A stretch of 64,000 nucleotides of DNA, from the NCBI GenBank assembly GCA_015039465.1, contig MU130701.1, forward strand, positions 156,169 through 220,168. The letters are read 5' to 3'. Source of the stretch: Phlegmacium glaucopus (Eukaryota; Basidiomycota; Agaricomycetes; Agaricales; Cortinariaceae). This document shows, in pieces, positions 1-64,000 of this stretch (the stretch's first letter is position 1; the number at the start of each line of letters is the position of its first letter). Position numbers and translations under genes: made by a program. The notes beneath the pieces are model-generated. The model saw only the letters and a program-made list of their open reading frames with translations, ran no database searches and was not told the DNA's origin.

Positions 1-1900
1 CAATCAGTTGTTGTCATTTGTTTGTTTTGAAATTTTTGAAGTAGGTGTATTGGAAATCAGATAAATAACATATGAGGAAGACATTCAACATGAAGCATGC
101 TATTACTCCCTGCACATTGATTATTGATCCACCATGGTGGGCCCATAGATTACTCATTCCTTCACCATTTTGGACAAATATAATTGTAAAATGTAGAGAA
201 TGTTTAAATGTATATTTCCATGGGCTATTTTATTCACAACAGATGGGATTTAGGATTAGATTTTCAAAGATAAAATCTACTTGTATATGGCTTCCATTCT
301 ACAAGTTCAAAATTTTAATTACCTGGCCTCTAACCATGTTAAAGTGCACATTTTGAGGGTCTATCTTGACATAGGAGGCACTAATCAAAATTTTGGACTT
401 GTGGATCAATTGGAATTTAAATGTTAAGAAAAATCCTCCTGCAAATCATGCTCATAGGTATTGTGGTTGAAGGGATAATGTCCAATCTCTTTGGAGCCCC
501 ATATTTAGCAGGCAATTAAGATTCATTTTGCATTTTTGGGTTAAATATAATGTTTTCCTGCAAGGAATATCTTAGGCATGTATAATTACTTCTTATTATT
601 GTTAAATACAACATAATTTTTCTTGTATCTCAGAGGTGTGGAGACCACAAATGCGATGTCTCAAGAAATTGGCCGTGTCACGCCGTGACACCACATGTGA
701 CTGAATGTCACACATTCAGAGTTCTCAGTATTTAGAACTCATACTGAGGATTGTGCAACCCCATATTATCATTGTCTTTGTAGTATAGTAAATTATTATT
801 GTTGTTATAGTATAGTACTATGTACCCAAGCCACCTGCAAGAGGGCTGGGCACAACACCTGCCTCGCATGAGCAGGGGTTGCTTGCCAGCAAATTTAGGA
901 GTAAGATCTGGCCTTCGAAAGAAGGTGGTGGTTTGAAATCAGAAATTTTCCCACGCATTAAAATGGTTAGCATTATCTATGGAAACTAACTAAGAATGGC
1001 AGCCGTTGCGATGACAACATTCCCACCCCGTGAAAATTACCATAAAAACACCCTTGAAACCGTCAAAAGATAGGTCCCCTATAAGAACGAGACTTACTTA
1101 TGTAAGACTCATAATTCGGGAGGATGATGATCCTGCCTTAGATGATCCTGAGGATACAGAATCACCCACCAAATGAGAGGCCTTAGCTCTTGACTTTTTG
1201 TTGACGCTACCGAGAGTCATCAAGTAGGGTTGGTCAGGTTTTTACCAGTTTTTCTCAAGTTTTTCTTTTTGGGCCCCTAAGTATCAGATAAAATTGCTGA
1301 ATTTGTCTACATTTACTGGTAAAAAGGATCTTACCTTAAGTTTTTTACCACTAAGATAAACATGTGACCAAGTTTCTTAACAGAGGAAATCCAGAAATCA
1401 AAGGAAATCTGAAGGAAACTTGATAGACCTTGGAAACTGAAGTTCATCTCAACCTTAAATGTGATACTCGAGCATATTTAGATCATATATATCAATATAC
1501 AAATGTATTTTTGAGGGAGATCAGGAATACTGAAGTGTGTAAATGTATGTGAACCCATAGTGGAATAGTGGAATAGTAGCGCCTTCAGCAATGTGTTTAT
1601 AACTTGACACTGTTGCCTCAATATAACTACCATGCAAATTGGTGTTCACTTTTGACATAAAAGGTGGGTAATATCATCTATTATAATGTACCCTCATTTA
1701 TATAGGGAGGTCTACAGCAGATCTTTATAAACTCAATGATTGAGTGATTTAGTTGACTTAGAAGGATTGTGTTTTATCACCAGCCCAAATATCCCAGCCA
1801 ATCAGAGACTCAGAAAATACAATCTCACATTAAATTCATGATTTGAAAGTTCAATAGTTCTTGAAGCAAGGCAGATAGTGGCAACAGAATTGTTTTTTTT
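1..1900. other. AT-rich noncoding stretch, no supported gene
   Basis: No reading frame here looks like a conserved protein. A short remnant near 1112-1175 reads EDDDPALDDPEDTESPTK and then a stop, which resembles the acidic end of a coding exon, but nothing around it supports a gene. Around 840-950 there are stretches loosely resembling tRNA A and B boxes, too weak to call. The rest is AT-rich with occasional homopolymers. Confidence 0.5.
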
Positions 1901-2820
1901 TTGGATAATTATGATGGTACAAAAGGCTCCCTACTAGCTATGGAGATATCTAAGAAACAAAAAGCAGCCGTTACTCGAAGCAAACCACATGATGGGCCAT
2001 GTAAGCATCAACAAAAAGCTGGTTTGCTTCTCTTGTGGTGATGAACATGCTGGTTCCCTGCCTTTGTTTTTCGCATTTTTGGCAGCGACGTCGCTCTACG
2101 TCGCCTTGTACACCAACTATTTGCTGTTTTATTGCATAGATAAGTCTCTGGCTATTCGGTTGTTGCCCCTACTGTCCCAGAAGCTTCCTAAATGCCTTGG
2201 CTATATTTTGCTCATATGATTGGTCCTCGGAGCAACGACCAGTCCTCTTTTGTTTATCTCCCACTATCCCTGATGTTTTGCCTCCCCATTTCACCTAGTC
2301 CCTCCTGGACTCCTGTTTCATCATTTTTGATTTGTTTTATAGATACCCATGTGCAACTTAGCCATGTGATCTCCTTTACCTACTATAAAAACCTCCTGTA
2401 ATTTAGTTACAAAGGACAATAAGAAAGTATTCGCCTCTCTCCCCAGAGTATAGAATTAAGTCTTGTCATCGTCTCTCTCATTGTTTGCCTTCGTTTCATT
2501 GCGTTTTTTACTGCAAGTCACCCATACAGCAACAATACTTTGTCACTGCATTGCCCCTTCGTTACTGCATCTCCCCTTTGTCACTGTGTCACCACTTCAT
2601 TACTTCATCACCCTTTCATCATTACATCACTTGTCTCATATCTTGTCGCCCTACCTCAGTTGGAACCTTTCTGCATATACTTGACTCAGTGTTTAGGCCA
2701 CCAAAGCCCCAAGCCGCATCACACCTCAGTTAGTACAGCACCTAGCGTACTGACAGTGTATCAGCGGTAAGACTGGACGACTCATCGTTGAATGGACCCA
2801 TTGCCTGGTCTGCTGAAGAC
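1900..2820. repeat. Pyrimidine-rich stretch, possible decayed LTR
   Basis: The segment has a strongly pyrimidine-biased plus strand with iterated TCACTGCAT/TCATTAC-like words from about 2530 to 2640. A promoter-like CTATAAAAACC sits near 2383, followed by a C/T-rich stretch, an arrangement often seen in fungal LTRs. I could not find matching TG...CA ends or a target duplication, so the LTR reading is only a suggestion. No coding region is supported. Confidence 0.25.
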
Positions 2821-2867
2821 CTGATTTGGATGGGAGTGGATTGGATAATCATAAAAATAAGCATGAC

Positions 2868-3667
2868 TTACTGGCCTTGGTAAACACTGGGGTCATAACC
2901 AGCAACTACAATCCAGAAGTTGTAGTTGTTGGCAGAGCCAGAGGCACGCTGAAAGTTTGATGCCTGTTGTGGTCCTTGAGATACTGCAGGTGATCCCTGG
3001 CGTGATGCTGATTGACGGGAAGGCATATGATGACCTGGAGTTGATAGAGGCTCTCTGCGGTGGGTTGAAGGTGATATGCCACAGTGAGATTGACGCTGGC
3101 CAGATGGCGCCTGCTGCAGCATGGAAGGGGTACAAGGTCCAGGTCCAAGTTCATTGATTTTGTCTGGAAGGACATTGCCAGCAGGGTCTCTTGAAGCACT
3201 ACATCCTGTAGGAAGGATACCAGACTGCTGGAATTGGGACCAGGCAGTATCTGCTTCAGTATAGCCATCATAGCCTCGGTAACTACACTCTGTTTTACCA
3301 CTGCCAGCTATGATGGCAGCGTCACAGGCTGTCCTGTGGGGGTTGGGTCAGCAATCAAGTGGAGGCCAAACGGGCGTGTCACACACCAATTGTAGTAGAC
3401 CCTGAGGGCATGAACATCTCCTCTAGTTGTAAATAAGACATAGGCAAGTCTGTGTTTGGTCGATCGATGTTGTTTCACCCATCGGTCAGGGATTTGAACA
3501 GCGAGTGGGGCCATGGTATGTCGAGGTGACATTGGTTTGGTGCTTAAGAAGAAGGCCTCATCTTCATCAACATAGCGTTCATCAATCAAACAATAATCCT
3601 GGCAACAGATACAAACAAGAATCAATAATGATGATGATCGTTTGGTGATCACATCCATACATATCAT
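2868..3667 (-). pseudogene. Decayed minus-strand gene of a repetitive agaricomycete family
   Basis: Coding potential is spread over all three minus frames. An N-terminal part (3667 to 3310) contains DERYVDEDEAFFLSTKP and a segment ending GLHLIADPTPTGQP, followed by an in-frame stop. A middle part (about 3300-3130) contains EAMMAILKQILPGPNSSSLV. A C-terminal part (about 3122-2870) ends NNYNFWIVVAGYDPSVYQGQ, then a GTAAGT-like donor. The final motif resembles the short FWVVxxGxxPGVY pattern at the start of RNase H1-type (viroplasmin-like) N-terminal domains; this is a resemblance only. Two frame changes and a stop suggest a pseudogene, although some frame changes could be unrecognised introns. 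It is divergent from the gene starting at 3677 with almost no gap. Confidence 0.4.
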
Positions 3668-3954
3668 TTTCTCAAAATGTTAGACGCGTCTTTAACACTT
3701 CCTCCCCCTTTGTCGTTGTCTCAACCCTCTACAACTGCATTACTCCTGCATAGCTTGCTTTTTCCAGCCTCACTGTCACTACCACCTCCTCAACCACCCC
3801 ATGCCGATCCTTCTCACTCTTTAACACCGTCTCCTGCATCGCTTGTGCCTCTTCTGCCGCTGTCGCCTTGGATATTTCCAGCACCTGTTTTGGCACCAAC
3901 GCCTGTGATTTCTTTGGTGCCTATTACTTTTCTAGCACCTGCATCAACACATTC

Positions 3955-4210
3955 ACCTGAGCTTCCTACCCTGTCACCATTGCCTCCGACGTATTCACCT
4001 GGACTTCCTACCCTGTCACCATTGCCTCCTCTGACGTATCCACCTGAACTTTCTACCCTATCACTGTTACCTCCTCCAATGCATCCACCTGAACCTCCTA
4101 CCCTGTCACTGTTACCTCCTCCAATGCATCCACCTGAACATCCTACCCTGTCACCGTTACCTCCTCCAACACATCCACTTGAACCTCCTACCCTGTCACT
4201 GCTGCCTCAT
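3955..4210 (+). repeat. Imperfect tandem repeat encoding PPE(L/P)PTLSxLPPP units
   Basis: About six imperfect units of 42-48 bases each encode versions of HPPEPPTLSLLPPPM. They share a CCACCTGAAC.TCCTACCCTGTCAC core. The repeat keeps the reading frame, so copy number changes would lengthen or shorten the proline-rich N-terminal region without a frameshift. Confidence 0.8.
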
Positions 4211-4956
4211 CTCCCTATCACTCTGGTATTGCCTCCAGCACCGGCTGCTGTGATATCACGTAGTCCTTCCCCACCACTGTCACTGTCACCAACGCTTGCA
4301 ATACCAGCCGCCACCACCCCATTTGTATCATTTGGGGGAGCAACACATGCCGAAAAAAACCATACTTCTCTTCAACAAACTTCTTGCACCCTTAATAAGA
4401 ACACAGATGCTCAGAAAGCATCTAGGAAGATACAACAAGAGACTGAGCACCGGCTGCAGGAATTGTTAAGCAAGGAGCTGGATGCGCTTCTTACCAAACA
4501 GCGGACGGAACTCGAAGACCTTGCAAGGCGACATGGAAAGAAGGTCGAGGCTCTTGACAAGCTGATCTCTTCATCCAGCCACTATAAACATTAAAGAACA
4601 GTGAACATTGAGAACGCAAAGATCCATGCGAAATCACTTGAGGTCAATACAGGTGAACTATCACTTTCCTCTGTCCGTTCTGTAAATCTGAACATTGTCA
4701 TTGATAGACCGGAGCCAGGGTGATCGAATTTGACTACCTGAAATTTGTGCAATGGTAAAAGAGGACCCCAAATACCAGAACCTTACAAAAATGGAAGAAC
4801 AGGAGCTGAGAGATGAAGTTATGTCATTGCGAGAGCAGAAGAAAATTGGTGCGTGACCATCAAATCATTCAGTGGTGATTGACTATTATCGCCACCTCAC
4901 CGTCTTCAATGATGAGGTGAGTTAGTGGTCCAGTACCATCTTCCTATACTCACTGC

Positions 4957-5511
4957 TAGTGTTTGGAAGTCCGGTCCAGTCCGGTTTTTTGGTATTTTTG
5001 GACAGGACCGGGACCACAACCGGTCCACTAAGCTTCTAGAAGGTCAAAAGACCGGACTGGACCGATTAGGACCAGTCCACATCGGTTTTTTGCAGTCCTG
5101 GACCAGTCCTGGTCCAAGACTGTCCAGGACCAGACTTTTGACAACTACCGGTCATATTTTCATATATAACATCAGACAAATATGTAGATGTATATACCTT
5201 TATAATAAGCCCAATAACGTTAAATTCTGTTGGGAATTGACAATTTTATAGTGATATTATTTGTTTCCTACTAATTTGTGTACATTTTTACTGTTTTATT
5301 TTTTTCTCAGTGAATATTTGACCAATAAATACGGTCTTTATTTTGTTTTAAAGGGAAAAATAGGGGCTACAAAACTACTGGTTCAGACCGGTCCTAGGAC
5401 CGAAGACCGGTCTTTTTCCAGTCTTTGCTTCTCAAAAACCAAAAAACTGGACTGCTGGTCCAGTCTTTTTGCAGTCTTTTTCCAGTCCTGCAACTGGACT
5501 TCCAAACACTA
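4957..5511. mobile_element. hAT-type MITE, 555 bp
   Basis: The ends are inverted repeats TAGTGTTTGGAAGTCC... and ...GGACTTCCAAACACTA. The flanks are 8-bp near-duplications CTCACTGC (4949-4956) and CTCACTTC (5512-5519), which is the hAT target-site signature with one mismatch. The interior is built of many copies of GGACCGGTCC/CCAGTCC-like words in both orientations and encodes nothing. It sits entirely inside an intron (donor GTGAGT at 4917, acceptor TTTGCAG ending at 5547) of the surrounding gene, so splicing would remove it. Confidence 0.85.
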
Positions 5512-6484
5512 CTCACTTCCAATCTATAGATTACCACACTTTTGCAGAGGACTGGTGCTGCAGTTGTCGCCTTCTTTTCTCGCAGCCATATTGAGGATAT
5601 GTTTGAACCCAACTGGATTTGCACTCCCAATGCCACTAATTTCACACAGGACACCCTTAATTACAGCATGTGGGACATTACTCAACTCTTTGAGCAATGG
5701 AGTTGCTCAAAGGCTAAGGGTATGTTCTTTGATACCACTACATTCATGACCGAGAACCTCATTAACTTTATTAGTTCAAAACCCCAACTGCCTTGCCACG
5801 ATGCAGACGGAATGTAGTGCTACAATCAACGGTACCCTCAGTGAGTTTGACCAGGGAACGACAAATACATAAACCAAAAAGCTAACCTGCAACTCAGAGA
5901 CGGCCTCCCGATCCCTCAAGGCTATCATGAACTACATCAATTACGACATTCAAGTCGTTCAGAAGCATCAATGCAAACTCGTTGGCTGGACCTTCAACAA
6001 ATTCATCAGCCCCTTTGATATCCATACCATTGATGACCTACGGACATTGCGAGATGCACTGCATTGTGGAGCTTGTCACTGGGTTAGGATGACAAAAGCT
6101 GAGGTCTCAAAACATGCAGCTGACCTAGTACACAGAGAGGTGACAGGTGAGATGATAGGAAAAAAGAGGAAAGAGAGGTCAGACAAAGGTGTTAAGAAAG
6201 GTCTGAAGGCAAAACCTGGTGTTTCTGATGGTGCAGAATTGGATGACAACAGCAGTGATGCTGACAACAGTGATAATGATGATCAGGTAGCTGGTCCTTC
6301 CAAGAAGAGGAAGACAACAGTGCAGACAAAGCCGGCTACAAAGACGAAGCCCAAGCAAACTCCAAAGACAAAAGCAGCATCAAAGAGGAAGGGTAAGGCC
6401 AAGGTTAGCTCACAACTCCCACCTAGCAGGGAGATGGTCTCTAATACCGATGAATCGGAGCTTGACAGTGACAACAATGGGTAG

Positions 6485-7694
6485 TAGACATTACTGGACA
6501 ATTCCACCTATGCCCCCTTCTACCCCCTTCTCATCATTGTTGCTTATCACTCCTGATACACTCTCTTCCTTGCAATTATCTACTTGTCCTACCTTCCATA
6601 TATTTTACTAATGATCTGTTTGCTCTTACATTATACTTATGAAGGTATTTTGAGCAAAAATGAACACTTTATTATAATAGGTTTAATATAGATATAAATG
6701 TACCAATTGCAACATGAATATATTCTAATATATTGTATCTACCCCCTGCCAAAAAAGTGAAAGGGAGGGATGAAAAGTGAGGGGAAACATTGAGCTCATC
6801 GTGGGTGATGACAAGCAACAAGTGGTTGACAGCGGTGACAGCAGGGTGATGTCGGGGATTGATGCCATGTGTGTGATGTGAACCGGTTACAGCCCATAAC
6901 CAACACCTCACACAACCAAACACAGGCTCTGGGGGACATAGCCGGGCAATGAAGAGAAATAAAGATAAAGTCCATAGGAGCTAAGCATCGCTATTGCCCT
7001 TAGCAGTAGAAAATAGATCTTTGATCAAACTAGATCAGAACAAACATATCTCCTGCCTATCTAATATAACCAAATAAGTGGGGTCTACAGGTGTTCTGAA
7101 ATCGTAGTCATAGCCACAATTCCTACCCTGGCACAGATATTTCTTACACATCTACGAAAAGGCGCTTCAAACTGAGTTTGGGTACAAAGGGGCCACTCTG
7201 TAAGTTCCCTTGGTGCTAATGATATGGATTGTTAAATCTAAAATTCAGATATTCTCAGTGCAGTTATCCTTCTCAGGTATACAACAAAAGATCTCAATGA
7301 TGTACATCCCCATCTTGTTCTCAAATTAATTGGATGACTATTACCAGTTCAATATTGCATACGTAGGAGAATACAAGAAAAAGGATACTATCATACAACA
7401 AAAGATCTCAATGATGTATGTGTCCTGTCTTGTTCTCAAATTAATTCTATCAACTTATTGATCTTTGTCGTCAGACTCATAGGTGTTGTTTGGATTTTTG
7501 GTAACAAGTATTATATTTTACAGATATTCCGTGATTGGACTGTTTCATTACTACTAGCCCAACGGCTTTGGATCTGCAGTAAGGGTAGAAGCTATAAGGC
7601 AGAACTTCTTTCCCCATGTGTGGTTCTGGAAGGAAGAGAGCGCTGAACCTATTTCTCAAACCACATCTTCAGTCAATCATTCTACACTGCTGGG
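6485..7694. other. Noncoding stretch with a local direct duplication
   Basis: No gene is supported. Two diverged direct copies, about 7270-7333 and 7393-7450, share CAACAAAAGATCTCAATGAT and CTTGTTCTCAAATTAATT. The bases just upstream of 7695 resemble the 5' flanks of the other DUF6535 copies (CAAACCACATCTTCAGTCAATCATTCTAC), so the duplicated DUF6535 unit begins roughly at 7600. Confidence 0.6.
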
Positions 7695-7937
7695 ATGTCT
7701 ACTGATAACCAATTGCAAGAAGATTTTGACAGTCGTGCAGACACATTATGGTCGATATACAACAAGGAGGCAGAATGTTACGACAGAGCCCTCATGGAGA
7801 CTTGGAAAGACAACATGGATACCATCGTCATCTTCATGTGTATACATTCCACCAATCCAGATTTCTTCTCATCCTGCATTAACTTCTAGGCTGGTCTCTT
7901 TTCTGCTGTTTTAACCACCTTTCTTGTTGATGCAAGT

Positions 7938-9154
7938 TCTAGGGTTACCAAAGTTCAGTTCAGTTCAGTTCTTCACCTCCTCAGCCTGAACTGAACTGAA
8001 CTGTTTGCATATGGTCCTGAACTGAACTGAACCATTTAAGAACTGGTTCAAACTGAACTGAACTGAAGAACCATTATAAAATCTGAAATTTTACCTTTTT
8101 CTGAAAATTTATTGTACAAAGACCTTCCTTAGCCCCTAGCCACTTGATTTCCACTCATATATGATCTCAGAATTCCTTTAGAACACAGAAAACCATTAAT
8201 TTATATTTATTTTCCTAAATAGGCAGTACTAATCTATGCTGACATAATAACATCACATACCAAGTCTGGCCATTACCTCCTTCCTTAGCCATTATTTCAT
8301 GCTAAAAATGACTGCCAAACCATTCCAATGTTTGTAAATTACTGAAGGATCACTTTCCAGAAAATGTTAAGTCAAAAGAAGAGAATTGCCTGGCCTTCTA
8401 GGACCTAACGGTTCAGCAGTTCAGTTCAGTTCAAACTGCATGAACCATAAATCTCTAAATGCCTGAACCTGAACTGAACTGAACTGATAATTCAGTTCAG
8501 TTCAGTTCAGTTCAGGTTCATGAGTCAGTTCTGAACTGAACTTTGGTAACTGTTACATTCCGTCACATTCCGTCACACGTTACTCCGGTCCGACTCCGTT
8601 GGAGTCGTTTCCGGTAGTCCGTACTCCGTTCCAGTACTCTCCCTCGTTTCCGACTCTACTCCCCCTACGTCCGACTCCGAGACTTCTCCGTATCATTCCG
8701 ACTCTTCCGACGATATTCCCAACACCTTACCACACCTTCGTCATAACACTATTCCTTTGTCATCACTTTCCCACTATCAGTCAGCACACCAGCCATGGAT
8801 TATTCACCCAAGAATGCAGGACCTTTCCCGGGAGCAGAGCGCAGCACTTATATTTATATTCTATATTTCGGTTGCAATTCTCTTTATATTTAAAGTACTC
8901 GAACTTGTATGTTTTCCCTTAGTTCGAATATCAACTTAGTTCCCCTCCTCTTGTTCTTCCTCTAAGTCACTGAGGTCTTCCGACTTATTACTTTTTCTTC
9001 CGTTCCGAAATCAGGACACCTTAGGAGCTGGGCGGCACAGCACATACGCTGAGGCCAACGTCCTTTCCGGGTTACTGTTCCGGTTCCGTTCCGTCCGTTC
9101 CGGAGTAACTCCGACGTGACTTCTCCTTTGCTTTAAACTTAACAGTAACCCTAG
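7938..9154. mobile_element. MITE with CTAGGGTTACCAAAG termini, interrupted by a solo LTR
   Basis: The left end is TCTAGGGTTACCAAAGTTCA and the right end, once the LTR is excluded, is TGAACTTTGGTAACCCTAG: a near-perfect inverted repeat. The host bases ATGCAA(GT) before it and ATGCAA(CC) after it match the undisturbed sequence GATGCAACCAAGAATC in DUF6535 copy 2, so they look like an 8-bp target duplication with two changes, as expected for hAT. The arms are long runs of the pentamer-like word GTTCA/TGAAC (CAGTTCAGTTCAG), giving hairpin potential. No coding capacity. Confidence 0.85.
8551..9144. mobile_element. Solo LTR nested in the MITE terminal repeat
   Basis: The 594-bp segment starts TGTTACATTCCGTCAC and ends AACTTAACA, with the canonical TG...CA ends. 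It is flanked by the perfect 5-bp duplication GTAAC (8546-8550 and 9145-9149). Removing LTR plus one GTAAC reconstitutes the MITE end CTTTGGTAACCCTAG exactly. The interior is rich in TCCGACTCCG/GTTCC words, as in several fungal gypsy-type LTRs; assignment to a superfamily is inference. Confidence 0.9.
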
Positions 9155-11384
9155 ATGCAACCAAGAATCTCAAGCCAGATCCTACAGAGCAGACAAATGC
9201 ATTGCTGAACCAGACCGTGGTTCTCCTCGCCCAGATCTCACAACAACTCGGACCAAATGGCTCTCAGACTATCATATCACCGCTCCAGCCATTGGAACAG
9301 TTTAAGTTGAATCCTTCTGACCTCCACATCAATATTTTTTGGTACACGAGTTTAGGTTTCAGCATCACCGCTGCACTTGGGGCAACCCTCGTGCAGCAAT
9401 GGATCTGCAATTATCTACAAGTTTTCCGACAGCTTAGTGGTTCTTTGGAGCGTTCAAGAATGCGGCAATATCTATTCCATGGATTATCTAGCAATCACAT
9501 GTCGCTAATAGTCGAATGCATTCCTGCATTCATTCATATCTCCCTCTTCCTCTTCTTTATTGGTCTCGCTGAAAATCTGTTTCCCACCAACCACGCTGTC
9601 GCTATGACAATGTCCATTATCATCAGTTTCTGCACTGTTTTCTACACCGCATGTTCGGTTTTCCCTGTGCTCTATCCCGGCCCCAAACCCTTTTCCAAAC
9701 TCCATTGTCTAAGATTTTCTGGGGAATGGGACAAATCATCCTCCCTCGCAAGCACAGTGGTAAAAATGCAGAAGGAAGAATTGTAGATGTGAGCTCTGAC
9801 ATGGCTCAGGGCCGTTTGGAACTTGCTATGGATCAGTCGAAATGCAAGGAACGCGATACGGAGGCAATACGCTGGATGATCAGCCAAATCACAGAAGAGA
9901 GTGAGTTCGAGCCATTCGCTGCTGCTATTGGAGGATCATTGGTCACTCAATGGGGAAAAGAGATCTGGAAGATTATCTGTAGAGAAAACCCTGGAAACAT
10001 ACCTCCAATACCTGATAACACTGCAATAGCTCTGAATACTGCGCATACACTCAATATTCAAATTGAGAGTCTCCTGCATTCTGTTTTAACCTTCTCTGAT
10101 CGGCGAACTCAATTCATGCGTGCACATGTTTGTATCCATGTTGTGGCATCTCTCACTCTAGGCGCTGAATTTGAGCTTCACATCAGTTATCACCTCTGGA
10201 ACACAGTTCTTGCTTTATTTGCTGCTTTCCTTTGTGCTGAGAGAAGGCAGGAGGCCGAGACTTCATTTGGTTCAGCCATGAACCTACATCCGCTATCAGG
10301 CAACCGACTTGGGATTGATACATTGCTCGAAATAAAATGGAGGTGCTTAGTGCTGGTGGAGATGAATAACTCCTTACTTGAAGTGAACGATGAGCCTGAG
10401 TCTTTGATTAAATCAGTCAACAAAATACATCGTTTGAACGCAGCGTTTTACGAGGACAAAGCCATGACTCATACGGTACAAGGGGTGGATGAAGAATTGT
10501 TGAAGGCATGGAAAGCAGCTGGGCAGCTTTATACAGAGCTGCACGATAGACCAGAGGAGCAGTGGACGGAAGATAAACTGAATGAATTGGTTCCACATTG
10601 GAGGAACTACATTGATGCAATGGAAACGTCGTTGACTGCCTTGGACCAGCGAGTGCCTCCCTCAATCGGCGCAGAGATAGTGGACCTTAACTCCAAGCTT
10701 CTCCGGGAGACACCTTTTGAGTATTTGGCTGACATTAAATGTGGATGGCCGTCAGTGATGAATCTACCATCAATGTGGACAGACATAAACTGGGGGGAGA
10801 CGCCTCCTCCTTACACGAGGTGGTTCATGCCGCATCTAATACCGCCCCGCTTGTTAATTTGTCACCTGCTGGTTTGTGCCGATCCCAAACAACAACCCAA
10901 AGTCAATCCTTCACCGTCCCAAATCGACTTAGTGGGTCTGCATAGACTACTGAAAAATCCCGAGTTGCAAAGGTTTTTTGACACTGAACGAGCAGACGGG
11001 GCAAGTGGACTTGAACTACAAGGTCCACAACCATGCGCAAATCAATTCTGGCGGTTGGAAGACATAACCGAGCATAGGGGAGTTGGATTCATGATCGAGA
11101 TGTTCTTTGCAGCCTTCGGGTCACTTGAGGAGAGTTGGCCGACAGATGAGTCAGAACAACTAATTAAGGCCACATGGGAAGCAATCATTGACAACCAAAA
11201 CTTGAAATCTGAGTATTTCAAGACCGCCAGTCGAGGATTCTTGTCGTCGCTGTGGCAACAATTAAACATCCGATGGAACTGCCCACTGGTACATTTTGGC
11301 CCATTGTTGGAGGATCTATTTAACGAGAGCGATGAGGACCAACCCAGAGAAGGGGGAACTGGGGAGACAGGGGAACGGGGATGA

Positions 11385-12139
11385 ATCAATATGCGTAAGT
11401 TGATTTTCTGGATTACTATTCACACAAATCACTTACTTATGTGGCTCCATTTAGCTCTATAACGCTATCACTTTCCTTCTCCTAGGTCCGCCTGATATTG
11501 CTATCTAGAGGTCTTGATTTTATAGTCCAAGCTGCAGTCGAAACGTTGAAATGCGGCAGGTGTCCTGTTTTATCTATTTCTCATCCTTTTATGTTGACCA
11601 TGCTTTGCTCCGTCCTTCTTTGACTCCCTGTCTGCCGTCGGGTCTGGATGCAATCCAATAACGCATGACAAGATATTGTTCATCCGTACCTGGTTATAGA
11701 CATTAAAATATGTAGTTTCACCGTGCCACCGTCTTCTTGTCGTCGTCATCCTCTATGTCATTCTCTTTCTTCCGAATGGATGACCTTAAGTTTTCTCAAG
11801 GTGTCAATGAGGAAAGCCGTCAAGACAGCCAATAATAGATGAAGGAGTGAGCTGAATCTGATATCATTGAGTTGGGGCACGAAGATGATGATATCCATGT
11901 CGTCTCCATGAGCACCCATGTTAGCCTTATATACAGACTACAATTTGTCGGTATGGCTGTCGTATTGAATCCTCTAGGTTCACTAAACCAACTAGTATGG
12001 GTATTGAGAGAGTAAGGATAAATGTACCTTTTTGCTGCTTGATGTATACCGTACGAGCATCATGATACTCATAGCGATTAGAAGAAAATGTTTCCTCGAT
12101 TACCCTGGAACAAGACATTTTTTATTGGGAAACAAGGCG
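11385..12139. other. 3' flank of DUF6535 copy 1, part of the duplicated unit
   Basis: No gene. Blocks here recur after copy 2 (22752-23260) and more weakly after copies 4 and 5: CTATAACGCTATCACTT, AGAGGTCTTGATTTTATA, GTCGAAACGTTGAAATGCGG and GTCAATGAGGAAAGC. This shows that duplication extended several hundred bases past the stop codon. Confidence 0.7.
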
Positions 12140-12565
12140 AAATAGGACCTGGCCAATCCCGAGTTGCCCAATATTTTTGACACTGAACGAGCAGATGGGG
12201 CAAGTGAACTTGAACTACAAGGTCCACAACCATACTACGCAGATCAATTCTGGTGGTTCCAAGACATAACCGAGCATAGGGGGGTTGGATTCAAGATCAA
12301 GATGTTCTTTCCAACCTTCAGGTTCCTTGAGGTGAAACCTATTTGAGGCCACATTGCGAGCAATCACTAACGGAAAATCTGAGTGTTTCAAGACCGTCAG
12401 TCGACCATTTTTGTGGTCACTGCACTGCAACAAGAAATAAACATCCCATGAAACCCAACTCTGGAGGAGACCAAGACTCCACCATTATATATTCTTGGGT
12501 GGTTGTTGGATCTATTTAAGGAGAGCGACGAGGAACCCAAAGACTTCAAGGGGAAATAGAGGAGA
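12140..12565 (+). pseudogene. C-terminal fragment of a DUF6535 gene (copy 1b)
   Basis: Translation in pieces gives NPELPNIFDTERADGASELE, QDITEHRGVGFKIKMFF and, after frame changes, SLRQE-like and ETKTPPLYILGWLLDLFKES remnants, matching the last roughly 130 residues of the full-length copies. There is no upstream part. Its 3' flank (TTCTGGATTAC) is where the Tc1/mariner element inserted; the flank resumes (CTATAACGCTATCGCTT) at 16600. Confidence 0.85.
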
Positions 12566-12772
12566 GAGAACGAGAATGAATGGATATGTGAAAGTTGGTT
12601 TTCTGGATTACATACGAATCTCTACAGACCTTTCGGAAATTCTTGGCCGGCGGCCAATTTCGGTGTTTTAAAATATAAAAAATAGGAGAAAATCAAAAAA
12701 TCAAAAATTGTAGCATTGGCTCTCCTTAGGGCGTAAGAACAACTATATATACCCTATACAGTGTTATATACC

Positions 12773-15040
12773 ATGTCTGATGACGACCCCGACACTCCTT
12801 TGGACTTTCCCTCATCCGACACTGAACATTACCCCGAATCTGCCAGAAACAAAAAATCTCCATATATATGGGAACCTGAAATCCTTCAAATCATGAAAGA
12901 AGCCGGCTTTGGTCCAGAAGACATGGAAAACTCACCTGATGAAGAGTCTCAGTCCAAACAGGAAGATTGTGACGAGGAAGGAGAAGTTTTTGAAGGTGAG
13001 CTTGTTCATCCATCAGTAAATACTAAATTCAGGTTTTCAGGGTCAAAAAATGGCACTATGGGAAACTGCCAAGAGCTGTCAAGCACTATATAGAGTCCCA
13101 TAGCAACCTATAGTGACATAGCAAAGGGTCTTTGATTGACAGCACTGGACAGCGCTCCATAGCACCCATAGCAAAACCTGAACTTACTGATGTCTGGCAG
13201 CCTGCTCTATGCTGACATGACTTGACAGCGACAAACCAACCAGCGCAAGCCCAGCCTGCTGGAAAATTTAAAATAAAACTCCTTGCACCGAAGCCTCCTT
13301 CAAAGGCTGGTACTGCCAGTCAGCAAGTGGTACCCACAAAACCTTCCAAGTCTCCGAGTCATCAAGGTCATTGGAATATGCTAGCTGACAGCAAAACACT
13401 ACCAGTCCTGACGGGTGCACCTGTAAAAGCCAAGAAACATCAACTCAAAGCTGATACCGAGAATTCAGACACTCACAAGGAAGAAATGTGTATCAAAAAG
13501 AAGAAACATCCAAAAAAGAAAGCTCGACTTGACAACACTGACTCCGAGTCGGAACCGCAAGGCGAAGGTGCCACAGTGACTGCCACCAACAATATAGAAC
13601 AGCCTCCTTCCACGAAGAAACATGGAAGACCTCGCAAGACTGTTGAAGAGAAGGTTTCCAAGCCTGTCGCAGGTTCTGCCTTCAATGCATCTGTGTTTGT
13701 CTCGGTTGAAAACCCACCACAGCTCATGCATGGAAAGACCCACAAGACAGATAAACATGTTGCCCAAGAACCTCGTGTCGAAGGCCCATTTACCCTGATC
13801 AGATCTATGAAGTGGGCGGATTTTCTTGATGAGATAGCAGGGTGGGTTGGTGTAGATAAAGAGAACTTACGCATCAATGGCCTATCTTGGGGATTCCAGA
13901 AACAGAAGGCCCATTTGCCACTCACAAATGAGCAAGCATTCAAGATGCTCAGGGAGCAAGTGAAAGCCAAGAATAGCTCTGCTACAGTCATTTTCATTTA
14001 CCATCTGATCTGCAAGCACCCAAAAAATCAAGATGCCGCAGATCCAACAATTGTCAACAATACAGAAGAGGAAACTCGTTGGGGAAAAAAGGTGAGCAGG
14101 CCATCGCAGGCCATGGTTGAAGTCCAAATGGAGTCTCATGCACACACTCTATTATTTAGCTAAGCCTTGATGACAAGCTCGCTCCCATTATTGTTCAACT
14201 TGAAACACTGTATGCAGTTGGTCATTGTTCAGAGCACCCTCGTATCCATTGCTTTTATACATCCATTTGTCCAAACAAGTCATGGCATTTCGAACTCAAC
14301 AAGGCCAGATTAGCTGTCTGGGCCAATGCAATTGTAAGTGATCTACTTAATTCTCAATACCATTGTATGTACTGACTTCTCAATAGAACAGAAAAGAAGT
14401 CAATTATGAATGTGCTCCTATTGGATGCAATTTTTTTGGTGCCAAAGATAGGATACAGTCAAAGAATTCAAACACAGTTGTTCAAGTTGTACCGCAAACG
14501 CCACCACCACCTCACCTTGGTGGAAACTCTTTTGCGCCACCTCCTCCCCATGCTTATGCATGGCCACCTTTCTATTCAGGTCCTCAGCAGGGTGCACACC
14601 TGTCTCCTAATCCAATGTCACCGAGTCCTATCCCATTTCATTATCCACCATCTCTGAGTCCTTATTATCCGTTTTCGACCCCTTTCGGATATGGGAGCCT
14701 GTCATCATGGGGTTATCCTACGACTCCTCAAACACCAGGCCCCAAAATCATCCCACCAGCTGCAAACACACCTCAGGTCCTGCCGCTGCCTGGCTTGCCT
14801 GAGATTCCTGCACCTGCTGATCCAACCTCTTTCCCTGCAACACCAGACCTCAAAGCTTGGTGTATGGAACACATGCTTGGTAAAGTTGAATATGAAGGCC
14901 TTTTAAGACTTGGCTTCCGAGTTGGTGATGGTCATGAATTGGCCAATCTTGAGAGAGCTACATGGGAGTGGGCTGGTATTGCTCCCTTGGCCCGGATGCG
15001 AATCCTTGCTGCCTGTCAAGCCACTGTCCCTTCAGATTAG
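12773..15040 (+). CDS. Four-exon gene carried by the Tc1/mariner element, 637 aa, function unknown
   Basis: Exons 12773-12995, 13229-14091, 14160-14333 and 14387-15040 join in frame; donors are GTGAGC, GTGAGC, GTAAGT and acceptors GACAG, TTTAG, AATAG, two with CTGAC-like branch points. The total is 638 codons including the stop. Start ATG follows a TATATA-containing stretch just inside the transposon end. Layout: acidic N-terminus (MSDDDPDTPLDFPSSDTEHY), basic Lys-rich linker with GRPRKT-like AT-hook motif (about 100-220), a PB1/ubiquitin-like-looking segment (about 267-330, MKWADFLDEIAGWVGVD), a segment with spaced Cys/His (GHCSEHPRIHCFYTSICPNK) and RLAVWANAI, a Pro-rich linker, and a C-terminal SAM-like helix bundle (ERATWEWAGIAPLARMRILA). 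Similar domain orders occur in repetitive agaricomycete proteins; function is unknown. DNA binding is my inference from the AT-hook-like motif. Confidence 0.8.
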
Positions 15041-15106
15041 TATTCCCAACTTGTGACAATGTTTATTTTAATACAATTTTATTTAATATATGTCCTTTTA
15101 CATGGT

Positions 15107-16470
15107 CTATGCTGGGAGATAACCACAGTCTCGGAACCACCCTCGAGCTTTCTCTGGTGTAACTACCTCGAAACAGGCATCAATAAGATCTTGTTCAGGA
15201 AAATGGCTGTTAGCAAAGCGATAATAATATTGACGGAGGTGGGCTTTCACTAGGAAGATGAACATTAACCCATGAATAAAAGCAATGATCAGTTAAAACC
15301 TACCACAGCTGAAACTTTCTTCAATTGGGCTGAAGTCTGGCGAATATGGCGGCAAAAATACCAGACAGCGACCAGCAGCTTCAATAACTTCTCGCAAAGC
15401 GTCACTCTTATGTGTTGCACAGTTATCCATAATGAAGACACTGTGCGATTCTGGATATGGGTTGGTGCAAGGAATCTCCAAGGAGTATCAATATCCTTGA
15501 GAACCATGGATCAGGAGAAATGACACACCAAATCGTTGACAATGAAGTCAAAAAACTCTTCTCCATCAATGGAGCCTTCGACAGCTCGTGCAGCAATATA
15601 ACCATCGATAGTGAGGGCTGGTAGAATACTGTAGCGCGTTCCCCTGTCCAACAAGACACTAAGAACAGGGTCACTGCCAGACAACGCGCGCCCATATTTC
15701 CGGATCAAAGTCCTGTTGTCTTTGCTGGATTCGTCGAGAACAACCATCTGTTCAGCAGTATAGGTGCTCAGGATATTGTACATCCAGTTGGCACGTAATT
15801 TGTGGTCTCGTTCGGCTGCTGCACGACGCATGAGTTTGCGTGTTAGTCCTAGTTCCCTGAGATTCTCGTGCAAGGCAGTTGTCGAGATCTGAACTTCATG
15901 GTAAAGTGCCAGCCATACCCCAATCTCATCGAGGTAAAGTTCAGGGCTCTCCTGAATGAGGTTGCGCAGGTCTTCGGCAACATCTGCAGAAAGTATGCGT
16001 CATCTACCCCGAAGGGATGAGAGTGGCCATTCAACTTCTCCTGGTTGCCACTGACCCACCACATCAGGAAAATCTAGAAAAAACTTAAACAGGCTTATTC
16101 TTGGCTTAGTGGGCTTATTGCCTGCTAAGCACAAATAAGCCAAAAATAAGTAAATGACTTGGCTTAGATGCCTTAATTTACAACTTAACACACTTAATTT
16201 GTACTTAATTCAACTTAGATCACCAGATTTTGAATTCCAAGCTCAAATAAGTAGCCTTAAGTACTCATTAAGCCTGTGTAAGCCAAGTCATTTTCTTATT
16301 TTTGGCTTATTTGTGCTTAGCAGGCAATAAGCCTGTTTAAGTTTTTTCTATATTTTCCTGATGTTGGGTGACACACCGAGAACATCTGCAATGTCATGCA
16401 TTTCCCAGCCATCCTCAAGCAGCTGGAGGGCTCTCCTCTTCATATCTGCGCTGATTGGACGATATACCAT
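15107..16470 (-). pseudogene. Tc1/mariner DD34E transposase, disrupted
   Basis: Starts at 16470 with a helix-turn-helix type N-terminus (ISADMKRRALQLLEDGWEMH, ADVLGVSPN). After an inserted MITE (16075-16350) it resumes with DVAEDLRNLIQESPELYLDE and HENLRELGLTRKLMRRAA. Catalytic motifs are VVLDESSKD, then MDNCATHKSD, then PPYSPDFSPIEE, with 34 residues between the second Asp and the Glu (DD34E). A frameshift lies near 15520 and a TGA near 16015 (reading GR*RILS). A short intron after ESFSC (GTAGGT...CCTAG, about 15255-15310) leads to the C-terminus KAHLRQYYYRFANSHF...ARGWFRDCGYLPA, stop at 15107. The MITE, stop and frameshift make it non-functional; the ends might still be mobilised in trans. 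Confidence 0.85.
16075..16350. mobile_element. MITE inside the transposase gene
   Basis: A 276-bp near-palindrome. The left arm TAGAAAAAACTTAAACAGGC is the inverse of the right arm GCCTGTTTAAGTTTTTTCTA, and the match runs through about 70-95 bp including GCCTGCTAAGCACAAATAAG. The left arm contains an extra 20-bp block (CTTGGCTTAGTGGGCTTATT) that duplicates part of itself. The inverted match continues imperfectly outside (ATCAGGAAAAT both sides), so the exact ends and target duplication are uncertain. It interrupts transposase coding shortly after the N-terminal HTH. Confidence 0.75.
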
Positions 16471-16689
16471 AGCAAATGAAGAGAAATATACGCTGGAGGC
16501 AGCCGGTGCTCATTTTTTGGTTTTCTTAAATTAAATCTATTTTATTTATTTTAAAACACCGAAATTGGGCAACGGCCAAGAATTTCCGAAAGGTCTGTAC
16601 TATAACGCTATCGCTTCCCTCCTAACTAACATTGATGATTATCCCTTTGAGACCCGATGCAACTTGGTGTTAGACCTGATTCGGCGGTT

Positions 16690-19290
16690 TTGATGATTGA
16701 TGCGTCTCTTGTCGCTGGCTCTTCCTAGATCCCTGAGTTCGCCAAAAAGCCATTCACGTTTACCAGTCGTTGTATCGTCGACGGGTGGTAACCAGAGTCG
16801 AGGTCGGGCTAAGAGTTTAGTGTGGGTCTGCGAAGGAACCCGCAATTGGCCTCCACACCAAACCCGAGCAATCTACTCTCCAAATTAGGAATTTCCATCT
16901 CTACCTCCGCCCTCCGTCTAGTTCTGATAATGAACTGTCAAATAAACGCAAGCCAAAAACGAGCGACAATGAGCGAGAAAAGGAAAAGGACGATTTCCCA
17001 ACATCCATACCCGATCGTACATCCACCTCCACTCCTGCCACACCGAGACAATATGGAGTTGAACGACAAGTCATTCGCGGTAGTGGATGTGATTTCGAAG
17101 ATTTAGGTACCGGTTCTAAGAGGAGTTCTAAGAGGCAGAGTGGGATGTTGTGTCGCTCGTCCCTGGAATCAACGCTAGAATCACCGCCAGACTCGAAATC
17201 GGAAGATGTAGAAAATGGGAACGTTGAAGACGAGGAACTGTTGAAGGAACCCTCTATTCCCATTGAAGCTGATGGTGATATTCCGTTGGATTTCGATTTG
17301 AAGGATCCTACGAAGCCAAAGCATGTGAAAGGCGATGACATTAATACTTGCATCAATATCTACAGTGTTAATAATACCGGCGGCAGCGTTGGTGAACACA
17401 GCGCGAGAAACTCGGAGAAACCCAGAATTGGGGGTTATAGGAATGCCCCACCTGTTCCTGCAGGTTTACCCGTCAACCTGGGGTCTATCTTCCTATATAT
17501 CTTTGGGTGTAGAACCCAATCCTAGTCTCGCTGCTGGGTCCAAACTCGTATCTATACCCGTGTCAACATCAACTGCGACCTGCACACCCGACGACGGAAA
17601 ACAGTGAAAACCAACGCCAAGAAACCTTCCTTCCCGCCCGTCTTCCTCTCATGGCGAGGAATAGAACTAAAAGCGATTCTGCTTTTAGCAAGCGCTAGTG
17701 GTTCGAAGGCAAAACACGATATTAGCACAAAGACATTGGGAAAGCGAAAGTTAAAACCAAAACCAAATGAACAAGTGGTGGAGAAGATTGGACACTTTCG
17801 TTACCTTTGATGAAGCCATTTGTGCCACTTCCGCTTGTTTCTCCGTCAGCGTCGACTTTCCGAAGGAGTGGTGAGCGTAGTCGGGGGTCGAAATACTTTG
17901 AGGCTTCTTCATTGGTGTTAGGATTGGGGTCCGTCCAGGCGGTGGAAGTGAGTGTGAGTACGGGGTAGATGGATGTTGGGTTGGAGACCGGTTTGATTAT
18001 CATTGGAAGACGTCAATCGTCAGCCGCATCGAGGGGTGCTTCGCTCAGGAGAGTACGAAGATGAGAATAGGGAGGGTGACGGAGAAGAGGAAGAGGAAGA
18101 GGAAGAAGACGCAGAGGAGAAAGACGCACTCATACTCTGATTCTCCGTTATCTCCACCTCGACCTATGCCAATGCCAATATCCACAACTGTATAAAGAAA
18201 GGTACTGTCGGATGGATGGGAGCCACCAGTATTCCCAATCAAGATGGAGGGGTTGAGCGACTCTCATCCTCGACTTTGGAAGAGGAAATCATGTTCATGC
18301 TCTTAGGGAACGCCGACAACACCGGCCTTTCCGATGCAGCTGAACAGGAGGAATCGAAACGCAAGTCAAATCAAGAAAAGATCTAGTCGCAACTATGATT
18401 CTAGCTCAAAAGAAGATGGCCACTTTGGATGAAGATTTAGCTAGGTTTAACGCCCCTTTGAGGAATGGGAATGGAAGTCGACCTTCAAGTACGGTGGTAG
18501 AGGGCGCCAGCGGAGTAATGAAGACGAAAACGATGACATTGAACTCGAATCCAATCCCAGCATCGACTTCAACCCCTCAAAACTCAAGTGTTGCTTCACA
18601 AACTCTACCTATAAAACCAGTCCTCAAACATGCTAAATCATGCGAAGTTTTTTTAGAATCCCATTCCAGCGTTGCCGGTGTAGGACATCCTCCCCTTCCC
18701 CCTCCACGTCATATGGGTCCGGTTATGAGGTTTCCATCATCTACAAGAAGAGGAGATATGAATTCTTTTGATGAATTGGGTAGTCTTGGAGATGGGCGGC
18801 CCCATGGTAGTAGACTTAGACCAACTTCGGCTCATTTGAGGCCAACGAAATCGGCAGAGTGGAGAATGCCAGGAAGTTGGGCGATTCTGATTTGTGTTCA
18901 ACCACTTTGCCTCGGACGACTGCTTTATATAACGTTTCAATCCCACCCGCGTCGATTCCATCTACACCTCCACGGGCATCCCCATCGCCGCAGTATTACA
19001 CTCGGAACTCGACATCCTCAACTTCTTCATCTACTCAAACTGTCCTATTGTCTTTCGGTTCCACTGGTAGTACTAGCGCTAGGGAGGGGGACTGATGTCT
19101 TTAGGGACTTCGTCTGCCAGAGCTGTCTCGATGGAGTCGTTGAGGCCTAGTACTGCTCCTGTAGAGTCAATTTTGGGCAAGACCTTTTTTTTCCGTTGTC
19201 ATATTTTTATACTTATAATATATAGGTATCGCAATCTCTCATCGATCTCAAAAAGAGAAACAACAACGCCAAAAGCCAGGGAAGATTCCT
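16690..19290 (+). pseudogene. Unrecognised Ser/Pro-rich repeat-unit gene, copy P1
   Basis: I do not recognise the family. Coding-like pieces in changing frames suggest a multi-exon, largely disordered protein: SSDNELSNKRKPKTSDNERE, DFPTSIPDRTSTSTPATPR, CDFEDLGTGSKRSSKR, ESTLESPPDSKSEDVENG, NAPPVPAGLPVNLGS, KKMATLDEDLARFNAPLRNG, HAKSCEVFLESHSSVAG, PLPPPRHMGPVMRFPSSTRR and RPTSAHLRPTKSAEWR. Related pieces recur at 23.9-25.2, 27.7-29.4, 39.4-40.3 and 40.4-42.1 kb, between the DUF6535 copies, so gene and DUF6535 were probably duplicated as one unit. Some frame changes may be introns; I could not build a complete model, and call it a probable pseudogene. Confidence 0.4.
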
Positions 19291-19294
19291 AAGA

Positions 19295-20125
19295 CATTGA
19301 CAGCGAAAATTGTACACGATCCTGGGTCTGACTTTGACTTTGACTTTGGCGCTGGCTTTGGATCTTCAGTAAGGCAGAGGGTATGAGACTGAGCATGCCG
19401 GAAAAGGTAGGGAATGAAGGGATGACGGTCATTGGTGTTGCGAACATGTCGTTATCGTCATCGAACTCGTCAGTGTTGCCCATGGCCGCTAGTCCAGAGG
19501 CCTTATCTTCCTTTGTGAGTGGATTAGGCTCTTCAACAACGCCCACTGGTACGTGGAGGGACTCCAGGCCAAGGATTAGAGTGTCAGTATCGAGTGGTAT
19601 GGTAGAAGAGGCAAGAATTGATGTATCTTGACGAGACAAACGTTGTTCGCATTGTTGTCATTATTATACAATATAAATGATTACTGAGATATGTTGAATG
19701 CCTTCGTCGGAAGCATGCCGGTCCACAAATAGGATGCGAAGGTTAGAAACTAAAGAGGGATAGGTAAAGAGTCACAAACCATTACGACCAATTACACTGT
19801 ACTGCGAACCATTTGTGACAACCGTTTCCCAAGGAGAACCTTCAACCTCCGCATCTCGCTTACCGTTGTGTCCAGCTGCTTCTCTAACCTCTGATACTCT
19901 TCCTTCAAGAGCGGTAAAGATGCCTGGTTTGCTCAAGAACCGCTTGGTGCTTTTTGACAAGATCCTCCATCTCCGTAAAGAGCCTCAGTGCAGCAGACAT
20001 TTCAGGGAGCTTGGTGCGTATATCCACCAACTCTTGCTGCAGGAGAAGTGAACTTTTGGCATTGGCTGCGTCGGTCAAAGGTTCTTGTTCTCGGGCTGTC
20101 TGCTTATGTAAAGGGTCCTGGTTCC
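19295..20125 (-). pseudogene. Fragment of a coiled-coil gene
   Basis: On the minus strand from about 20125: DPLHKQTAREQEPLTDAANA, LLLQQELVDIRTKLPEMSAA, FTEMEDLVKKHQAVLEQ, then after a frame change EEYQRLEKQLDTTVSEMRRL and LLGKRLSQMVRS. The heptad pattern is clear and indicates coiled coil. Downstream (19639-19295) an open stretch carries SILASSTIPLDTDTLILGLE and a Gln/Ser repeat SQRQSQSQSQTQ that comes from tandem GACTTT words. Neither end is a recognisable gene boundary. I cannot name a family. Confidence 0.4.
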
Positions 20126-20304
20126 TGGTACCTTCAGAGACGATCCTGGGTCTAACTTTGGCTCAGGCTTTGGCTTTGCATCTGCAATAGGGTAACAGAG
20201 GCTATGAGGCTGAACATGCCGTGCCTTTATTTCCTAAGTTGACATGCGGTTTCACGTATGGTTGTGGAAAGAACATCTTCATTCAACCGTTCTACGCTGG
20301 TGGG

Positions 20305-22751
20305 ATGTCTACCGATAACCAACAGGATTTCGACAGTCGTGCAGACAAATTATGGTCGATATACAACAAGGAGGCAGAAAGTTACGACAGAGCCCTCATG
20401 GAGACTTGGAAAGACGACATGGATAGCATAATCATCTTCGTGCGTATACATTCCACCAATCCAGATTTCTTCTCATCCTGCATTAACTTCTAGGCTGGTC
20501 TCTTTTCTGCCGTTTTAACCGCCTTCCTTGTTGATGCAACCAAGAATCTCAAGCTAGATCCTACAGAGCAGACAAATGCATTATTGAGCCAAACTGTCGT
20601 TCTCCTCGCCCAGATCTCACAACAACTCGGACCCAATGGCTCTCAGACTATCATATCACCGCTCCAGCCATTGGAACAATTCAAGTTGAATCCTTCCGAC
20701 CTTCGGGTCAATATTTTTTGGTACATGAGTCTGGCTTTCAGCATCACCGCTGCGCTTGGGGCGACGCTTGTCCAGCAATGGGTCCGCGATTATCTACAAG
20801 TTTTCCAACGGCTTAGTGGTTCTTTGGAGCGCTCCAGAATGCGGCAATATCTATTCCATGGATTATCTAGCAATCACATGGCACTATTAGTCGAGTTCAT
20901 TCCTGCATTCATCCATATTTCCCTCTTCCTCTTCTTTATCGGTCTCGCTGAAAATCTGTTTTCCACCAACCACGCTGTCGCTATCACAACAATTACTATC
21001 ATCGGTTTCTGCGCTTTTTTCTACATGGCGTGTTCAGTTTTCCCTGTACTCTATCCCCAAACTCCTTTTCAAAGTCCATTGTCTAACGCTTTCTGGAGAA
21101 TGGGACAAATCATTAGCCCTCGCAAGTACACTGATAGAAACACAGCAGGCAAAATTGTACCTGTGAGCTCTGACATGGCTAAGGGCCGTTTGGAACTTGC
21201 TATGGGTCACTCTAATAATCGCATGGAGCGCGATACAGAAGCAATACGCTGGGTGCTCAGCAAAATCACGGAAGACAGCGAGTTCGAGCCATTCGCTGCT
21301 GGCATCGCAGGATCGCTGGCTACTCCATGGGGACAAGATATCTGGAAGAGTGTCTTTGGAGAAAACCCTGGAAACATGCAGTCGACACCTTATAACACTG
21401 TAATAGCTTCGGATACTCTGCAAACGCTCAAGATTCGAATCGAGAGTCTCCTGCGTACTATTTCAACCCTCTCTGACCAGCAAACTCGATTCACGCGTGC
21501 ATGCGTTTGTATCGATGCTATGGCATCTCTCACTCTACGCTTTAAGGCTGAATTGGAGCTTGACATCGATTATGACCTCATGAAGGACGTTCTTCGTTGT
21601 CTCGGTGATGAGAGAACGAGACGGGATAAAGCAGTGGTGCGAGATGCTGAGACTTCAGCCATGGACTTACGTCAGGTGTCAGGCAACCAAGTGATGATGG
21701 ATATATCGCTCGAAATAAAGTGGAAATGCTTAGTGCTGATTGGAATCAAGAAACTTTTCCAAGTCGACTTTATGGTTATGTTTGCATTAGTCGATAGAAT
21801 ACGGAGTCTGCACTCAGCGTTTTACGAGGACGAAGCCATGACTCATAGGGTGCAGGAGGTGGATGATGAATTGTTGAAGGCATGGAAAGCAGCTGGGCAG
21901 CTTTATTCAGAGCTGCGCGACAAACCAGAAGAGCAGGAGTGGACGGAAGATAGGCTGAACGAATTGGTTCCGCGTTGGAGGGACCACATTGACGCAATGG
22001 AAGAGTCCTTGTCTGCCTTGGACCAGCGAGTTTATCCCTCCATCGACTCAGATATGATCAACCTTAATTCTTACCTTTGCGGATTGCCTTTTGAGCATTT
22101 GGAAGGCATTTTCTATGAATGGCCATCAAATATGAATCTACCGGCAATGTGGAAAGGAATAAATTGGGGGACAACAGCTCCTGGCTCCTTGAAGTGGTTC
22201 ATGCCGCATCTAATACCCCCCCGCCTGTTAATTTGTCACCTCCTCGTTTGTGCCGATCCCAGACAACAACCCAACTTCGATCCTTCGACGTCTCGAGTCG
22301 ATGTAGTGGGTCTGGGTAGACTGCTGAACAATCCTGACTTGCGAAGGCTTTTTGACATTCAACGAGCAGATGAGGCAAGTGGACTTGAACTACAAGGTCC
22401 ACAACCATATGCAAATCAACTCTGGCGGTTACAAGACATAAACGAGCAAGGGGGAGTTGGATTCATGATCGAGATATTTTTCGCAACCTTCAGGTCACTT
22501 GAAGACAAATCGCTGACAGATGAGTCAAAACAAATAATTGGGGCCACATTTTGCGAACAATTATTGACAACGGAAAATCTGAGTATTTTCAGACCGCCAG
22601 TCGAGGATTCTTGTGGTCGCTGCGCCAAGAATTAAACATCCGATGGAACTCCCCACCTGTATGTATTATCTGGTTGTTGGAGGATCTATTTAACGAGAGT
22701 GATGAGGACCAACCTGAAGAGGAGACAGAGGAGACCGGAGAACGAGAATGA
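20305..22751 (+). pseudogene. DUF6535 family membrane protein, copy 2 (C-terminal frameshift)
   Basis: Exon 1 20305-20439 (MSTDNQQDFDSRADKLW...), intron 20440-20493 (GTGCGT...TTCTAG), exon 2 from 20494 reading AGLFSAVLTAFLVDATKN. The reading frame is open to 22635 (758 codons). Two extra T residues near 22551 (ACATTTTGCG against ACATTGCG in copy 3) shift the frame, so the normal tail (IIDNGKSEYFQTASRGFLWS...LLEDLFNESDEDQ, to 22751) is out of frame and is replaced by a short unrelated end. All membrane segments are intact, so a protein with an altered C-terminus is possible. Exon 1 lacks the short first intron found in copies 3 and 4. Confidence 0.85.
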
Positions 22752-23700
22752 ATCAATATGCGTGAGTTGATTTTCTGGATTACTATTCATACAAATCAGT
22801 TGCTTATGTTGCTCCATTCAGCTCTATAACGCTATCACTTCCCTCTCCTAGGTCTGATATTGTCATCTAGAGGTCTTGATTTTATAATCCGAGGTGCAGT
22901 CGAAACGTTGAAATGCGGCAGGCATCTGTGTTGTCTATTTCTCATCCTTTTATGTTGACCATGCTTGTTTTCGTCCTTCTTTGACTTCCTGTTGTAGGTC
23001 GGGGGTGTAGATGCAACTGCAGTAGGGGCAAATGCCATCGATCCAATAACACATAAAAGATATCGGTCGTTCATTGACTACTAGTAATAGACATTGAAAT
23101 ACGTAGCTTCACCGTGCCATCGTCACCATCCTCTGTGTCATCCTCTTTCTTTCGAAGGGACGACCTTGAGTCTTTTCGAGGTGTCAATGAGGAAAGCCGT
23201 CAAGACAACCAACAATGGACGGACGAAGGAGTGAGCTGAATCTGATACCATTGGATGTAATATGTATTTTCTAAACTATTTTACGTCTATACATCTTCTG
23301 TATACAATCGGTGTGAACTGAGCGGATCCTCTAGACTCGATCTCATTCGAGAGCGTCTAAATTAGCAGATTTGGATAGGCGCGGCCTTGGACAACAGCCC
23401 AGGATGGCAGAGGTATGCTTGAAGACTTAAATTATTAGGTAGTGTACATAAAACGTTTCACTTTACTAGAACCTTTCCAAAAAAAAATAGATAATTATCA
23501 TATATGTAGTAGGGTAGGATAAGCAGTCCAAAAAAGAAAGGGAATGGCGTTCCTTTCAGTAAATAAATAAATCTACAGGTCGTGGTCGTGACACGGAAAG
23601 AATATGAACTATAAATATTAGAAAGAAATATAAACCAAAAATAAAATAAAGATCTAAATATAATTATCTATGTTGCAGGTTGTAAAGAAAAAGAGAGGTT
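22752..23700. other. 3' flank of DUF6535 copy 2 with an inverted match to 33.5 kb
   Basis: No gene. The first 500 bp match the flank of copy 1 (for example AGAGGTCTTGATTTTATA). From about 23270 to 23390 the sequence (TCTGTATACAATCGGTGTG, GCGGATCCTCTAGACTCGATC) is the reverse complement of 33490-33600. The words TATAAATATTAGAAAGAAAT near 23611 are the empty site of the DIRS element found at 33755-39128. Confidence 0.7.
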
Positions 23701-23738
23701 TTGAAGTCCAAAGAGGTAAAATTTTCAGGGAGAAGCGT

Positions 23739-25156
23739 TTATGTACATAAATGAAAGACGGTGTAGAAAAATGCGATGAGATAATCGAGGAAGTAACTTG
23801 TTAAAAAAAAAAAAGGAACTGGGGGGAGGAGAGACAGAAAAACGACCAGTGCACAGCAAAAAGCAAGTAGGGTTTCAATACTCCTTAGGACCTTGACTGC
23901 TACTGCTAAAACTCGATCTAGCACCATAATAAGTGCCCGAACACATCGAATCTTCATCGTATTCCAAGGTATACCTCTTGCACACTCGCCAACGATACAA
24001 CAGCTACACGCACTACTGCCATCACCCAATTCGCTGGACCGCATCTTCAATTTCTGATCTCCAGAAGGTACAATCGTAGCTGTCGAACTCGCGTTTGAGA
24101 CTAACGAAGTGACGGAAGAAGCAGTAGATGGAGGTCTATAACGCTAGTAATAGTATTAGTTTCGTTGTCGCTGCTGGTGGTCCTGCTGGTGCAGGTGATT
24201 CTCCCTCGCAATTTCAAACTCTTTCAACTCCCTCCTAGAACCGGTACCTAAATCTTCAAAATCACATTTAAAAACACATCCACTGCCGTGAATGACTTGC
24301 CTGCCAACTCCATATTGTCTCGGTGTTGGATTGGAGGTAGTTGTACGATCAGGTATGGATGTTAGGAAATCCTCTTTTTCTTTTTCTTGGTCATCTTGCT
24401 TGTGTATGCCCTGCGCTTATTTGACAATTCAAGATCAGAACTAGACAGAGAAGCAGAAGCGGAAGTGTCGAAACCGCCATAACGCCAGGACCAGCAGTTG
24501 CGTCCAGTGACCTCCGTTGGACGGACACAGGAGTGTCAGGTAAAGGGCATGAAGGAAGCGGAGAGCTTGAAGCTGAGCAGATTGATTTCTTTGAAGGATG
24601 TCGATTTAATGGACGTTGAGGAGGGGAGTCTATAAATGCATCAGTTTTTGAATGGATGTACGAGAGAGCAAGAGAAACTCACTCGGACGGACATGCCACG
24701 TACTCTTCCCCATCCGGACGACGGAAGCTTCACAGTTCGATTTCCTCCAACTGCGTATACTCCGTCCTTCTTAAAGGGGTCAAAGATCTAGGTAGGGAGC
24801 GTTCACTGATACGCCCTACTCCACTGCTACTCAAAGCCATGATCTCCGTAATGTCATCATCGTCTGTTCTGAAGAAACAAGAACAAAGATGGATTTGATT
24901 GGACCTCTTGAAGATGCAGATGAAGTTGGCGAGGGAAGTGTTCGCTGTCCTGGAGTATGCAACAGAGGAGGAGTATCAGTGGCAAGTCATTGAAGCCGTT
25001 CGTGTGTTGAATGTTAAGCGGCAGAAAAGGTCTTATCCGTCGACAGCAAAAGGCTCTAGTTCTTCAAGAAGAAGCCGAAGAACTATTATGTGGGATTCTG
25101 GGAAGGAGACGCTGGGATGGGGAGATACTGGTGTGTGTCCGGCGGCCCCGGTTTAG
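23739..25156. pseudogene. Repeat-unit gene, copy P2 (two opposed remnants)
   Basis: Minus-strand pieces from about 24600 down to 23890 include TSLVSNASSTATIVPSGDQK, MRSSELGDGSSA and RYTLEYDEDSMCSGTYYGAR. Plus-strand pieces from about 24640 to 25150 include SSSSVLKKQEQRW, DLIGPLEDADEVGEG and RQKRSYPSTAKGSSSSRRSR. The same head-to-head arrangement occurs at 39.4-42.1 kb, so the inversion predates the duplication. No complete frame exists. Function is not recognisable. Confidence 0.4.
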
Positions 25157-25259
25157 ACATGGGCCCAGGTAATTATTTCAGCTGACATGCGATTTGCAAA
25201 GATATCGCTGAACCCTTTTCTCAAACCACGTCTTCAGACAATCACTCTACGCTGGTGGG

Positions 25260-27716
25260 ATGTCTACCGATATCGAACAGCAAAATGGTGTGTTAAATAT
25301 AACCTGATTCGACACTGGCATGTGCTCACATTCAGTTTCTTTGCAGATAATCAACAGGATTTCGACGGTCGTGCAGACAAATTATGGTCGATATACAACA
25401 AGCAGGCAGAAAGTTACGACAGGACCCTCATGGAGACTTGGAAAGACGACATGAATAGCATCATCATCTTCGTGCGTATACATTCCATCAACCCAGATGT
25501 CTTTTCAGAGCTCATTTGCCTATTAGGCTGGTCTCTTTTCTGGCGTTTTAACCGCCTTCCTTGTTAATGCATCCAAGAATCTCAAGCCAGATCCTACAGA
25601 GCAGACAAATGCATTGCTGAGCCAAACCGTGGTTCTCCTCACCCAGATCTCACAACAACTCGGACCCAATGGTTCCCAGACTATCATATCACCGCTCCAG
25701 CCACTGGAACAGTTTAAGTTGAATCCTTCCGACCTCCGGGTCAACATTTTTTTGTACATCAGTCTAGGTTTCAGCATCACTGCTGCACTTGGGGCGACAC
25801 TTATGCAGCAATGGGTCCGCGATTATCTACAAGTTTTCCAACGGCTTAGCGGTTCATTGGAGCGCTCAAGAATGCGGCAATATCTGTTCCATGGATTATC
25901 TAGCAATCACATGGCACTATTAGTCGAGTTCATTCCTACGTTCATCCATATTTCCTTCTTCTTCTTCTTTATCGGTCTCGCTGAAAGTCTGTTTGCCACC
26001 AACCACGCTGTCGCTATCACAACGACCACTATCATCGGTTTCTGTGCTATTTTCTACATCGTGTGTTCAGTTTTCCCCGTTCTCTATCCCCAAACTCCTT
26101 TTCAAACTCCATTGTCTAACGCTTTCTGGAGAATGGGACAAATCATCAATCCTCGCAAGCACACTGATAGAAATACAGAAGGCAAAACTGTCGCTGTTAG
26201 CTCTAACATGGCTAAGGGCCGTTTGCAACTTGCTATGGGTCACTCTATTAATCGCATGGCGCGCGATACGGAGGCAATACGCTGGGTGCTCAGCCAAATC
26301 ACGGAAGACACCGAGTTCGAGCCATTTGCTGTTGGTATTGGAGGTTCGCTGGCCACTCCATGGGGAGAAAATACCTGGGAGAGTATCTTTGGAGGGAACC
26401 CTGGAAACATGCAGTCGACATCTTATAACGCTCAGGCTATAATAGCTTCGAATACTAGTACTGTGCAAACGCTCAAGATTCGAGTCGAGAGTCTCTTGCG
26501 TTCTGTTTTAACTTTCTCTGACCAGCAAACTCGATTCACGCGTGCATGTGTTTGTATCGATGCTGTGGCATCTCTCACTCTAGGCTTTAAGGCCAAATTG
26601 GAGCTTGACATCAATGATGACCTCATGACCTCTGTTCTTCGTTTTTTTGGTGATGAGAGACAGAAACGGGGGTTGCAGGAGGCTGAGATTTCAGTTGGCG
26701 ACCAAGTGATGGATACATCGCTCGAAATAAAATGGAAGTGCTTAGTGCTAGTTGGGATGAGGAAAAGATTACCATTGGACCGTCAGGATTTTGTCTTGAG
26801 GTACTCTGATATAGGTGATCTGTACTCAGCCAAATGCAAAGAGGAAGCCACGGTACGGGAGGTGCGTTATGAATTGTTGAGAGCTTGGAGAGTAGCGTGG
26901 CAGCTCTATTCAAAGCTGCGCGATAAACTAGAGGAGCAGTGGACGGAACATAGGCTGAACGAATTAGTTCCGTCTTGGAAGAACGACGTTGGGGAAATGG
27001 AAGAGTCCTTGCGTGACTTGGACCAGCGAGTGCATCCCTCAATCGACTCAGAGGTGGTCAAACTTAACTCCTTCCTTTTCTCGTTGACACCTTCTAAGCA
27101 TTTGGAAGGCATTTTCTATGAATGGCCATCAAAGCTGAATCCACCGACAATGTGGAAACGACTAAATTGGGGGACAAAAGCTCCTGACTCCTCGAAGTGG
27201 TTCATACCACATTTAATACCTCCCCGCCTGTTTATTTGTCACCTCCTGATTTGCGTCGATCCCAGACGACAACCCAACTTCGATCCTTCGACGACCCGAA
27301 TCGATTTAGTGGGTCTGAGTAGACTACTGAACAATCCCGAGTTGCGCAGGCTTTTTGACACTCCGAGCCCACCAGCAGACGCAAGTGGACTTCAACTTCA
27401 ACCTCCACAACCATACACAAATCAACTCTGGCGGTTCCAAGACATAAATGAGCATGGCGGAGTTGGATTCATGATCGAGATGTTCTTTGCAACCTTCAGA
27501 TCGCTTGAGGAGAAATCGATCACACCCGAGTCAAGACGACTAATTGAGGCCACATTGCGAGCAATCATTGACAACGGAAAATCTGATTATTTCAAGGAAG
27601 CCAATCGACGATTCTTATGGTCGCTGCGGCAAGAAATAAACATCCTACGGACTCTGGAGGAGACCAAGACCCCACCGAAATCTATTCTACAGTTGTTGTC
27701 GGATCTATTTGACTAA
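25260..27716 (+). CDS. DUF6535 family membrane protein, copy 3 (intact)
   Basis: Exons 25260-25287, 25347-25471 and 25527-27716 join in frame to 781 codons including the stop: MSTDIEQQN|DNQQDFDGRADKLW...DMNSIIIF|AGLFSGVLTAFLVNASK. Introns are 59 and 55 bp with GT...AG ends. The N-terminal third matches the DUF6535 domain (fungal, function unknown): four hydrophobic segments at about 46-66, 122-142 (IFLYISLGFSITAALGATLM), 181-205 (FIPTFIHISFFFFFIGLAES) and 213-235, with the conserved cytosolic RLSGSLERSRMRQYLFHG between the second and third. The remaining roughly 540 residues are soluble and helical, without a domain I recognise. Likely an integral membrane protein. It is one of three intact paralogues in the array. 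Confidence 0.88.
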
Positions 27717-29425
27717 AGCGACAGGGACGAACCTAAAGAAGACAAAACAGAGGAGAAATGAAGCGAGAGAGGAGAGAGGAGAGAGGAGAACGAGAATGAA
27801 TGAGGAAGCAACCACGAACCATCATCCAAGAACCATGATCCACGAAGACGCGTCGAAAGCGATGACACGAATCCTAGCATCAATCCCAACACCAACTCCG
27901 TTGTTAATAATACTACCGCTGGCGGTTCTAGACCAACACAGCACGAGACGTAATGAACTTCCTTGGAATACCCCAACTCCCGTTCCTGCAGGTTTACCTG
28001 TCAACCTAGGGTCTGCGTCTTCATCCACACCTTTGGTTATAGAACCCAATCACAGTCACCCCGCCAGACCTAAACACCTCTGACTACAACTACTCCTGCA
28101 ACTATGCCTGCACCTCTGCACCCATTGACGGAAAAAAGTCAAACCCTAGGCCAACAACAAAGCCAAGGCCCAATGTTCCTCCCTATTTATCTCCCTCCCA
28201 CGACGAAAATGAAACTAAAAGCGACTCTTCTTTGTTAGCAAGCGCCACTAGCGGTTCGGGTGGTACCAATACAAAAAACAGTGGGAAAAAAACCAAACCC
28301 AAGCCAACCGAACAGGTGGTGGAGAAGATTGGGCACTTTCCTTACCTTTGATGAAGCCATCTGTGCCTCTGAGTTTTGTGCGGGCAGTGGTTTCGCAGGA
28401 GCGTAAGTGTGAGCGTGGGGTAGACGGAGAGGTGGGGGTGAATTTGGTTATCACTGTGGAAGAGGTTGATCGTCAACAAGGGCAGCAGCAGCGCTGATTA
28501 AGGTCAACGAAATCGGTAGAGTGGAGAACGCCAAAAGAGTTAGGCAGTTCTAATTTGGTTCCAACCACTTTGCCTCCAACGACTGCCCCATATAACGCTG
28601 TGTTTCTCAGTTCCATCTTCGCCGATTCCATCTACATCATCAAGCATTTTCACCAGACTGCATTGTATCATTCGGAATTCAAGTTCCCCAACTTTTCCAA
28701 ACATAACTTCATCCACTCAAACTCTCCTAATACTCCTATTACCTTTCGCTTCAACTTGTAGTAATGATGCTGACTGATGCCTGAGCCGTCTCGATGGGGT
28801 CGTTGTACTGTTCCTGTTCAGTCAATTTCGGGTAAGGCCTTTTTTCTGTTGTGATATTTTTATGCTTAAAACATATAGTAGGTGTCGCAACCTCTCACAG
28901 ACCCCAAAAACATAAACAGCAACGCCGAAAGCAAGAGACATTATCTACTATGTTTACTTACATCTTCCCTCTCCTCTTCCTGCTCTTCCTCTTCCTCCTC
29001 TCAACGTCACAACGTCCCATGTATCGGGCGGTCGATCTCACCTCCACCTCCACCATCTATCCCTCCTAAACCTTCGTCAGCATAACCTACTTCATTGGAT
29101 AGTGCGTTGCCTTTACCCACATCGTCACTTGGGATGGCGTTTCAACAGAAATTGAGGGCGTTTGAATGGCGAGGGAGAAACACATGCAGCAGCGTCCCCA
29201 TCTACAATAACGTCAACGAAACATAAGTCCTGGCAACAGCAGCAGCAGCAAGTTGCCAGCAACGAAATGAGGATGCGGTCCAGCGAATCGGGTGATGGCA
29301 GTAATGGTAGCAACAGTGATGGTGTATTTGTTGTATCGTTGGTGGGGGTGCACGAGAATGAGATACTTTGAATGACGATGAATGTTCGATGTGTTCGAGC
29401 ACTTATTATAGTGCTAGATCGAGAT
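27717..29425 (+). pseudogene. Repeat-unit gene, copy P3
   Basis: Plus-strand remnants in several frames: NTPTPVPAGLPVNLGSASSS near 27975-28015, SAEWR-like RSTKSVEWRTPKE near 28500, and SSESGDGSNGSNSDGVFVV with VHENEIL near 29270-29370. Order follows copy P1, with large pieces missing. A CAG run near 29235 encodes WQQQQQQVASNE. Not functional as far as I can see, and the family is unrecognised. Confidence 0.4.
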
Positions 29426-30257
29426 TTAGCAACTAACTATTGAATTCCACTTTCAAGTTTTGCTGTTGTGCACTGAGTGGTGTCTTCCTTGGTTTCTGTC
29501 TCTCTCAGATGATTTTTTCCTTGGATTATTCTGGTTATATATTTCAGATAAGTAATCCCAGTTTCATGACCAATTTTATTTATTTATTCTTTTCAAAACT
29601 TCCTTGATTATCAATTATCCCTCATCGCAGATCTATACCATCTTTCATTTATATACATAAGCGCCTGGAATTTTTACCTTTCAGAACTTCAAAGCTTTCT
29701 TCATTCAAAACCTGCAACATAAATTACATTTATATCCTTTATTTTTATTTGGTTTATATTTACATAATTCATAACGTGCTCGGTTTTATATATTCTTTCC
29801 CTCTTGTCTTGGCAAATTGCCTGCCACGATTGTCGATTGATTCATTCAAATGAACGCCATCCCCTCCTTCCTGGATAAACTCTTTTATGTAACTATTGTA
29901 ATGAAATGAAGTGTTTACATATGTTTGTTTTCGTTGCTTGTCTCCACATTCTTAATTCAGGAGCATCAAACACGACTCTGCCATTCGGTTTCGTCAAGCC
30001 GCCTATCCAAGCCCTCTAGAATGAGATTGAGCCTCGTAATATCAGAGCGAAACTACACGGGAAAGGGGAATTTAGACCTGACAACATTGATTGTTTTGCT
30101 ATGACGCAGAGGCCGAACATGCCAGTGATATCGAGCTGGTGGGTGTCATACGTAACTTTAATGCGCAAGGCTGACATGTGGTTTGCATGTGGTTCTGGAA
30201 GAGAATCGCGGTGGACTCTCAAACCACATCTTCAATCAATCATTCTACGCCCGTAGG
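29426..30257. other. Noncoding, AT-rich; 5' flank of DUF6535 copy 4
   Basis: No gene. The stretch contains blocks shared with 42470-42600 (GTGTCTCCCTCTC..AGAT..TTCCTTGGATATA-like words) and, in inverse orientation, with 23400-23700 and 39130-39400. The last 100 bp (CTCAAACCACATCTTCAATCAATCATTCTACGC) match the 5' flanks of the other DUF6535 copies and probably hold the core promoter, though no TATA box stands out. Confidence 0.6.
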
Positions 30258-32780
30258 ATGTCCACCGATATGGAACAGCAGAACGGTGTGGTTAAACCTA
30301 ACCCAATTCGACATGTACTAATCTTCATTTTTGTTACAAGATAACCAACAGGATTTCGACAGTCGTGCAGACAAATTATGGTTGATATACAACAAGGAGG
30401 CAGAAAGTTACGACAGAGCCCTCATGGAGACTTGGAGAGACGACATGGATAGCATGATCATCTTCGTGCGTATACATTCTGTCAACCCAGATGTCTTTTC
30501 GGAGTTCATTTACTCTACCAGGCTGGTCTCTTTTCTGCTGTTTTGACCGCCTTCGTTGTCGATGCATCCAAGAATCTCAAGCCAGATCCTACAGAGCAGA
30601 CAAATGCATTGCTGAGCCAAACTGTGGTTCTCCTCGCCCAGATCTCACAACAACTCGGACCTAATGGCTCTCAAACTATCATATCACCACTCCAGCCACT
30701 GGAACCGTTTAAGTTGAAGCCCTCTGACCTCCGGGTCAACATGTTTTGGTACATGAGTCTAGGTTTCAGCATCGCCGCTGCAGGTGCGGCGACCTTTATA
30801 CAGCAGTGGGTCCGCGATTACCTACAAGTTTTTCAAAGGCTCAGCGGTTCTTTGGAGCGCTCAAGAATGCGGCAATATCTATTCCATGGATTATCTAGCA
30901 ATTACATCCCGCTAATGGTCGAAAGCATTCCTGCACTCATCCATATTTCCTACTTCCTCTTCTTTATCGGTCTCGCTGAAAGTCTGTTTGCCATCAACCA
31001 CGCTGTCGCCATCACAACGACTACTATCATGGGTTACTGTGCTGTTGCCTACATCACATATTCAGTTTTCCCTGTACTCTATCCCCAAACTCCTTGCTAT
31101 ACCCCATTGTCTACTGTTTTCTGGAGAATGGGACAAATCATCCACCCTCGCAAGCACAGTGATAGAAATACAGAAGGCAAATGTGTACCTGTGAGCTCTG
31201 ACATGGCTAAGGGCCGTTTGCAACTTGCCATGAGTCACTCTAATAATCGCATGACGCGTGATACAAATGCAATACGCTGGGTGCTCAGCAAAATCACAGA
31301 AGACAGCGAGTTCGAGCCATTCGCTGCCGCTATAGGAGGATCATTGGTCACTCCGTGGGGAGAAGATATCTGGAAGAGTGTCTTTGGCGAAAACATGCAA
31401 TCGACACCTTACAACGCTGCAATAGCTTCGAATACTGTCCAAACACTCAAGATTGGAATCGAGAGTCTCCTGCGTTCCGTTTCAACCTTCTCCGACCAGC
31501 AAACTCGATTTACGCGTGCATGTGTTTGTATCGATGCTGTGGCATCTCTCACTCTAGGCTTTGAGGCTAAATTGAAGCTTGATATCGATTATGACCTCAT
31601 GAACTCCGTTCTTCGTTTTTTTGGTGATGAGAAAAAGAGACGGGATAAACGAGTATTGCAGGAAACTGCAGCTTCATTTGGTTCAGCCATGAACCTAGGT
31701 CAGCTCTCAGGCAACCAAGTGATGGATACATCGCTCGAAATAAAATGGAAGTGCTTGAAGCTGATTGGGATGAGAAAAATCTTACAATCGGACCATTGCG
31801 CTTTTGTTCTGAGACACCCTGATAGACCTAGTCTAGTGGATGATGAATTGTCGAAGGCATGGAGAGCAGCTGCGCGACTTTATTCAGAGCTACGTGATAA
31901 ACCAGAGGAGCAGTTGACGGAAGATAGGCTGAACGAATTGGTTCCGCATTGGAGGGACTGCATTGATGCAATGGAAGAGTCCTTGTCTTCCTTGGACCAG
32001 CGAGCGCCCTTCATCGACTCAGATATGATCAACCTTAATTCCTACCTTTGCCGATTGACAGCTGTTGATCATTTGGAAGGGATTTTCTACGAATGGCCAT
32101 CAAGGATGAATCTACCAGCAATGTGCGAAGGAATAAATTGGGGGGCGACACCTCCTGATTGGGATCCTTTGAAGTGGTTCATACCGCATTTAATACCACC
32201 CCGCCTGTTAATTTGTCACCTCCTCCTTTGTGCCGATCCCAGACGACAACCCAACTTTAATCGTCTGACTTCTCGAATGGACGTAGTGGGTCTAGATAGA
32301 TTGCTGAACAATCCCGAGTTGCATCGGCTTTTTGACACTCAACTAGCAGACGGGACAAGTGCACTTGAACTACCATGCAGGGCGGGTAGACTTAGACCAC
32401 CAGGTCCATATAAAAATCAAATCTGGCGGTTCCAAGACATAAGCGAGCATGGAGGAGTTGGATTCATGATCGAGATGTTCTTCGCAACCTTCAGGTCGCT
32501 TGCTGAGAAATCGATGACGCGCCACTCAGAACAACTGATTATGGCTACATTACGAGAAATCAGCGACAACGGAAAGTCCGAGCATTTCAAGACCGCCAGT
32601 CGACGATTCTTGCGGTCGCTGCGGCAAGAAATATGGAACTCAAACCAGGAGGAAACCAAGATCTCACCGGAATATATTATGTTGTTGCGGAAACTATTTG
32701 ACGATAGTGACGGGTGTCCCAATGAAGAGAGAGAAAAGGAGGAAGAGGAAGAAAAAGAAAGGGGAGGAGAACGAGAATGA
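30258..32780 (+). CDS. DUF6535 family membrane protein, copy 4 (intact)
   Basis: Exons 30258-30285, 30341-30465 and 30522-32780 give 804 codons including the stop. Introns are 55 and 56 bp. The protein begins MSTDMEQQNDNQQDFD and has the DUF6535 membrane region: FWYMSLGFSIAAAGAATFIQ, RLSGSLERSRMRQYLFHG and IPALIHISYFLFFIGLAES. The C-terminal tail is longer and more acidic than in copy 3 (a run of Glu/Lys encoded by GAGGAAGAGG words). It is closest to copy 5: both share KILQSDHCAFV and LTAVDHLEGIFYEWPSRMNL and lack the VQEVDDELLK-preceding stretch of copy 2. Function unknown; membrane location inferred from the hydrophobic segments. Confidence 0.88.
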
Positions 32781-33754
32781 GTGAATAGGCATAAGTGGAT
32801 CTTCTCTATTACTATTCGCACTTGCTTTTGTGGCTCCATTTACAACGCTGTTGCTCCTCTCTCTTACTTACTGACATTGATGTATTTCCCATCAACATTA
32901 TGCTTGGTTTCGTCTTTTTTCTGTCCGTCGTCGGGGGGTGCGCATGCTAAGATGGGGTATAGATGCAAGTATAGTAGGTGCAAGTGCATAATAAGATATC
33001 GTTCGTCTGTACATCCCACTGACTGATTATAGATATCTGCGCTAAAATATACGTGTTGCACATAGCTTCACTGACTTGCCACCATCCTCTTGTCATCGTC
33101 ATCCTCTATGAGTACTTCTCCTCGTCGTAATCTTCTCTTCCGAAGGGTCGATCTTGACTTTGCGAGAGGTCAATGAGGAAAGCTGTCAAGACAGCCGAAA
33201 ATAGACTGGCCTACAGCAAGATCAATGAAAGAGTGAGCTGAATCTGATATTATATATTTCTTTCTAATATTTATAATTCATATCGCACTCGCTTATATAT
33301 ATATTCTTTCCGTCTGTCGACCACGACTTGTAGATTTATTTATTTACTTAAAGGAACGCCATCCTCTTTTTTTTTGGTTTTGGCGTTTCTTACCCACATA
33401 TATGATGATTATCTATTTCTTTTAAACGAATGCATTCATCAGAAAATACATCGAATACATCTCTGCCGTTCGGGGATTCGTCCAAGCAGCCTATCCAAAT
33501 CTGCTAATTTAAAAACTCTCTAGAATGAGATTGAGTCTAGGATCCGCTCAGTGCACACCGATTGTATACAGAAGAAGCACAGACGTAAAAATGGTTTAGA
33601 CCTGAGAATGAAACCCACTCAATATTACGAAGACATTGACAGCGAAAAGTGTTGTACATACCAGTACTAAGGTAGGTGGACTATGTAAGTCGGTGTCGAG
33701 ACACGGGAAGAATACAGATGAAAAGCGAGTGCGATATGAATTATAAATATTGGA
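32781..33754. other. 3' flank of DUF6535 copy 4, left flank of the DIRS element
   Basis: No gene. The first part matches the flank of copy 5 (GTGGATCTTCTCTATTACTATT, ACTGACATTGATGTATTTCCC). 33490-33600 is the reverse complement of 23270-23390. The left junction of the DIRS element is TATAAATATTGGA|ATGGCATCAC. Confidence 0.65.
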
Positions 33755-33905
33755 ATGGCATCACATGACGCAAGTCGTGTGAACCTTCTCGAGAACAACA
33801 GCGCACGAGGGTATTTACTTTTCTCATCTTTTCTCTTTACAACTTCATACCCCGTCTCCAAAATTATTACTACCATACTTTCCTACTATCTCACACTCTT
33901 TCTTT
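33755..33905 (+). repeat. DIRS split direct repeat A1
   Basis: A 151-bp repeat beginning ATGGCATCACATGACGCAAG and ending CACACTCTTTCTTT. It is identical to A2 at 38789-38939. It contains the 5' transcription region of the element; a TATA box is not obvious. Confidence 0.9.
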
Positions 33906-33952
33906 ATATTATACAAATCATATTAATCCTCTACCTCCACACACACATAATC

Positions 33953-35702
33953 ATGCCTCGTCAACCTCGTCAACGAGCCCATTACACCAAACTACTTAGC
34001 GCCTTACGCAAAACAGAACTAATTCGACTGGCAGACGACTTCGGAGTGCCTGCTGAAGGCTCAGTTGTCGAAATTCGCTCAAGACTCAAAATACATTTAG
34101 ATGAAAACCGAGAAAATCTTTTCCGCAATCCTATGTATCGGGCACTTTACCCAAGGCGCCAACACCGAGGACCCCAGCCTCCCCCAGTATCACCTCAGCC
34201 CGAAAATGGGACACCATCCGTCAGGATGTCAATTTCCCCAGAACCATCAAACCATTCCGCCGCTTCATGGGGTGGTATTGTAGACCCCCAATTTCAGCCA
34301 CCACCAATCACTCCTCCTCGCCATCACACTCCAGCATCTTCTATGAATTCCATAGAAAGGTACTCTCCTGTACCGCAGCATGAAGCTGCCATAGAACGTA
34401 AGCAATTCTATATGCTTTGTTATCATATTTCCATATACTATATGTATTATCCACTTGTCGGATATTTTGGCTCGAACTACAGTTCAACCGCGAGGATATG
34501 AACATCCAATCTTATGCCATTTATAAGCCTATTAAGGCTATATATATATAATTTCCTTTATCGTCACAAGTCAATCATTTACAACATTTATTAACTATCA
34601 CATTATCATAGTCCCTGTTGATGCATTACATGCCATCCCTGACGAGCTGGTTTTTGCACCCGCTATTGTCCCAGCGTTACATACTGCTATCGTGGATGTG
34701 CCACATCAAATGAGCAACACTCCTCTTCGTAAACGACCATCGCGTATCCCTGGTTTTACAGCCAATAATGCTGCGTTCCTCGTACCAGATCATATTCGGA
34801 AAAAATTCGTAGACGGCTGGAATTCCCATGTCCCGCTCATGTACCTTACCGATAAAGGATGCATCTTCAAAAGTAAAGCACCAACTAACACCTCACATGA
34901 TCTGCTTACTATCGATGAGTCGAATGGTCGAATCATGTCCACCGCAAAGCCATTATCCGATGACGGAGAGCTCGACATCACTTTTGACGAATGGCACCAG
35001 GCATGGAGACGTCTTCATGACCTCATTGGTACCTTCCTGCCAGACGAAGCTGGAATGTGGCAGGCCCATTATTCATTTATCCTAAACAACGACAACAGGG
35101 CCGAAATGTGGCCTCTATATCTTGCTTACGACATCGAAATTCGAAAACGAGCCACACAATTCCCTATCGACCCATCACAATTCTCTATAGGAATTTGGAA
35201 CGATTTAGAGACACGCTACATGGCTAAGAAAGTATACACACAAGTCCAAACCGACTTGAGGTTCCAATCAGCTCATGCTGGTCCATCCAATATAAATCAT
35301 TCCCCTTCCCATACTTGTCTCCATCCATATGCCCATCAAAATAGCGAACATGCTCAACCTCCAGCACGTGGTTCCTTTCGAAACCAGCCATTTCGAAACC
35401 TATCCCAACGTTTTGCGCAGTCAAACCACGCCAAAGCAAGATGCATTTTCTGCGGCGATACCACTAAATCTCACATATCCCGGAACTGTACTGCTACCAA
35501 CCTTGTCAACGGCACACCATGCCACTTACTTAAGCTCGGGCCAGCCGGTTCTAGACAGGACAAGGCGGGAAAACTTTATTGTTTCGCCTGGAATGGATTC
35601 TCCGGTTGCGACCAGAACCCATCCTGTCAACGAGGCGAGCATTGGTGCTCCCTCTGCGGAGCCAAAACTCACAATGCCCAACAATGCGGATCCGCTTCGT
35701 GA
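33953..35702 (+). CDS. DIRS ORF1, gag-like, spliced
   Basis: Exon 1 33953-34397 and exon 2 34612-35702 join in frame (GAAC|GTAAGC ... ATCATAG|TCCCTG) to 512 codons including the stop. Residues about 12-53 (LLSALRKTELIRLADDFGVP, VEIRSRLKIHLDENREN) look like a SAP-type DNA-binding helix pair. The C-terminus is Cys/His-rich (KARCIFCGDTTKSHISRNC, LYCFAWNGFSGCDQNPSCQ, EHWCSLCGAKTHNAQQC), consistent with zinc binding. Position and organisation indicate the nucleocapsid-like protein of a DIRS element. It overlaps the RT frame by about 370 bp if that frame starts at its first ATG. The intron is in a retroelement gene whose RNA must also serve as genome. Confidence 0.75.
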
Positions 35703-37340
35703 TTTCTTTCCAATAGTAACTCCCTTCCTCCCAGATGAGTGGGAAAAGGTGCTACATAATACAAATGTACATAGCTCTTACCAAAACATCCCCCAATACT
35801 TAAGATCGGGATTCGACATGGGTATTCATAATCCACCATCTATTACTTTCACACCGCCTAATCACAACTCAGCCACATCACGTCCTGACATCGTACTAGC
35901 ACATATAAACAAAGAACTTTCACTCAAACGATATACAGGACCATTCTCTCGTTCTAGATTAGAACACATCATAGGGCCATTCCGATCTTCGCCACTAGGA
36001 ATCGTTTTAAAACCACACACCACCGACAATTTTAGAGTCGTCCAAGATTTCTCCTTCCCGCGCGATGATCCTTTATTTGCCTCCGTAAACACAGAAATTG
36101 ATATGGACAATTTCAAATGCGATTGGGGTACTTTCGACGATATCAGAAAAATTGTAGTCAATGCCCCTGCCGGGACTGAAGCAGCAACTTTAGATGTCGA
36201 CGCTGCGTATCGCCGATGTCCAATCACCCCATCACAACAACGAAATTTCATTATTCAATGGAACAACCTATTCTACATCGATCACGATGCCCCTTTCGGT
36301 GCTGCAAGCTCAGGAGGAGTATTTGGCAAAATGGCCGACACCATGACAGTAGTATCAACAGCAAAGAAATTTGAACCCGTTAAAAACTGGGTAGACGACT
36401 TCGTATTTTTCCGCTTCCCACTCGATTCATCGGCAGACACTCTCATTTTTCCATATTCATTACAAGATATATACGATCTAGCAAACCAATTAGGCTGGCC
36501 ATGGAAAGAATCTAAAACAAGACCATTTGCTTCGAGTTTTAAATACTTGGGTTTTATTTGGGACATTCCATTGAAATCCGTCGAAATCCCACAAGACAAA
36601 AAGACACGTTATCTATTGAAGCTCGAACCCTGGCTTTTAGGGAAGAAGTTCACATTAAAAGACGCTGAATCATTACAAGGGACCCTCGTACACTGCTCGT
36701 TAGCACTCCCACAAGGTCGTTCACACTTACCAGCAATTTCACGATTTGCATCCTCTTTCGCCCATACACATTCTTCCTTCGCACGCAAAACACCTAATTC
36801 AAGTGTCTTATCCGACGTACAATGGTGGCAAGAGCAATTATCGCTCACATTTTGTGGTTCAACATTGGCTTCGCCTCCAACAGAATCTAAAATCGAGTTT
36901 TGGGTTGATGCATCCTCCTCCTGGGGCATCGGCGTTGTATTCAACGGAGAATGGGACTCCTGGAGATTGAAAGAAGGTTGGAATAAAAACGGCCGAATAT
37001 TGGTTAGGCCGAATTTATCGCCATCGAAATTGGTTTACTACTCGCTATTTTTCGTGGCTTTTCCAACATACATTTCCTTATAAAGTCAGATAACCAAGGA
37101 GTCATCCATGCTATAGAAGGTGGAAAATCTCGAAGCCCAGAACAAAACACCGTCTTACAACGAATTACTTCACTCCTAAGCACTCATAACATTTGGATAT
37201 CGTCGCTTTATGTTCCATCTTCCACAAACATCGCTGACAAGCCCTCTCGAGGTCTACATATACCTAATATACCCCGTAGTATTAACACTTTTGAACTACC
37301 CACAGCTCTGACACCCTTTTTATCTCTCGCAATTTTACCT
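35329..37340 (+). pseudogene. DIRS reverse transcriptase/RNase H, broken in RNase H
   Basis: Open from 35329 to 37083; conserved sequence begins about 35690 (NNADPLRDFFPIVTPFLPDE). RT motifs in order: GIVLKP, FRVVQDFSFP, TLDVDAAYRRCP (motif A Asp), APFGAASSGGVFG, and WVDDFVFF (the catalytic DD box). RNase H starts at EFWVDASSSWGIGVVF. After GWNKNGR the frame breaks near 37000; a TAG follows (NIG*AEF) in the next frame, which then continues cleanly with IHFLIKSDNQGVIHAIEGGK, SLYVPSSTNIADKPSRG to a stop near 37340. One small indel and one stop therefore inactivate RNase H while RT is intact. The true start codon is uncertain. Confidence 0.85.
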
Positions 37341-37387
37341 TAATTTACAACGATTACTAATATTGTCTCTTCTCGTACCATTTTATT

Positions 37388-38590
37388 ATGCGTTCTTTAA
37401 CAACCTCATCTGCCAACGCTCAGTCTATCACAGTCCTTCCTAATTCTCTGCCTATCAGCGTTAATCCTTTTTATAATGCCTCGCCTACTCTTAACAGTAA
37501 CCCATCCACGTCGTTGACCGCGGCACCAAGCTACACACAGCACCATCCCATTCTTTTCCAAACACCAACTCTCCCGCAAACTCATAATCAAATACATAAC
37601 CATCATTTGTCCATCAAGACACAACAACACATCTACAGTGTCTTACAGAAAGGATGGGCCAATGTTACCATAAATCATTATTCCAGTACGATACAAGAAT
37701 TTACACGTTTTTGCGACTCGGAAGACATTCCAAACCATCTACGATTACCTGCTGACGAGTTCGTCTTATGCGCTTTTGCAGCATCAAGCGCAGGTAGACA
37801 TGCAGGAAATACTGCGAGAGGAAGGATTTCAGCCATCAAGGCATGGCACACCATTCACAATGTCGAATGGAAAGGCAGCGCACGCCTTCGTTACGTCCTA
37901 AACAGTGTTGACCGTCTCGCTCCAGCTAAGTCTACAAAACCACCTCGCATTCCTATCAATGCCGTCATGCTATCACACCTCATCAACGCGCTCAACTTAT
38001 TAGACCCTTTAGACGCAGCATTTGCAGCTTGCGCAGTTACCGCTTTTTGGGGACAGTGTCGCTTAGGCGAGCTCCTACCTTCTCGTATCGCCGACTCATC
38101 CACCCTTGTACTACCTTCTCGTACCGACCTCAAGAGATCACCTCGTAACCCATCAGCCTATATGCTTCACCTGCCACACACGAAAACCCACCACCGAGGA
38201 CAAGATGTGGTTATCGTCGAGCAACGAGACCCTATAAATCCCATATCGTTATTGAAGAACCATTTACACACAAGTCACACCCCACACACACTCCCCCTAT
38301 TCGCCTACGCTACTCACGAAGGCCACCGTTCATTCACCAAAAAGATTTTCCTTCAACGTTGCAACCACATATGGCAATCCTTAGGATATCCGCACATGAC
38401 TGGTCATTGCTTCCGCATTGGAGGTACTACAGAATTGCTCGTCGCAGGAACTCCCCCTGATGTAGTCAAAGCCATGGGTCGATGGTCCTCGGACTCATTC
38501 CACCGATACTGGAGAGCGCTTGACGATATAGTTCCTCAACACGTCCGCAATTTATCCACCAACCCACGAAAACGACAACATACTACTTAA
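37388..38590 (+). CDS. DIRS tyrosine recombinase, 400 aa
   Basis: Uninterrupted 400-residue frame. The catalytic pattern of tyrosine recombinases is present: Arg225 in FWGQCRLGELLPSR, His340-x-x-Arg343 in MTGHCFRIGGTTELL, Trp366 in GRWSSDSF, and nucleophile Tyr374 in FHRYWR. The N-terminal core-binding part contains NHYSSTIQEFTRFCD and NTARGRISAIKAWH. It would insert the circular DNA copy of the element without cutting target duplications. The first 75 residues are low-complexity and the start may be further in. This is the best preserved gene of the element. Confidence 0.9.
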   Translation: MRSLTTSSANAQSITVLPNSLPISVNPFYNASPTLNSNPSTSLTAAPSYTQHHPILFQTPTLPQTHNQIHNHHLSIKTQQHIYSVLQKGWANVTINHYSSTIQEFTRFCDSEDIPNHLRLPADEFVLCAFAASSAGRHAGNTARGRISAIKAWHTIHNVEWKGSARLRYVLNSVDRLAPAKSTKPPRIPINAVMLSHLINALNLLDPLDAAFAACAVTAFWGQCRLGELLPSRIADSSTLVLPSRTDLKRSPRNPSAYMLHLPHTKTHHRGQDVVIVEQRDPINPISLLKNHLHTSHTPHTLPLFAYATHEGHRSFTKKIFLQRCNHIWQSLGYPHMTGHCFRIGGTTELLVAGTPPDVVKAMGRWSSDSFHRYWRALDDIVPQHVRNLSTNPRKRQHTT

Positions 38591-38605
38591 ACCGCCATTT
38601 GGGGG

Positions 38606-38632
38606 TTAGACGATGGTGTCACCGTCGTCTGG
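38606..38632 (+). other. Hairpin after the recombinase gene
   Basis: GACGATGGTG T CACCGTCGTC forms a 10-bp stem with one G:T pair and almost no loop, flanked on both sides by TTTGGGGGTTAG-like words. It lies between the recombinase stop and B1. A role in RNA 3' end formation or replication is possible but not shown. Confidence 0.5.
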
Positions 38633-38640
38633 GCGATTTG

Positions 38641-39128
38641 GGGGTTAGCCGCCGGCACCCCATCGGTCCGAGCCCTAGAGCTTTTCGACGACCTTCTGCC
38701 CGTCAAAATCTCTTCACCCAACCTCACTACTGACAGGTATATTTACATATATATTCATCTCCTCTCGTAGCGCGAACAAGTGTTCGAGATGGCATCACAT
38801 GACGCAAGTCGTGTGAACCTTCTCGAGAACAACAGCGCACGAGGGTATTTACTTTTCTCATCTTTTCTCTTTACAACTTCATACCCCGTCTCCAAAATTA
38901 TTACTACCATACTTTCCTACTATCTCACACTCTTTCTTTTCCCACCCGCCCTCACCTGATACAGTAGAGTAGGATCGTTGGGGTTAGCCGCCGGCACCCC
39001 ATCGGTCCTTCGCCCTAGAGCTTTTCGACGACCTTCTGCCCGTCAAAATCTCTTCACCCAACCTCACTACTGACAGGTATATTTACATATATATTCATCT
39101 CCTCTCGTAGCGCGAACAAGTGTTCGAG
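38641..39128 (+). repeat. DIRS B1-A2-B2 repeat block
   Basis: B1 (38641-38788) begins GGGGTTAGCCGCCGGCACCC and ends GCGAACAAGTGTTCGAG. A2 (38789-38939) is identical to A1. A 40-bp spacer (CCCACCCGCCCTCACCTGAT...) follows. B2 (38980-39128) repeats B1 with one small indel after ATCGGTCC. The arrangement lets the circular intermediate be rebuilt during replication in this class. Confidence 0.9.
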
Positions 39129-40300
39129 AAGAAATATAAAGAGAAAGGATCTAAATATAATTATCCATGTTGTAGGTTTACATAAAATGAAGAGAGAGGT
39201 TTTGAAGTTCTACGAGGTAAAAAAAGTCCAGGGGGAGAAGGGCTTATGTACATAAAGGTATAGGGAATTTGCGATATCAAGGAAGTAACTTGTGCTGAAA
39301 AAAATATTTAAAAAAATCATATCCGGTCATAAGGCTTGAAGTTGGGACTGTCCGAAATATATATCCATGAAAACAAATTGTCTGAGAAGGAAAGACAGAG
39401 AAACGACCGACCAGTGCACAACAGTAAGTGGCGTTTCAACACTCCTTAACTGCTACTGCTAAAACTCGATCTAGCACTATAATAAGTGCCCGAACACAAT
39501 CGAATCTTCATCATCTTCCAACGTATACCTCTCATTCTCTTGCACCCTTTCCAACGATACAACAGCTGCACCATCGCTGTTGCTACCACTACCGCCATCA
39601 CCCAATTCGCTGGACCGCATCCTCAATTTCTGATCTCCAGAAGGTACAATCGTAGTTGTCGAACTCGCGTTTGGGACTAAGGAAGTGAGGTCTATAACGC
39701 TCATATTGGTTTCGTTGTTGCTGCTGGTACTGCTGGTGCAGGTGATTCTCTCTCGCACTTTCAACTTCCTCCTAGAACCGGTACCTAAATCTTCGAAATC
39801 ATATTTAAAATCATATCCACTGCGTGAATGACTTGCCTGCCAACTCCATATTTTCTTGGTGTTGGAGTGGAGGTAGCTGTGCGATCGGGTATGGATGTTA
39901 GGAAATCATCCTTATCTTTTCCTTAGTCACCGTCGCTTGTGTTTGGCCTGTGTTTATTTGACAGTTCAGAATCAGTACTAGATGGAGAAGTGGAGTCTTA
40001 GCAGAAGCAGAAGCGAAAGTAGAGGTGGAAATTTCTAAATTGGAGAGTATAGACGTAGACGGCTCGGTTTTGGTGTGGGGCCAATCGCGGGTTCCTTCCG
40101 CAGACCCACAGTAGCACTGACACACTTGGCTCGACCTTGACTACCGCCCGTCGACCATACAAAGACTGGTAAAGGTGCTACAAATGGCTTTTTTGGCGAA
40201 CTCAGGGATTTGGGAAGAGCCAGCGACAAGAGATGCATCAATTGTCAAACCCGCCGAATCAGCTCTAACACCAGGACTAGCAGTTCCGGTGATCTCTTTT
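39129..40300 (-). pseudogene. DIRS right flank and repeat-unit gene copy P4
   Basis: The first 300 bp match 23615-23760 (AGGATCTAAATATAATTATC, GAGAGAGGTTTTGAAGTTC). On the minus strand from 40290 to 39480 are remnants of the repeat-unit gene: LLSLALPKSLSSPKKPF, SHSRSGYDFKYDFEDLGTGS, IDLTSLVPNASSTTTIVPSG, MRSSELGDGGSGSNSDGAAV and RYTLEDDEDSIV. It is one of the better preserved copies but has several frame changes. Confidence 0.4.
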
Positions 40301-40439
40301 GGACGGGCACACTGGCAGGACGGTCAGGTAATGGGCATGAAGGAGGTGAGGTGTTAGGAGCTGGGTGGATTGATTTCTTTGATGAACGTTGAGGAGGAGT
40401 CTAGAAATGTATTAGTTTTGAATGGATATACAAGCGAAC

Positions 40440-42130
40440 TTACTCGGACGGACCATATCACGTACTCTTCCCCGTCCAGACGAGACGGAAGCTTCACAGC
40501 TCGACTGTGTATACTCCATCCTTCCATCACATAAGGGGTCAAAAATCTACATAGAGAGCATTCACTGATATGCTCAAAGAAATGATCTCAATATCATCAT
40601 CGTCTGTTCTGAAGAAAGAAGAACAAAGATGGATTTATTGGACCTCTTGAAGATGCAGATGAAAGTTGGCGATGGGCGTTCAGAGGAGGAGTATCAGCCG
40701 CGAGTCGTTGTTGAAGTCGTTCGTGTTGAGTGTTAAGCAGCAGAAAAGGTCTTATTCGTCGACAGCAAAAGACTCTGGTTCTTCATGAAGAAGCCGAAGA
40801 ACTATTATGAGAGATTCTGGCAAGGAGACGGTTGGGATGGGGAGATACCGGCCTTCAATAGAATGTTGGCGGTCGTCGATGGTATTGGGGACTTCGACAA
40901 TTTAGAGAAACACCGAGACAATATTGAGACAATATGGAATTGGACGACAAGTCATTTGTGGTATTGGATGTGATTTTCAATGTGATTTCGAAGATTTAGG
41001 TACCGGTTCTAAGAGGAGTTTAAGAGGGAGCCGGAGAGTGGGATGTTGTGTCGCTCGTCCGTACCAGAACCGACGCTAGAATCACTGCCAGACTCGAAAT
41101 TGGAATATGTAGAAAAATACTTTGCCTCCGATGACTGCTTTATATAGTGTTTCAATCCCACCTGCGTCGATTCCATCTACGTCGCCACGGACATCCCCAC
41201 CACCGCAGTATTAACACTCGGAATTCGACATCCTCAATTTCTTCAAAGCTAATCAATCTGTCCTATTAGCTTTCGCTTCAACTGGTAGTAGTGGTGCTAG
41301 GAGAGGAGGACCGATGCCTTTGGGGACTTCATCTGCCAGAGCTGTATCGATGGGGTAGAGGCCTGGTACTGAGTCAATTTCGGGTAAGGCCTTGTTATCC
41401 CCTTTTCGTTGTGATATTTTTATTCTTATACCATCTAGGTATCACGATAGATCTCAGAAAGAGAAACAACAACGCCAAAAGCCAGGGACACCGACATATA
41501 TTATCTACGTTTACATACATTTTCCCTCTCCTCCTCGGCCTCCACCTCTTCTCAATGTCATACAGCCGTACCATCATGTAACAGGCGATCCTCCACCTCA
41601 GCCACCATCGCCTATTTTTTCTGAATCTTCGTCAGCATTGCCTACTCTGGCATTGGCTAATGCGTTTCCTTTACCCCATCTTTGCCCCATCTTCAGTTAG
41701 GATGGCGTTTCAACAGAAGTTGAGGGAGTTTGAACCAATATCAGCAATATAGACCTCCATCTACTACTTCTTCCATCATTTCGTTGGTCTCAAATGCTCG
41801 TTTGACAGCTACGATTGTACCTTCTGGAGATCAGACATTGAGGATGCGGTGTCCAGCGAATCGGGCGATGGCAGTAGTGGTAGCAACAGCGATGGTGTGG
41901 ATGTTGTATCTGTGCAAGAGAATGAGAGGTATACCTTGGAAGACGATGGAGATTCGATGTATTCAGGCACTTATTATAGTGTTAGATCGAATTGTAGGAG
42001 TAACATTACTGGTTTGAGTGGGCCGTTGCCTTCAGCACGGCAGATCCAAGTTCTGTCAGATCAATTGTTGATCAGATATCTTACAATACTATTAGGGAGC
42101 TCACTTATCTGCATATATCCATCGTAACGC
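40440..42130 (+). pseudogene. Repeat-unit gene, copy P5
   Basis: Plus-strand remnants head-to-head with P4: ILLDLLKMQMKVGDG, SEEEYQPRVVVEVVRVEC, DGWDGEIPAFNRMLAVVDGI, CDFEDLGTGSKRSLRGSR, then SARAVSMG, FPSPPRPPPLLNVIQPYHH, SIISLVSNARLTATIVPSGD, SSESGDGSSGSNSDGVDVVS and RYTLEDDGDSMYSGTYYSVR up to about 41990. Order agrees with P1 and P3. Intronless pieces and frame changes alternate; a complete gene cannot be built. Confidence 0.4.
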
Positions 42131-42811
42131 CAAGACTTTTATTTCAATGCTGATCCAGGGAGTCAGGGACATGCAGTTGTGGGTGGTTGGGGTCGTTCGT
42201 GTTCCTCCAAGCTTTCTCACTGAATTCCTAGAGCTCTGTAAATGACTCCTGTTGGTTTTGAGACATTTGGTAGAATGAAAGATGGCGGAGAACCTTGGAC
42301 TTTTGGTTCGACGGGCAACCAAATGTCGGCACTTCTGCTGAGTTTGAAATACAACTGCCTTCGCAGAGATCCGGGGACTACTCAGAAGCCGGCTGAACCC
42401 GCACGAATCTTTCGATTTTGCGGGCCCAGGATGTAAAGACCGAGCTCTCAATACTGAGAACTCGGAAAAGGAGTGTTGGAACTCTCCTTGCTGTTTTGCA
42501 CCGGTCGGTCGTTTCTGTGTCTCCCTCTCTCACAGATAAGTTGTTTCCTTGGATATATATTTCGGACAGCCCAGCTTTATGACCAATTTTTTACAATCTA
42601 CTTCTCCGATTACCACGTATCGCAAATGTGCCTCAAGAGACGATCCTGGGTCTAACTTTGACTTTGGCTTGGGCTTTTCACCTGCAATAAGGCAGAGGCT
42701 ACTTATGAGGGTGAACATGCTGTAACTTTAACTTCATTTGCTAAGCTGACATGCAGTTTTACGTGGGGTTCTGGAAGGAACATCCTCAGCCAATCGTTCT
42801 ACGCCGGTGGG
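42131..42811. other. Noncoding 5' flank of DUF6535 copy 5
   Basis: No gene. 42470-42600 matches 29460-29580. 42635-42720 (GAGACGATCCTGGGTCTAAC, TTTGGCTTGGGCTTTTCACC) matches 20135-20215 upstream of copy 2. The last 80 bp (GTTCTGGAAGGAACATC..CAATCGTTCTACGC) is the shared DUF6535 upstream block. Confidence 0.6.
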
Positions 42812-45282
42812 ATGTCTGCCGATAACCAACAGGATTTCGACAGTCGCGCAGACAAATTATGGTCGATATACAACAAGGAGGCAGAAAGTTACGACAGAGC
42901 CCTCATGGAGACTTGGAGAGACGACATGGATAGCATCATCATCTTCGTGCGTATACATGCCACCAATCCAGACATCTTTTTAGAATTCATTTGCTCTACC
43001 AGGCTGGTCTCTTCTCTGCCGTTTTAACTGCCTTCCTTGTCGATGCATCCAAGAATCTCAAGCCAGATCCTACAGAGCAGACAAATGCATTGCTGAGCCA
43101 AACCGTGGTTCTCCTCGCCCAGATCTCACAACAACTCGGACCCAATGGCTCCCAGACTATCATATCACCACTCCAGCCACTGGAACCGTTTAAATTGAAG
43201 CCTTCCGACCTCCGGGTCAACATTTTTTGGTACATGAGTCTAGGTTTCAGCATCGCCGCTGCGAGTGGGGCGACCTTTGTACAGCAGTGGGTCCGCGATT
43301 ACCTACAAGTTTTTCAAAGGCTCAGCGGTTCTTTGGAGCGCTCAAGAATGCGGCAATATCTATTCCATGGATTATCTAGCAATTACATGCCGCTAATGAT
43401 CGAAGGCGTTCCTGCACTCATCCATATTTCCTACTTCCTCTTCTTTATCGGTCTCGCTGAAAGTCTGTTTGCCATCAACCACGCTGTCGCTATCACAACG
43501 ACCATTATCATGGGTTACTGTGCTGTTGCCTATATCACTTATTCAGTTTTCCCTATACTCTATCCCCAAACTCCTTGCCATACCCCATTCTCTAACGTTT
43601 TCTGGAGAATGGGACAACTCATACGCCCTCGCAAGCACAGTGACAGAAATACAGAAGGCAAAATTGTCGCCGTTAGCTCTGACATGGCTAAGGGCCGTTT
43701 GCAACTTGCTATGGGTCACTCTAATGATCGCATAAAACGCGATACGGAGGCAATACGCTGGGTGCTCAGCAAAATCACGGAAGACAGTGAGTTCGAGGCA
43801 TTCGCTGCTTCTATTGGAGGATCAGTGGTCACTCCATGGGGAAAGGTTATCTGGAAGAGTATCTTTGGAGAAAACCCTGGAGGCATGCCGTCGACACCTT
43901 ATAACACCGCAATGGCTTCGAATAATGTGCAAACGCTCAAGACTCGTATCGAGAGTCTCCTATGTTCTGTTTTAACCTTCTCTGACCAGCAAGCCGGATT
44001 CACGCGTGCATGCATTTGCATCGATGCTGTGGCATCTCTCACTCTAGGCTTTAAAGCTGAATTGGAGCTTGGCATCGATTATGACATTATGAACTCTGTT
44101 CTTCGTTTTTTTGGTGATGAGAAAAAGAGACGGGATAAACGAGTATTGCAGGAGGCGGCGACTTCATTTGGTTCAGCCATGAACCCAGGTCAATTTTCAG
44201 GCAACCAAGTGATGGATACATCGCTCGAAATAAAATGGAAGTGTTTGAAGCTGATTGGGATGAGAAAAATCTTACAATCGGACCATTGCGCTTTTGTTCC
44301 GAGACACTCTGATAGGCCTTATCTGGTGGATGATGAATTGTTGAAGGCATGGAGAGCAGCTGGGCAACTTTATTCAGAGCTGCGCGATAAACCGAAGGAG
44401 CAGTTGACAGAAGATAGGCTGAAGGAATTGATTCCGCATTGGAGGGACCACATTGATGCAATGGAAGAGTCCCTGTCTGCCTTGGACCAGCGAGCGCCCT
44501 TCATCGACTCAGATATGATAAACCTTAATTCCTACCTTTGCCGATTGACAGCTGTTGATCATTTGGAAGGGATTTTCTACGAATGGCCATCAAGGATGAA
44601 TCTACCAGCAATGTGCGAAGGAATAAATTGGGGGGCGACACCTCCTGACCGGGATCCTTTGAAGTGGTTCATACCACATTTAATACCACCCCGCCTGTTA
44701 ATTTGTCACCTTCTCGTTTGTGCCGATCCCAGACGACGACCCAACTTTGATCGTTTGACGTCCCGAATCGACGTAGTAGGTCTGGATAGATTGCTGAACA
44801 ATCCCGAGTTGCATCGGCTTTTTGACACTCAACTAGCAGACATGACAAGTGGCCTTGAACTACCATGCAAGGCAAGTAGACTTAAACCACCAGGTCCATA
44901 TAAAAATCAAATCTGGCGGTTCCAAGACATAAGCGAGCATGGAGGAGTTGGATTCATGATCGAGATGTTCTTTGCAACCTTCAGGTCGCTTGGGGAGAAA
45001 TCGATGACATGCCACTCAGAACAAATAATTATGGCTACGTTACGAGAAATCAGTGACAATGGAAAGTCTGCACATTTCAAGACTGCCAGTCGACGATTCT
45101 TGCGGTCGCTGCGGCAAGAAATAAACATGCTATGGAACTCAAACCAGGAGGAGACCAAGACCCCGCCGGAATATATCATATTGTTGCGGAAACTATTTGA
45201 CGATAGTGACGGGCACCGTCCTAATGAAGAGAGAGAAAAGGAGGAAGAGGAAGAAAAAAGGGGGGAGAACGAGAATGAGTGA
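42812..45282 (+). CDS. DUF6535 family membrane protein, copy 5 (intact)
   Basis: Exon 1 42812-42946 and exon 2 43003-45282 join in frame (DSIIIF|AGLFSAVLTAFLVDASK) to 805 codons including the stop; the intron is 56 bp. As in copy 2, the start is MSADNQQDFD without the extra first intron. Membrane segments: FWYMSLGFSIAAASGATFV, VPALIHISYFLFFIGLAESL and AITTTIIMGYCAVAYITYSV. The C-terminal half is nearly collinear with copy 4 (PPDRDPLKWFIPHLIPPRLL, QDISEHGGVGFMIEMFFATF), and the tail is again Glu/Lys-rich. The close match to copy 4 implies a recent duplication or gene conversion. Function unknown. Confidence 0.88.
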
Positions 45283-45740
45283 ATAGGCGTAAGTGGATCT
45301 TCTCTATTACTATTTGTACTTGCTTTGTGGCTGCGTCTCTAACGCTGTTGCTCCCCTCTCCTACCTACTGACATCGATGTATTTCCCATCCTTTTATGTA
45401 ACATTACGCCTGGTTTTGTCTTTCTTCTGCCGGTCGTCGGGGGGCGTGCATGTGGGTGTAGATGCAAGTGTAGTAGGTGCAAGTGCCATCGATCCAATAA
45501 CCCACAATAAGATACCGTTCTTCTGTACATCTCATCATTGTCGTCCTCTATGAGTACTTCTCGTCTTCTTCTTTTCTTCCGAGGTGTCAATGAGGAAAGC
45601 TATCAAGACAGCCAAAAATAGACTGGCCTACTACAAGATCAATGAAGGGGTGACCGGCGTAGATGTCAGTCATATTTATTAATAAATATGTTGTAATAGC
45701 TCAAACGATTGATCAAAAATGGCCACTCAGTTCTTATGTT
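45283..45740. other. 3' flank of DUF6535 copy 5, end of the array
   Basis: No gene. Blocks shared with the flank of copy 4 run to about 45655 (AAGACAGCCAAAAATAGACTGGCCTAC, ACAAGATCAATGAA). Beyond this the DUF6535-unit similarity stops, which marks the right boundary of the duplicated array. Confidence 0.65.
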
Positions 45741-45759
45741 ATATAAATGCCATTAATCC

Positions 45760-46290
45760 TTGTATATCGCCTCTCTCCCAAGCAATTATGAGCTGCTGAT
45801 TTGTACTTCGCCCACCTCTTTTATCAATCTTTTATACTTCATCTACAAAACCCCATTATTTGTAGTTCGCCACCCCCCTGCTCATTTGTACTTATACCTC
45901 CTTTCCACGAACCAATCTACAAAACCTCGTGATTGTATTTTGACCCCTCCTTTCTACAAAAATATGTACCTTGTACATCACCTTCCTGTTCTACAAATGC
46001 ATGCCATCCACTTATACTTTGCACACCCCGATATACAAAAGCTAAATAATTTATACTTTATACATCATTCTACAAATGTCATTGACTTATACTTCCCAAT
46101 ATACAAGAGATGGATAATTTATACATTGTTCTACAAATTTCATCAACTTATACTTCACACACCCCAATATACAAAGGATGGATAATTTATACATCATTCT
46201 ACAAATGTCATTGACTTATACTTCACACACCCCGATATACAAAAGCTACATTGTTCTACAAACATAGTTAGTTCCAATGAAATCTACCAT
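45760..46290. repeat. Degenerate tandem repeat, ACAAA..TTATACTT units
   Basis: About ten imperfect units of 40-60 bp share TCTACAAATGTCATTGACTT, ATACTTCACACACCCC and GATATACAAAAGCT. The last units (46030-46260) are the most regular. The long open frame that runs through the first part is a by-product of the repeat and not a gene. Confidence 0.75.
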
Positions 46291-46673
46291 ATATAGATTG
46301 GCCCTTCCAATGTAATACCATTATGCACTGTTGATTTATAAAATGTTATATCATTATATGTTGCCCTTTCTATCAATAAAACTTACTGTTTATATGTCAT
46401 GCTTCTATTGTAATTTATAGATCGCTGTTGTGTTTATTGGTTCACCACCATTGATATATAAAATGTAATACCAATTCAGGCCTTTCCATCAATAAAACTA
46501 TTTATACATCACACTTGCTTATTGATCAATAAAATAGATTGTCATTGCGTTACCATTGATTTATAAAATGTAGTAGTCTTCATTACACATTGCCCTTTTG
46601 GGCATTTCCGTCAATAAAACATTTATACATCAGTGCTTAGAATGTAATTTATAGATCACTGTTGTGTTTATTG
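46290..46673. repeat. Degenerate tandem repeat, TTGATTTATAAAATGTA / TCAATAAAAC units
   Basis: Units of roughly 110-130 bp carry ATTGATTTATAAAATGTA, then CCTTTCCATCAATAAAAC, then TTTATACATCA, then GTAATTTATAGATC and GTTGTGTTTATTG. At least three units are visible. The array is cut at 46673 by a transposon and continues, mirror-written, at 46808-46883 and then normally from 47741. Confidence 0.75.
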
Positions 46674-47740
46674 CCATCAGGAAAAATGACTTCTGCCCTA
46701 GGCTGTCCTGAAATGTCCTGGGGTGCCCCAGGCAGCTCAGGGCGCTCAGGTCAAGAGGTTGCCCTGGGGTGCAAGTTACCTATGTATGAAAAGTCTTAGG
46801 CTGTCCTTAAAATAACTACCGTTCCGGACTTTACCGTTATATATTTACTTATCATAATGTAAAATATTTAGTTGGTACCACTCGGTAGTCCTTTTTACTA
46901 AAACCGGGATCCATCGGAACCCATTAAACAATCATAGTGTAGTGATGAGTCCTGTAGGGTCCTGTGGGGTCCTGTGGGGTCCTGTAGGATCTCGTCGTGT
47001 CCATTTTAAACTCACAATGTGTGAATAGGTTCCTGTGGAGTCCTGTTGGATCCTGTCGTATCTATTTCAAAACTCACAGTGGGTAAAAGAGTCCTGTGGA
47101 AATCACATAGGACCACGTAACTGGTAGACCTAATTTAGTGTAGTCCTCCGGGACCCTCAGGGAATCTTAAATACTTAAAACGATCTTTTAGAAATTGGCG
47201 GCGCAGGTCCTTTCATAAAACGTCAAAAGAGTTATTCCTCTCGACGATAATTATATTAAATTTGTATAAGTCCCAGGATTTTGTTAAGAGATGGTAGAAA
47301 TTTTTTAAAGGAAAAAACCTTAAATACATTAGATGGGACTGGGTCGTGGTATACGAACTTTAGTACGAATAGACACTAGTACACTGGTTACCAGACACGC
47401 GGTAGGTTTTCTATATATTTGGTGGGTGTTAAAACAAAAGAATAAAGGATGAAGGGGTCATAATATGATCATATAAATACATAGTGATAAAATAATAATA
47501 AAATAATGATCATATATACTACAAATCTTATTAACTTATATTAAAATAATAATAATAATAATAAGACAACACACTCTGGTGAGTTTATAGACCAAATATA
47601 TACAAAAGATCGTAGTCTAGGTTTCCCTGATTCCGACGGAGTCCTACGAGAGTCCAACGGAGTCCAACGAGAGTCCAACGGAGTCCTGTCGAGAGTCCAA
47701 CGGAGTCCAACGGGGAAAAAAAAAAAAAAAAAAAAAAAAA
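46674..47740. mobile_element. Small transposon with CCATCAGGAAAAATGA ends, mostly mirror-written
   Basis: The left end is CCATCAGGAAAAATGACTTC. The partner end is found only if the block 46808-47740 is read backwards: it then ends ...AAAATCATTTTTCCTGATGG, the inverse of the left end. Interior words such as CTAGGCTGTCCTG, GGGTGTCCTGGGG and CAACCTGAGG are iterated. After mirroring, the host tandem repeat resumes right after this end (CTCACCATGGTTGATTTATA). Length is about 990 bp; no coding capacity; superfamily unknown. Confidence 0.7.
46808..47740. other. Mirror-written block 3 (reversed, not complemented)
   Basis: Read right to left without complementing, the left end of this block gives GTTGATTTATAAAATGTAAT and CCTTGCCATCAATAAAA, matching the host tandem repeat units at 46550-46620, and joins smoothly to 47741. 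The transposon end inside (window 46884-46908) likewise only makes sense in mirror reading. The right edge is a run of 26 A. Any gene call inside, for example a minus-strand frame at 47541-47762, is meaningless as printed. Confidence 0.8.
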
Positions 47741-48229
47741 TGTACTTGCTTCCGTTAATCAATGTAGATCATGCTTCCTGGCAACTGATCAATAAAATGT
47801 AAATTATACATTGTCAATGTTTGTATTTGCCTCTCCGCAAGGTGCACATTATACATAAATTTAGGGCCTGTAGATTTCATCCAGGTAAGTATTGATATCA
47901 CCAATGAAAGTCTTCAATGAAAGTCTATCATAATTGTTGCATCTAAGTCTCCCATGTCCAAAAGCTTCCCATGCAAACCAGACCACTCCTGTTCACAATG
48001 AAGACACATAACCTCTTGAACGCTATAAATCATTGTTTGTGTTGTTATAAAACACCAACCAGAGAGCAGTGGACCAAGAGACTCCCTGTTGTTCGTTTAG
48101 GGAAGGTATAACCTTGACTTATAACACACTTGAAAGGTGATTGAGGGTGTACTTTACACTCCCCCACATTGTCCAGTGGACTCTGGCCAGACTCCACTGG
48201 ATTCCACCAGACTCTGCTAAGATGTCCAC
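47741..48229. other. Noncoding, with a possible transposon end near 48153
   Basis: No gene. Host-repeat-like words (GATCAATAAAATGTAAATTATACA) continue to about 47850. A CTTTACACTCCCCCACATT motif at 48152-48170 is the inverse of AATGTGGGGGACTGTAAAG ending at 50702. Between 48170 and 48225 there are CCAGTGGACTCTGG/CCACTGGATTCC words typical of small nonautonomous elements. Confidence 0.45.
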
Positions 48230-48558
48230 TGTTAGGGAACGTAAGGACCTGGGAACCAAGTTGAATTCTAAGGTGGTTATCTTCGATAACCACCTTACAC
48301 CTATATACTACAAGCATGTGAGCCAATACGACTATATACGGCTAGGACATAATAGAAGGTAGGGTGCGTGTGATAAGTACGAGAATAGAAACTGACATCT
48401 CACAATGTCATCGGCGAAGTGTCAACTACTACAACAATAAGAGGGAGTCTGTAAAGGGTAGGACGGGGAATGTGGCGAGTGATACAATTGTAGAGTGAAA
48501 GTGAAAGTATGAGTAGCTAAGCATAACTAGGGGCGGACACAATGAGTGTCCCCTAACA
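48230..48558. mobile_element. Solo LTR, 329 bp
   Basis: Begins TGTTAGGGAACGTAAGG and ends GAGTGTCCCCTAACA, with TG...CA ends and an 8-bp inverted terminus TGTTAGGG/CCCTAACA. Flanked by the perfect 5-bp duplication TCCAC (48225-48229 and 48559-48563). Its ends resemble those of the solo LTR at 51829-52241, so both may come from related LTR families. Confidence 0.88.
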
Positions 48559-48563
48559 TCCAC

Positions 48564-48950
48564 CGGACTTTCACCGGACTTTTAACAGATTTTATGTATA
48601 TACAATTTGTTTATTATTTCTGCACCATCACCTCCATCACTATTAGTATATACAATTTACTTATTTTTATTTACTCAGTACCAAGTCAATTCATGCTAAC
48701 TCATATTCAATCACTACTAATTCACTGAATTTTCATAATTTTTTTTAATAAGACTTAAGATTAAAATTAAAATCAATTAATTATCCCTTGTGAGGGGATA
48801 GGTCACTAATACATTGGAAATACAAAATTATAATTAATAAAAAATATATTAGGGGGAGGGGGTGTCAAAACGAAGTGGTAGGTGTGGAAACGGGTGCTAA
48901 ACGGGTGCTAAATGTGGAAGGTGGCCAAAACAGGTGGGTAGGTCGTTGAA
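48564..48950. other. AT-rich noncoding stretch
   Basis: No gene. Words TTCACCGGACTTTTAACAG continue the element interrupted by the solo LTR. The rest is TA-rich, then turns to G-rich words (GTGGTAGGTGTGGAAACGGG) that continue after the MITE at 49518. Confidence 0.5.
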
Positions 48951-48958
48951 ATGGTGTG

Positions 48959-49509
48959 TAGTGATGGGCAGGGGTTTGGGAAACCCCTGGGGTACAAGGG
49001 TAAGGGTAAGGAGGGTCAGGGTCAGGGTACAGATTTTTTGACCCTTGAAAAACCCTTACCCTTCTGGAGGGGTCAGGGGATTTTCAGAAAATTTGAGTTA
49101 AACTCAGATATCCACAATGATCTAACTGTTGTGTATCTATAAAAATGACTTTAAATCAGAGAAAAAGAAAATCCAAAGAGGCCTCACTGCTTTCACAACA
49201 ATCAGTAGCCTAAAATACTAGCCAAACCCTCTCTATTTCATTTAAAATCTATTGCTAAACACCTTTAACACCCTGAACATGTTTTAAATAATAGCTACTT
49301 TGAAGGCTCCTTTGGATTACAAAGCTTGAGGAAGGATTTGGACCAAACCCTTGCACTAAACCCTGCTGGGGTTTCTTACCCTCCAACCCCTCAGAAACCC
49401 TTACCCTTACCCTCCAAAACCCTTACCCTCAGCCAAGGGTAAGGGTTTTTGGAGGGTAAGGGTAAGGGTCAGCCTAATCCCACCCTGGGGTTACCCTTGA
49501 CCATCACTA
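48959..49509. mobile_element. hAT-type MITE with GGGTAA-rich arms, 551 bp
   Basis: Starts TAGTGATGGGCAGGGGTTT and ends AACCCCAGGGTG-inverse ...CCTTGACCATCACTA. Flanked by a perfect 8-bp duplication ATGGTGTG (48951-48958 and 49510-49517), which is diagnostic for hAT. Both arms carry repeated AAGGGTAAGGGT or its inverse. The middle is AT-rich and noncoding. Confidence 0.9.
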
Positions 49510-49517
49510 ATGGTGTG

Positions 49518-50440
49518 GGCAGTGGGTGTAGGTGGTTGACATGGGCAGGTGGTGATTGATATGGGTTGGTGGTGGTCCAAAAGGGGGGTGGTTGGAATGG
49601 GGCCAAAATGGGTGGGTGGGTGGTCGATACAGGCACTTGGGGGCTGAAACGGGTGTGGGGGTGAAACAATGGTGTTGGTGGGTGGTTGAAATGGGCAACG
49701 ACAATGAGGCATCGTCATTGTCATCATAGCCTGTTGAAACAAAAAAAAAACCCCCGGTAAGGGGGGTTTGTCTCACTGTACTGTAAAATCAAACAAAAAC
49801 ACCCCCCCCCAGTGAGGGGGGGTTGCCATCATTGTCTGTTGTTGTTTGGTTGTTGGTTCGTCGAACATCATCATCATCATTCATTCATCATTTGTTGTTG
49901 TTTGGTTGTTTGTTTGTTGAATGTTGTCATCATCATTTGTTTGTTATTTGTTCATCATTTGGTCATTTGTTTGTCATTCAGTTGTTTGTGGTTTGAAATC
50001 TAAAAAAAAAACACTAAAAAAAACCCCCCCTGGTGAAACAGGGGGAGGGGGGGTGGTGATGGCAGTGTGTCAAGGCAGAGGTAATCTAGGGTAGTAATTA
50101 GTAAATTGAAATTAAAAATTAAAAAAACAAACCAAATACCCCCCCCCCAGTGAGGAGGGAGTATCATTGTTGTTGTTCATTGTCACCTGTTGTTGTCACC
50201 CATTGTTGTTGTTGTTGTTTGTCATTGTCATTGTTGTTTGTTGTTGTTGTTGTTGTCTGTCTTCGTCGTGGTGGTTGGTGGTTACGGGTTATTTGTTGTG
50301 GTTGTGTGCTTGTTATTGTGGGTCACATGTGGTCATGTGACCAACTTGTGGGCTGAACAAAACACAAGATTTGGATGGCAATATGACATTGCAACCATAT
50401 ATTAATGAATAATATTAATTCTACTATTAGTACATTTTTA
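49518..50440. repeat. Low-complexity region with four C-run/G-run hairpins
   Basis: Four hairpins pair a C run with a G run across a short loop: 49751-49766 (loop GGTAA), 49802-49822 (loop AGTGA), 50024-50053 (loop near TGGTGAAACA) and 50139-50160 (loop AGTGA). Each is followed by TTG/CAT-type trinucleotide-like runs (CATCATCATCATCATTCATT, GTTGTTGTTGTTGTTTGTC). Frames through these runs code for low-complexity peptides and are not genes. 49518-49740 is an imperfect GGTGGT/GGGTG array. Confidence 0.7.
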
Positions 50441-50705
50441 AATATTACTAGTGGTTGAGTCTGGTGCTGTCCACTGACTGTCTGTTGGACTTCATTGGCC
50501 CAATTCCGGTGATTGTCCACTTGGAATGTCTGTTGGTACTGTCCAGTGGACTAATTATCCGACCAGACAAACAGTGGAATTGCCATTGGACAGTCTCCAG
50601 AAAAAAACACCTATTTTCACCAGTGAAAATTTGGTGTTTTCTGGAGATTTTCTGGTGACAGTCCACCCAAAGTCTGCCCAGAAAATGTGGGGGACTGTAA
50701 AGACC
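50441..50705. mobile_element. Likely end of a nonautonomous transposon
   Basis: The segment ends in AATGTGGGGGACTGTAAAG, the inverse of the motif at 48152-48170, and contains an internal palindrome TCTCCAGAAAAAAACACC / GGTGTTTTCTGGAGA around 50595-50650 and TGTCCACT/AGTGGAC words. The KDZ pseudogene stops at this point. Either this is a separate MITE or, with the 48.15-kb end, the bracket of a 2.55-kb element. No target duplication is clear. Confidence 0.35.
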
Positions 50706-53700
50706 TCGTTGATTCTGATGCCTTGACTATATCATCGCGTAGTTTGCCTGTGCCATTGGTGGTGGCTCTCGTAACTCTCGCATTTGACCCTGTTGGTGGG
50801 GTGGGCATCTCTTTGGTATGTGTGTAGATATTGAATGGAATATTGCTTTATTGTATAGCTACTCTAGTTGCTGCTGTCCACGCAAACCTTGAGACTGTAT
50901 TCCAGCTTTGCCAAGCATGGGAAATAGTGGTAAGGTGATGGTTACGGATCAACAAGCCCCCCTTCCATGATTTTTGCCTGCTGTAGACTTGTTGAATGTG
51001 GACCCAACTTGGCGGCGTCTCGTGCATGACAACGTCTGGACAAGTAAGAAATTACAAGCTAAGGAAATAAGTAGCAACCACTTACTGAAGATCCCTCCAG
51101 TTCAAGGCCCTGGTAAATTAGCATGCTAGACGAGATGTCACTGTGTAATGCAAGCTGAGTTCCAGACACAATCCTGTCAGTGTCCTCTTATGCCAGTTGA
51201 AGTCGGATGTCAGCCTCAGAAATCACTAAACGACAACATGGGCACATAAAGGACAGCAATGTAATTAGGAACAAACCTTTTTGTGAATCCAAGAAAGGAT
51301 TGACCTGAGACCTATCTTGCTCCCACGTCCGACAGAGCTTGGTCCATGCTTCAGTAGATGACATAGGGAGAGCGGCATTGAATTCAATAAAAGCCTCAAT
51401 GTGTTCTTGACGTTTGACAATGGCCTCCTCAGACTTTTGGATAAAGGTCTCAGCTAAGGAAAACAATGTCAAATTGCAATGATCCTGAGAAATTCTATCT
51501 TACCCATCTTTGTAATTTTATTCCAGTTGTAATCCCCAAAATGATCATCAAGAGCATCACAGTGAAAGGACTACTCAGGGATGATAGAGAAAATAGGACT
51601 TTTGGAGATATAAAATCTCTACTCAATCTTATACTCAATCAACTCTGTGTAAAAGATGAATTCGGGTTTCCTGGAAAGTTTAACTGTTCCAAAATTAAGA
51701 AATTCAATTCAATTGGTGCAACACAGAAAACCAATGATTTGGATCAATTTTAAAGTGTGATCAAACTTTTGAATAAGTTTTGCAACCAGGTTATGAGACC
51801 ATTGGCAGGCTATGTCATAGGATACAATTGTCAGGGCAACTACGATGCTGACTTAGTCAAGCTAGCAGGGGATCCAAAGTTAATAATATTTCAGAAAAGA
51901 TATCTACAAGTGACTTACCTAGCAGGGGATCCAAAGAGGAAAGGATGGGGATCCCTGCTAGGCTGGGGGTATTTAAGTACTAATATGGACATAATGGAGA
52001 TATAAAATAAATAAAGGAATGATATGATAATAATTAATTAATTAAATAAGAAGTGGTGTGATGTGAAAAATAGAAATAAAAGATGGAGCGAACCAGAGGA
52101 TTGGAGTCGGAACGGAATTACAGGGTTCCGGAGTAAACCGGTGACGGAAGTGGAGTTGGACAGAAGGTTGGAGGTCATCGGAAAGGCGGGATGTATGATT
52201 CTGAGGTTGAGGTTTGGGTTGAAATCAGGTGTCCCCTAACAACAATGAGATGACTGGGGATGTTTTTTAAGCTAGACAAGAAGAACTAATCCATGTTGAC
52301 ATATCTGGAATGAACATTAGTAAGAATGGCTATGCAATAAGTAGCGCCACGTACCGCTCTCCTTTCTGCAAGTCCCCAACAGCATTTGGTTGCTTCATGT
52401 CATGATGACTGCATTCAGTTGTTCCTAGTCCACTAGCAGCCGTTCCCTTGCTGCCGTGCATACTGGCTGATTTGATGGCGTCATGGTTGTTGCAAGTGCT
52501 CTTGTCATCAGGAACTTTGTTGTTGTACTCAAGGAGATATTCCTTGAACTTCTTTTCTTCAACAATGTAGGCATAGCCATGGTTCAGACCAGGATCCCGT
52601 CCATCACTAGAAACATTCATGTGTTTGAGCTGGAAGTTCATGTCAAGGCCAACAAATATGGAATATAGCCACCTTAAAATAAGTAAGGCAGCATACAGTT
52701 CAAGCATAGTAAACATACTGCTTTGGCTGATCCTTCTAATTGCTGGGTAAGTTCTTCCCTGGGATGGGACAGGCTGGGCAAAGCACTGCGCATTCACCTT
52801 CCTGGGTACCCTTAACTCCTGTTGGGTCATGTCCTTGACCAAACATTTTCAGGAGGCGGACATGTCGCCACTCTCGCATGATACAAAGGAATGCGAGGTA
52901 ACAATCCTAGAGTTATTATTCAGCAAATTCCATAAAAAAAATTGGGTAATGTCATACTGGAGGGGGTGATGTTCCAGTGTTGTCCATTCTCCTTGCTAGT
53001 GATCAATAGAATTCAAATGCTGATATCTTTGAGGTAAATGACAGCAATTGAAAGGTCTCTAGAACATCAAACATAGCAGCAGTCTTAGGCTCGGTCACAG
53101 TTGCTGGGAAAAGTCAAAAGTGAAGAAGTTGGATGGTTTTTGGGAGGGATTGCTGACAGCCATAATAGCTTAGAGTGACTTGGTGAATTCCATTGGCGGC
53201 AACAATAGTAAAATCATCATTGAAGGTCCTTTCAGGCAATGGGTATATCTTGTCAGCGTGTCCTAACTGGATACAAACTCCTAAGTCCTTTAGAGGTACC
53301 CTGACAAAATGACTACCATTCCACTTCTATCTTTTTGTTAGATATAACCGTCCTCCAAAAATCAGAAGACCTACCTGGATCTGATGGAATGGGAGAGATA
53401 AATGAGCAGCCAAATAACAGTTGACACAGAACAGTTGTACATTGAGACAGTCCATGCAACAGAAGGTAGGGGCAGGTGAAGAACAATTGATCTCAGCGCA
53501 GGTAGTCTGAAGAGCAGCATCAGTGCGGCCTTCTAATCTTAATATCTCCTCAACATAATTGTCAATTTCTGGAACCCAGCATAGAAGAGGATGGTCCTGA
53601 GGTAAAAAATCAGGTAAGAAAGCTAAGAAGACGAAGCAAACTCACAGCTTGAGTCTGTCGCTTCTTGGTTTTCTGACCCCCCTCAAGGTCCTCATGGAAT

Positions 53701-54025
53701 GTTCATTGTCATAATTGGCATTGGCATCCTGACTGTTGTCATTGTCTAGGATGCTATCTAGCTTTGGTGTTGTGGGAGAATTTACTGGGAGGGAAGGACA
53801 ATCCAAGTAGGAACAGATAGTGCATGCGTTCCTTTTGTAATGTGTGTGTAACTCTTGACATGGACAGTTTGGTTGTGGAGTAGATTGGTTGTATTTGTCC
53901 ATTTCAATCGGATGCCCACAGTGTTTGTTTGAGGCCATGTGAGGTTTCGGGATGTTGTTACGGATCTGAGACCTCCATTGATCATCATTTGATAATAATT
54001 TTTGCACAGATGTCTGCAAAATCAT
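50706..54025 (-). pseudogene. KDZ transposase with CxC cysteine cluster, decayed
   Basis: Reads right to left. N-terminal to C-terminal: EIDNYVEEILRLEGRTDAAL, the CxC-type cluster TTCAEINC...CCMDCLNVQLFCVNC, WNGSHFVRVPLKDLGVCIQL, ANGIHQVTLSYYGCQQ, EPKTAAMFDVLETFQLLSF, GECAVLCPACPIPGKNLP, LDMNFQLKHMNVSSDGRDPG, GYAYIVEEKKFKEYLLEY, VGDLQKGERYV, then VSYDIACQWSHNLVAK, ALDDHFGDYNWNKI, FIQKSEEAIVKRQEHIEAF and EQDRSQVNPFLDSQK. These match the KDZ (Kyakuja-Dileera-Zisupton) transposases abundant in agaricomycetes. Stops and frame changes are frequent, about 60 residues before ALDDHFGD are missing, and a solo LTR (51829-52241) splits the gene before VSYDIACQW. The C-terminus is lost at about 50706. 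Not functional. Confidence 0.85.
51829..52241. mobile_element. Solo LTR inserted in the KDZ gene, 413 bp
   Basis: Starts TGTCAGGGCAACTACG and ends AGGTGTCCCCTAACA, flanked by the perfect 5-bp duplication ACAAT (51824-51828 and 52242-52246). The KDZ frame continues across it (ISLLL | VSYDIACQW), which confirms the limits. The interior has GCAGGGGATCC repeated three times, and GGAGTCGGAACGG/GGTTCCGG words resembling the inverse of words in the LTR at 8551-9144. Confidence 0.9.
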
Positions 54026-54428
54026 TAAGTCCTCTAGAAAGAGGTTGTCTTTACAAGAGACTACCTCACTGAATTTTCCTGTAAATAGGACTATTGAACT
54101 CTCAAAAATTCTAGCTTTGTATCAATATGTATATTTCATCCCATATATGACTCGGGAATAAAGGTCAGACAATGCACTTTAACCAGAACTGTAGGCGGTT
54201 GTTTATTACTTAGTCGACTACAATGGGTCCTGGTCAGCCTCACATTTACCACATATCTGAAGCAAAGGGCTGAAGCTAATTGAGCTAAAAGCAAAAGACA
54301 TTATCAAACATGGGTTCAAACATTTATAATCTTGATCCTTTTTCAGAGAAATAACAAAGTTGTAGAAACAAGTCTTCAATCAATAGGCAGCGATGCAAAA
54401 AAATTTCAAAAAATGATCATAGTTAATT
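54026..54428. other. Noncoding upstream of the KDZ remnant
   Basis: No gene is supported. It may contain lost 5' exons of the minus-strand KDZ gene, but I see no motif. Confidence 0.4.
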
Positions 54429-54857
54429 TTGTTGGCCAGTAATGTTGCATCGGCACCAATTCCACCAAAAGTTCAATTGGCAACCGAGAGTGGGATTGCT
54501 TCCTGGATGGAGTGCACAAACAGTGTGCGCAGACAATTGAATAAAATCACACAAAATGCTCCTGTTGTTTTTGCCGACCAGATCAGTGCCCAGTTCCTGG
54601 CCAACAACAATAAGGATCTAATTCATAACCATGTTATTAACCTCAGCAAACTTCAAAAGCTCATTTACAAATATCAGAATGAAATCTACACTTTGGGCGG
54701 TATATGTGAAGAGTACCATCAAGTGGACATAATTGTCAAGGATGTCTGCAAGGTTTTTGGCTGGATAGAGGAGTTGTTATGTTATGCAATGGTTGACAGT
54801 GACAAATTCAGGAGGTTTTACGAGATGCACAATTTCATGTATCAGACAGATGGTTGA
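54429..54857 (+). CDS. Unrecognised 142-codon open frame
   Basis: The frame opens in the middle of coding-like sequence (the first codon is TTG, so the true start is unknown) and ends at 54857. The peptide contains CTNSVRRQLNKITQNAPVVF, NHVINLSKLQKLIYKYQNEI and VKDVCKVFGWIEELLCYAMV, with a balanced composition typical of a helical soluble protein. I do not recognise a family. It is likely an exon of a decayed gene next to the KDZ transposase. TTG start, missing 5' end and no downstream partner exon lower confidence. Confidence 0.35.
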   Translation: MLASNVASAPIPPKVQLATESGIASWMECTNSVRRQLNKITQNAPVVFADQISAQFLANNNKDLIHNHVINLSKLQKLIYKYQNEIYTLGGICEEYHQVDIIVKDVCKVFGWIEELLCYAMVDSDKFRRFYEMHNFMYQTDG

Positions 54858-55129
54858 CAGAATTTGAACCAAATTTTATTGATGAATTGAAAATGATAAC
54901 AACTAGTAATCATATTCCCTGTACACGCAGTCGTAGTGTCAGACCTCACCATCATCCATTCATACCAAACCTACCCTCACAGTTGCATTTGTCAAACTCA
55001 ACACAATCCCTTCCATACAGATGGGCATTGCATTCAGCAAGAATTATTGCTCTGTATTGAAAGGCCTCACTCTCGGCAAAATCAACATCAACATCTTTGG
55101 CATTGAGAACCTGAGCACTACCAGAGTCT

Positions 55130-55531
55130 GTTGGTTAGGATTAAGAACATTATCAGTGATGGAATAACAAAGACATACCATCTACCCCATCTAGGGCCGG
55201 TTCAGTCAGATTAAGAGAACCATCCAAGTTCACCCCTGTTTGGCTAGGATCAAGACCTCCATCAGTGATGAAAAAACGAGTACATACCACCCATCTCCAC
55301 TTGAGCCAAAGCAGTGACAATGATCTCAGTAACACACTCATCTAAACAAAAAAAATTGATCAGACGATGAAGACAAATTTTTAGTAAAAAAGGAACTCAC
55401 TGTCCATAGGGGATAAACCTGGCTCAGGGTCCAAGTGGGCTCTCACACCAAGCTGGCGGAAGGCATGAACAATGTCCACAAACATCTGTGTGACTGTGTT
55501 GATGCAAGCTAAGGTATTGGTTTCACTCATG
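55130..55531 (-). pseudogene. Unrecognised minus-strand gene start with a duplicated exon-intron piece
   Basis: On the minus strand an ATG at about 55531 opens MSETNTLACINTVTQMFVDI, VHAFRQLGVRAHLDPEPGLS and PMDS, followed by a probable intron to DECVTEIIVTALAQVEMGG. Downstream two direct copies about 110 bp apart (55130-55185 and 55240-55293) share AGGAT.AAGA, TCAGTGATG.AA and ACATACCA. The second copy has lost coding sense. It is divergent from the gene at 55696. Family unknown. Confidence 0.4.
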
Positions 55532-55695
55532 GGGTAATAATATCAGTGAATTTTTAAGGTAAACCATACTAGCTACTTATATGGAAAGTTTGGGGCTATA
55601 TAGTTTATTGGAAACCTCCAGGAAACTGTTGTGAGGCTCCCTGAGGCTTGAACAAGCTTAAGCTCATCATCCACACATCAAACACATTATTTTAG

Positions 55696-57047
55696 ATGCC
55701 AGCGCCATCCTGGGCAACACCCTTTCAGAAAGAATTCCTATTGGCTCGGCAGGTCAATTTCAGCCAAGCTCAAGCTGACAAAAAGCTCAGTACATTTTGG
55801 GCCGGACTCTACCATGATTTCTTTGTGAGAAGGCCTGACAAGGCATCTGAGTTAGTGGATGTCACTACTGGGGGTAAGCAGCCAGAAAAGAAGAAATGAA
55901 AGAAGAAGAATAAACAGTCCAATTTGCTGGTTGTTGAGCTTTCTCATGACAAATGGGTATCTACCTGGAAAAATGTGTTTATTTTGTTTCTATTGAGATT
56001 GAGGAATCTAATGGTTTAGCAGAATATCTATAATTGGTATAACAGCCACAGTCTCAATAAAGGATGGAGGTCAGGGAAAGTCGGCACGGTGAAAATCAGT
56101 ATTGCTCCATCTGCTTCACAACTCCCCACCGAATTACATATGTACTCAAAGTGATATTATGAGACACAAGTTAAGGATGCAGTTGATGCCAAGATTGGTG
56201 ATCAGAACATGGACTCCGAGAACAGGATTGCAATCATCAATAGATATCTAGCCAGAATCTACAGGAATGAGTCAGACAAGACCAAAGAAGAGATTTGTGG
56301 GGCACTGGAGGAGGAGAGGATCACAAAGGAGGTGGCAAAGGAAGCCAATTGAGCAATTGTCAATGTTAATGGAGAATTGAACACATCTGAGATCATCTTG
56401 TAAGATTTTGTCCTGATTATACATTGTTATGTAGAGCCCAAGTGGCTGTGCATGAAATGATACAAGACTTCCTGGAGGCTATGGAAAAGCGTACAACATG
56501 TTTTACAGTCCTAGGGGGAGGGTGTGATCCCACCAAAGAGGGAGAAATTTGAACAATTGGTATACATGTCAAAAAGAACACCTATGGCCAGACCTTCGCC
56601 AAGGCAAACCCTAGTTATCAAGATTATGTTTTAGCCCCATTCTCCACTTTCTTGCATTCAGTTTTCCATAAGTGATGTAATTATGGATAACTCAAGGTCA
56701 CTAATCTTTTATCTTCAGCAGAATCTGAATGCCATAAATTTAGCAATAATAAAGCTGATGACTCATGTGGTTCCTCACCCTCCGATGATGACTCGAGCAA
56801 TTCTATTCCTAATGCTGACCCACCATCTTTTGTTCTCCCAATCTCACCAGGCAACCCCCTTATTTTGGCATCAGGTCCTAATTCTGGCATTATTCATAAT
56901 GCCAATCCAGTCATTCTCCCCTCGACAATGTTCGTCTCTGACCCACCCTCTGTTGTTCTCCCAAGTTCAGGTCCAGTCATTCTCCCCTCGACAATGTCCG
57001 TCTCTGACCCACCCTCTGTTGTTCTCCCAATTTCACCAGTGATATGA
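55696..57047 (+). pseudogene. Agaricomycete repeat-family gene (WATxxQxxxL type), decayed
   Basis: Begins MPAPSWATPFQKEFLLARQV and NFSQAQADKKLSTFWAGLYH, the typical start of a repetitive agaricomycete family of unknown function. After stops it continues YETQVKDAVDAKIGDQNMDS, NRYLARIYRNESDKTKEEIC, then VAVHEMIQDFLEAMEKRTTC, FTVLGGGCDPTKEGEI*, KKNTYGQTFAKANPSYQDYV and LAPFSTFLHSVF. Several in-frame stops (after PEKKK, after KEAN, after GEI) mark it as dead. The end (56700-57047) is Ser/Pro-rich with a 66-bp in-frame duplication encoding SDPPSVVLP..GPVILPSTM. The family usually follows or accompanies the type seen at 3677-6484. Confidence 0.5.
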
Positions 57048-57743
57048 TTTAAATCTGCATAAGCATGGTTTTCACAATTTTATCTATCATTTCAGCATAA
57101 ATATTAATTAATGCACCAATAACTGGCTAATACAACTGATAATAAACAAGGGAATCAGAGTTGTCTACCCTACAACTGCTGATTAGACCTATTACTGTGC
57201 GACTTAAATGCATATAGTTAATAAGTGTGGTCAATAGACTATCATTTGTTACACTACAAATTGCATGTCTGGATTAAAACCAATAAATCCATGAATATCC
57301 TTATAGACTTGGCACAGGAAAAGTTAAATAAACAATATTGGGTTAGCAAATGTCATGGGGTGTGATTGTGGAGCAACAGAATATTATTAATAAATATTCA
57401 GGGGAAGGTTGGTGCCCTAGCAACAGTGGAAGCAGAATAACCAAGATAGTGGAACCATGTGATTGTGTGGGAATCATGATGATGAAGGATAGGGGGAGTG
57501 CTGAGCAATCATAAAGATTGTTTCCAGGCACAATAGGCACAGTTACCATCAAGAGGGGTGGAAACTACCTAAAATTAGCAACATGGGGCTAAAAATAGAC
57601 AACCCCTATATTTTCAGGAACAATGTGTGCACATGGTGCCAGAACCAAAGCAAGGGTACCAGGAACCAGTATATCTATTTTTGGACATTATCTATTTTTA
57701 AATATCTCAAATGTATAAAATACCTCCCAGGCTTTGTAAATAG
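57048..57743. other. Noncoding or heavily decayed stretch before the copia element
   Basis: No complete gene. Plus-strand pieces such as GEGWCPSNSGSRITKIVEPC and GSAEQS appear near 57400-57510 and could be the remains of the C-terminus of the preceding gene. The sequence reads normally until about 57743, where mirror-written sequence begins. Confidence 0.45.
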
Positions 57744-59438
57744 TCTTTTCTTAATCCCAAGTTCGCGAACCGTTAGCTGGTAAGACATAAGAAAGCTGTT
57801 AGCCCACTACTCGTATGGTAGCAGCGACAACGTTGCCTACTATACCGTCAGTGTAGATTTTCTTTTCGTCTACGACTCGCTAAATTTAGGTTCTAATTTT
57901 GAATGACCCTCTATTGACTATTGCCTGGGTAATTTACCAAGGATCCAAAGCTTTAGTCTGCGTTAGCGCTCCGATCTTGCTATAGGTAGTTAGTTGTACG
58001 GATATAACTTCGGTACCAGCTTTTTAAATCTGAATGATTACGCTCTGCGCAAAGCTGAGGTTACCTTGTTTTGCGGGTCAAAAGTTGACTAGTCCCTGGT
58101 AGATGGGGTTTAGTCGAACGTTTTTACTGTCCTCAGGGAATGCGACTTCGATATCCGTCGCAAAATACCGGACGTCAACAAAGCTCTGGGCTATAGCGAA
58201 TACGTTATCCACATAACAGCGTCAAATAGGTTTTAGGCCCGGTTCGTGTGACCCTTCCTGAGTTTGCTCAGTAGCATATAGAGCCTAGATGTTTTTTGGA
58301 CACCGAGTGGAAACCACCTTTCTGTTTATGGGAGCAGCTTCCGAAAACACTACGTCTGACCCGGTCAGTTTCGGTAGCGGTGAGCTATAGCCCTATGAGT
58401 AAGGTAAAGCCACAACCTCGCTAGAGAACCTCAAGTTTTTTCGTTGTACACCACCGCAACAGCTCATGCCTTCGTCTTATATAACGTGTTTGTGTACGAC
58501 GTTTTCTTCGTGACACCGACGCGTCAAAGCAGTTGCTTTAGTCTCCTTATGTTCTTTCTGGATACCACTACTTGACACTATTAGTCCCTCGGTAACGTGA
58601 GCGCTTCCTATTGTTTAAAGTGAGTGCTTGCTTTGTATAACTGGAGTCCATGGTGAAATAGGCCCTTCGACACCTTCTATTCTTCTATAGCTAGTTGATG
58701 TATGGTTGGCTACTCTTACATAGCCTATAGAAGTGCTTCCGTGATCGCTCCGGGTTCAAGCACCCAAAACAACTTTTCGACCCCGACCCCCTTAACCTCT
58801 TCCTAGCACAAATTTGAGTCAACATTGTTGTTGTTCTTCAGAATAACAACTAGCTATTGCGCTAGTCGTGCAAGCAGTAGTGTACTACTAGCGCGTGTGC
58901 TATGTCTATAGTTACCTCAGATTGAGCTCCCCCTCACAACTCCATATGTTCAAAACTGAGCAACTAAAGTAAGGAATTAGAAAATAATAGAATGTAGAAT
59001 ATAGAATAGCAAAGAAAATAGAACACAGTGTAAATGCCAGTGTAAGTAATGAGTGCTTAAAATGACATCGTTCAGAGTTGAAAATGGTTTTCAACTCTGC
59101 ACTCAAGTAAGTAAATGATAAAATTAATGAAGCAGATTGTATATGGATCAGTAATAAAGTAACGAGATCCATATTATTAATTATATTTTGAAAATGGTTT
59201 TCAACTCTGAGTAATAAAGTAACGAGATCGACGCTTTATAACGTTGTAAATTGTGTTGTGTTGAAAATATTGTTAAGTTGTTAACAATGTTGTTCAAGTT
59301 GTGAGACTCTTTGACTAAATACAAGTTATGGGACTAGAGTTTCTGTTCACAAGAACGAGTTACAGATTCTGTCACTCGACATGATCCAACGTTTACTCCC
59401 CCCTTTCTTTCTTAGGTTAAAAGAAAAAAAAAAAAAAA
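57744..59438. other. Mirror-written block 1: copia RT end, RNase H, 3' LTR and flank
   Basis: Complementing the printed strand base by base, without reversing, gives from left to right: ELGFKRLAIDHSVFFRQSGD, VAVATDDMAVTSKRKADAER (the RT active-site DD box), WFLGFEIRRNREARTISINQ, YAEAIGSVLWPAVVSRPDIA, then after a one-base indel EGFCDADWASQSHRHSISGY, STEAEYIAQTHAAKEALWLR, CDNQGAIALAKDNKFHSRTK, VSDIFTKALARPKFVGFVEK and a stop near 58807. These are unmistakable copia RT and RNase H signatures in the right order. They are followed by a polypurine tract and the LTR. In ordinary plus or minus reading the block is gibberish. Confidence 0.92.
58936..59247. repeat. Copia 3' LTR, mirror-written
   Basis: Complement-only reading starts TGTTGAGGTATACAAGTTTT and ends AATATTGCAACA, matching the normal 5' LTR (62721-63031, read on the minus strand) almost base for base. 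It is preceded by CTCGAGGGGGAG (58924-58935), a polypurine tract, and followed by TTTAA, the target duplication. Confidence 0.9.
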
Positions 59439-60956
59439 CTTTGTTTCGAGATGAAGGTTCTCTTCTTCTCACTCTGTAAGTTTAACATGTTTGCTCTGCT
59501 TCGAGAATAACTTTGTGTTTGACCTTTAGCATATTTCTAACACGCAAGCCTAGCACCCCCTCTCAAGGATAGTGCTGTTTACTAACTAGTAGTTCTACTA
59601 TTTCCTTGATTTGCTCTTGAATGACAGGTACTAAGAGGTGGGGTTTTACCATGTCGGCTTGCACCGTACGCGTGAGCTCGACTTGCGCGTGCTCGAGAGG
59701 AAAACAGTAGGCCAAATGGAGCAAAGGATACCCTTCTTCGGTACTTTGTGTGTTGCACCGACGTTTTGTCTTGAGGACGTGCACGCAATCTACCATTTTG
59801 GGGTATGCTTTACTACGTATTCGCTTTTGGTATGGAACCTCCATAAGTCCTTAAACCACGTCGGCGGATGCATTTCCTAAACAGCCGACCCTTTAATCTG
59901 CGAGCTCGAGTCGAACCTGTAAAACAGCCAATACTGAGGCTTAGGTTTCCTATATCCTAAATGACCGGACCTTTTACAAGTCATTGACAACTCTCTTTGC
60001 ACCAAAAGTTGGTTTTATTGTATGCTTGGTTGCTTTCACAATTGTAAGGACTTCTAAGTGACCGACTCCCCCTCTTCCTATTCCAGTAGGTCGTTAGAAG
60101 GTTGTGACGGCTTTAGTGCTTACTTTTGTGACTTCTAAGTTTACAAGTTGGATAGTCACTTTGAGTTAGGTTTGAGCTTGGTCTGTTTTGAATGGTCCTC
60201 AGATATTAGCTGGGGTAAAGGCTTGGATAAGGCCTGAGGTATCTGCTACTGGTTTGAGGAGTTATGCCTACGCCAGTAGCTCGAGCGTTTGGTTTTCCTC
60301 GTATATTTCATTAGGTACTTCCAGAATGTCGTTTAAATGAGGTAACACTCTTGGATCTTCTACTGCTTTTAGTCAATGAGTAGGAACTGCTCCTACTGTT
60401 ATTGGAAAAGCTACTGAATGGTGGACTAAAGCGAGAGCATCCACCACAATAAGGGCTTGGTGGTAGCGAACTACTTCGGGATGCTCCGGGTTTGCGCTTT
60501 GTAACCGTTCGCCGTGACCTTATGCTTTAATCAGTTGAGCTTTTCTACCCTTGAACCTAGTAGCTTCTGAATGGTGGTGTTGTGTTCCGTTATGGAACGT
60601 TGCTCCAAGATTCTTGGTTTTCTCCCGGACTACCACTTCAAGTTTCAATGGCACAAGCGTAGCAGCGTCCACCTGTATCTGTTCAACTTCCACAATTAAT
60701 GTGGCTTTGAAAAAGTCGACGACGCTTTTACGGACGGCATGCTCAGCAGGATCGATTACGTCGACTCGTTCTGACCCTTTAGCTTGTACATCTGCATTTT
60801 TCGCGAATGGAGTTGTGCGGTGAATTGCTTTGTTAAATGTACTCTGGTGGAGCACCACACAACTTTGGCCCGGTTCTTCCCTTCCAGACGTCCAACAACT
60901 TTCCGAACATACCCAATTTCGTTCGGCCATCTCCCACCATAGAGCTCTACCGAGTT
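59439..60956. other. Mirror-written block 2: copia integrase end and RT start
   Basis: Complement-only reading gives ETKLYFQEKKSETFKLYKRD, ETQTGNRIKIVRSDRGGEFL (second integrase catalytic Asp), DSPPQNGTAERGMRTRAERA, GLPRFLWEEAMKHTTWLQNR and, at the right edge, LYGLKQAGRGWYLEMAQ (RT). It attaches at its left edge to DDATR of the normal part (60957) and at its right edge to ELGFKRL of block 1. The minus-strand frame 60520-60963 and the plus-strand frames printed here are accidental. Confidence 0.92.
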
Positions 60957-62716
60957 GCATCATCTATACGAGCTGCCACGTAGTAATGGCCATTTAGACT
61001 CTTTACTGACGCTGGTCCCCATAGATCCCAATGGACACGATCACCATATTTCGCGGCCCTAGTTTCTGATTCCTTCGGAAAAGGAAGTCTATTGGACTTG
61101 GCCTTCGCACATGCTTCACAAAATTCAATTTTCAAATTGATATCAAGGTCGATACCAGTAATGAGTCCCTTCAAGATCGCGTGCTTGATAGCGTGTACTG
61201 ATATGTGTCCGAGTTTTTGATGGGCTTCATTAATGCTCATTTTTTGAGAAGCTATGTTTGCGTGGTGCGTGTTTTTGGATGGGTCCGGAGCAGGGATAGG
61301 ATATAAATTGTTCACCCTAGGTATAGTTGCGATAGTACGTCCGTCTCGCTGTTTGATCGTGCACATACCCTTATTGAATGTCACTAGACATCCAGCCCTT
61401 TCCAGCCTACTGATAGATATAAGGGTAAAGGCTAGATCTGGTGCATGAATTGCGTCCTTAAAGGTTGTTTTGGTCCATGTTGACCCATTTGGGAGTTCTA
61501 GGAGCATGTCTCCCATTCCAATAGCTTTAACCCTTCGTCCTTCCGCTGTAGTAATTTCACGATCGATAGGACGATAATTGGTAAACTTGGAGCGATCCGG
61601 AGAGTAATCACTACTGGCTCCACTGTCAATGCATCCACCCAATTTGGATTTCGGGACTGGCAACGCATTCGCAACATCGACATAGTCTGATGTACAGGTA
61701 AAGGCGAATAATTTATTGTCTTCCTCATCGACTGCGATCGTTGCTGATTTGACCTTTTTAGACTTCTTTTGTCTTGGCCCTTGACCCTCTTTACCACCTC
61801 CTTTGGACCAACAATCCGGTTCCTTGTGCCCTTTCTTTCTGCAGTTTCCACACGCATCATCAGATTTGGTTTTACTTTGCTTTTCGAACCTTTTCTTGTT
61901 GGCGTGTCTAGGTTTTCCACCCCTTTTTCCATGGGCAGCAAGCGCGGACTCGGCGTTTTTGCCACGTTCATCGTTGATCGAACGATGCTGAGCCTCCTCG
62001 ATGATGAAGGCAATTAGGTCATCCGTTTTCATATGTTGTGACTGGCCTCCTGAGAGACTGCTGGCTCGTTCGGCTGCCGTAATGGTTTGGAGAGTAGGTC
62101 AGTAAGTTTCAGGTAATGATGACATGACGATGATATTAAATCGTGTGTCAGATAATGTCGATCCCATTTTCAGAAGATTGTCGCGTCGTTGCGTCATTAG
62201 CTGAAAATGTTGCTTGAGTTCTGCAAGATGAATCTTTGGGTCTTCATTCTCTACCAGTCTCATACTCGAGAGCTGGTCTTCTGCGTCGAGGAGGTACAGT
62301 GTACTTTTCGTCGTCGCGTCGGCTTTTACAACCTTCCACATGTCTTCAGCTGATGTTAAATTCTTTATTTTAGATCCGAGACGTGTTGAGGTTGTTGAGA
62401 GAATGATGTGTTGAGCTAAGTATTCGCATTTCTCGAATTCGACCATTCTAATTTCTTTGGTTTCTATTTGCTCTTCCGTAGCTGGTGTCTTCCTATCCGA
62501 TAGGACTAGGATTTCATCAACGACAGCGTACGGTTTAGGCGCGGTTGCAGTGCCTTCTACGTGTCTCCAAAGACCCTTCGAACCCATAGCCTTCTGTATT
62601 CTAGGCTCGTAATCAGCCCAATTACTTCCGTCGTCACAGAGCTTGGGAATAGCAAGGGTTGTGGTGTCTGTAGTGGAGTTCATCGATAGGTTAGAGATTT
62701 TGTCTTCGGGGCCCAT
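60957..62716 (-). pseudogene. Copia gag, protease and N-terminal integrase (normal part)
   Basis: The ATG at 62716 (MGPEDKISNLSMNSTTDTTT) lies in the probable primer-binding stretch GGTTATGGGCCC directly after the LTR, so the functional start may differ. Gag contains LAIPKLCDDGSNWADYEPRI and LLDAEDQLSSMRLVENEDPK. At 62099-62101 a TGA interrupts one continuous frame (PETY*PTLQTITAAERA). Then come the zinc knuckle CGNCRKKGHKEPDC, the protease motif CIDSGASSDYSPDRSKF, and the integrase His-Cys domain (HQKLGHISVHAIKH, CEACAKAKSNRLPF) with the first catalytic Asp in VHWDLWGPASV. The frame stops artificially at DDATR (60957), where the mirrored block begins. One real stop therefore inactivates this copy. 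Confidence 0.88.
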
Positions 62717-62720
62717 AACC

Positions 62721-63031
62721 TGTTGCAATATTTTGCAGCTAGAGCAATGAAATAATGAGTCTCAACTTTTGGTAAAAGTTCTATATTAATTATTATACCT
62801 AGAGCAATGAAATAATGACTAGGTATATGTTAGACGAAGTAATTAAAATAGTAAACGAATGAACTCACGTCTCAACTTTTGGTAAAAGTTGAGACTTGCT
62901 ACACTAAAATTCGTGAGTAATAAATGTGACCGTAATGTGACACAAGATAAAAGAAACGATAAGATATAAGATGTAAGATAATAAAAGATTAAGGAATGAA
63001 ATCAACGAGTCAAAACTCATATACCTCAACA
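62721..63031 (-). repeat. Copia 5' LTR, 311 bp
   Basis: On the minus strand it starts TGTTGAGGTATATGAG and ends ATATTGCAACA. Inside are two copies of CTCAACTTTTGGTAAAAGTT and two of AGAGCAATGAAATAATGA, internal repeats about 75-120 bp apart. TTAAA (63032-63036) is the flanking target duplication. Confidence 0.92.
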
Positions 63032-63445
63032 TTAAAGTCATAGCAGAAGTTTGAGTCTTCTTGTGTATGCAATTGTGTTGAAGTCATAACAGAAGCAAGG
63101 GGTCTTCTTGTGTATGCAATTCTGTTGAAGCTGTAACAAAGTCTTGGACTTTTGTGTACACAAGTTTAAATCAAGCAGTAAAGTCTTAGGAATTCTTTGA
63201 CTGATTGTTGGTGCAAGCTATAAATTGCAAAGCTACTTAAAAGTTTGATCATCCTTGAATTGATCCAAATTATTGTTGTTATTGTGTGTACTAGTTGAAG
63301 TGAAATTCAAAGTCTTGGAAAGGTTATACTTTCTAGAAAACCCCACTTGCATTATAAGATTGTATAAAGTATTGATTGAGTTATTGTTTTGAGTAGAGAT
63401 TTTATAATCTTGAAAATACACTTTTTCTCAACAACCTCTGTGCAG
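63032..63445. other. Noncoding flank with repeated AAGTCATA/GTTGAAG words
   Basis: No gene. Three imperfect copies of GTGTATGCAATT.TGTTGAAG..GTAACA occur at 63060-63150. The stretch ends in a probable 3' splice site (CTCTGTGCAG at about 63445). Confidence 0.5.
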
Positions 63446-64000
63446 TTACATCACCGGATAGTGCCATTATTTTGACATTGAGTCCTGTTTTGGTTGCTGA
63501 GGCTCCTTTGACACTCATCGTGAACGAGGCTCAGGTTGACAATGAACAAATCAGGATGATTATTGATATTGAAGTCCCTTGCAAGCAGGTTGAGAAGCAG
63601 CCCTACAGCGGGTCCACATTTTCAGGATGTGTTGACTTCTACGGTGATGCGACTATATCAGATATCAGGTCAATCGGTGTTGCATTGTCTGGATGGCACA
63701 TTGAAAATAGAACAATGGGAATGAACATGGGCAATGGAATGGACTCATCTATGATAGGAGTGAGCTGTGTTGAGAATGGAACAACAGGGTTGGACTTGGG
63801 TAATGGAATAGACTGGAGCTTTTTTCAGGGAAGCTCATCTATGATGCAAGGTGATAGGTCGGACTGGAGCTTTTTGGGTGGATTTGACATGTTGTTGTTT
63901 GGAACAGGCAATCAGGCTTTTTTTGATGCAAGTTCTATACCTGTTTGTAACTCACCTTTTAAAACATGTTCTGTGTTTGTCAAGAACCTAGCTCAGGCAC
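63446..64000 (+). CDS. Unrecognised coding exon running off the window
   Basis: From about 63446 the frame is open to the end of the window (about 185 codons) without a stop: ITLSPVLV-like start, then APLTLIVNEAQVDNEQIRMI, IDIEVPCKQVEKQPYSGSTF, SGCVDFYGDATISDIRSIGV and a repeated Gly/Asn/Asp region (MGMNMGNGMDSSM, GLDLGNGIDWSFFQG, SDWSFLGGFDMLLF). The left edge is set by an acceptor-like CTGTGCAG. No start codon is visible, so upstream exons lie to the left, possibly separated from it by the copia insertion. I do not recognise the family. Confidence 0.5.

Follow-up and report, generated by a model that had tools for sequence, protein, structure and literature searches.

Copia sequence written in reverse character order in the Phlegmacium glaucopus assembly, almost certainly an assembly artefact

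According to the part of its description available to us (English et al. 2012, PMC3504050), the program PBJelly extends the flanks of contigs into gaps, and gaps that stay unclosed are shrunk and keep their N. Patching with PBJelly after ALLPATHS-LG assembly of Illumina data is the procedure given for JGI hybrid assemblies in a paper on mycorrhizal genomes that mentions Phlegmacium glaucopus (PMC7550596). The P. glaucopus assembly presumably belongs to these PBJelly-patched hybrids; the portion of PMC7550596 at hand names the pipeline for hybrids in general. A second paper that uses the species reports, in the portion at hand, Velvet, AllPathsLG or Falcon, finisherSC and Quiver for its own genomes (PMC8480192). 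The blocks described below sit where PBJelly would extend contig ends into gaps, but they are written in reverse character order, which is absent from the accessible part of the PBJelly description (PMC3504050).

The locus lies in a stretch of 64,000 nucleotides (the window) of P. glaucopus, a member of the Cortinariaceae also called Cortinarius glaucopus, on a contig of 797118 bp (C241), and the genome searched was the assembly that contains this contig, 60.5 Mb in 259 contigs. Its element resembles Ty1/copia: it has gag, integrase, reverse transcriptase (RT) and RNase H, its LTRs are of the TG..CA type and its target duplication is 5 bp long. It differs from Ty1/copia in the 3' 3.2 kb, which as printed are an impossible DNA rearrangement of copia. 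An inversion produces the reverse complement of a segment. As in an ordinary inversion or misassembly, a segment stands here in the wrong orientation, but the reverse complement of its first block is not copia (longest stop-free run of 107 aa), and an ordinary inversion was rejected on this ground. The result upholds the original prediction, which had stated that no rearrangement could yield this string.

Copia sequence in the mirrored blocks

The features of the locus are the following (mirrored features have no strand).

57040..57745, plus strand: left part of a host interspersed repeat (family of ~1.3 kb), normal orientation; 57745 is read as the last base of the left contig
57746..59438, no strand: mirror block 1, string-reversed in place (complement without reversal), 1693 bp
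57747..58811, no strand: second half of copia RT and RNase H, readable as complement without reversal only
58936..59247, no strand: mirrored 3' LTR of the copia element
59248..59438, no strand: the host repeat continued in mirrored form, with its match ending at 59424; bases 59248-59252 are one copy of the 5-bp target duplication
59439..60950, no strand: mirror block 2, string-reversed in place, 1512 bp, with the C-terminal part of integrase and the first half of RT
60950..62098, minus strand: Pol_BBD and gag_pre-integrase frame, normal orientation
62102..62698, minus strand: gag frame (Retrotran_gag_2), normal orientation
62721..63031, minus strand: 5' LTR, normal orientation
63032..63456, plus strand: right part of the host repeat, normal orientation; it begins with TTAAA, the second copy of the target duplication

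Translation of 57744-59438 in four readings showed that complementing without reversal opens one stop-free frame of 356 aa, against longest stop-free runs of 55 aa on the plus strand, 107 aa in the reverse complement and 77 aa upon reversal alone. The 356-aa frame matched RVT_2 (PF07727) in Pfam with 1.4e-18 and copia-type pol proteins with a best E value of 4.5e-190, at 79% identity and 100% query coverage. The Pfam search of the element pieces, each searched apart, matched no RNase H profile, and the RNase H call rests on the motifs pointed out in the original prediction and on the similarity across the whole 356 aa. In the comparison of the window with itself, the string-reversed LTR at 58936-59247 was 97.4% identical to the normal LTR at 62721-63031 over 312 columns, and a polypurine tract, read directly in the sequence, adjoins the inner end of the mirrored LTR. 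The original prediction had described this RT/RNase H frame, the LTR and the polypurine tract in a block at 57744-59438 and had proposed as a check that the string be reversed and searched for copia. The check gave protein and profile matches, and the observation of mirrored copia is confirmed. The right end of the block, 59438, held as well, and the left end was moved to 57746 because 57040-57745 is ordinary host repeat.

Block 2 abuts block 1, and the remainder of the element, 60951-63031, is in ordinary minus-strand orientation. The complement-only frame of block 2 is 519 aa long, extends partly beyond the block and matched RVT_2 (6e-35) and SH3_retrovirus (4.7e-18); the string-reversed block was 98.1% identical to a copia locus elsewhere in the genome (L020). 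Across the pieces of the element, the Pfam domains were Retrotran_gag_2, gag_pre-integrs, Pol_BBD, SH3_retrovirus and RVT_2, and the gene order is that of copia, with gag, integrase before RT, and RNase H. The boundary between the blocks splits RVT_2: block 2 holds profile positions 3-134, and block 1 positions 139-243. In two relatives in normal orientation, on C134 (75677/75692) and C105 (491245/491230), 14 bp separate the equivalents of the inner block ends, indicating that the window lacks 14 bp at the junction of the blocks. In L020 the equivalent of 60951 is found at 3587 and that of 59438/59439 at 3588, so that block 2, when reversed in place, fits its own contig edge (60951) to the base.

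Chance or simple-sequence symmetry that mimics copia upon complementing was also considered. A scan of the whole window for string-reversed stop-to-stop frames of at least 180 aa recovered 373 and 584 aa at the mirrored blocks, and the occurrence of such frames of up to 274 aa elsewhere in the window speaks for chance and means that ORF length alone is no proof. Nevertheless, the copia protein match (E 4.5e-190), the RVT_2 match of block 2 (6e-35) and the LTR match (97.4%) refute this explanation, as the original prediction had already argued, and we consider its probability to be practically nil. The string-reversed frames found outside the blocks, of 274 and 190 aa (3639-4460 and 33720-34289), overlap longer normal frames and are probably due to base composition. 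The only other string-reversed self-match of the window, at 46556-46873 (65 columns, 81.5%), lies amid local repeats and is perhaps a simple-sequence symmetry.

The insertion site in the host repeat

The normal copies of the host repeat define the left edge of block 1. Among the 246 candidate places of the normal form, 40 were scored, and 40 of the 42 rows other than the window itself end at window positions 57743-57745. In seven fetched loci with normal copies of the repeat (L002-L008), the repeat continues from 57745 into the mirrored stretch, on a path that leads from 57745 to the string-reversed 59424..59248 and then to 63032; the alignments were less complete in L004, which reaches only 59269, and in L005, which aligned from 63072. 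Position 59248-59424 is therefore a mirrored continuation of the host repeat and not copia, and the last 191 bases of block 1 are flank. An end of block 1 at the LTR was rejected, as the repeat continuation within 59248-59438 is likewise mirrored.

In L002, L003, L006 (both copies), L007 and L008, 5 bases are shared by the two flanks. These bases are the target duplication TTAAA, which is found on both sides of the element, before TGTTG at the beginning of the left LTR (string-reversed) and after CAACA at the end of the right LTR. The window carries 14 extra bases, a run of A, at the junction between 57745 and 59424. Since the repeat and the TTAAA duplication are restored by reversal in place, block 1 is the local sequence of this copia insertion.

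Mirrored sequence in the rest of the assembly

The printed form of 57746-60900 gave 38 rows in this genome, counting the window itself. Comparison with proteins in both string orders assigned eight other mirrored copia loci with RT/RNase H or integrase (C14, C123, C50, C164, C105 at 202 kb, C158, C116 and C206), the best row of each being 71-94% identical to the printed form of the window, and ten other loci (L020-L027, L029 and L030) matched copia in normal order only. On C50 a normal gag is followed by mirrored parts, and on C116 (L016, G000:C116:117929-121689) a single copia element has a normal RT and then a mirrored RNase H in a locus that contains no N run, perhaps a closed gap inside a single gene. 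The host repeat, which is unrelated to copia, is mirrored at ~17 places (19 rows, with neighboring rows merged) when searched with 717 nt from the start of the reversed repeat, which is 1303 nt long; the normal form has 246 candidate places, of which 40 were scored.

The recurrence in divergent copia elements (eight loci) looks at first sight like a family, as if a biological process of parallel-polarity copying had written mirrored DNA and the mirrored copies had been inherited. To our knowledge, no polymerase or recombination is capable of making such DNA. The edges of the blocks vary among loci and coincide with N runs in the tested cases, and a heritable mirrored copia family was dropped for this reason. 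In addition, the string-reversed pieces share 98-99% identity with relatives in normal orientation, which leaves no place for a separate mirrored lineage. We regard a biological origin as extremely improbable, and the mirrored stretch is almost certainly not a biological feature.

An N run was present in 14 of the 20 regions fetched around mirrored copies. Eight loci contain normal and mirrored parts of one copy of the repeat with a definable block, and in seven of them the block is bounded on its other side by an N run. All seven gap-bounded blocks that could be tested, 650-2188 bp long, rejoin the normal repeat with their gap-side base when reversed in place, at a step of 1 (L038, L040, L041 and L042), 2 (L031), 3 (L045) or 11 (L033) repeat positions. 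This count excludes L032, in which the alignment itself supplied the edge; the second block of L031, which is not at an N run; and L035, L036, L039, L043 and L044, in which a gap is present and the same copy of the repeat has no normal part. The mirrored copia stretch of L011, L013 and L014 likewise ends at most 5 bases from an N run. In the seven tested cases the blocks thus reach from a contig edge to a gap, and in the window the two blocks reach from presumed contig edges to one another at 59438/59439.

Some loci speak against gap filling as the source. The second mirrored block of L031 (~1424-3097) rejoins the repeat, yet ~380 bases scored as normal lie before the N run; in L036, L039 and L044 the remainder of the partly mirrored repeat was found in neither form within the locus; and the mirrored-repeat loci L032, L034, L037 and L046 contain no N run, which requires that a gap was closed at each of them, as at the window locus.

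A reversal that arose later, in the handling of the record by the database or locally, and not in the gap filling of the project, would agree with the ORF of block 2 in printed orientation, for which the search of public proteins returned no match, a result that neither proves nor disproves the public order. Nothing in later handling, however, would make a reversal stop at N runs and contig edges, as is seen in several loci. The contig also agrees in length with the public contig (797118), which is weak evidence since reversal in place does not alter length. We consider later handling very unlikely.

A probable gap-filling error and its consequences

The evidence points very strongly to an assembly artefact, in which long-read extensions into a scaffold gap were written in reverse character order. 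We infer that a gap existed at the window locus and that a gap filler was the agent; the program would be PBJelly, or a wrapper of PBJelly that made the reversal. The scaffold gap would have been located between 57745 and 60951, inside the copia element inserted in the host repeat, and long reads would have lengthened both contig ends into the gap, the left one by 1693 bp and the right one by 1512 bp. Both extensions would have been stored in reverse character order without complementing and would meet at 59438/59439, leaving no N run at this locus, whereas comparable blocks at several other loci end at a surviving N run. The split of RT and the inner ends 14 bp apart are as expected of two extensions that nearly meet. 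The reading of the original prediction, that no rearrangement can produce the string and that it is hence an artefact of writing, is supported by the tests made.

No report of reversal without complement in gap filling was found in the literature, as judged by titles and the openings of abstracts. Patterns of mirrored 16S and 23S rRNA gave 0 matches each in GTDB contigs, a search that says little, being made without a forward-pattern control in a collection without fungi. Whether the reversal is a general defect of one gap-filling step that has spread through many public hybrid assemblies is a tentative proposal, to which we give somewhat less than an even chance. If true, stretches written back to front at gap edges would conceal repeats and gene ends from the standard two-strand, six-frame searches.

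As biology the mirrored blocks mean nothing; they matter for data quality, as a systematic error with many occurrences in a single assembly. Their sequence is genuine, but two-strand, six-frame searches cannot read it in the order in which it is stored, and hence transposon counts, the dating of LTRs and the ends of genes beside gaps in this assembly may be distorted. Elements with one mirrored LTR cannot correctly enter a count of dated LTR insertions. According to the part of PMC7550596 at hand, LTR insertions have been dated in this species.

Orientation asymmetry can flag mirrored stretches without homology. For this we used a 4-mer log-odds model of forward against string-reversed sequence, with both strands pooled. 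The model was non-negative in 52 of the 56 held-out 1-kb windows of 1-56000 (the training sets also included 60951-64000), and when trained on 1-56000 alone it was negative, the sign of reversed sequence, in each of the seven 500-bp windows between 57501 and 61000, of which the two outermost include some normal sequence. The normal stretch 62501-63000 was also scored negative, and single short windows are therefore no proof. Among the 26 gap edges in the fetched loci, 17 had negative scores, three of these as slight as -6 or -7, and 9 had positive scores, which speak against the gap-filling reading; these scores do not give a genome-wide rate, since most loci were chosen for mirrored sequence. 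One of the positive edges, that of L011, scored +1 although it is mirrored by homology.

The mirrored stretches of the repeat showed 3.46% mismatches and 9.97 gap openings per kb (16756 columns), and the normal ones 1.81% and 5.23 (2487 columns), in samples unmatched for copy age. Such a doubling might be given by long-read fill. The long coding frames of the mirrored blocks of the window are unbroken.

An array of DUF6535 (PF20153) genes occupies 20494-22632, 25527-27713, 30453-32777 and 42934-45279 of the window. A normal piece of one of these genes, used as a 701-bp probe, gave 31 rows in the genome, with 15 on contig C241 and 6 of those within the window. A reversed piece of the DUF6535 gene gave one match, C78:387212-387532, at 79% over 311 bases. 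Mirroring is thus independent of sequence family, as it was found in copia, in the unrelated repeat and in this DUF6535-like fragment. The fragment is so far the only sign of reversal in host genes besides repeats and, judging from its similarity to the DUF6535 family, the reversal may perhaps also hit a host gene.
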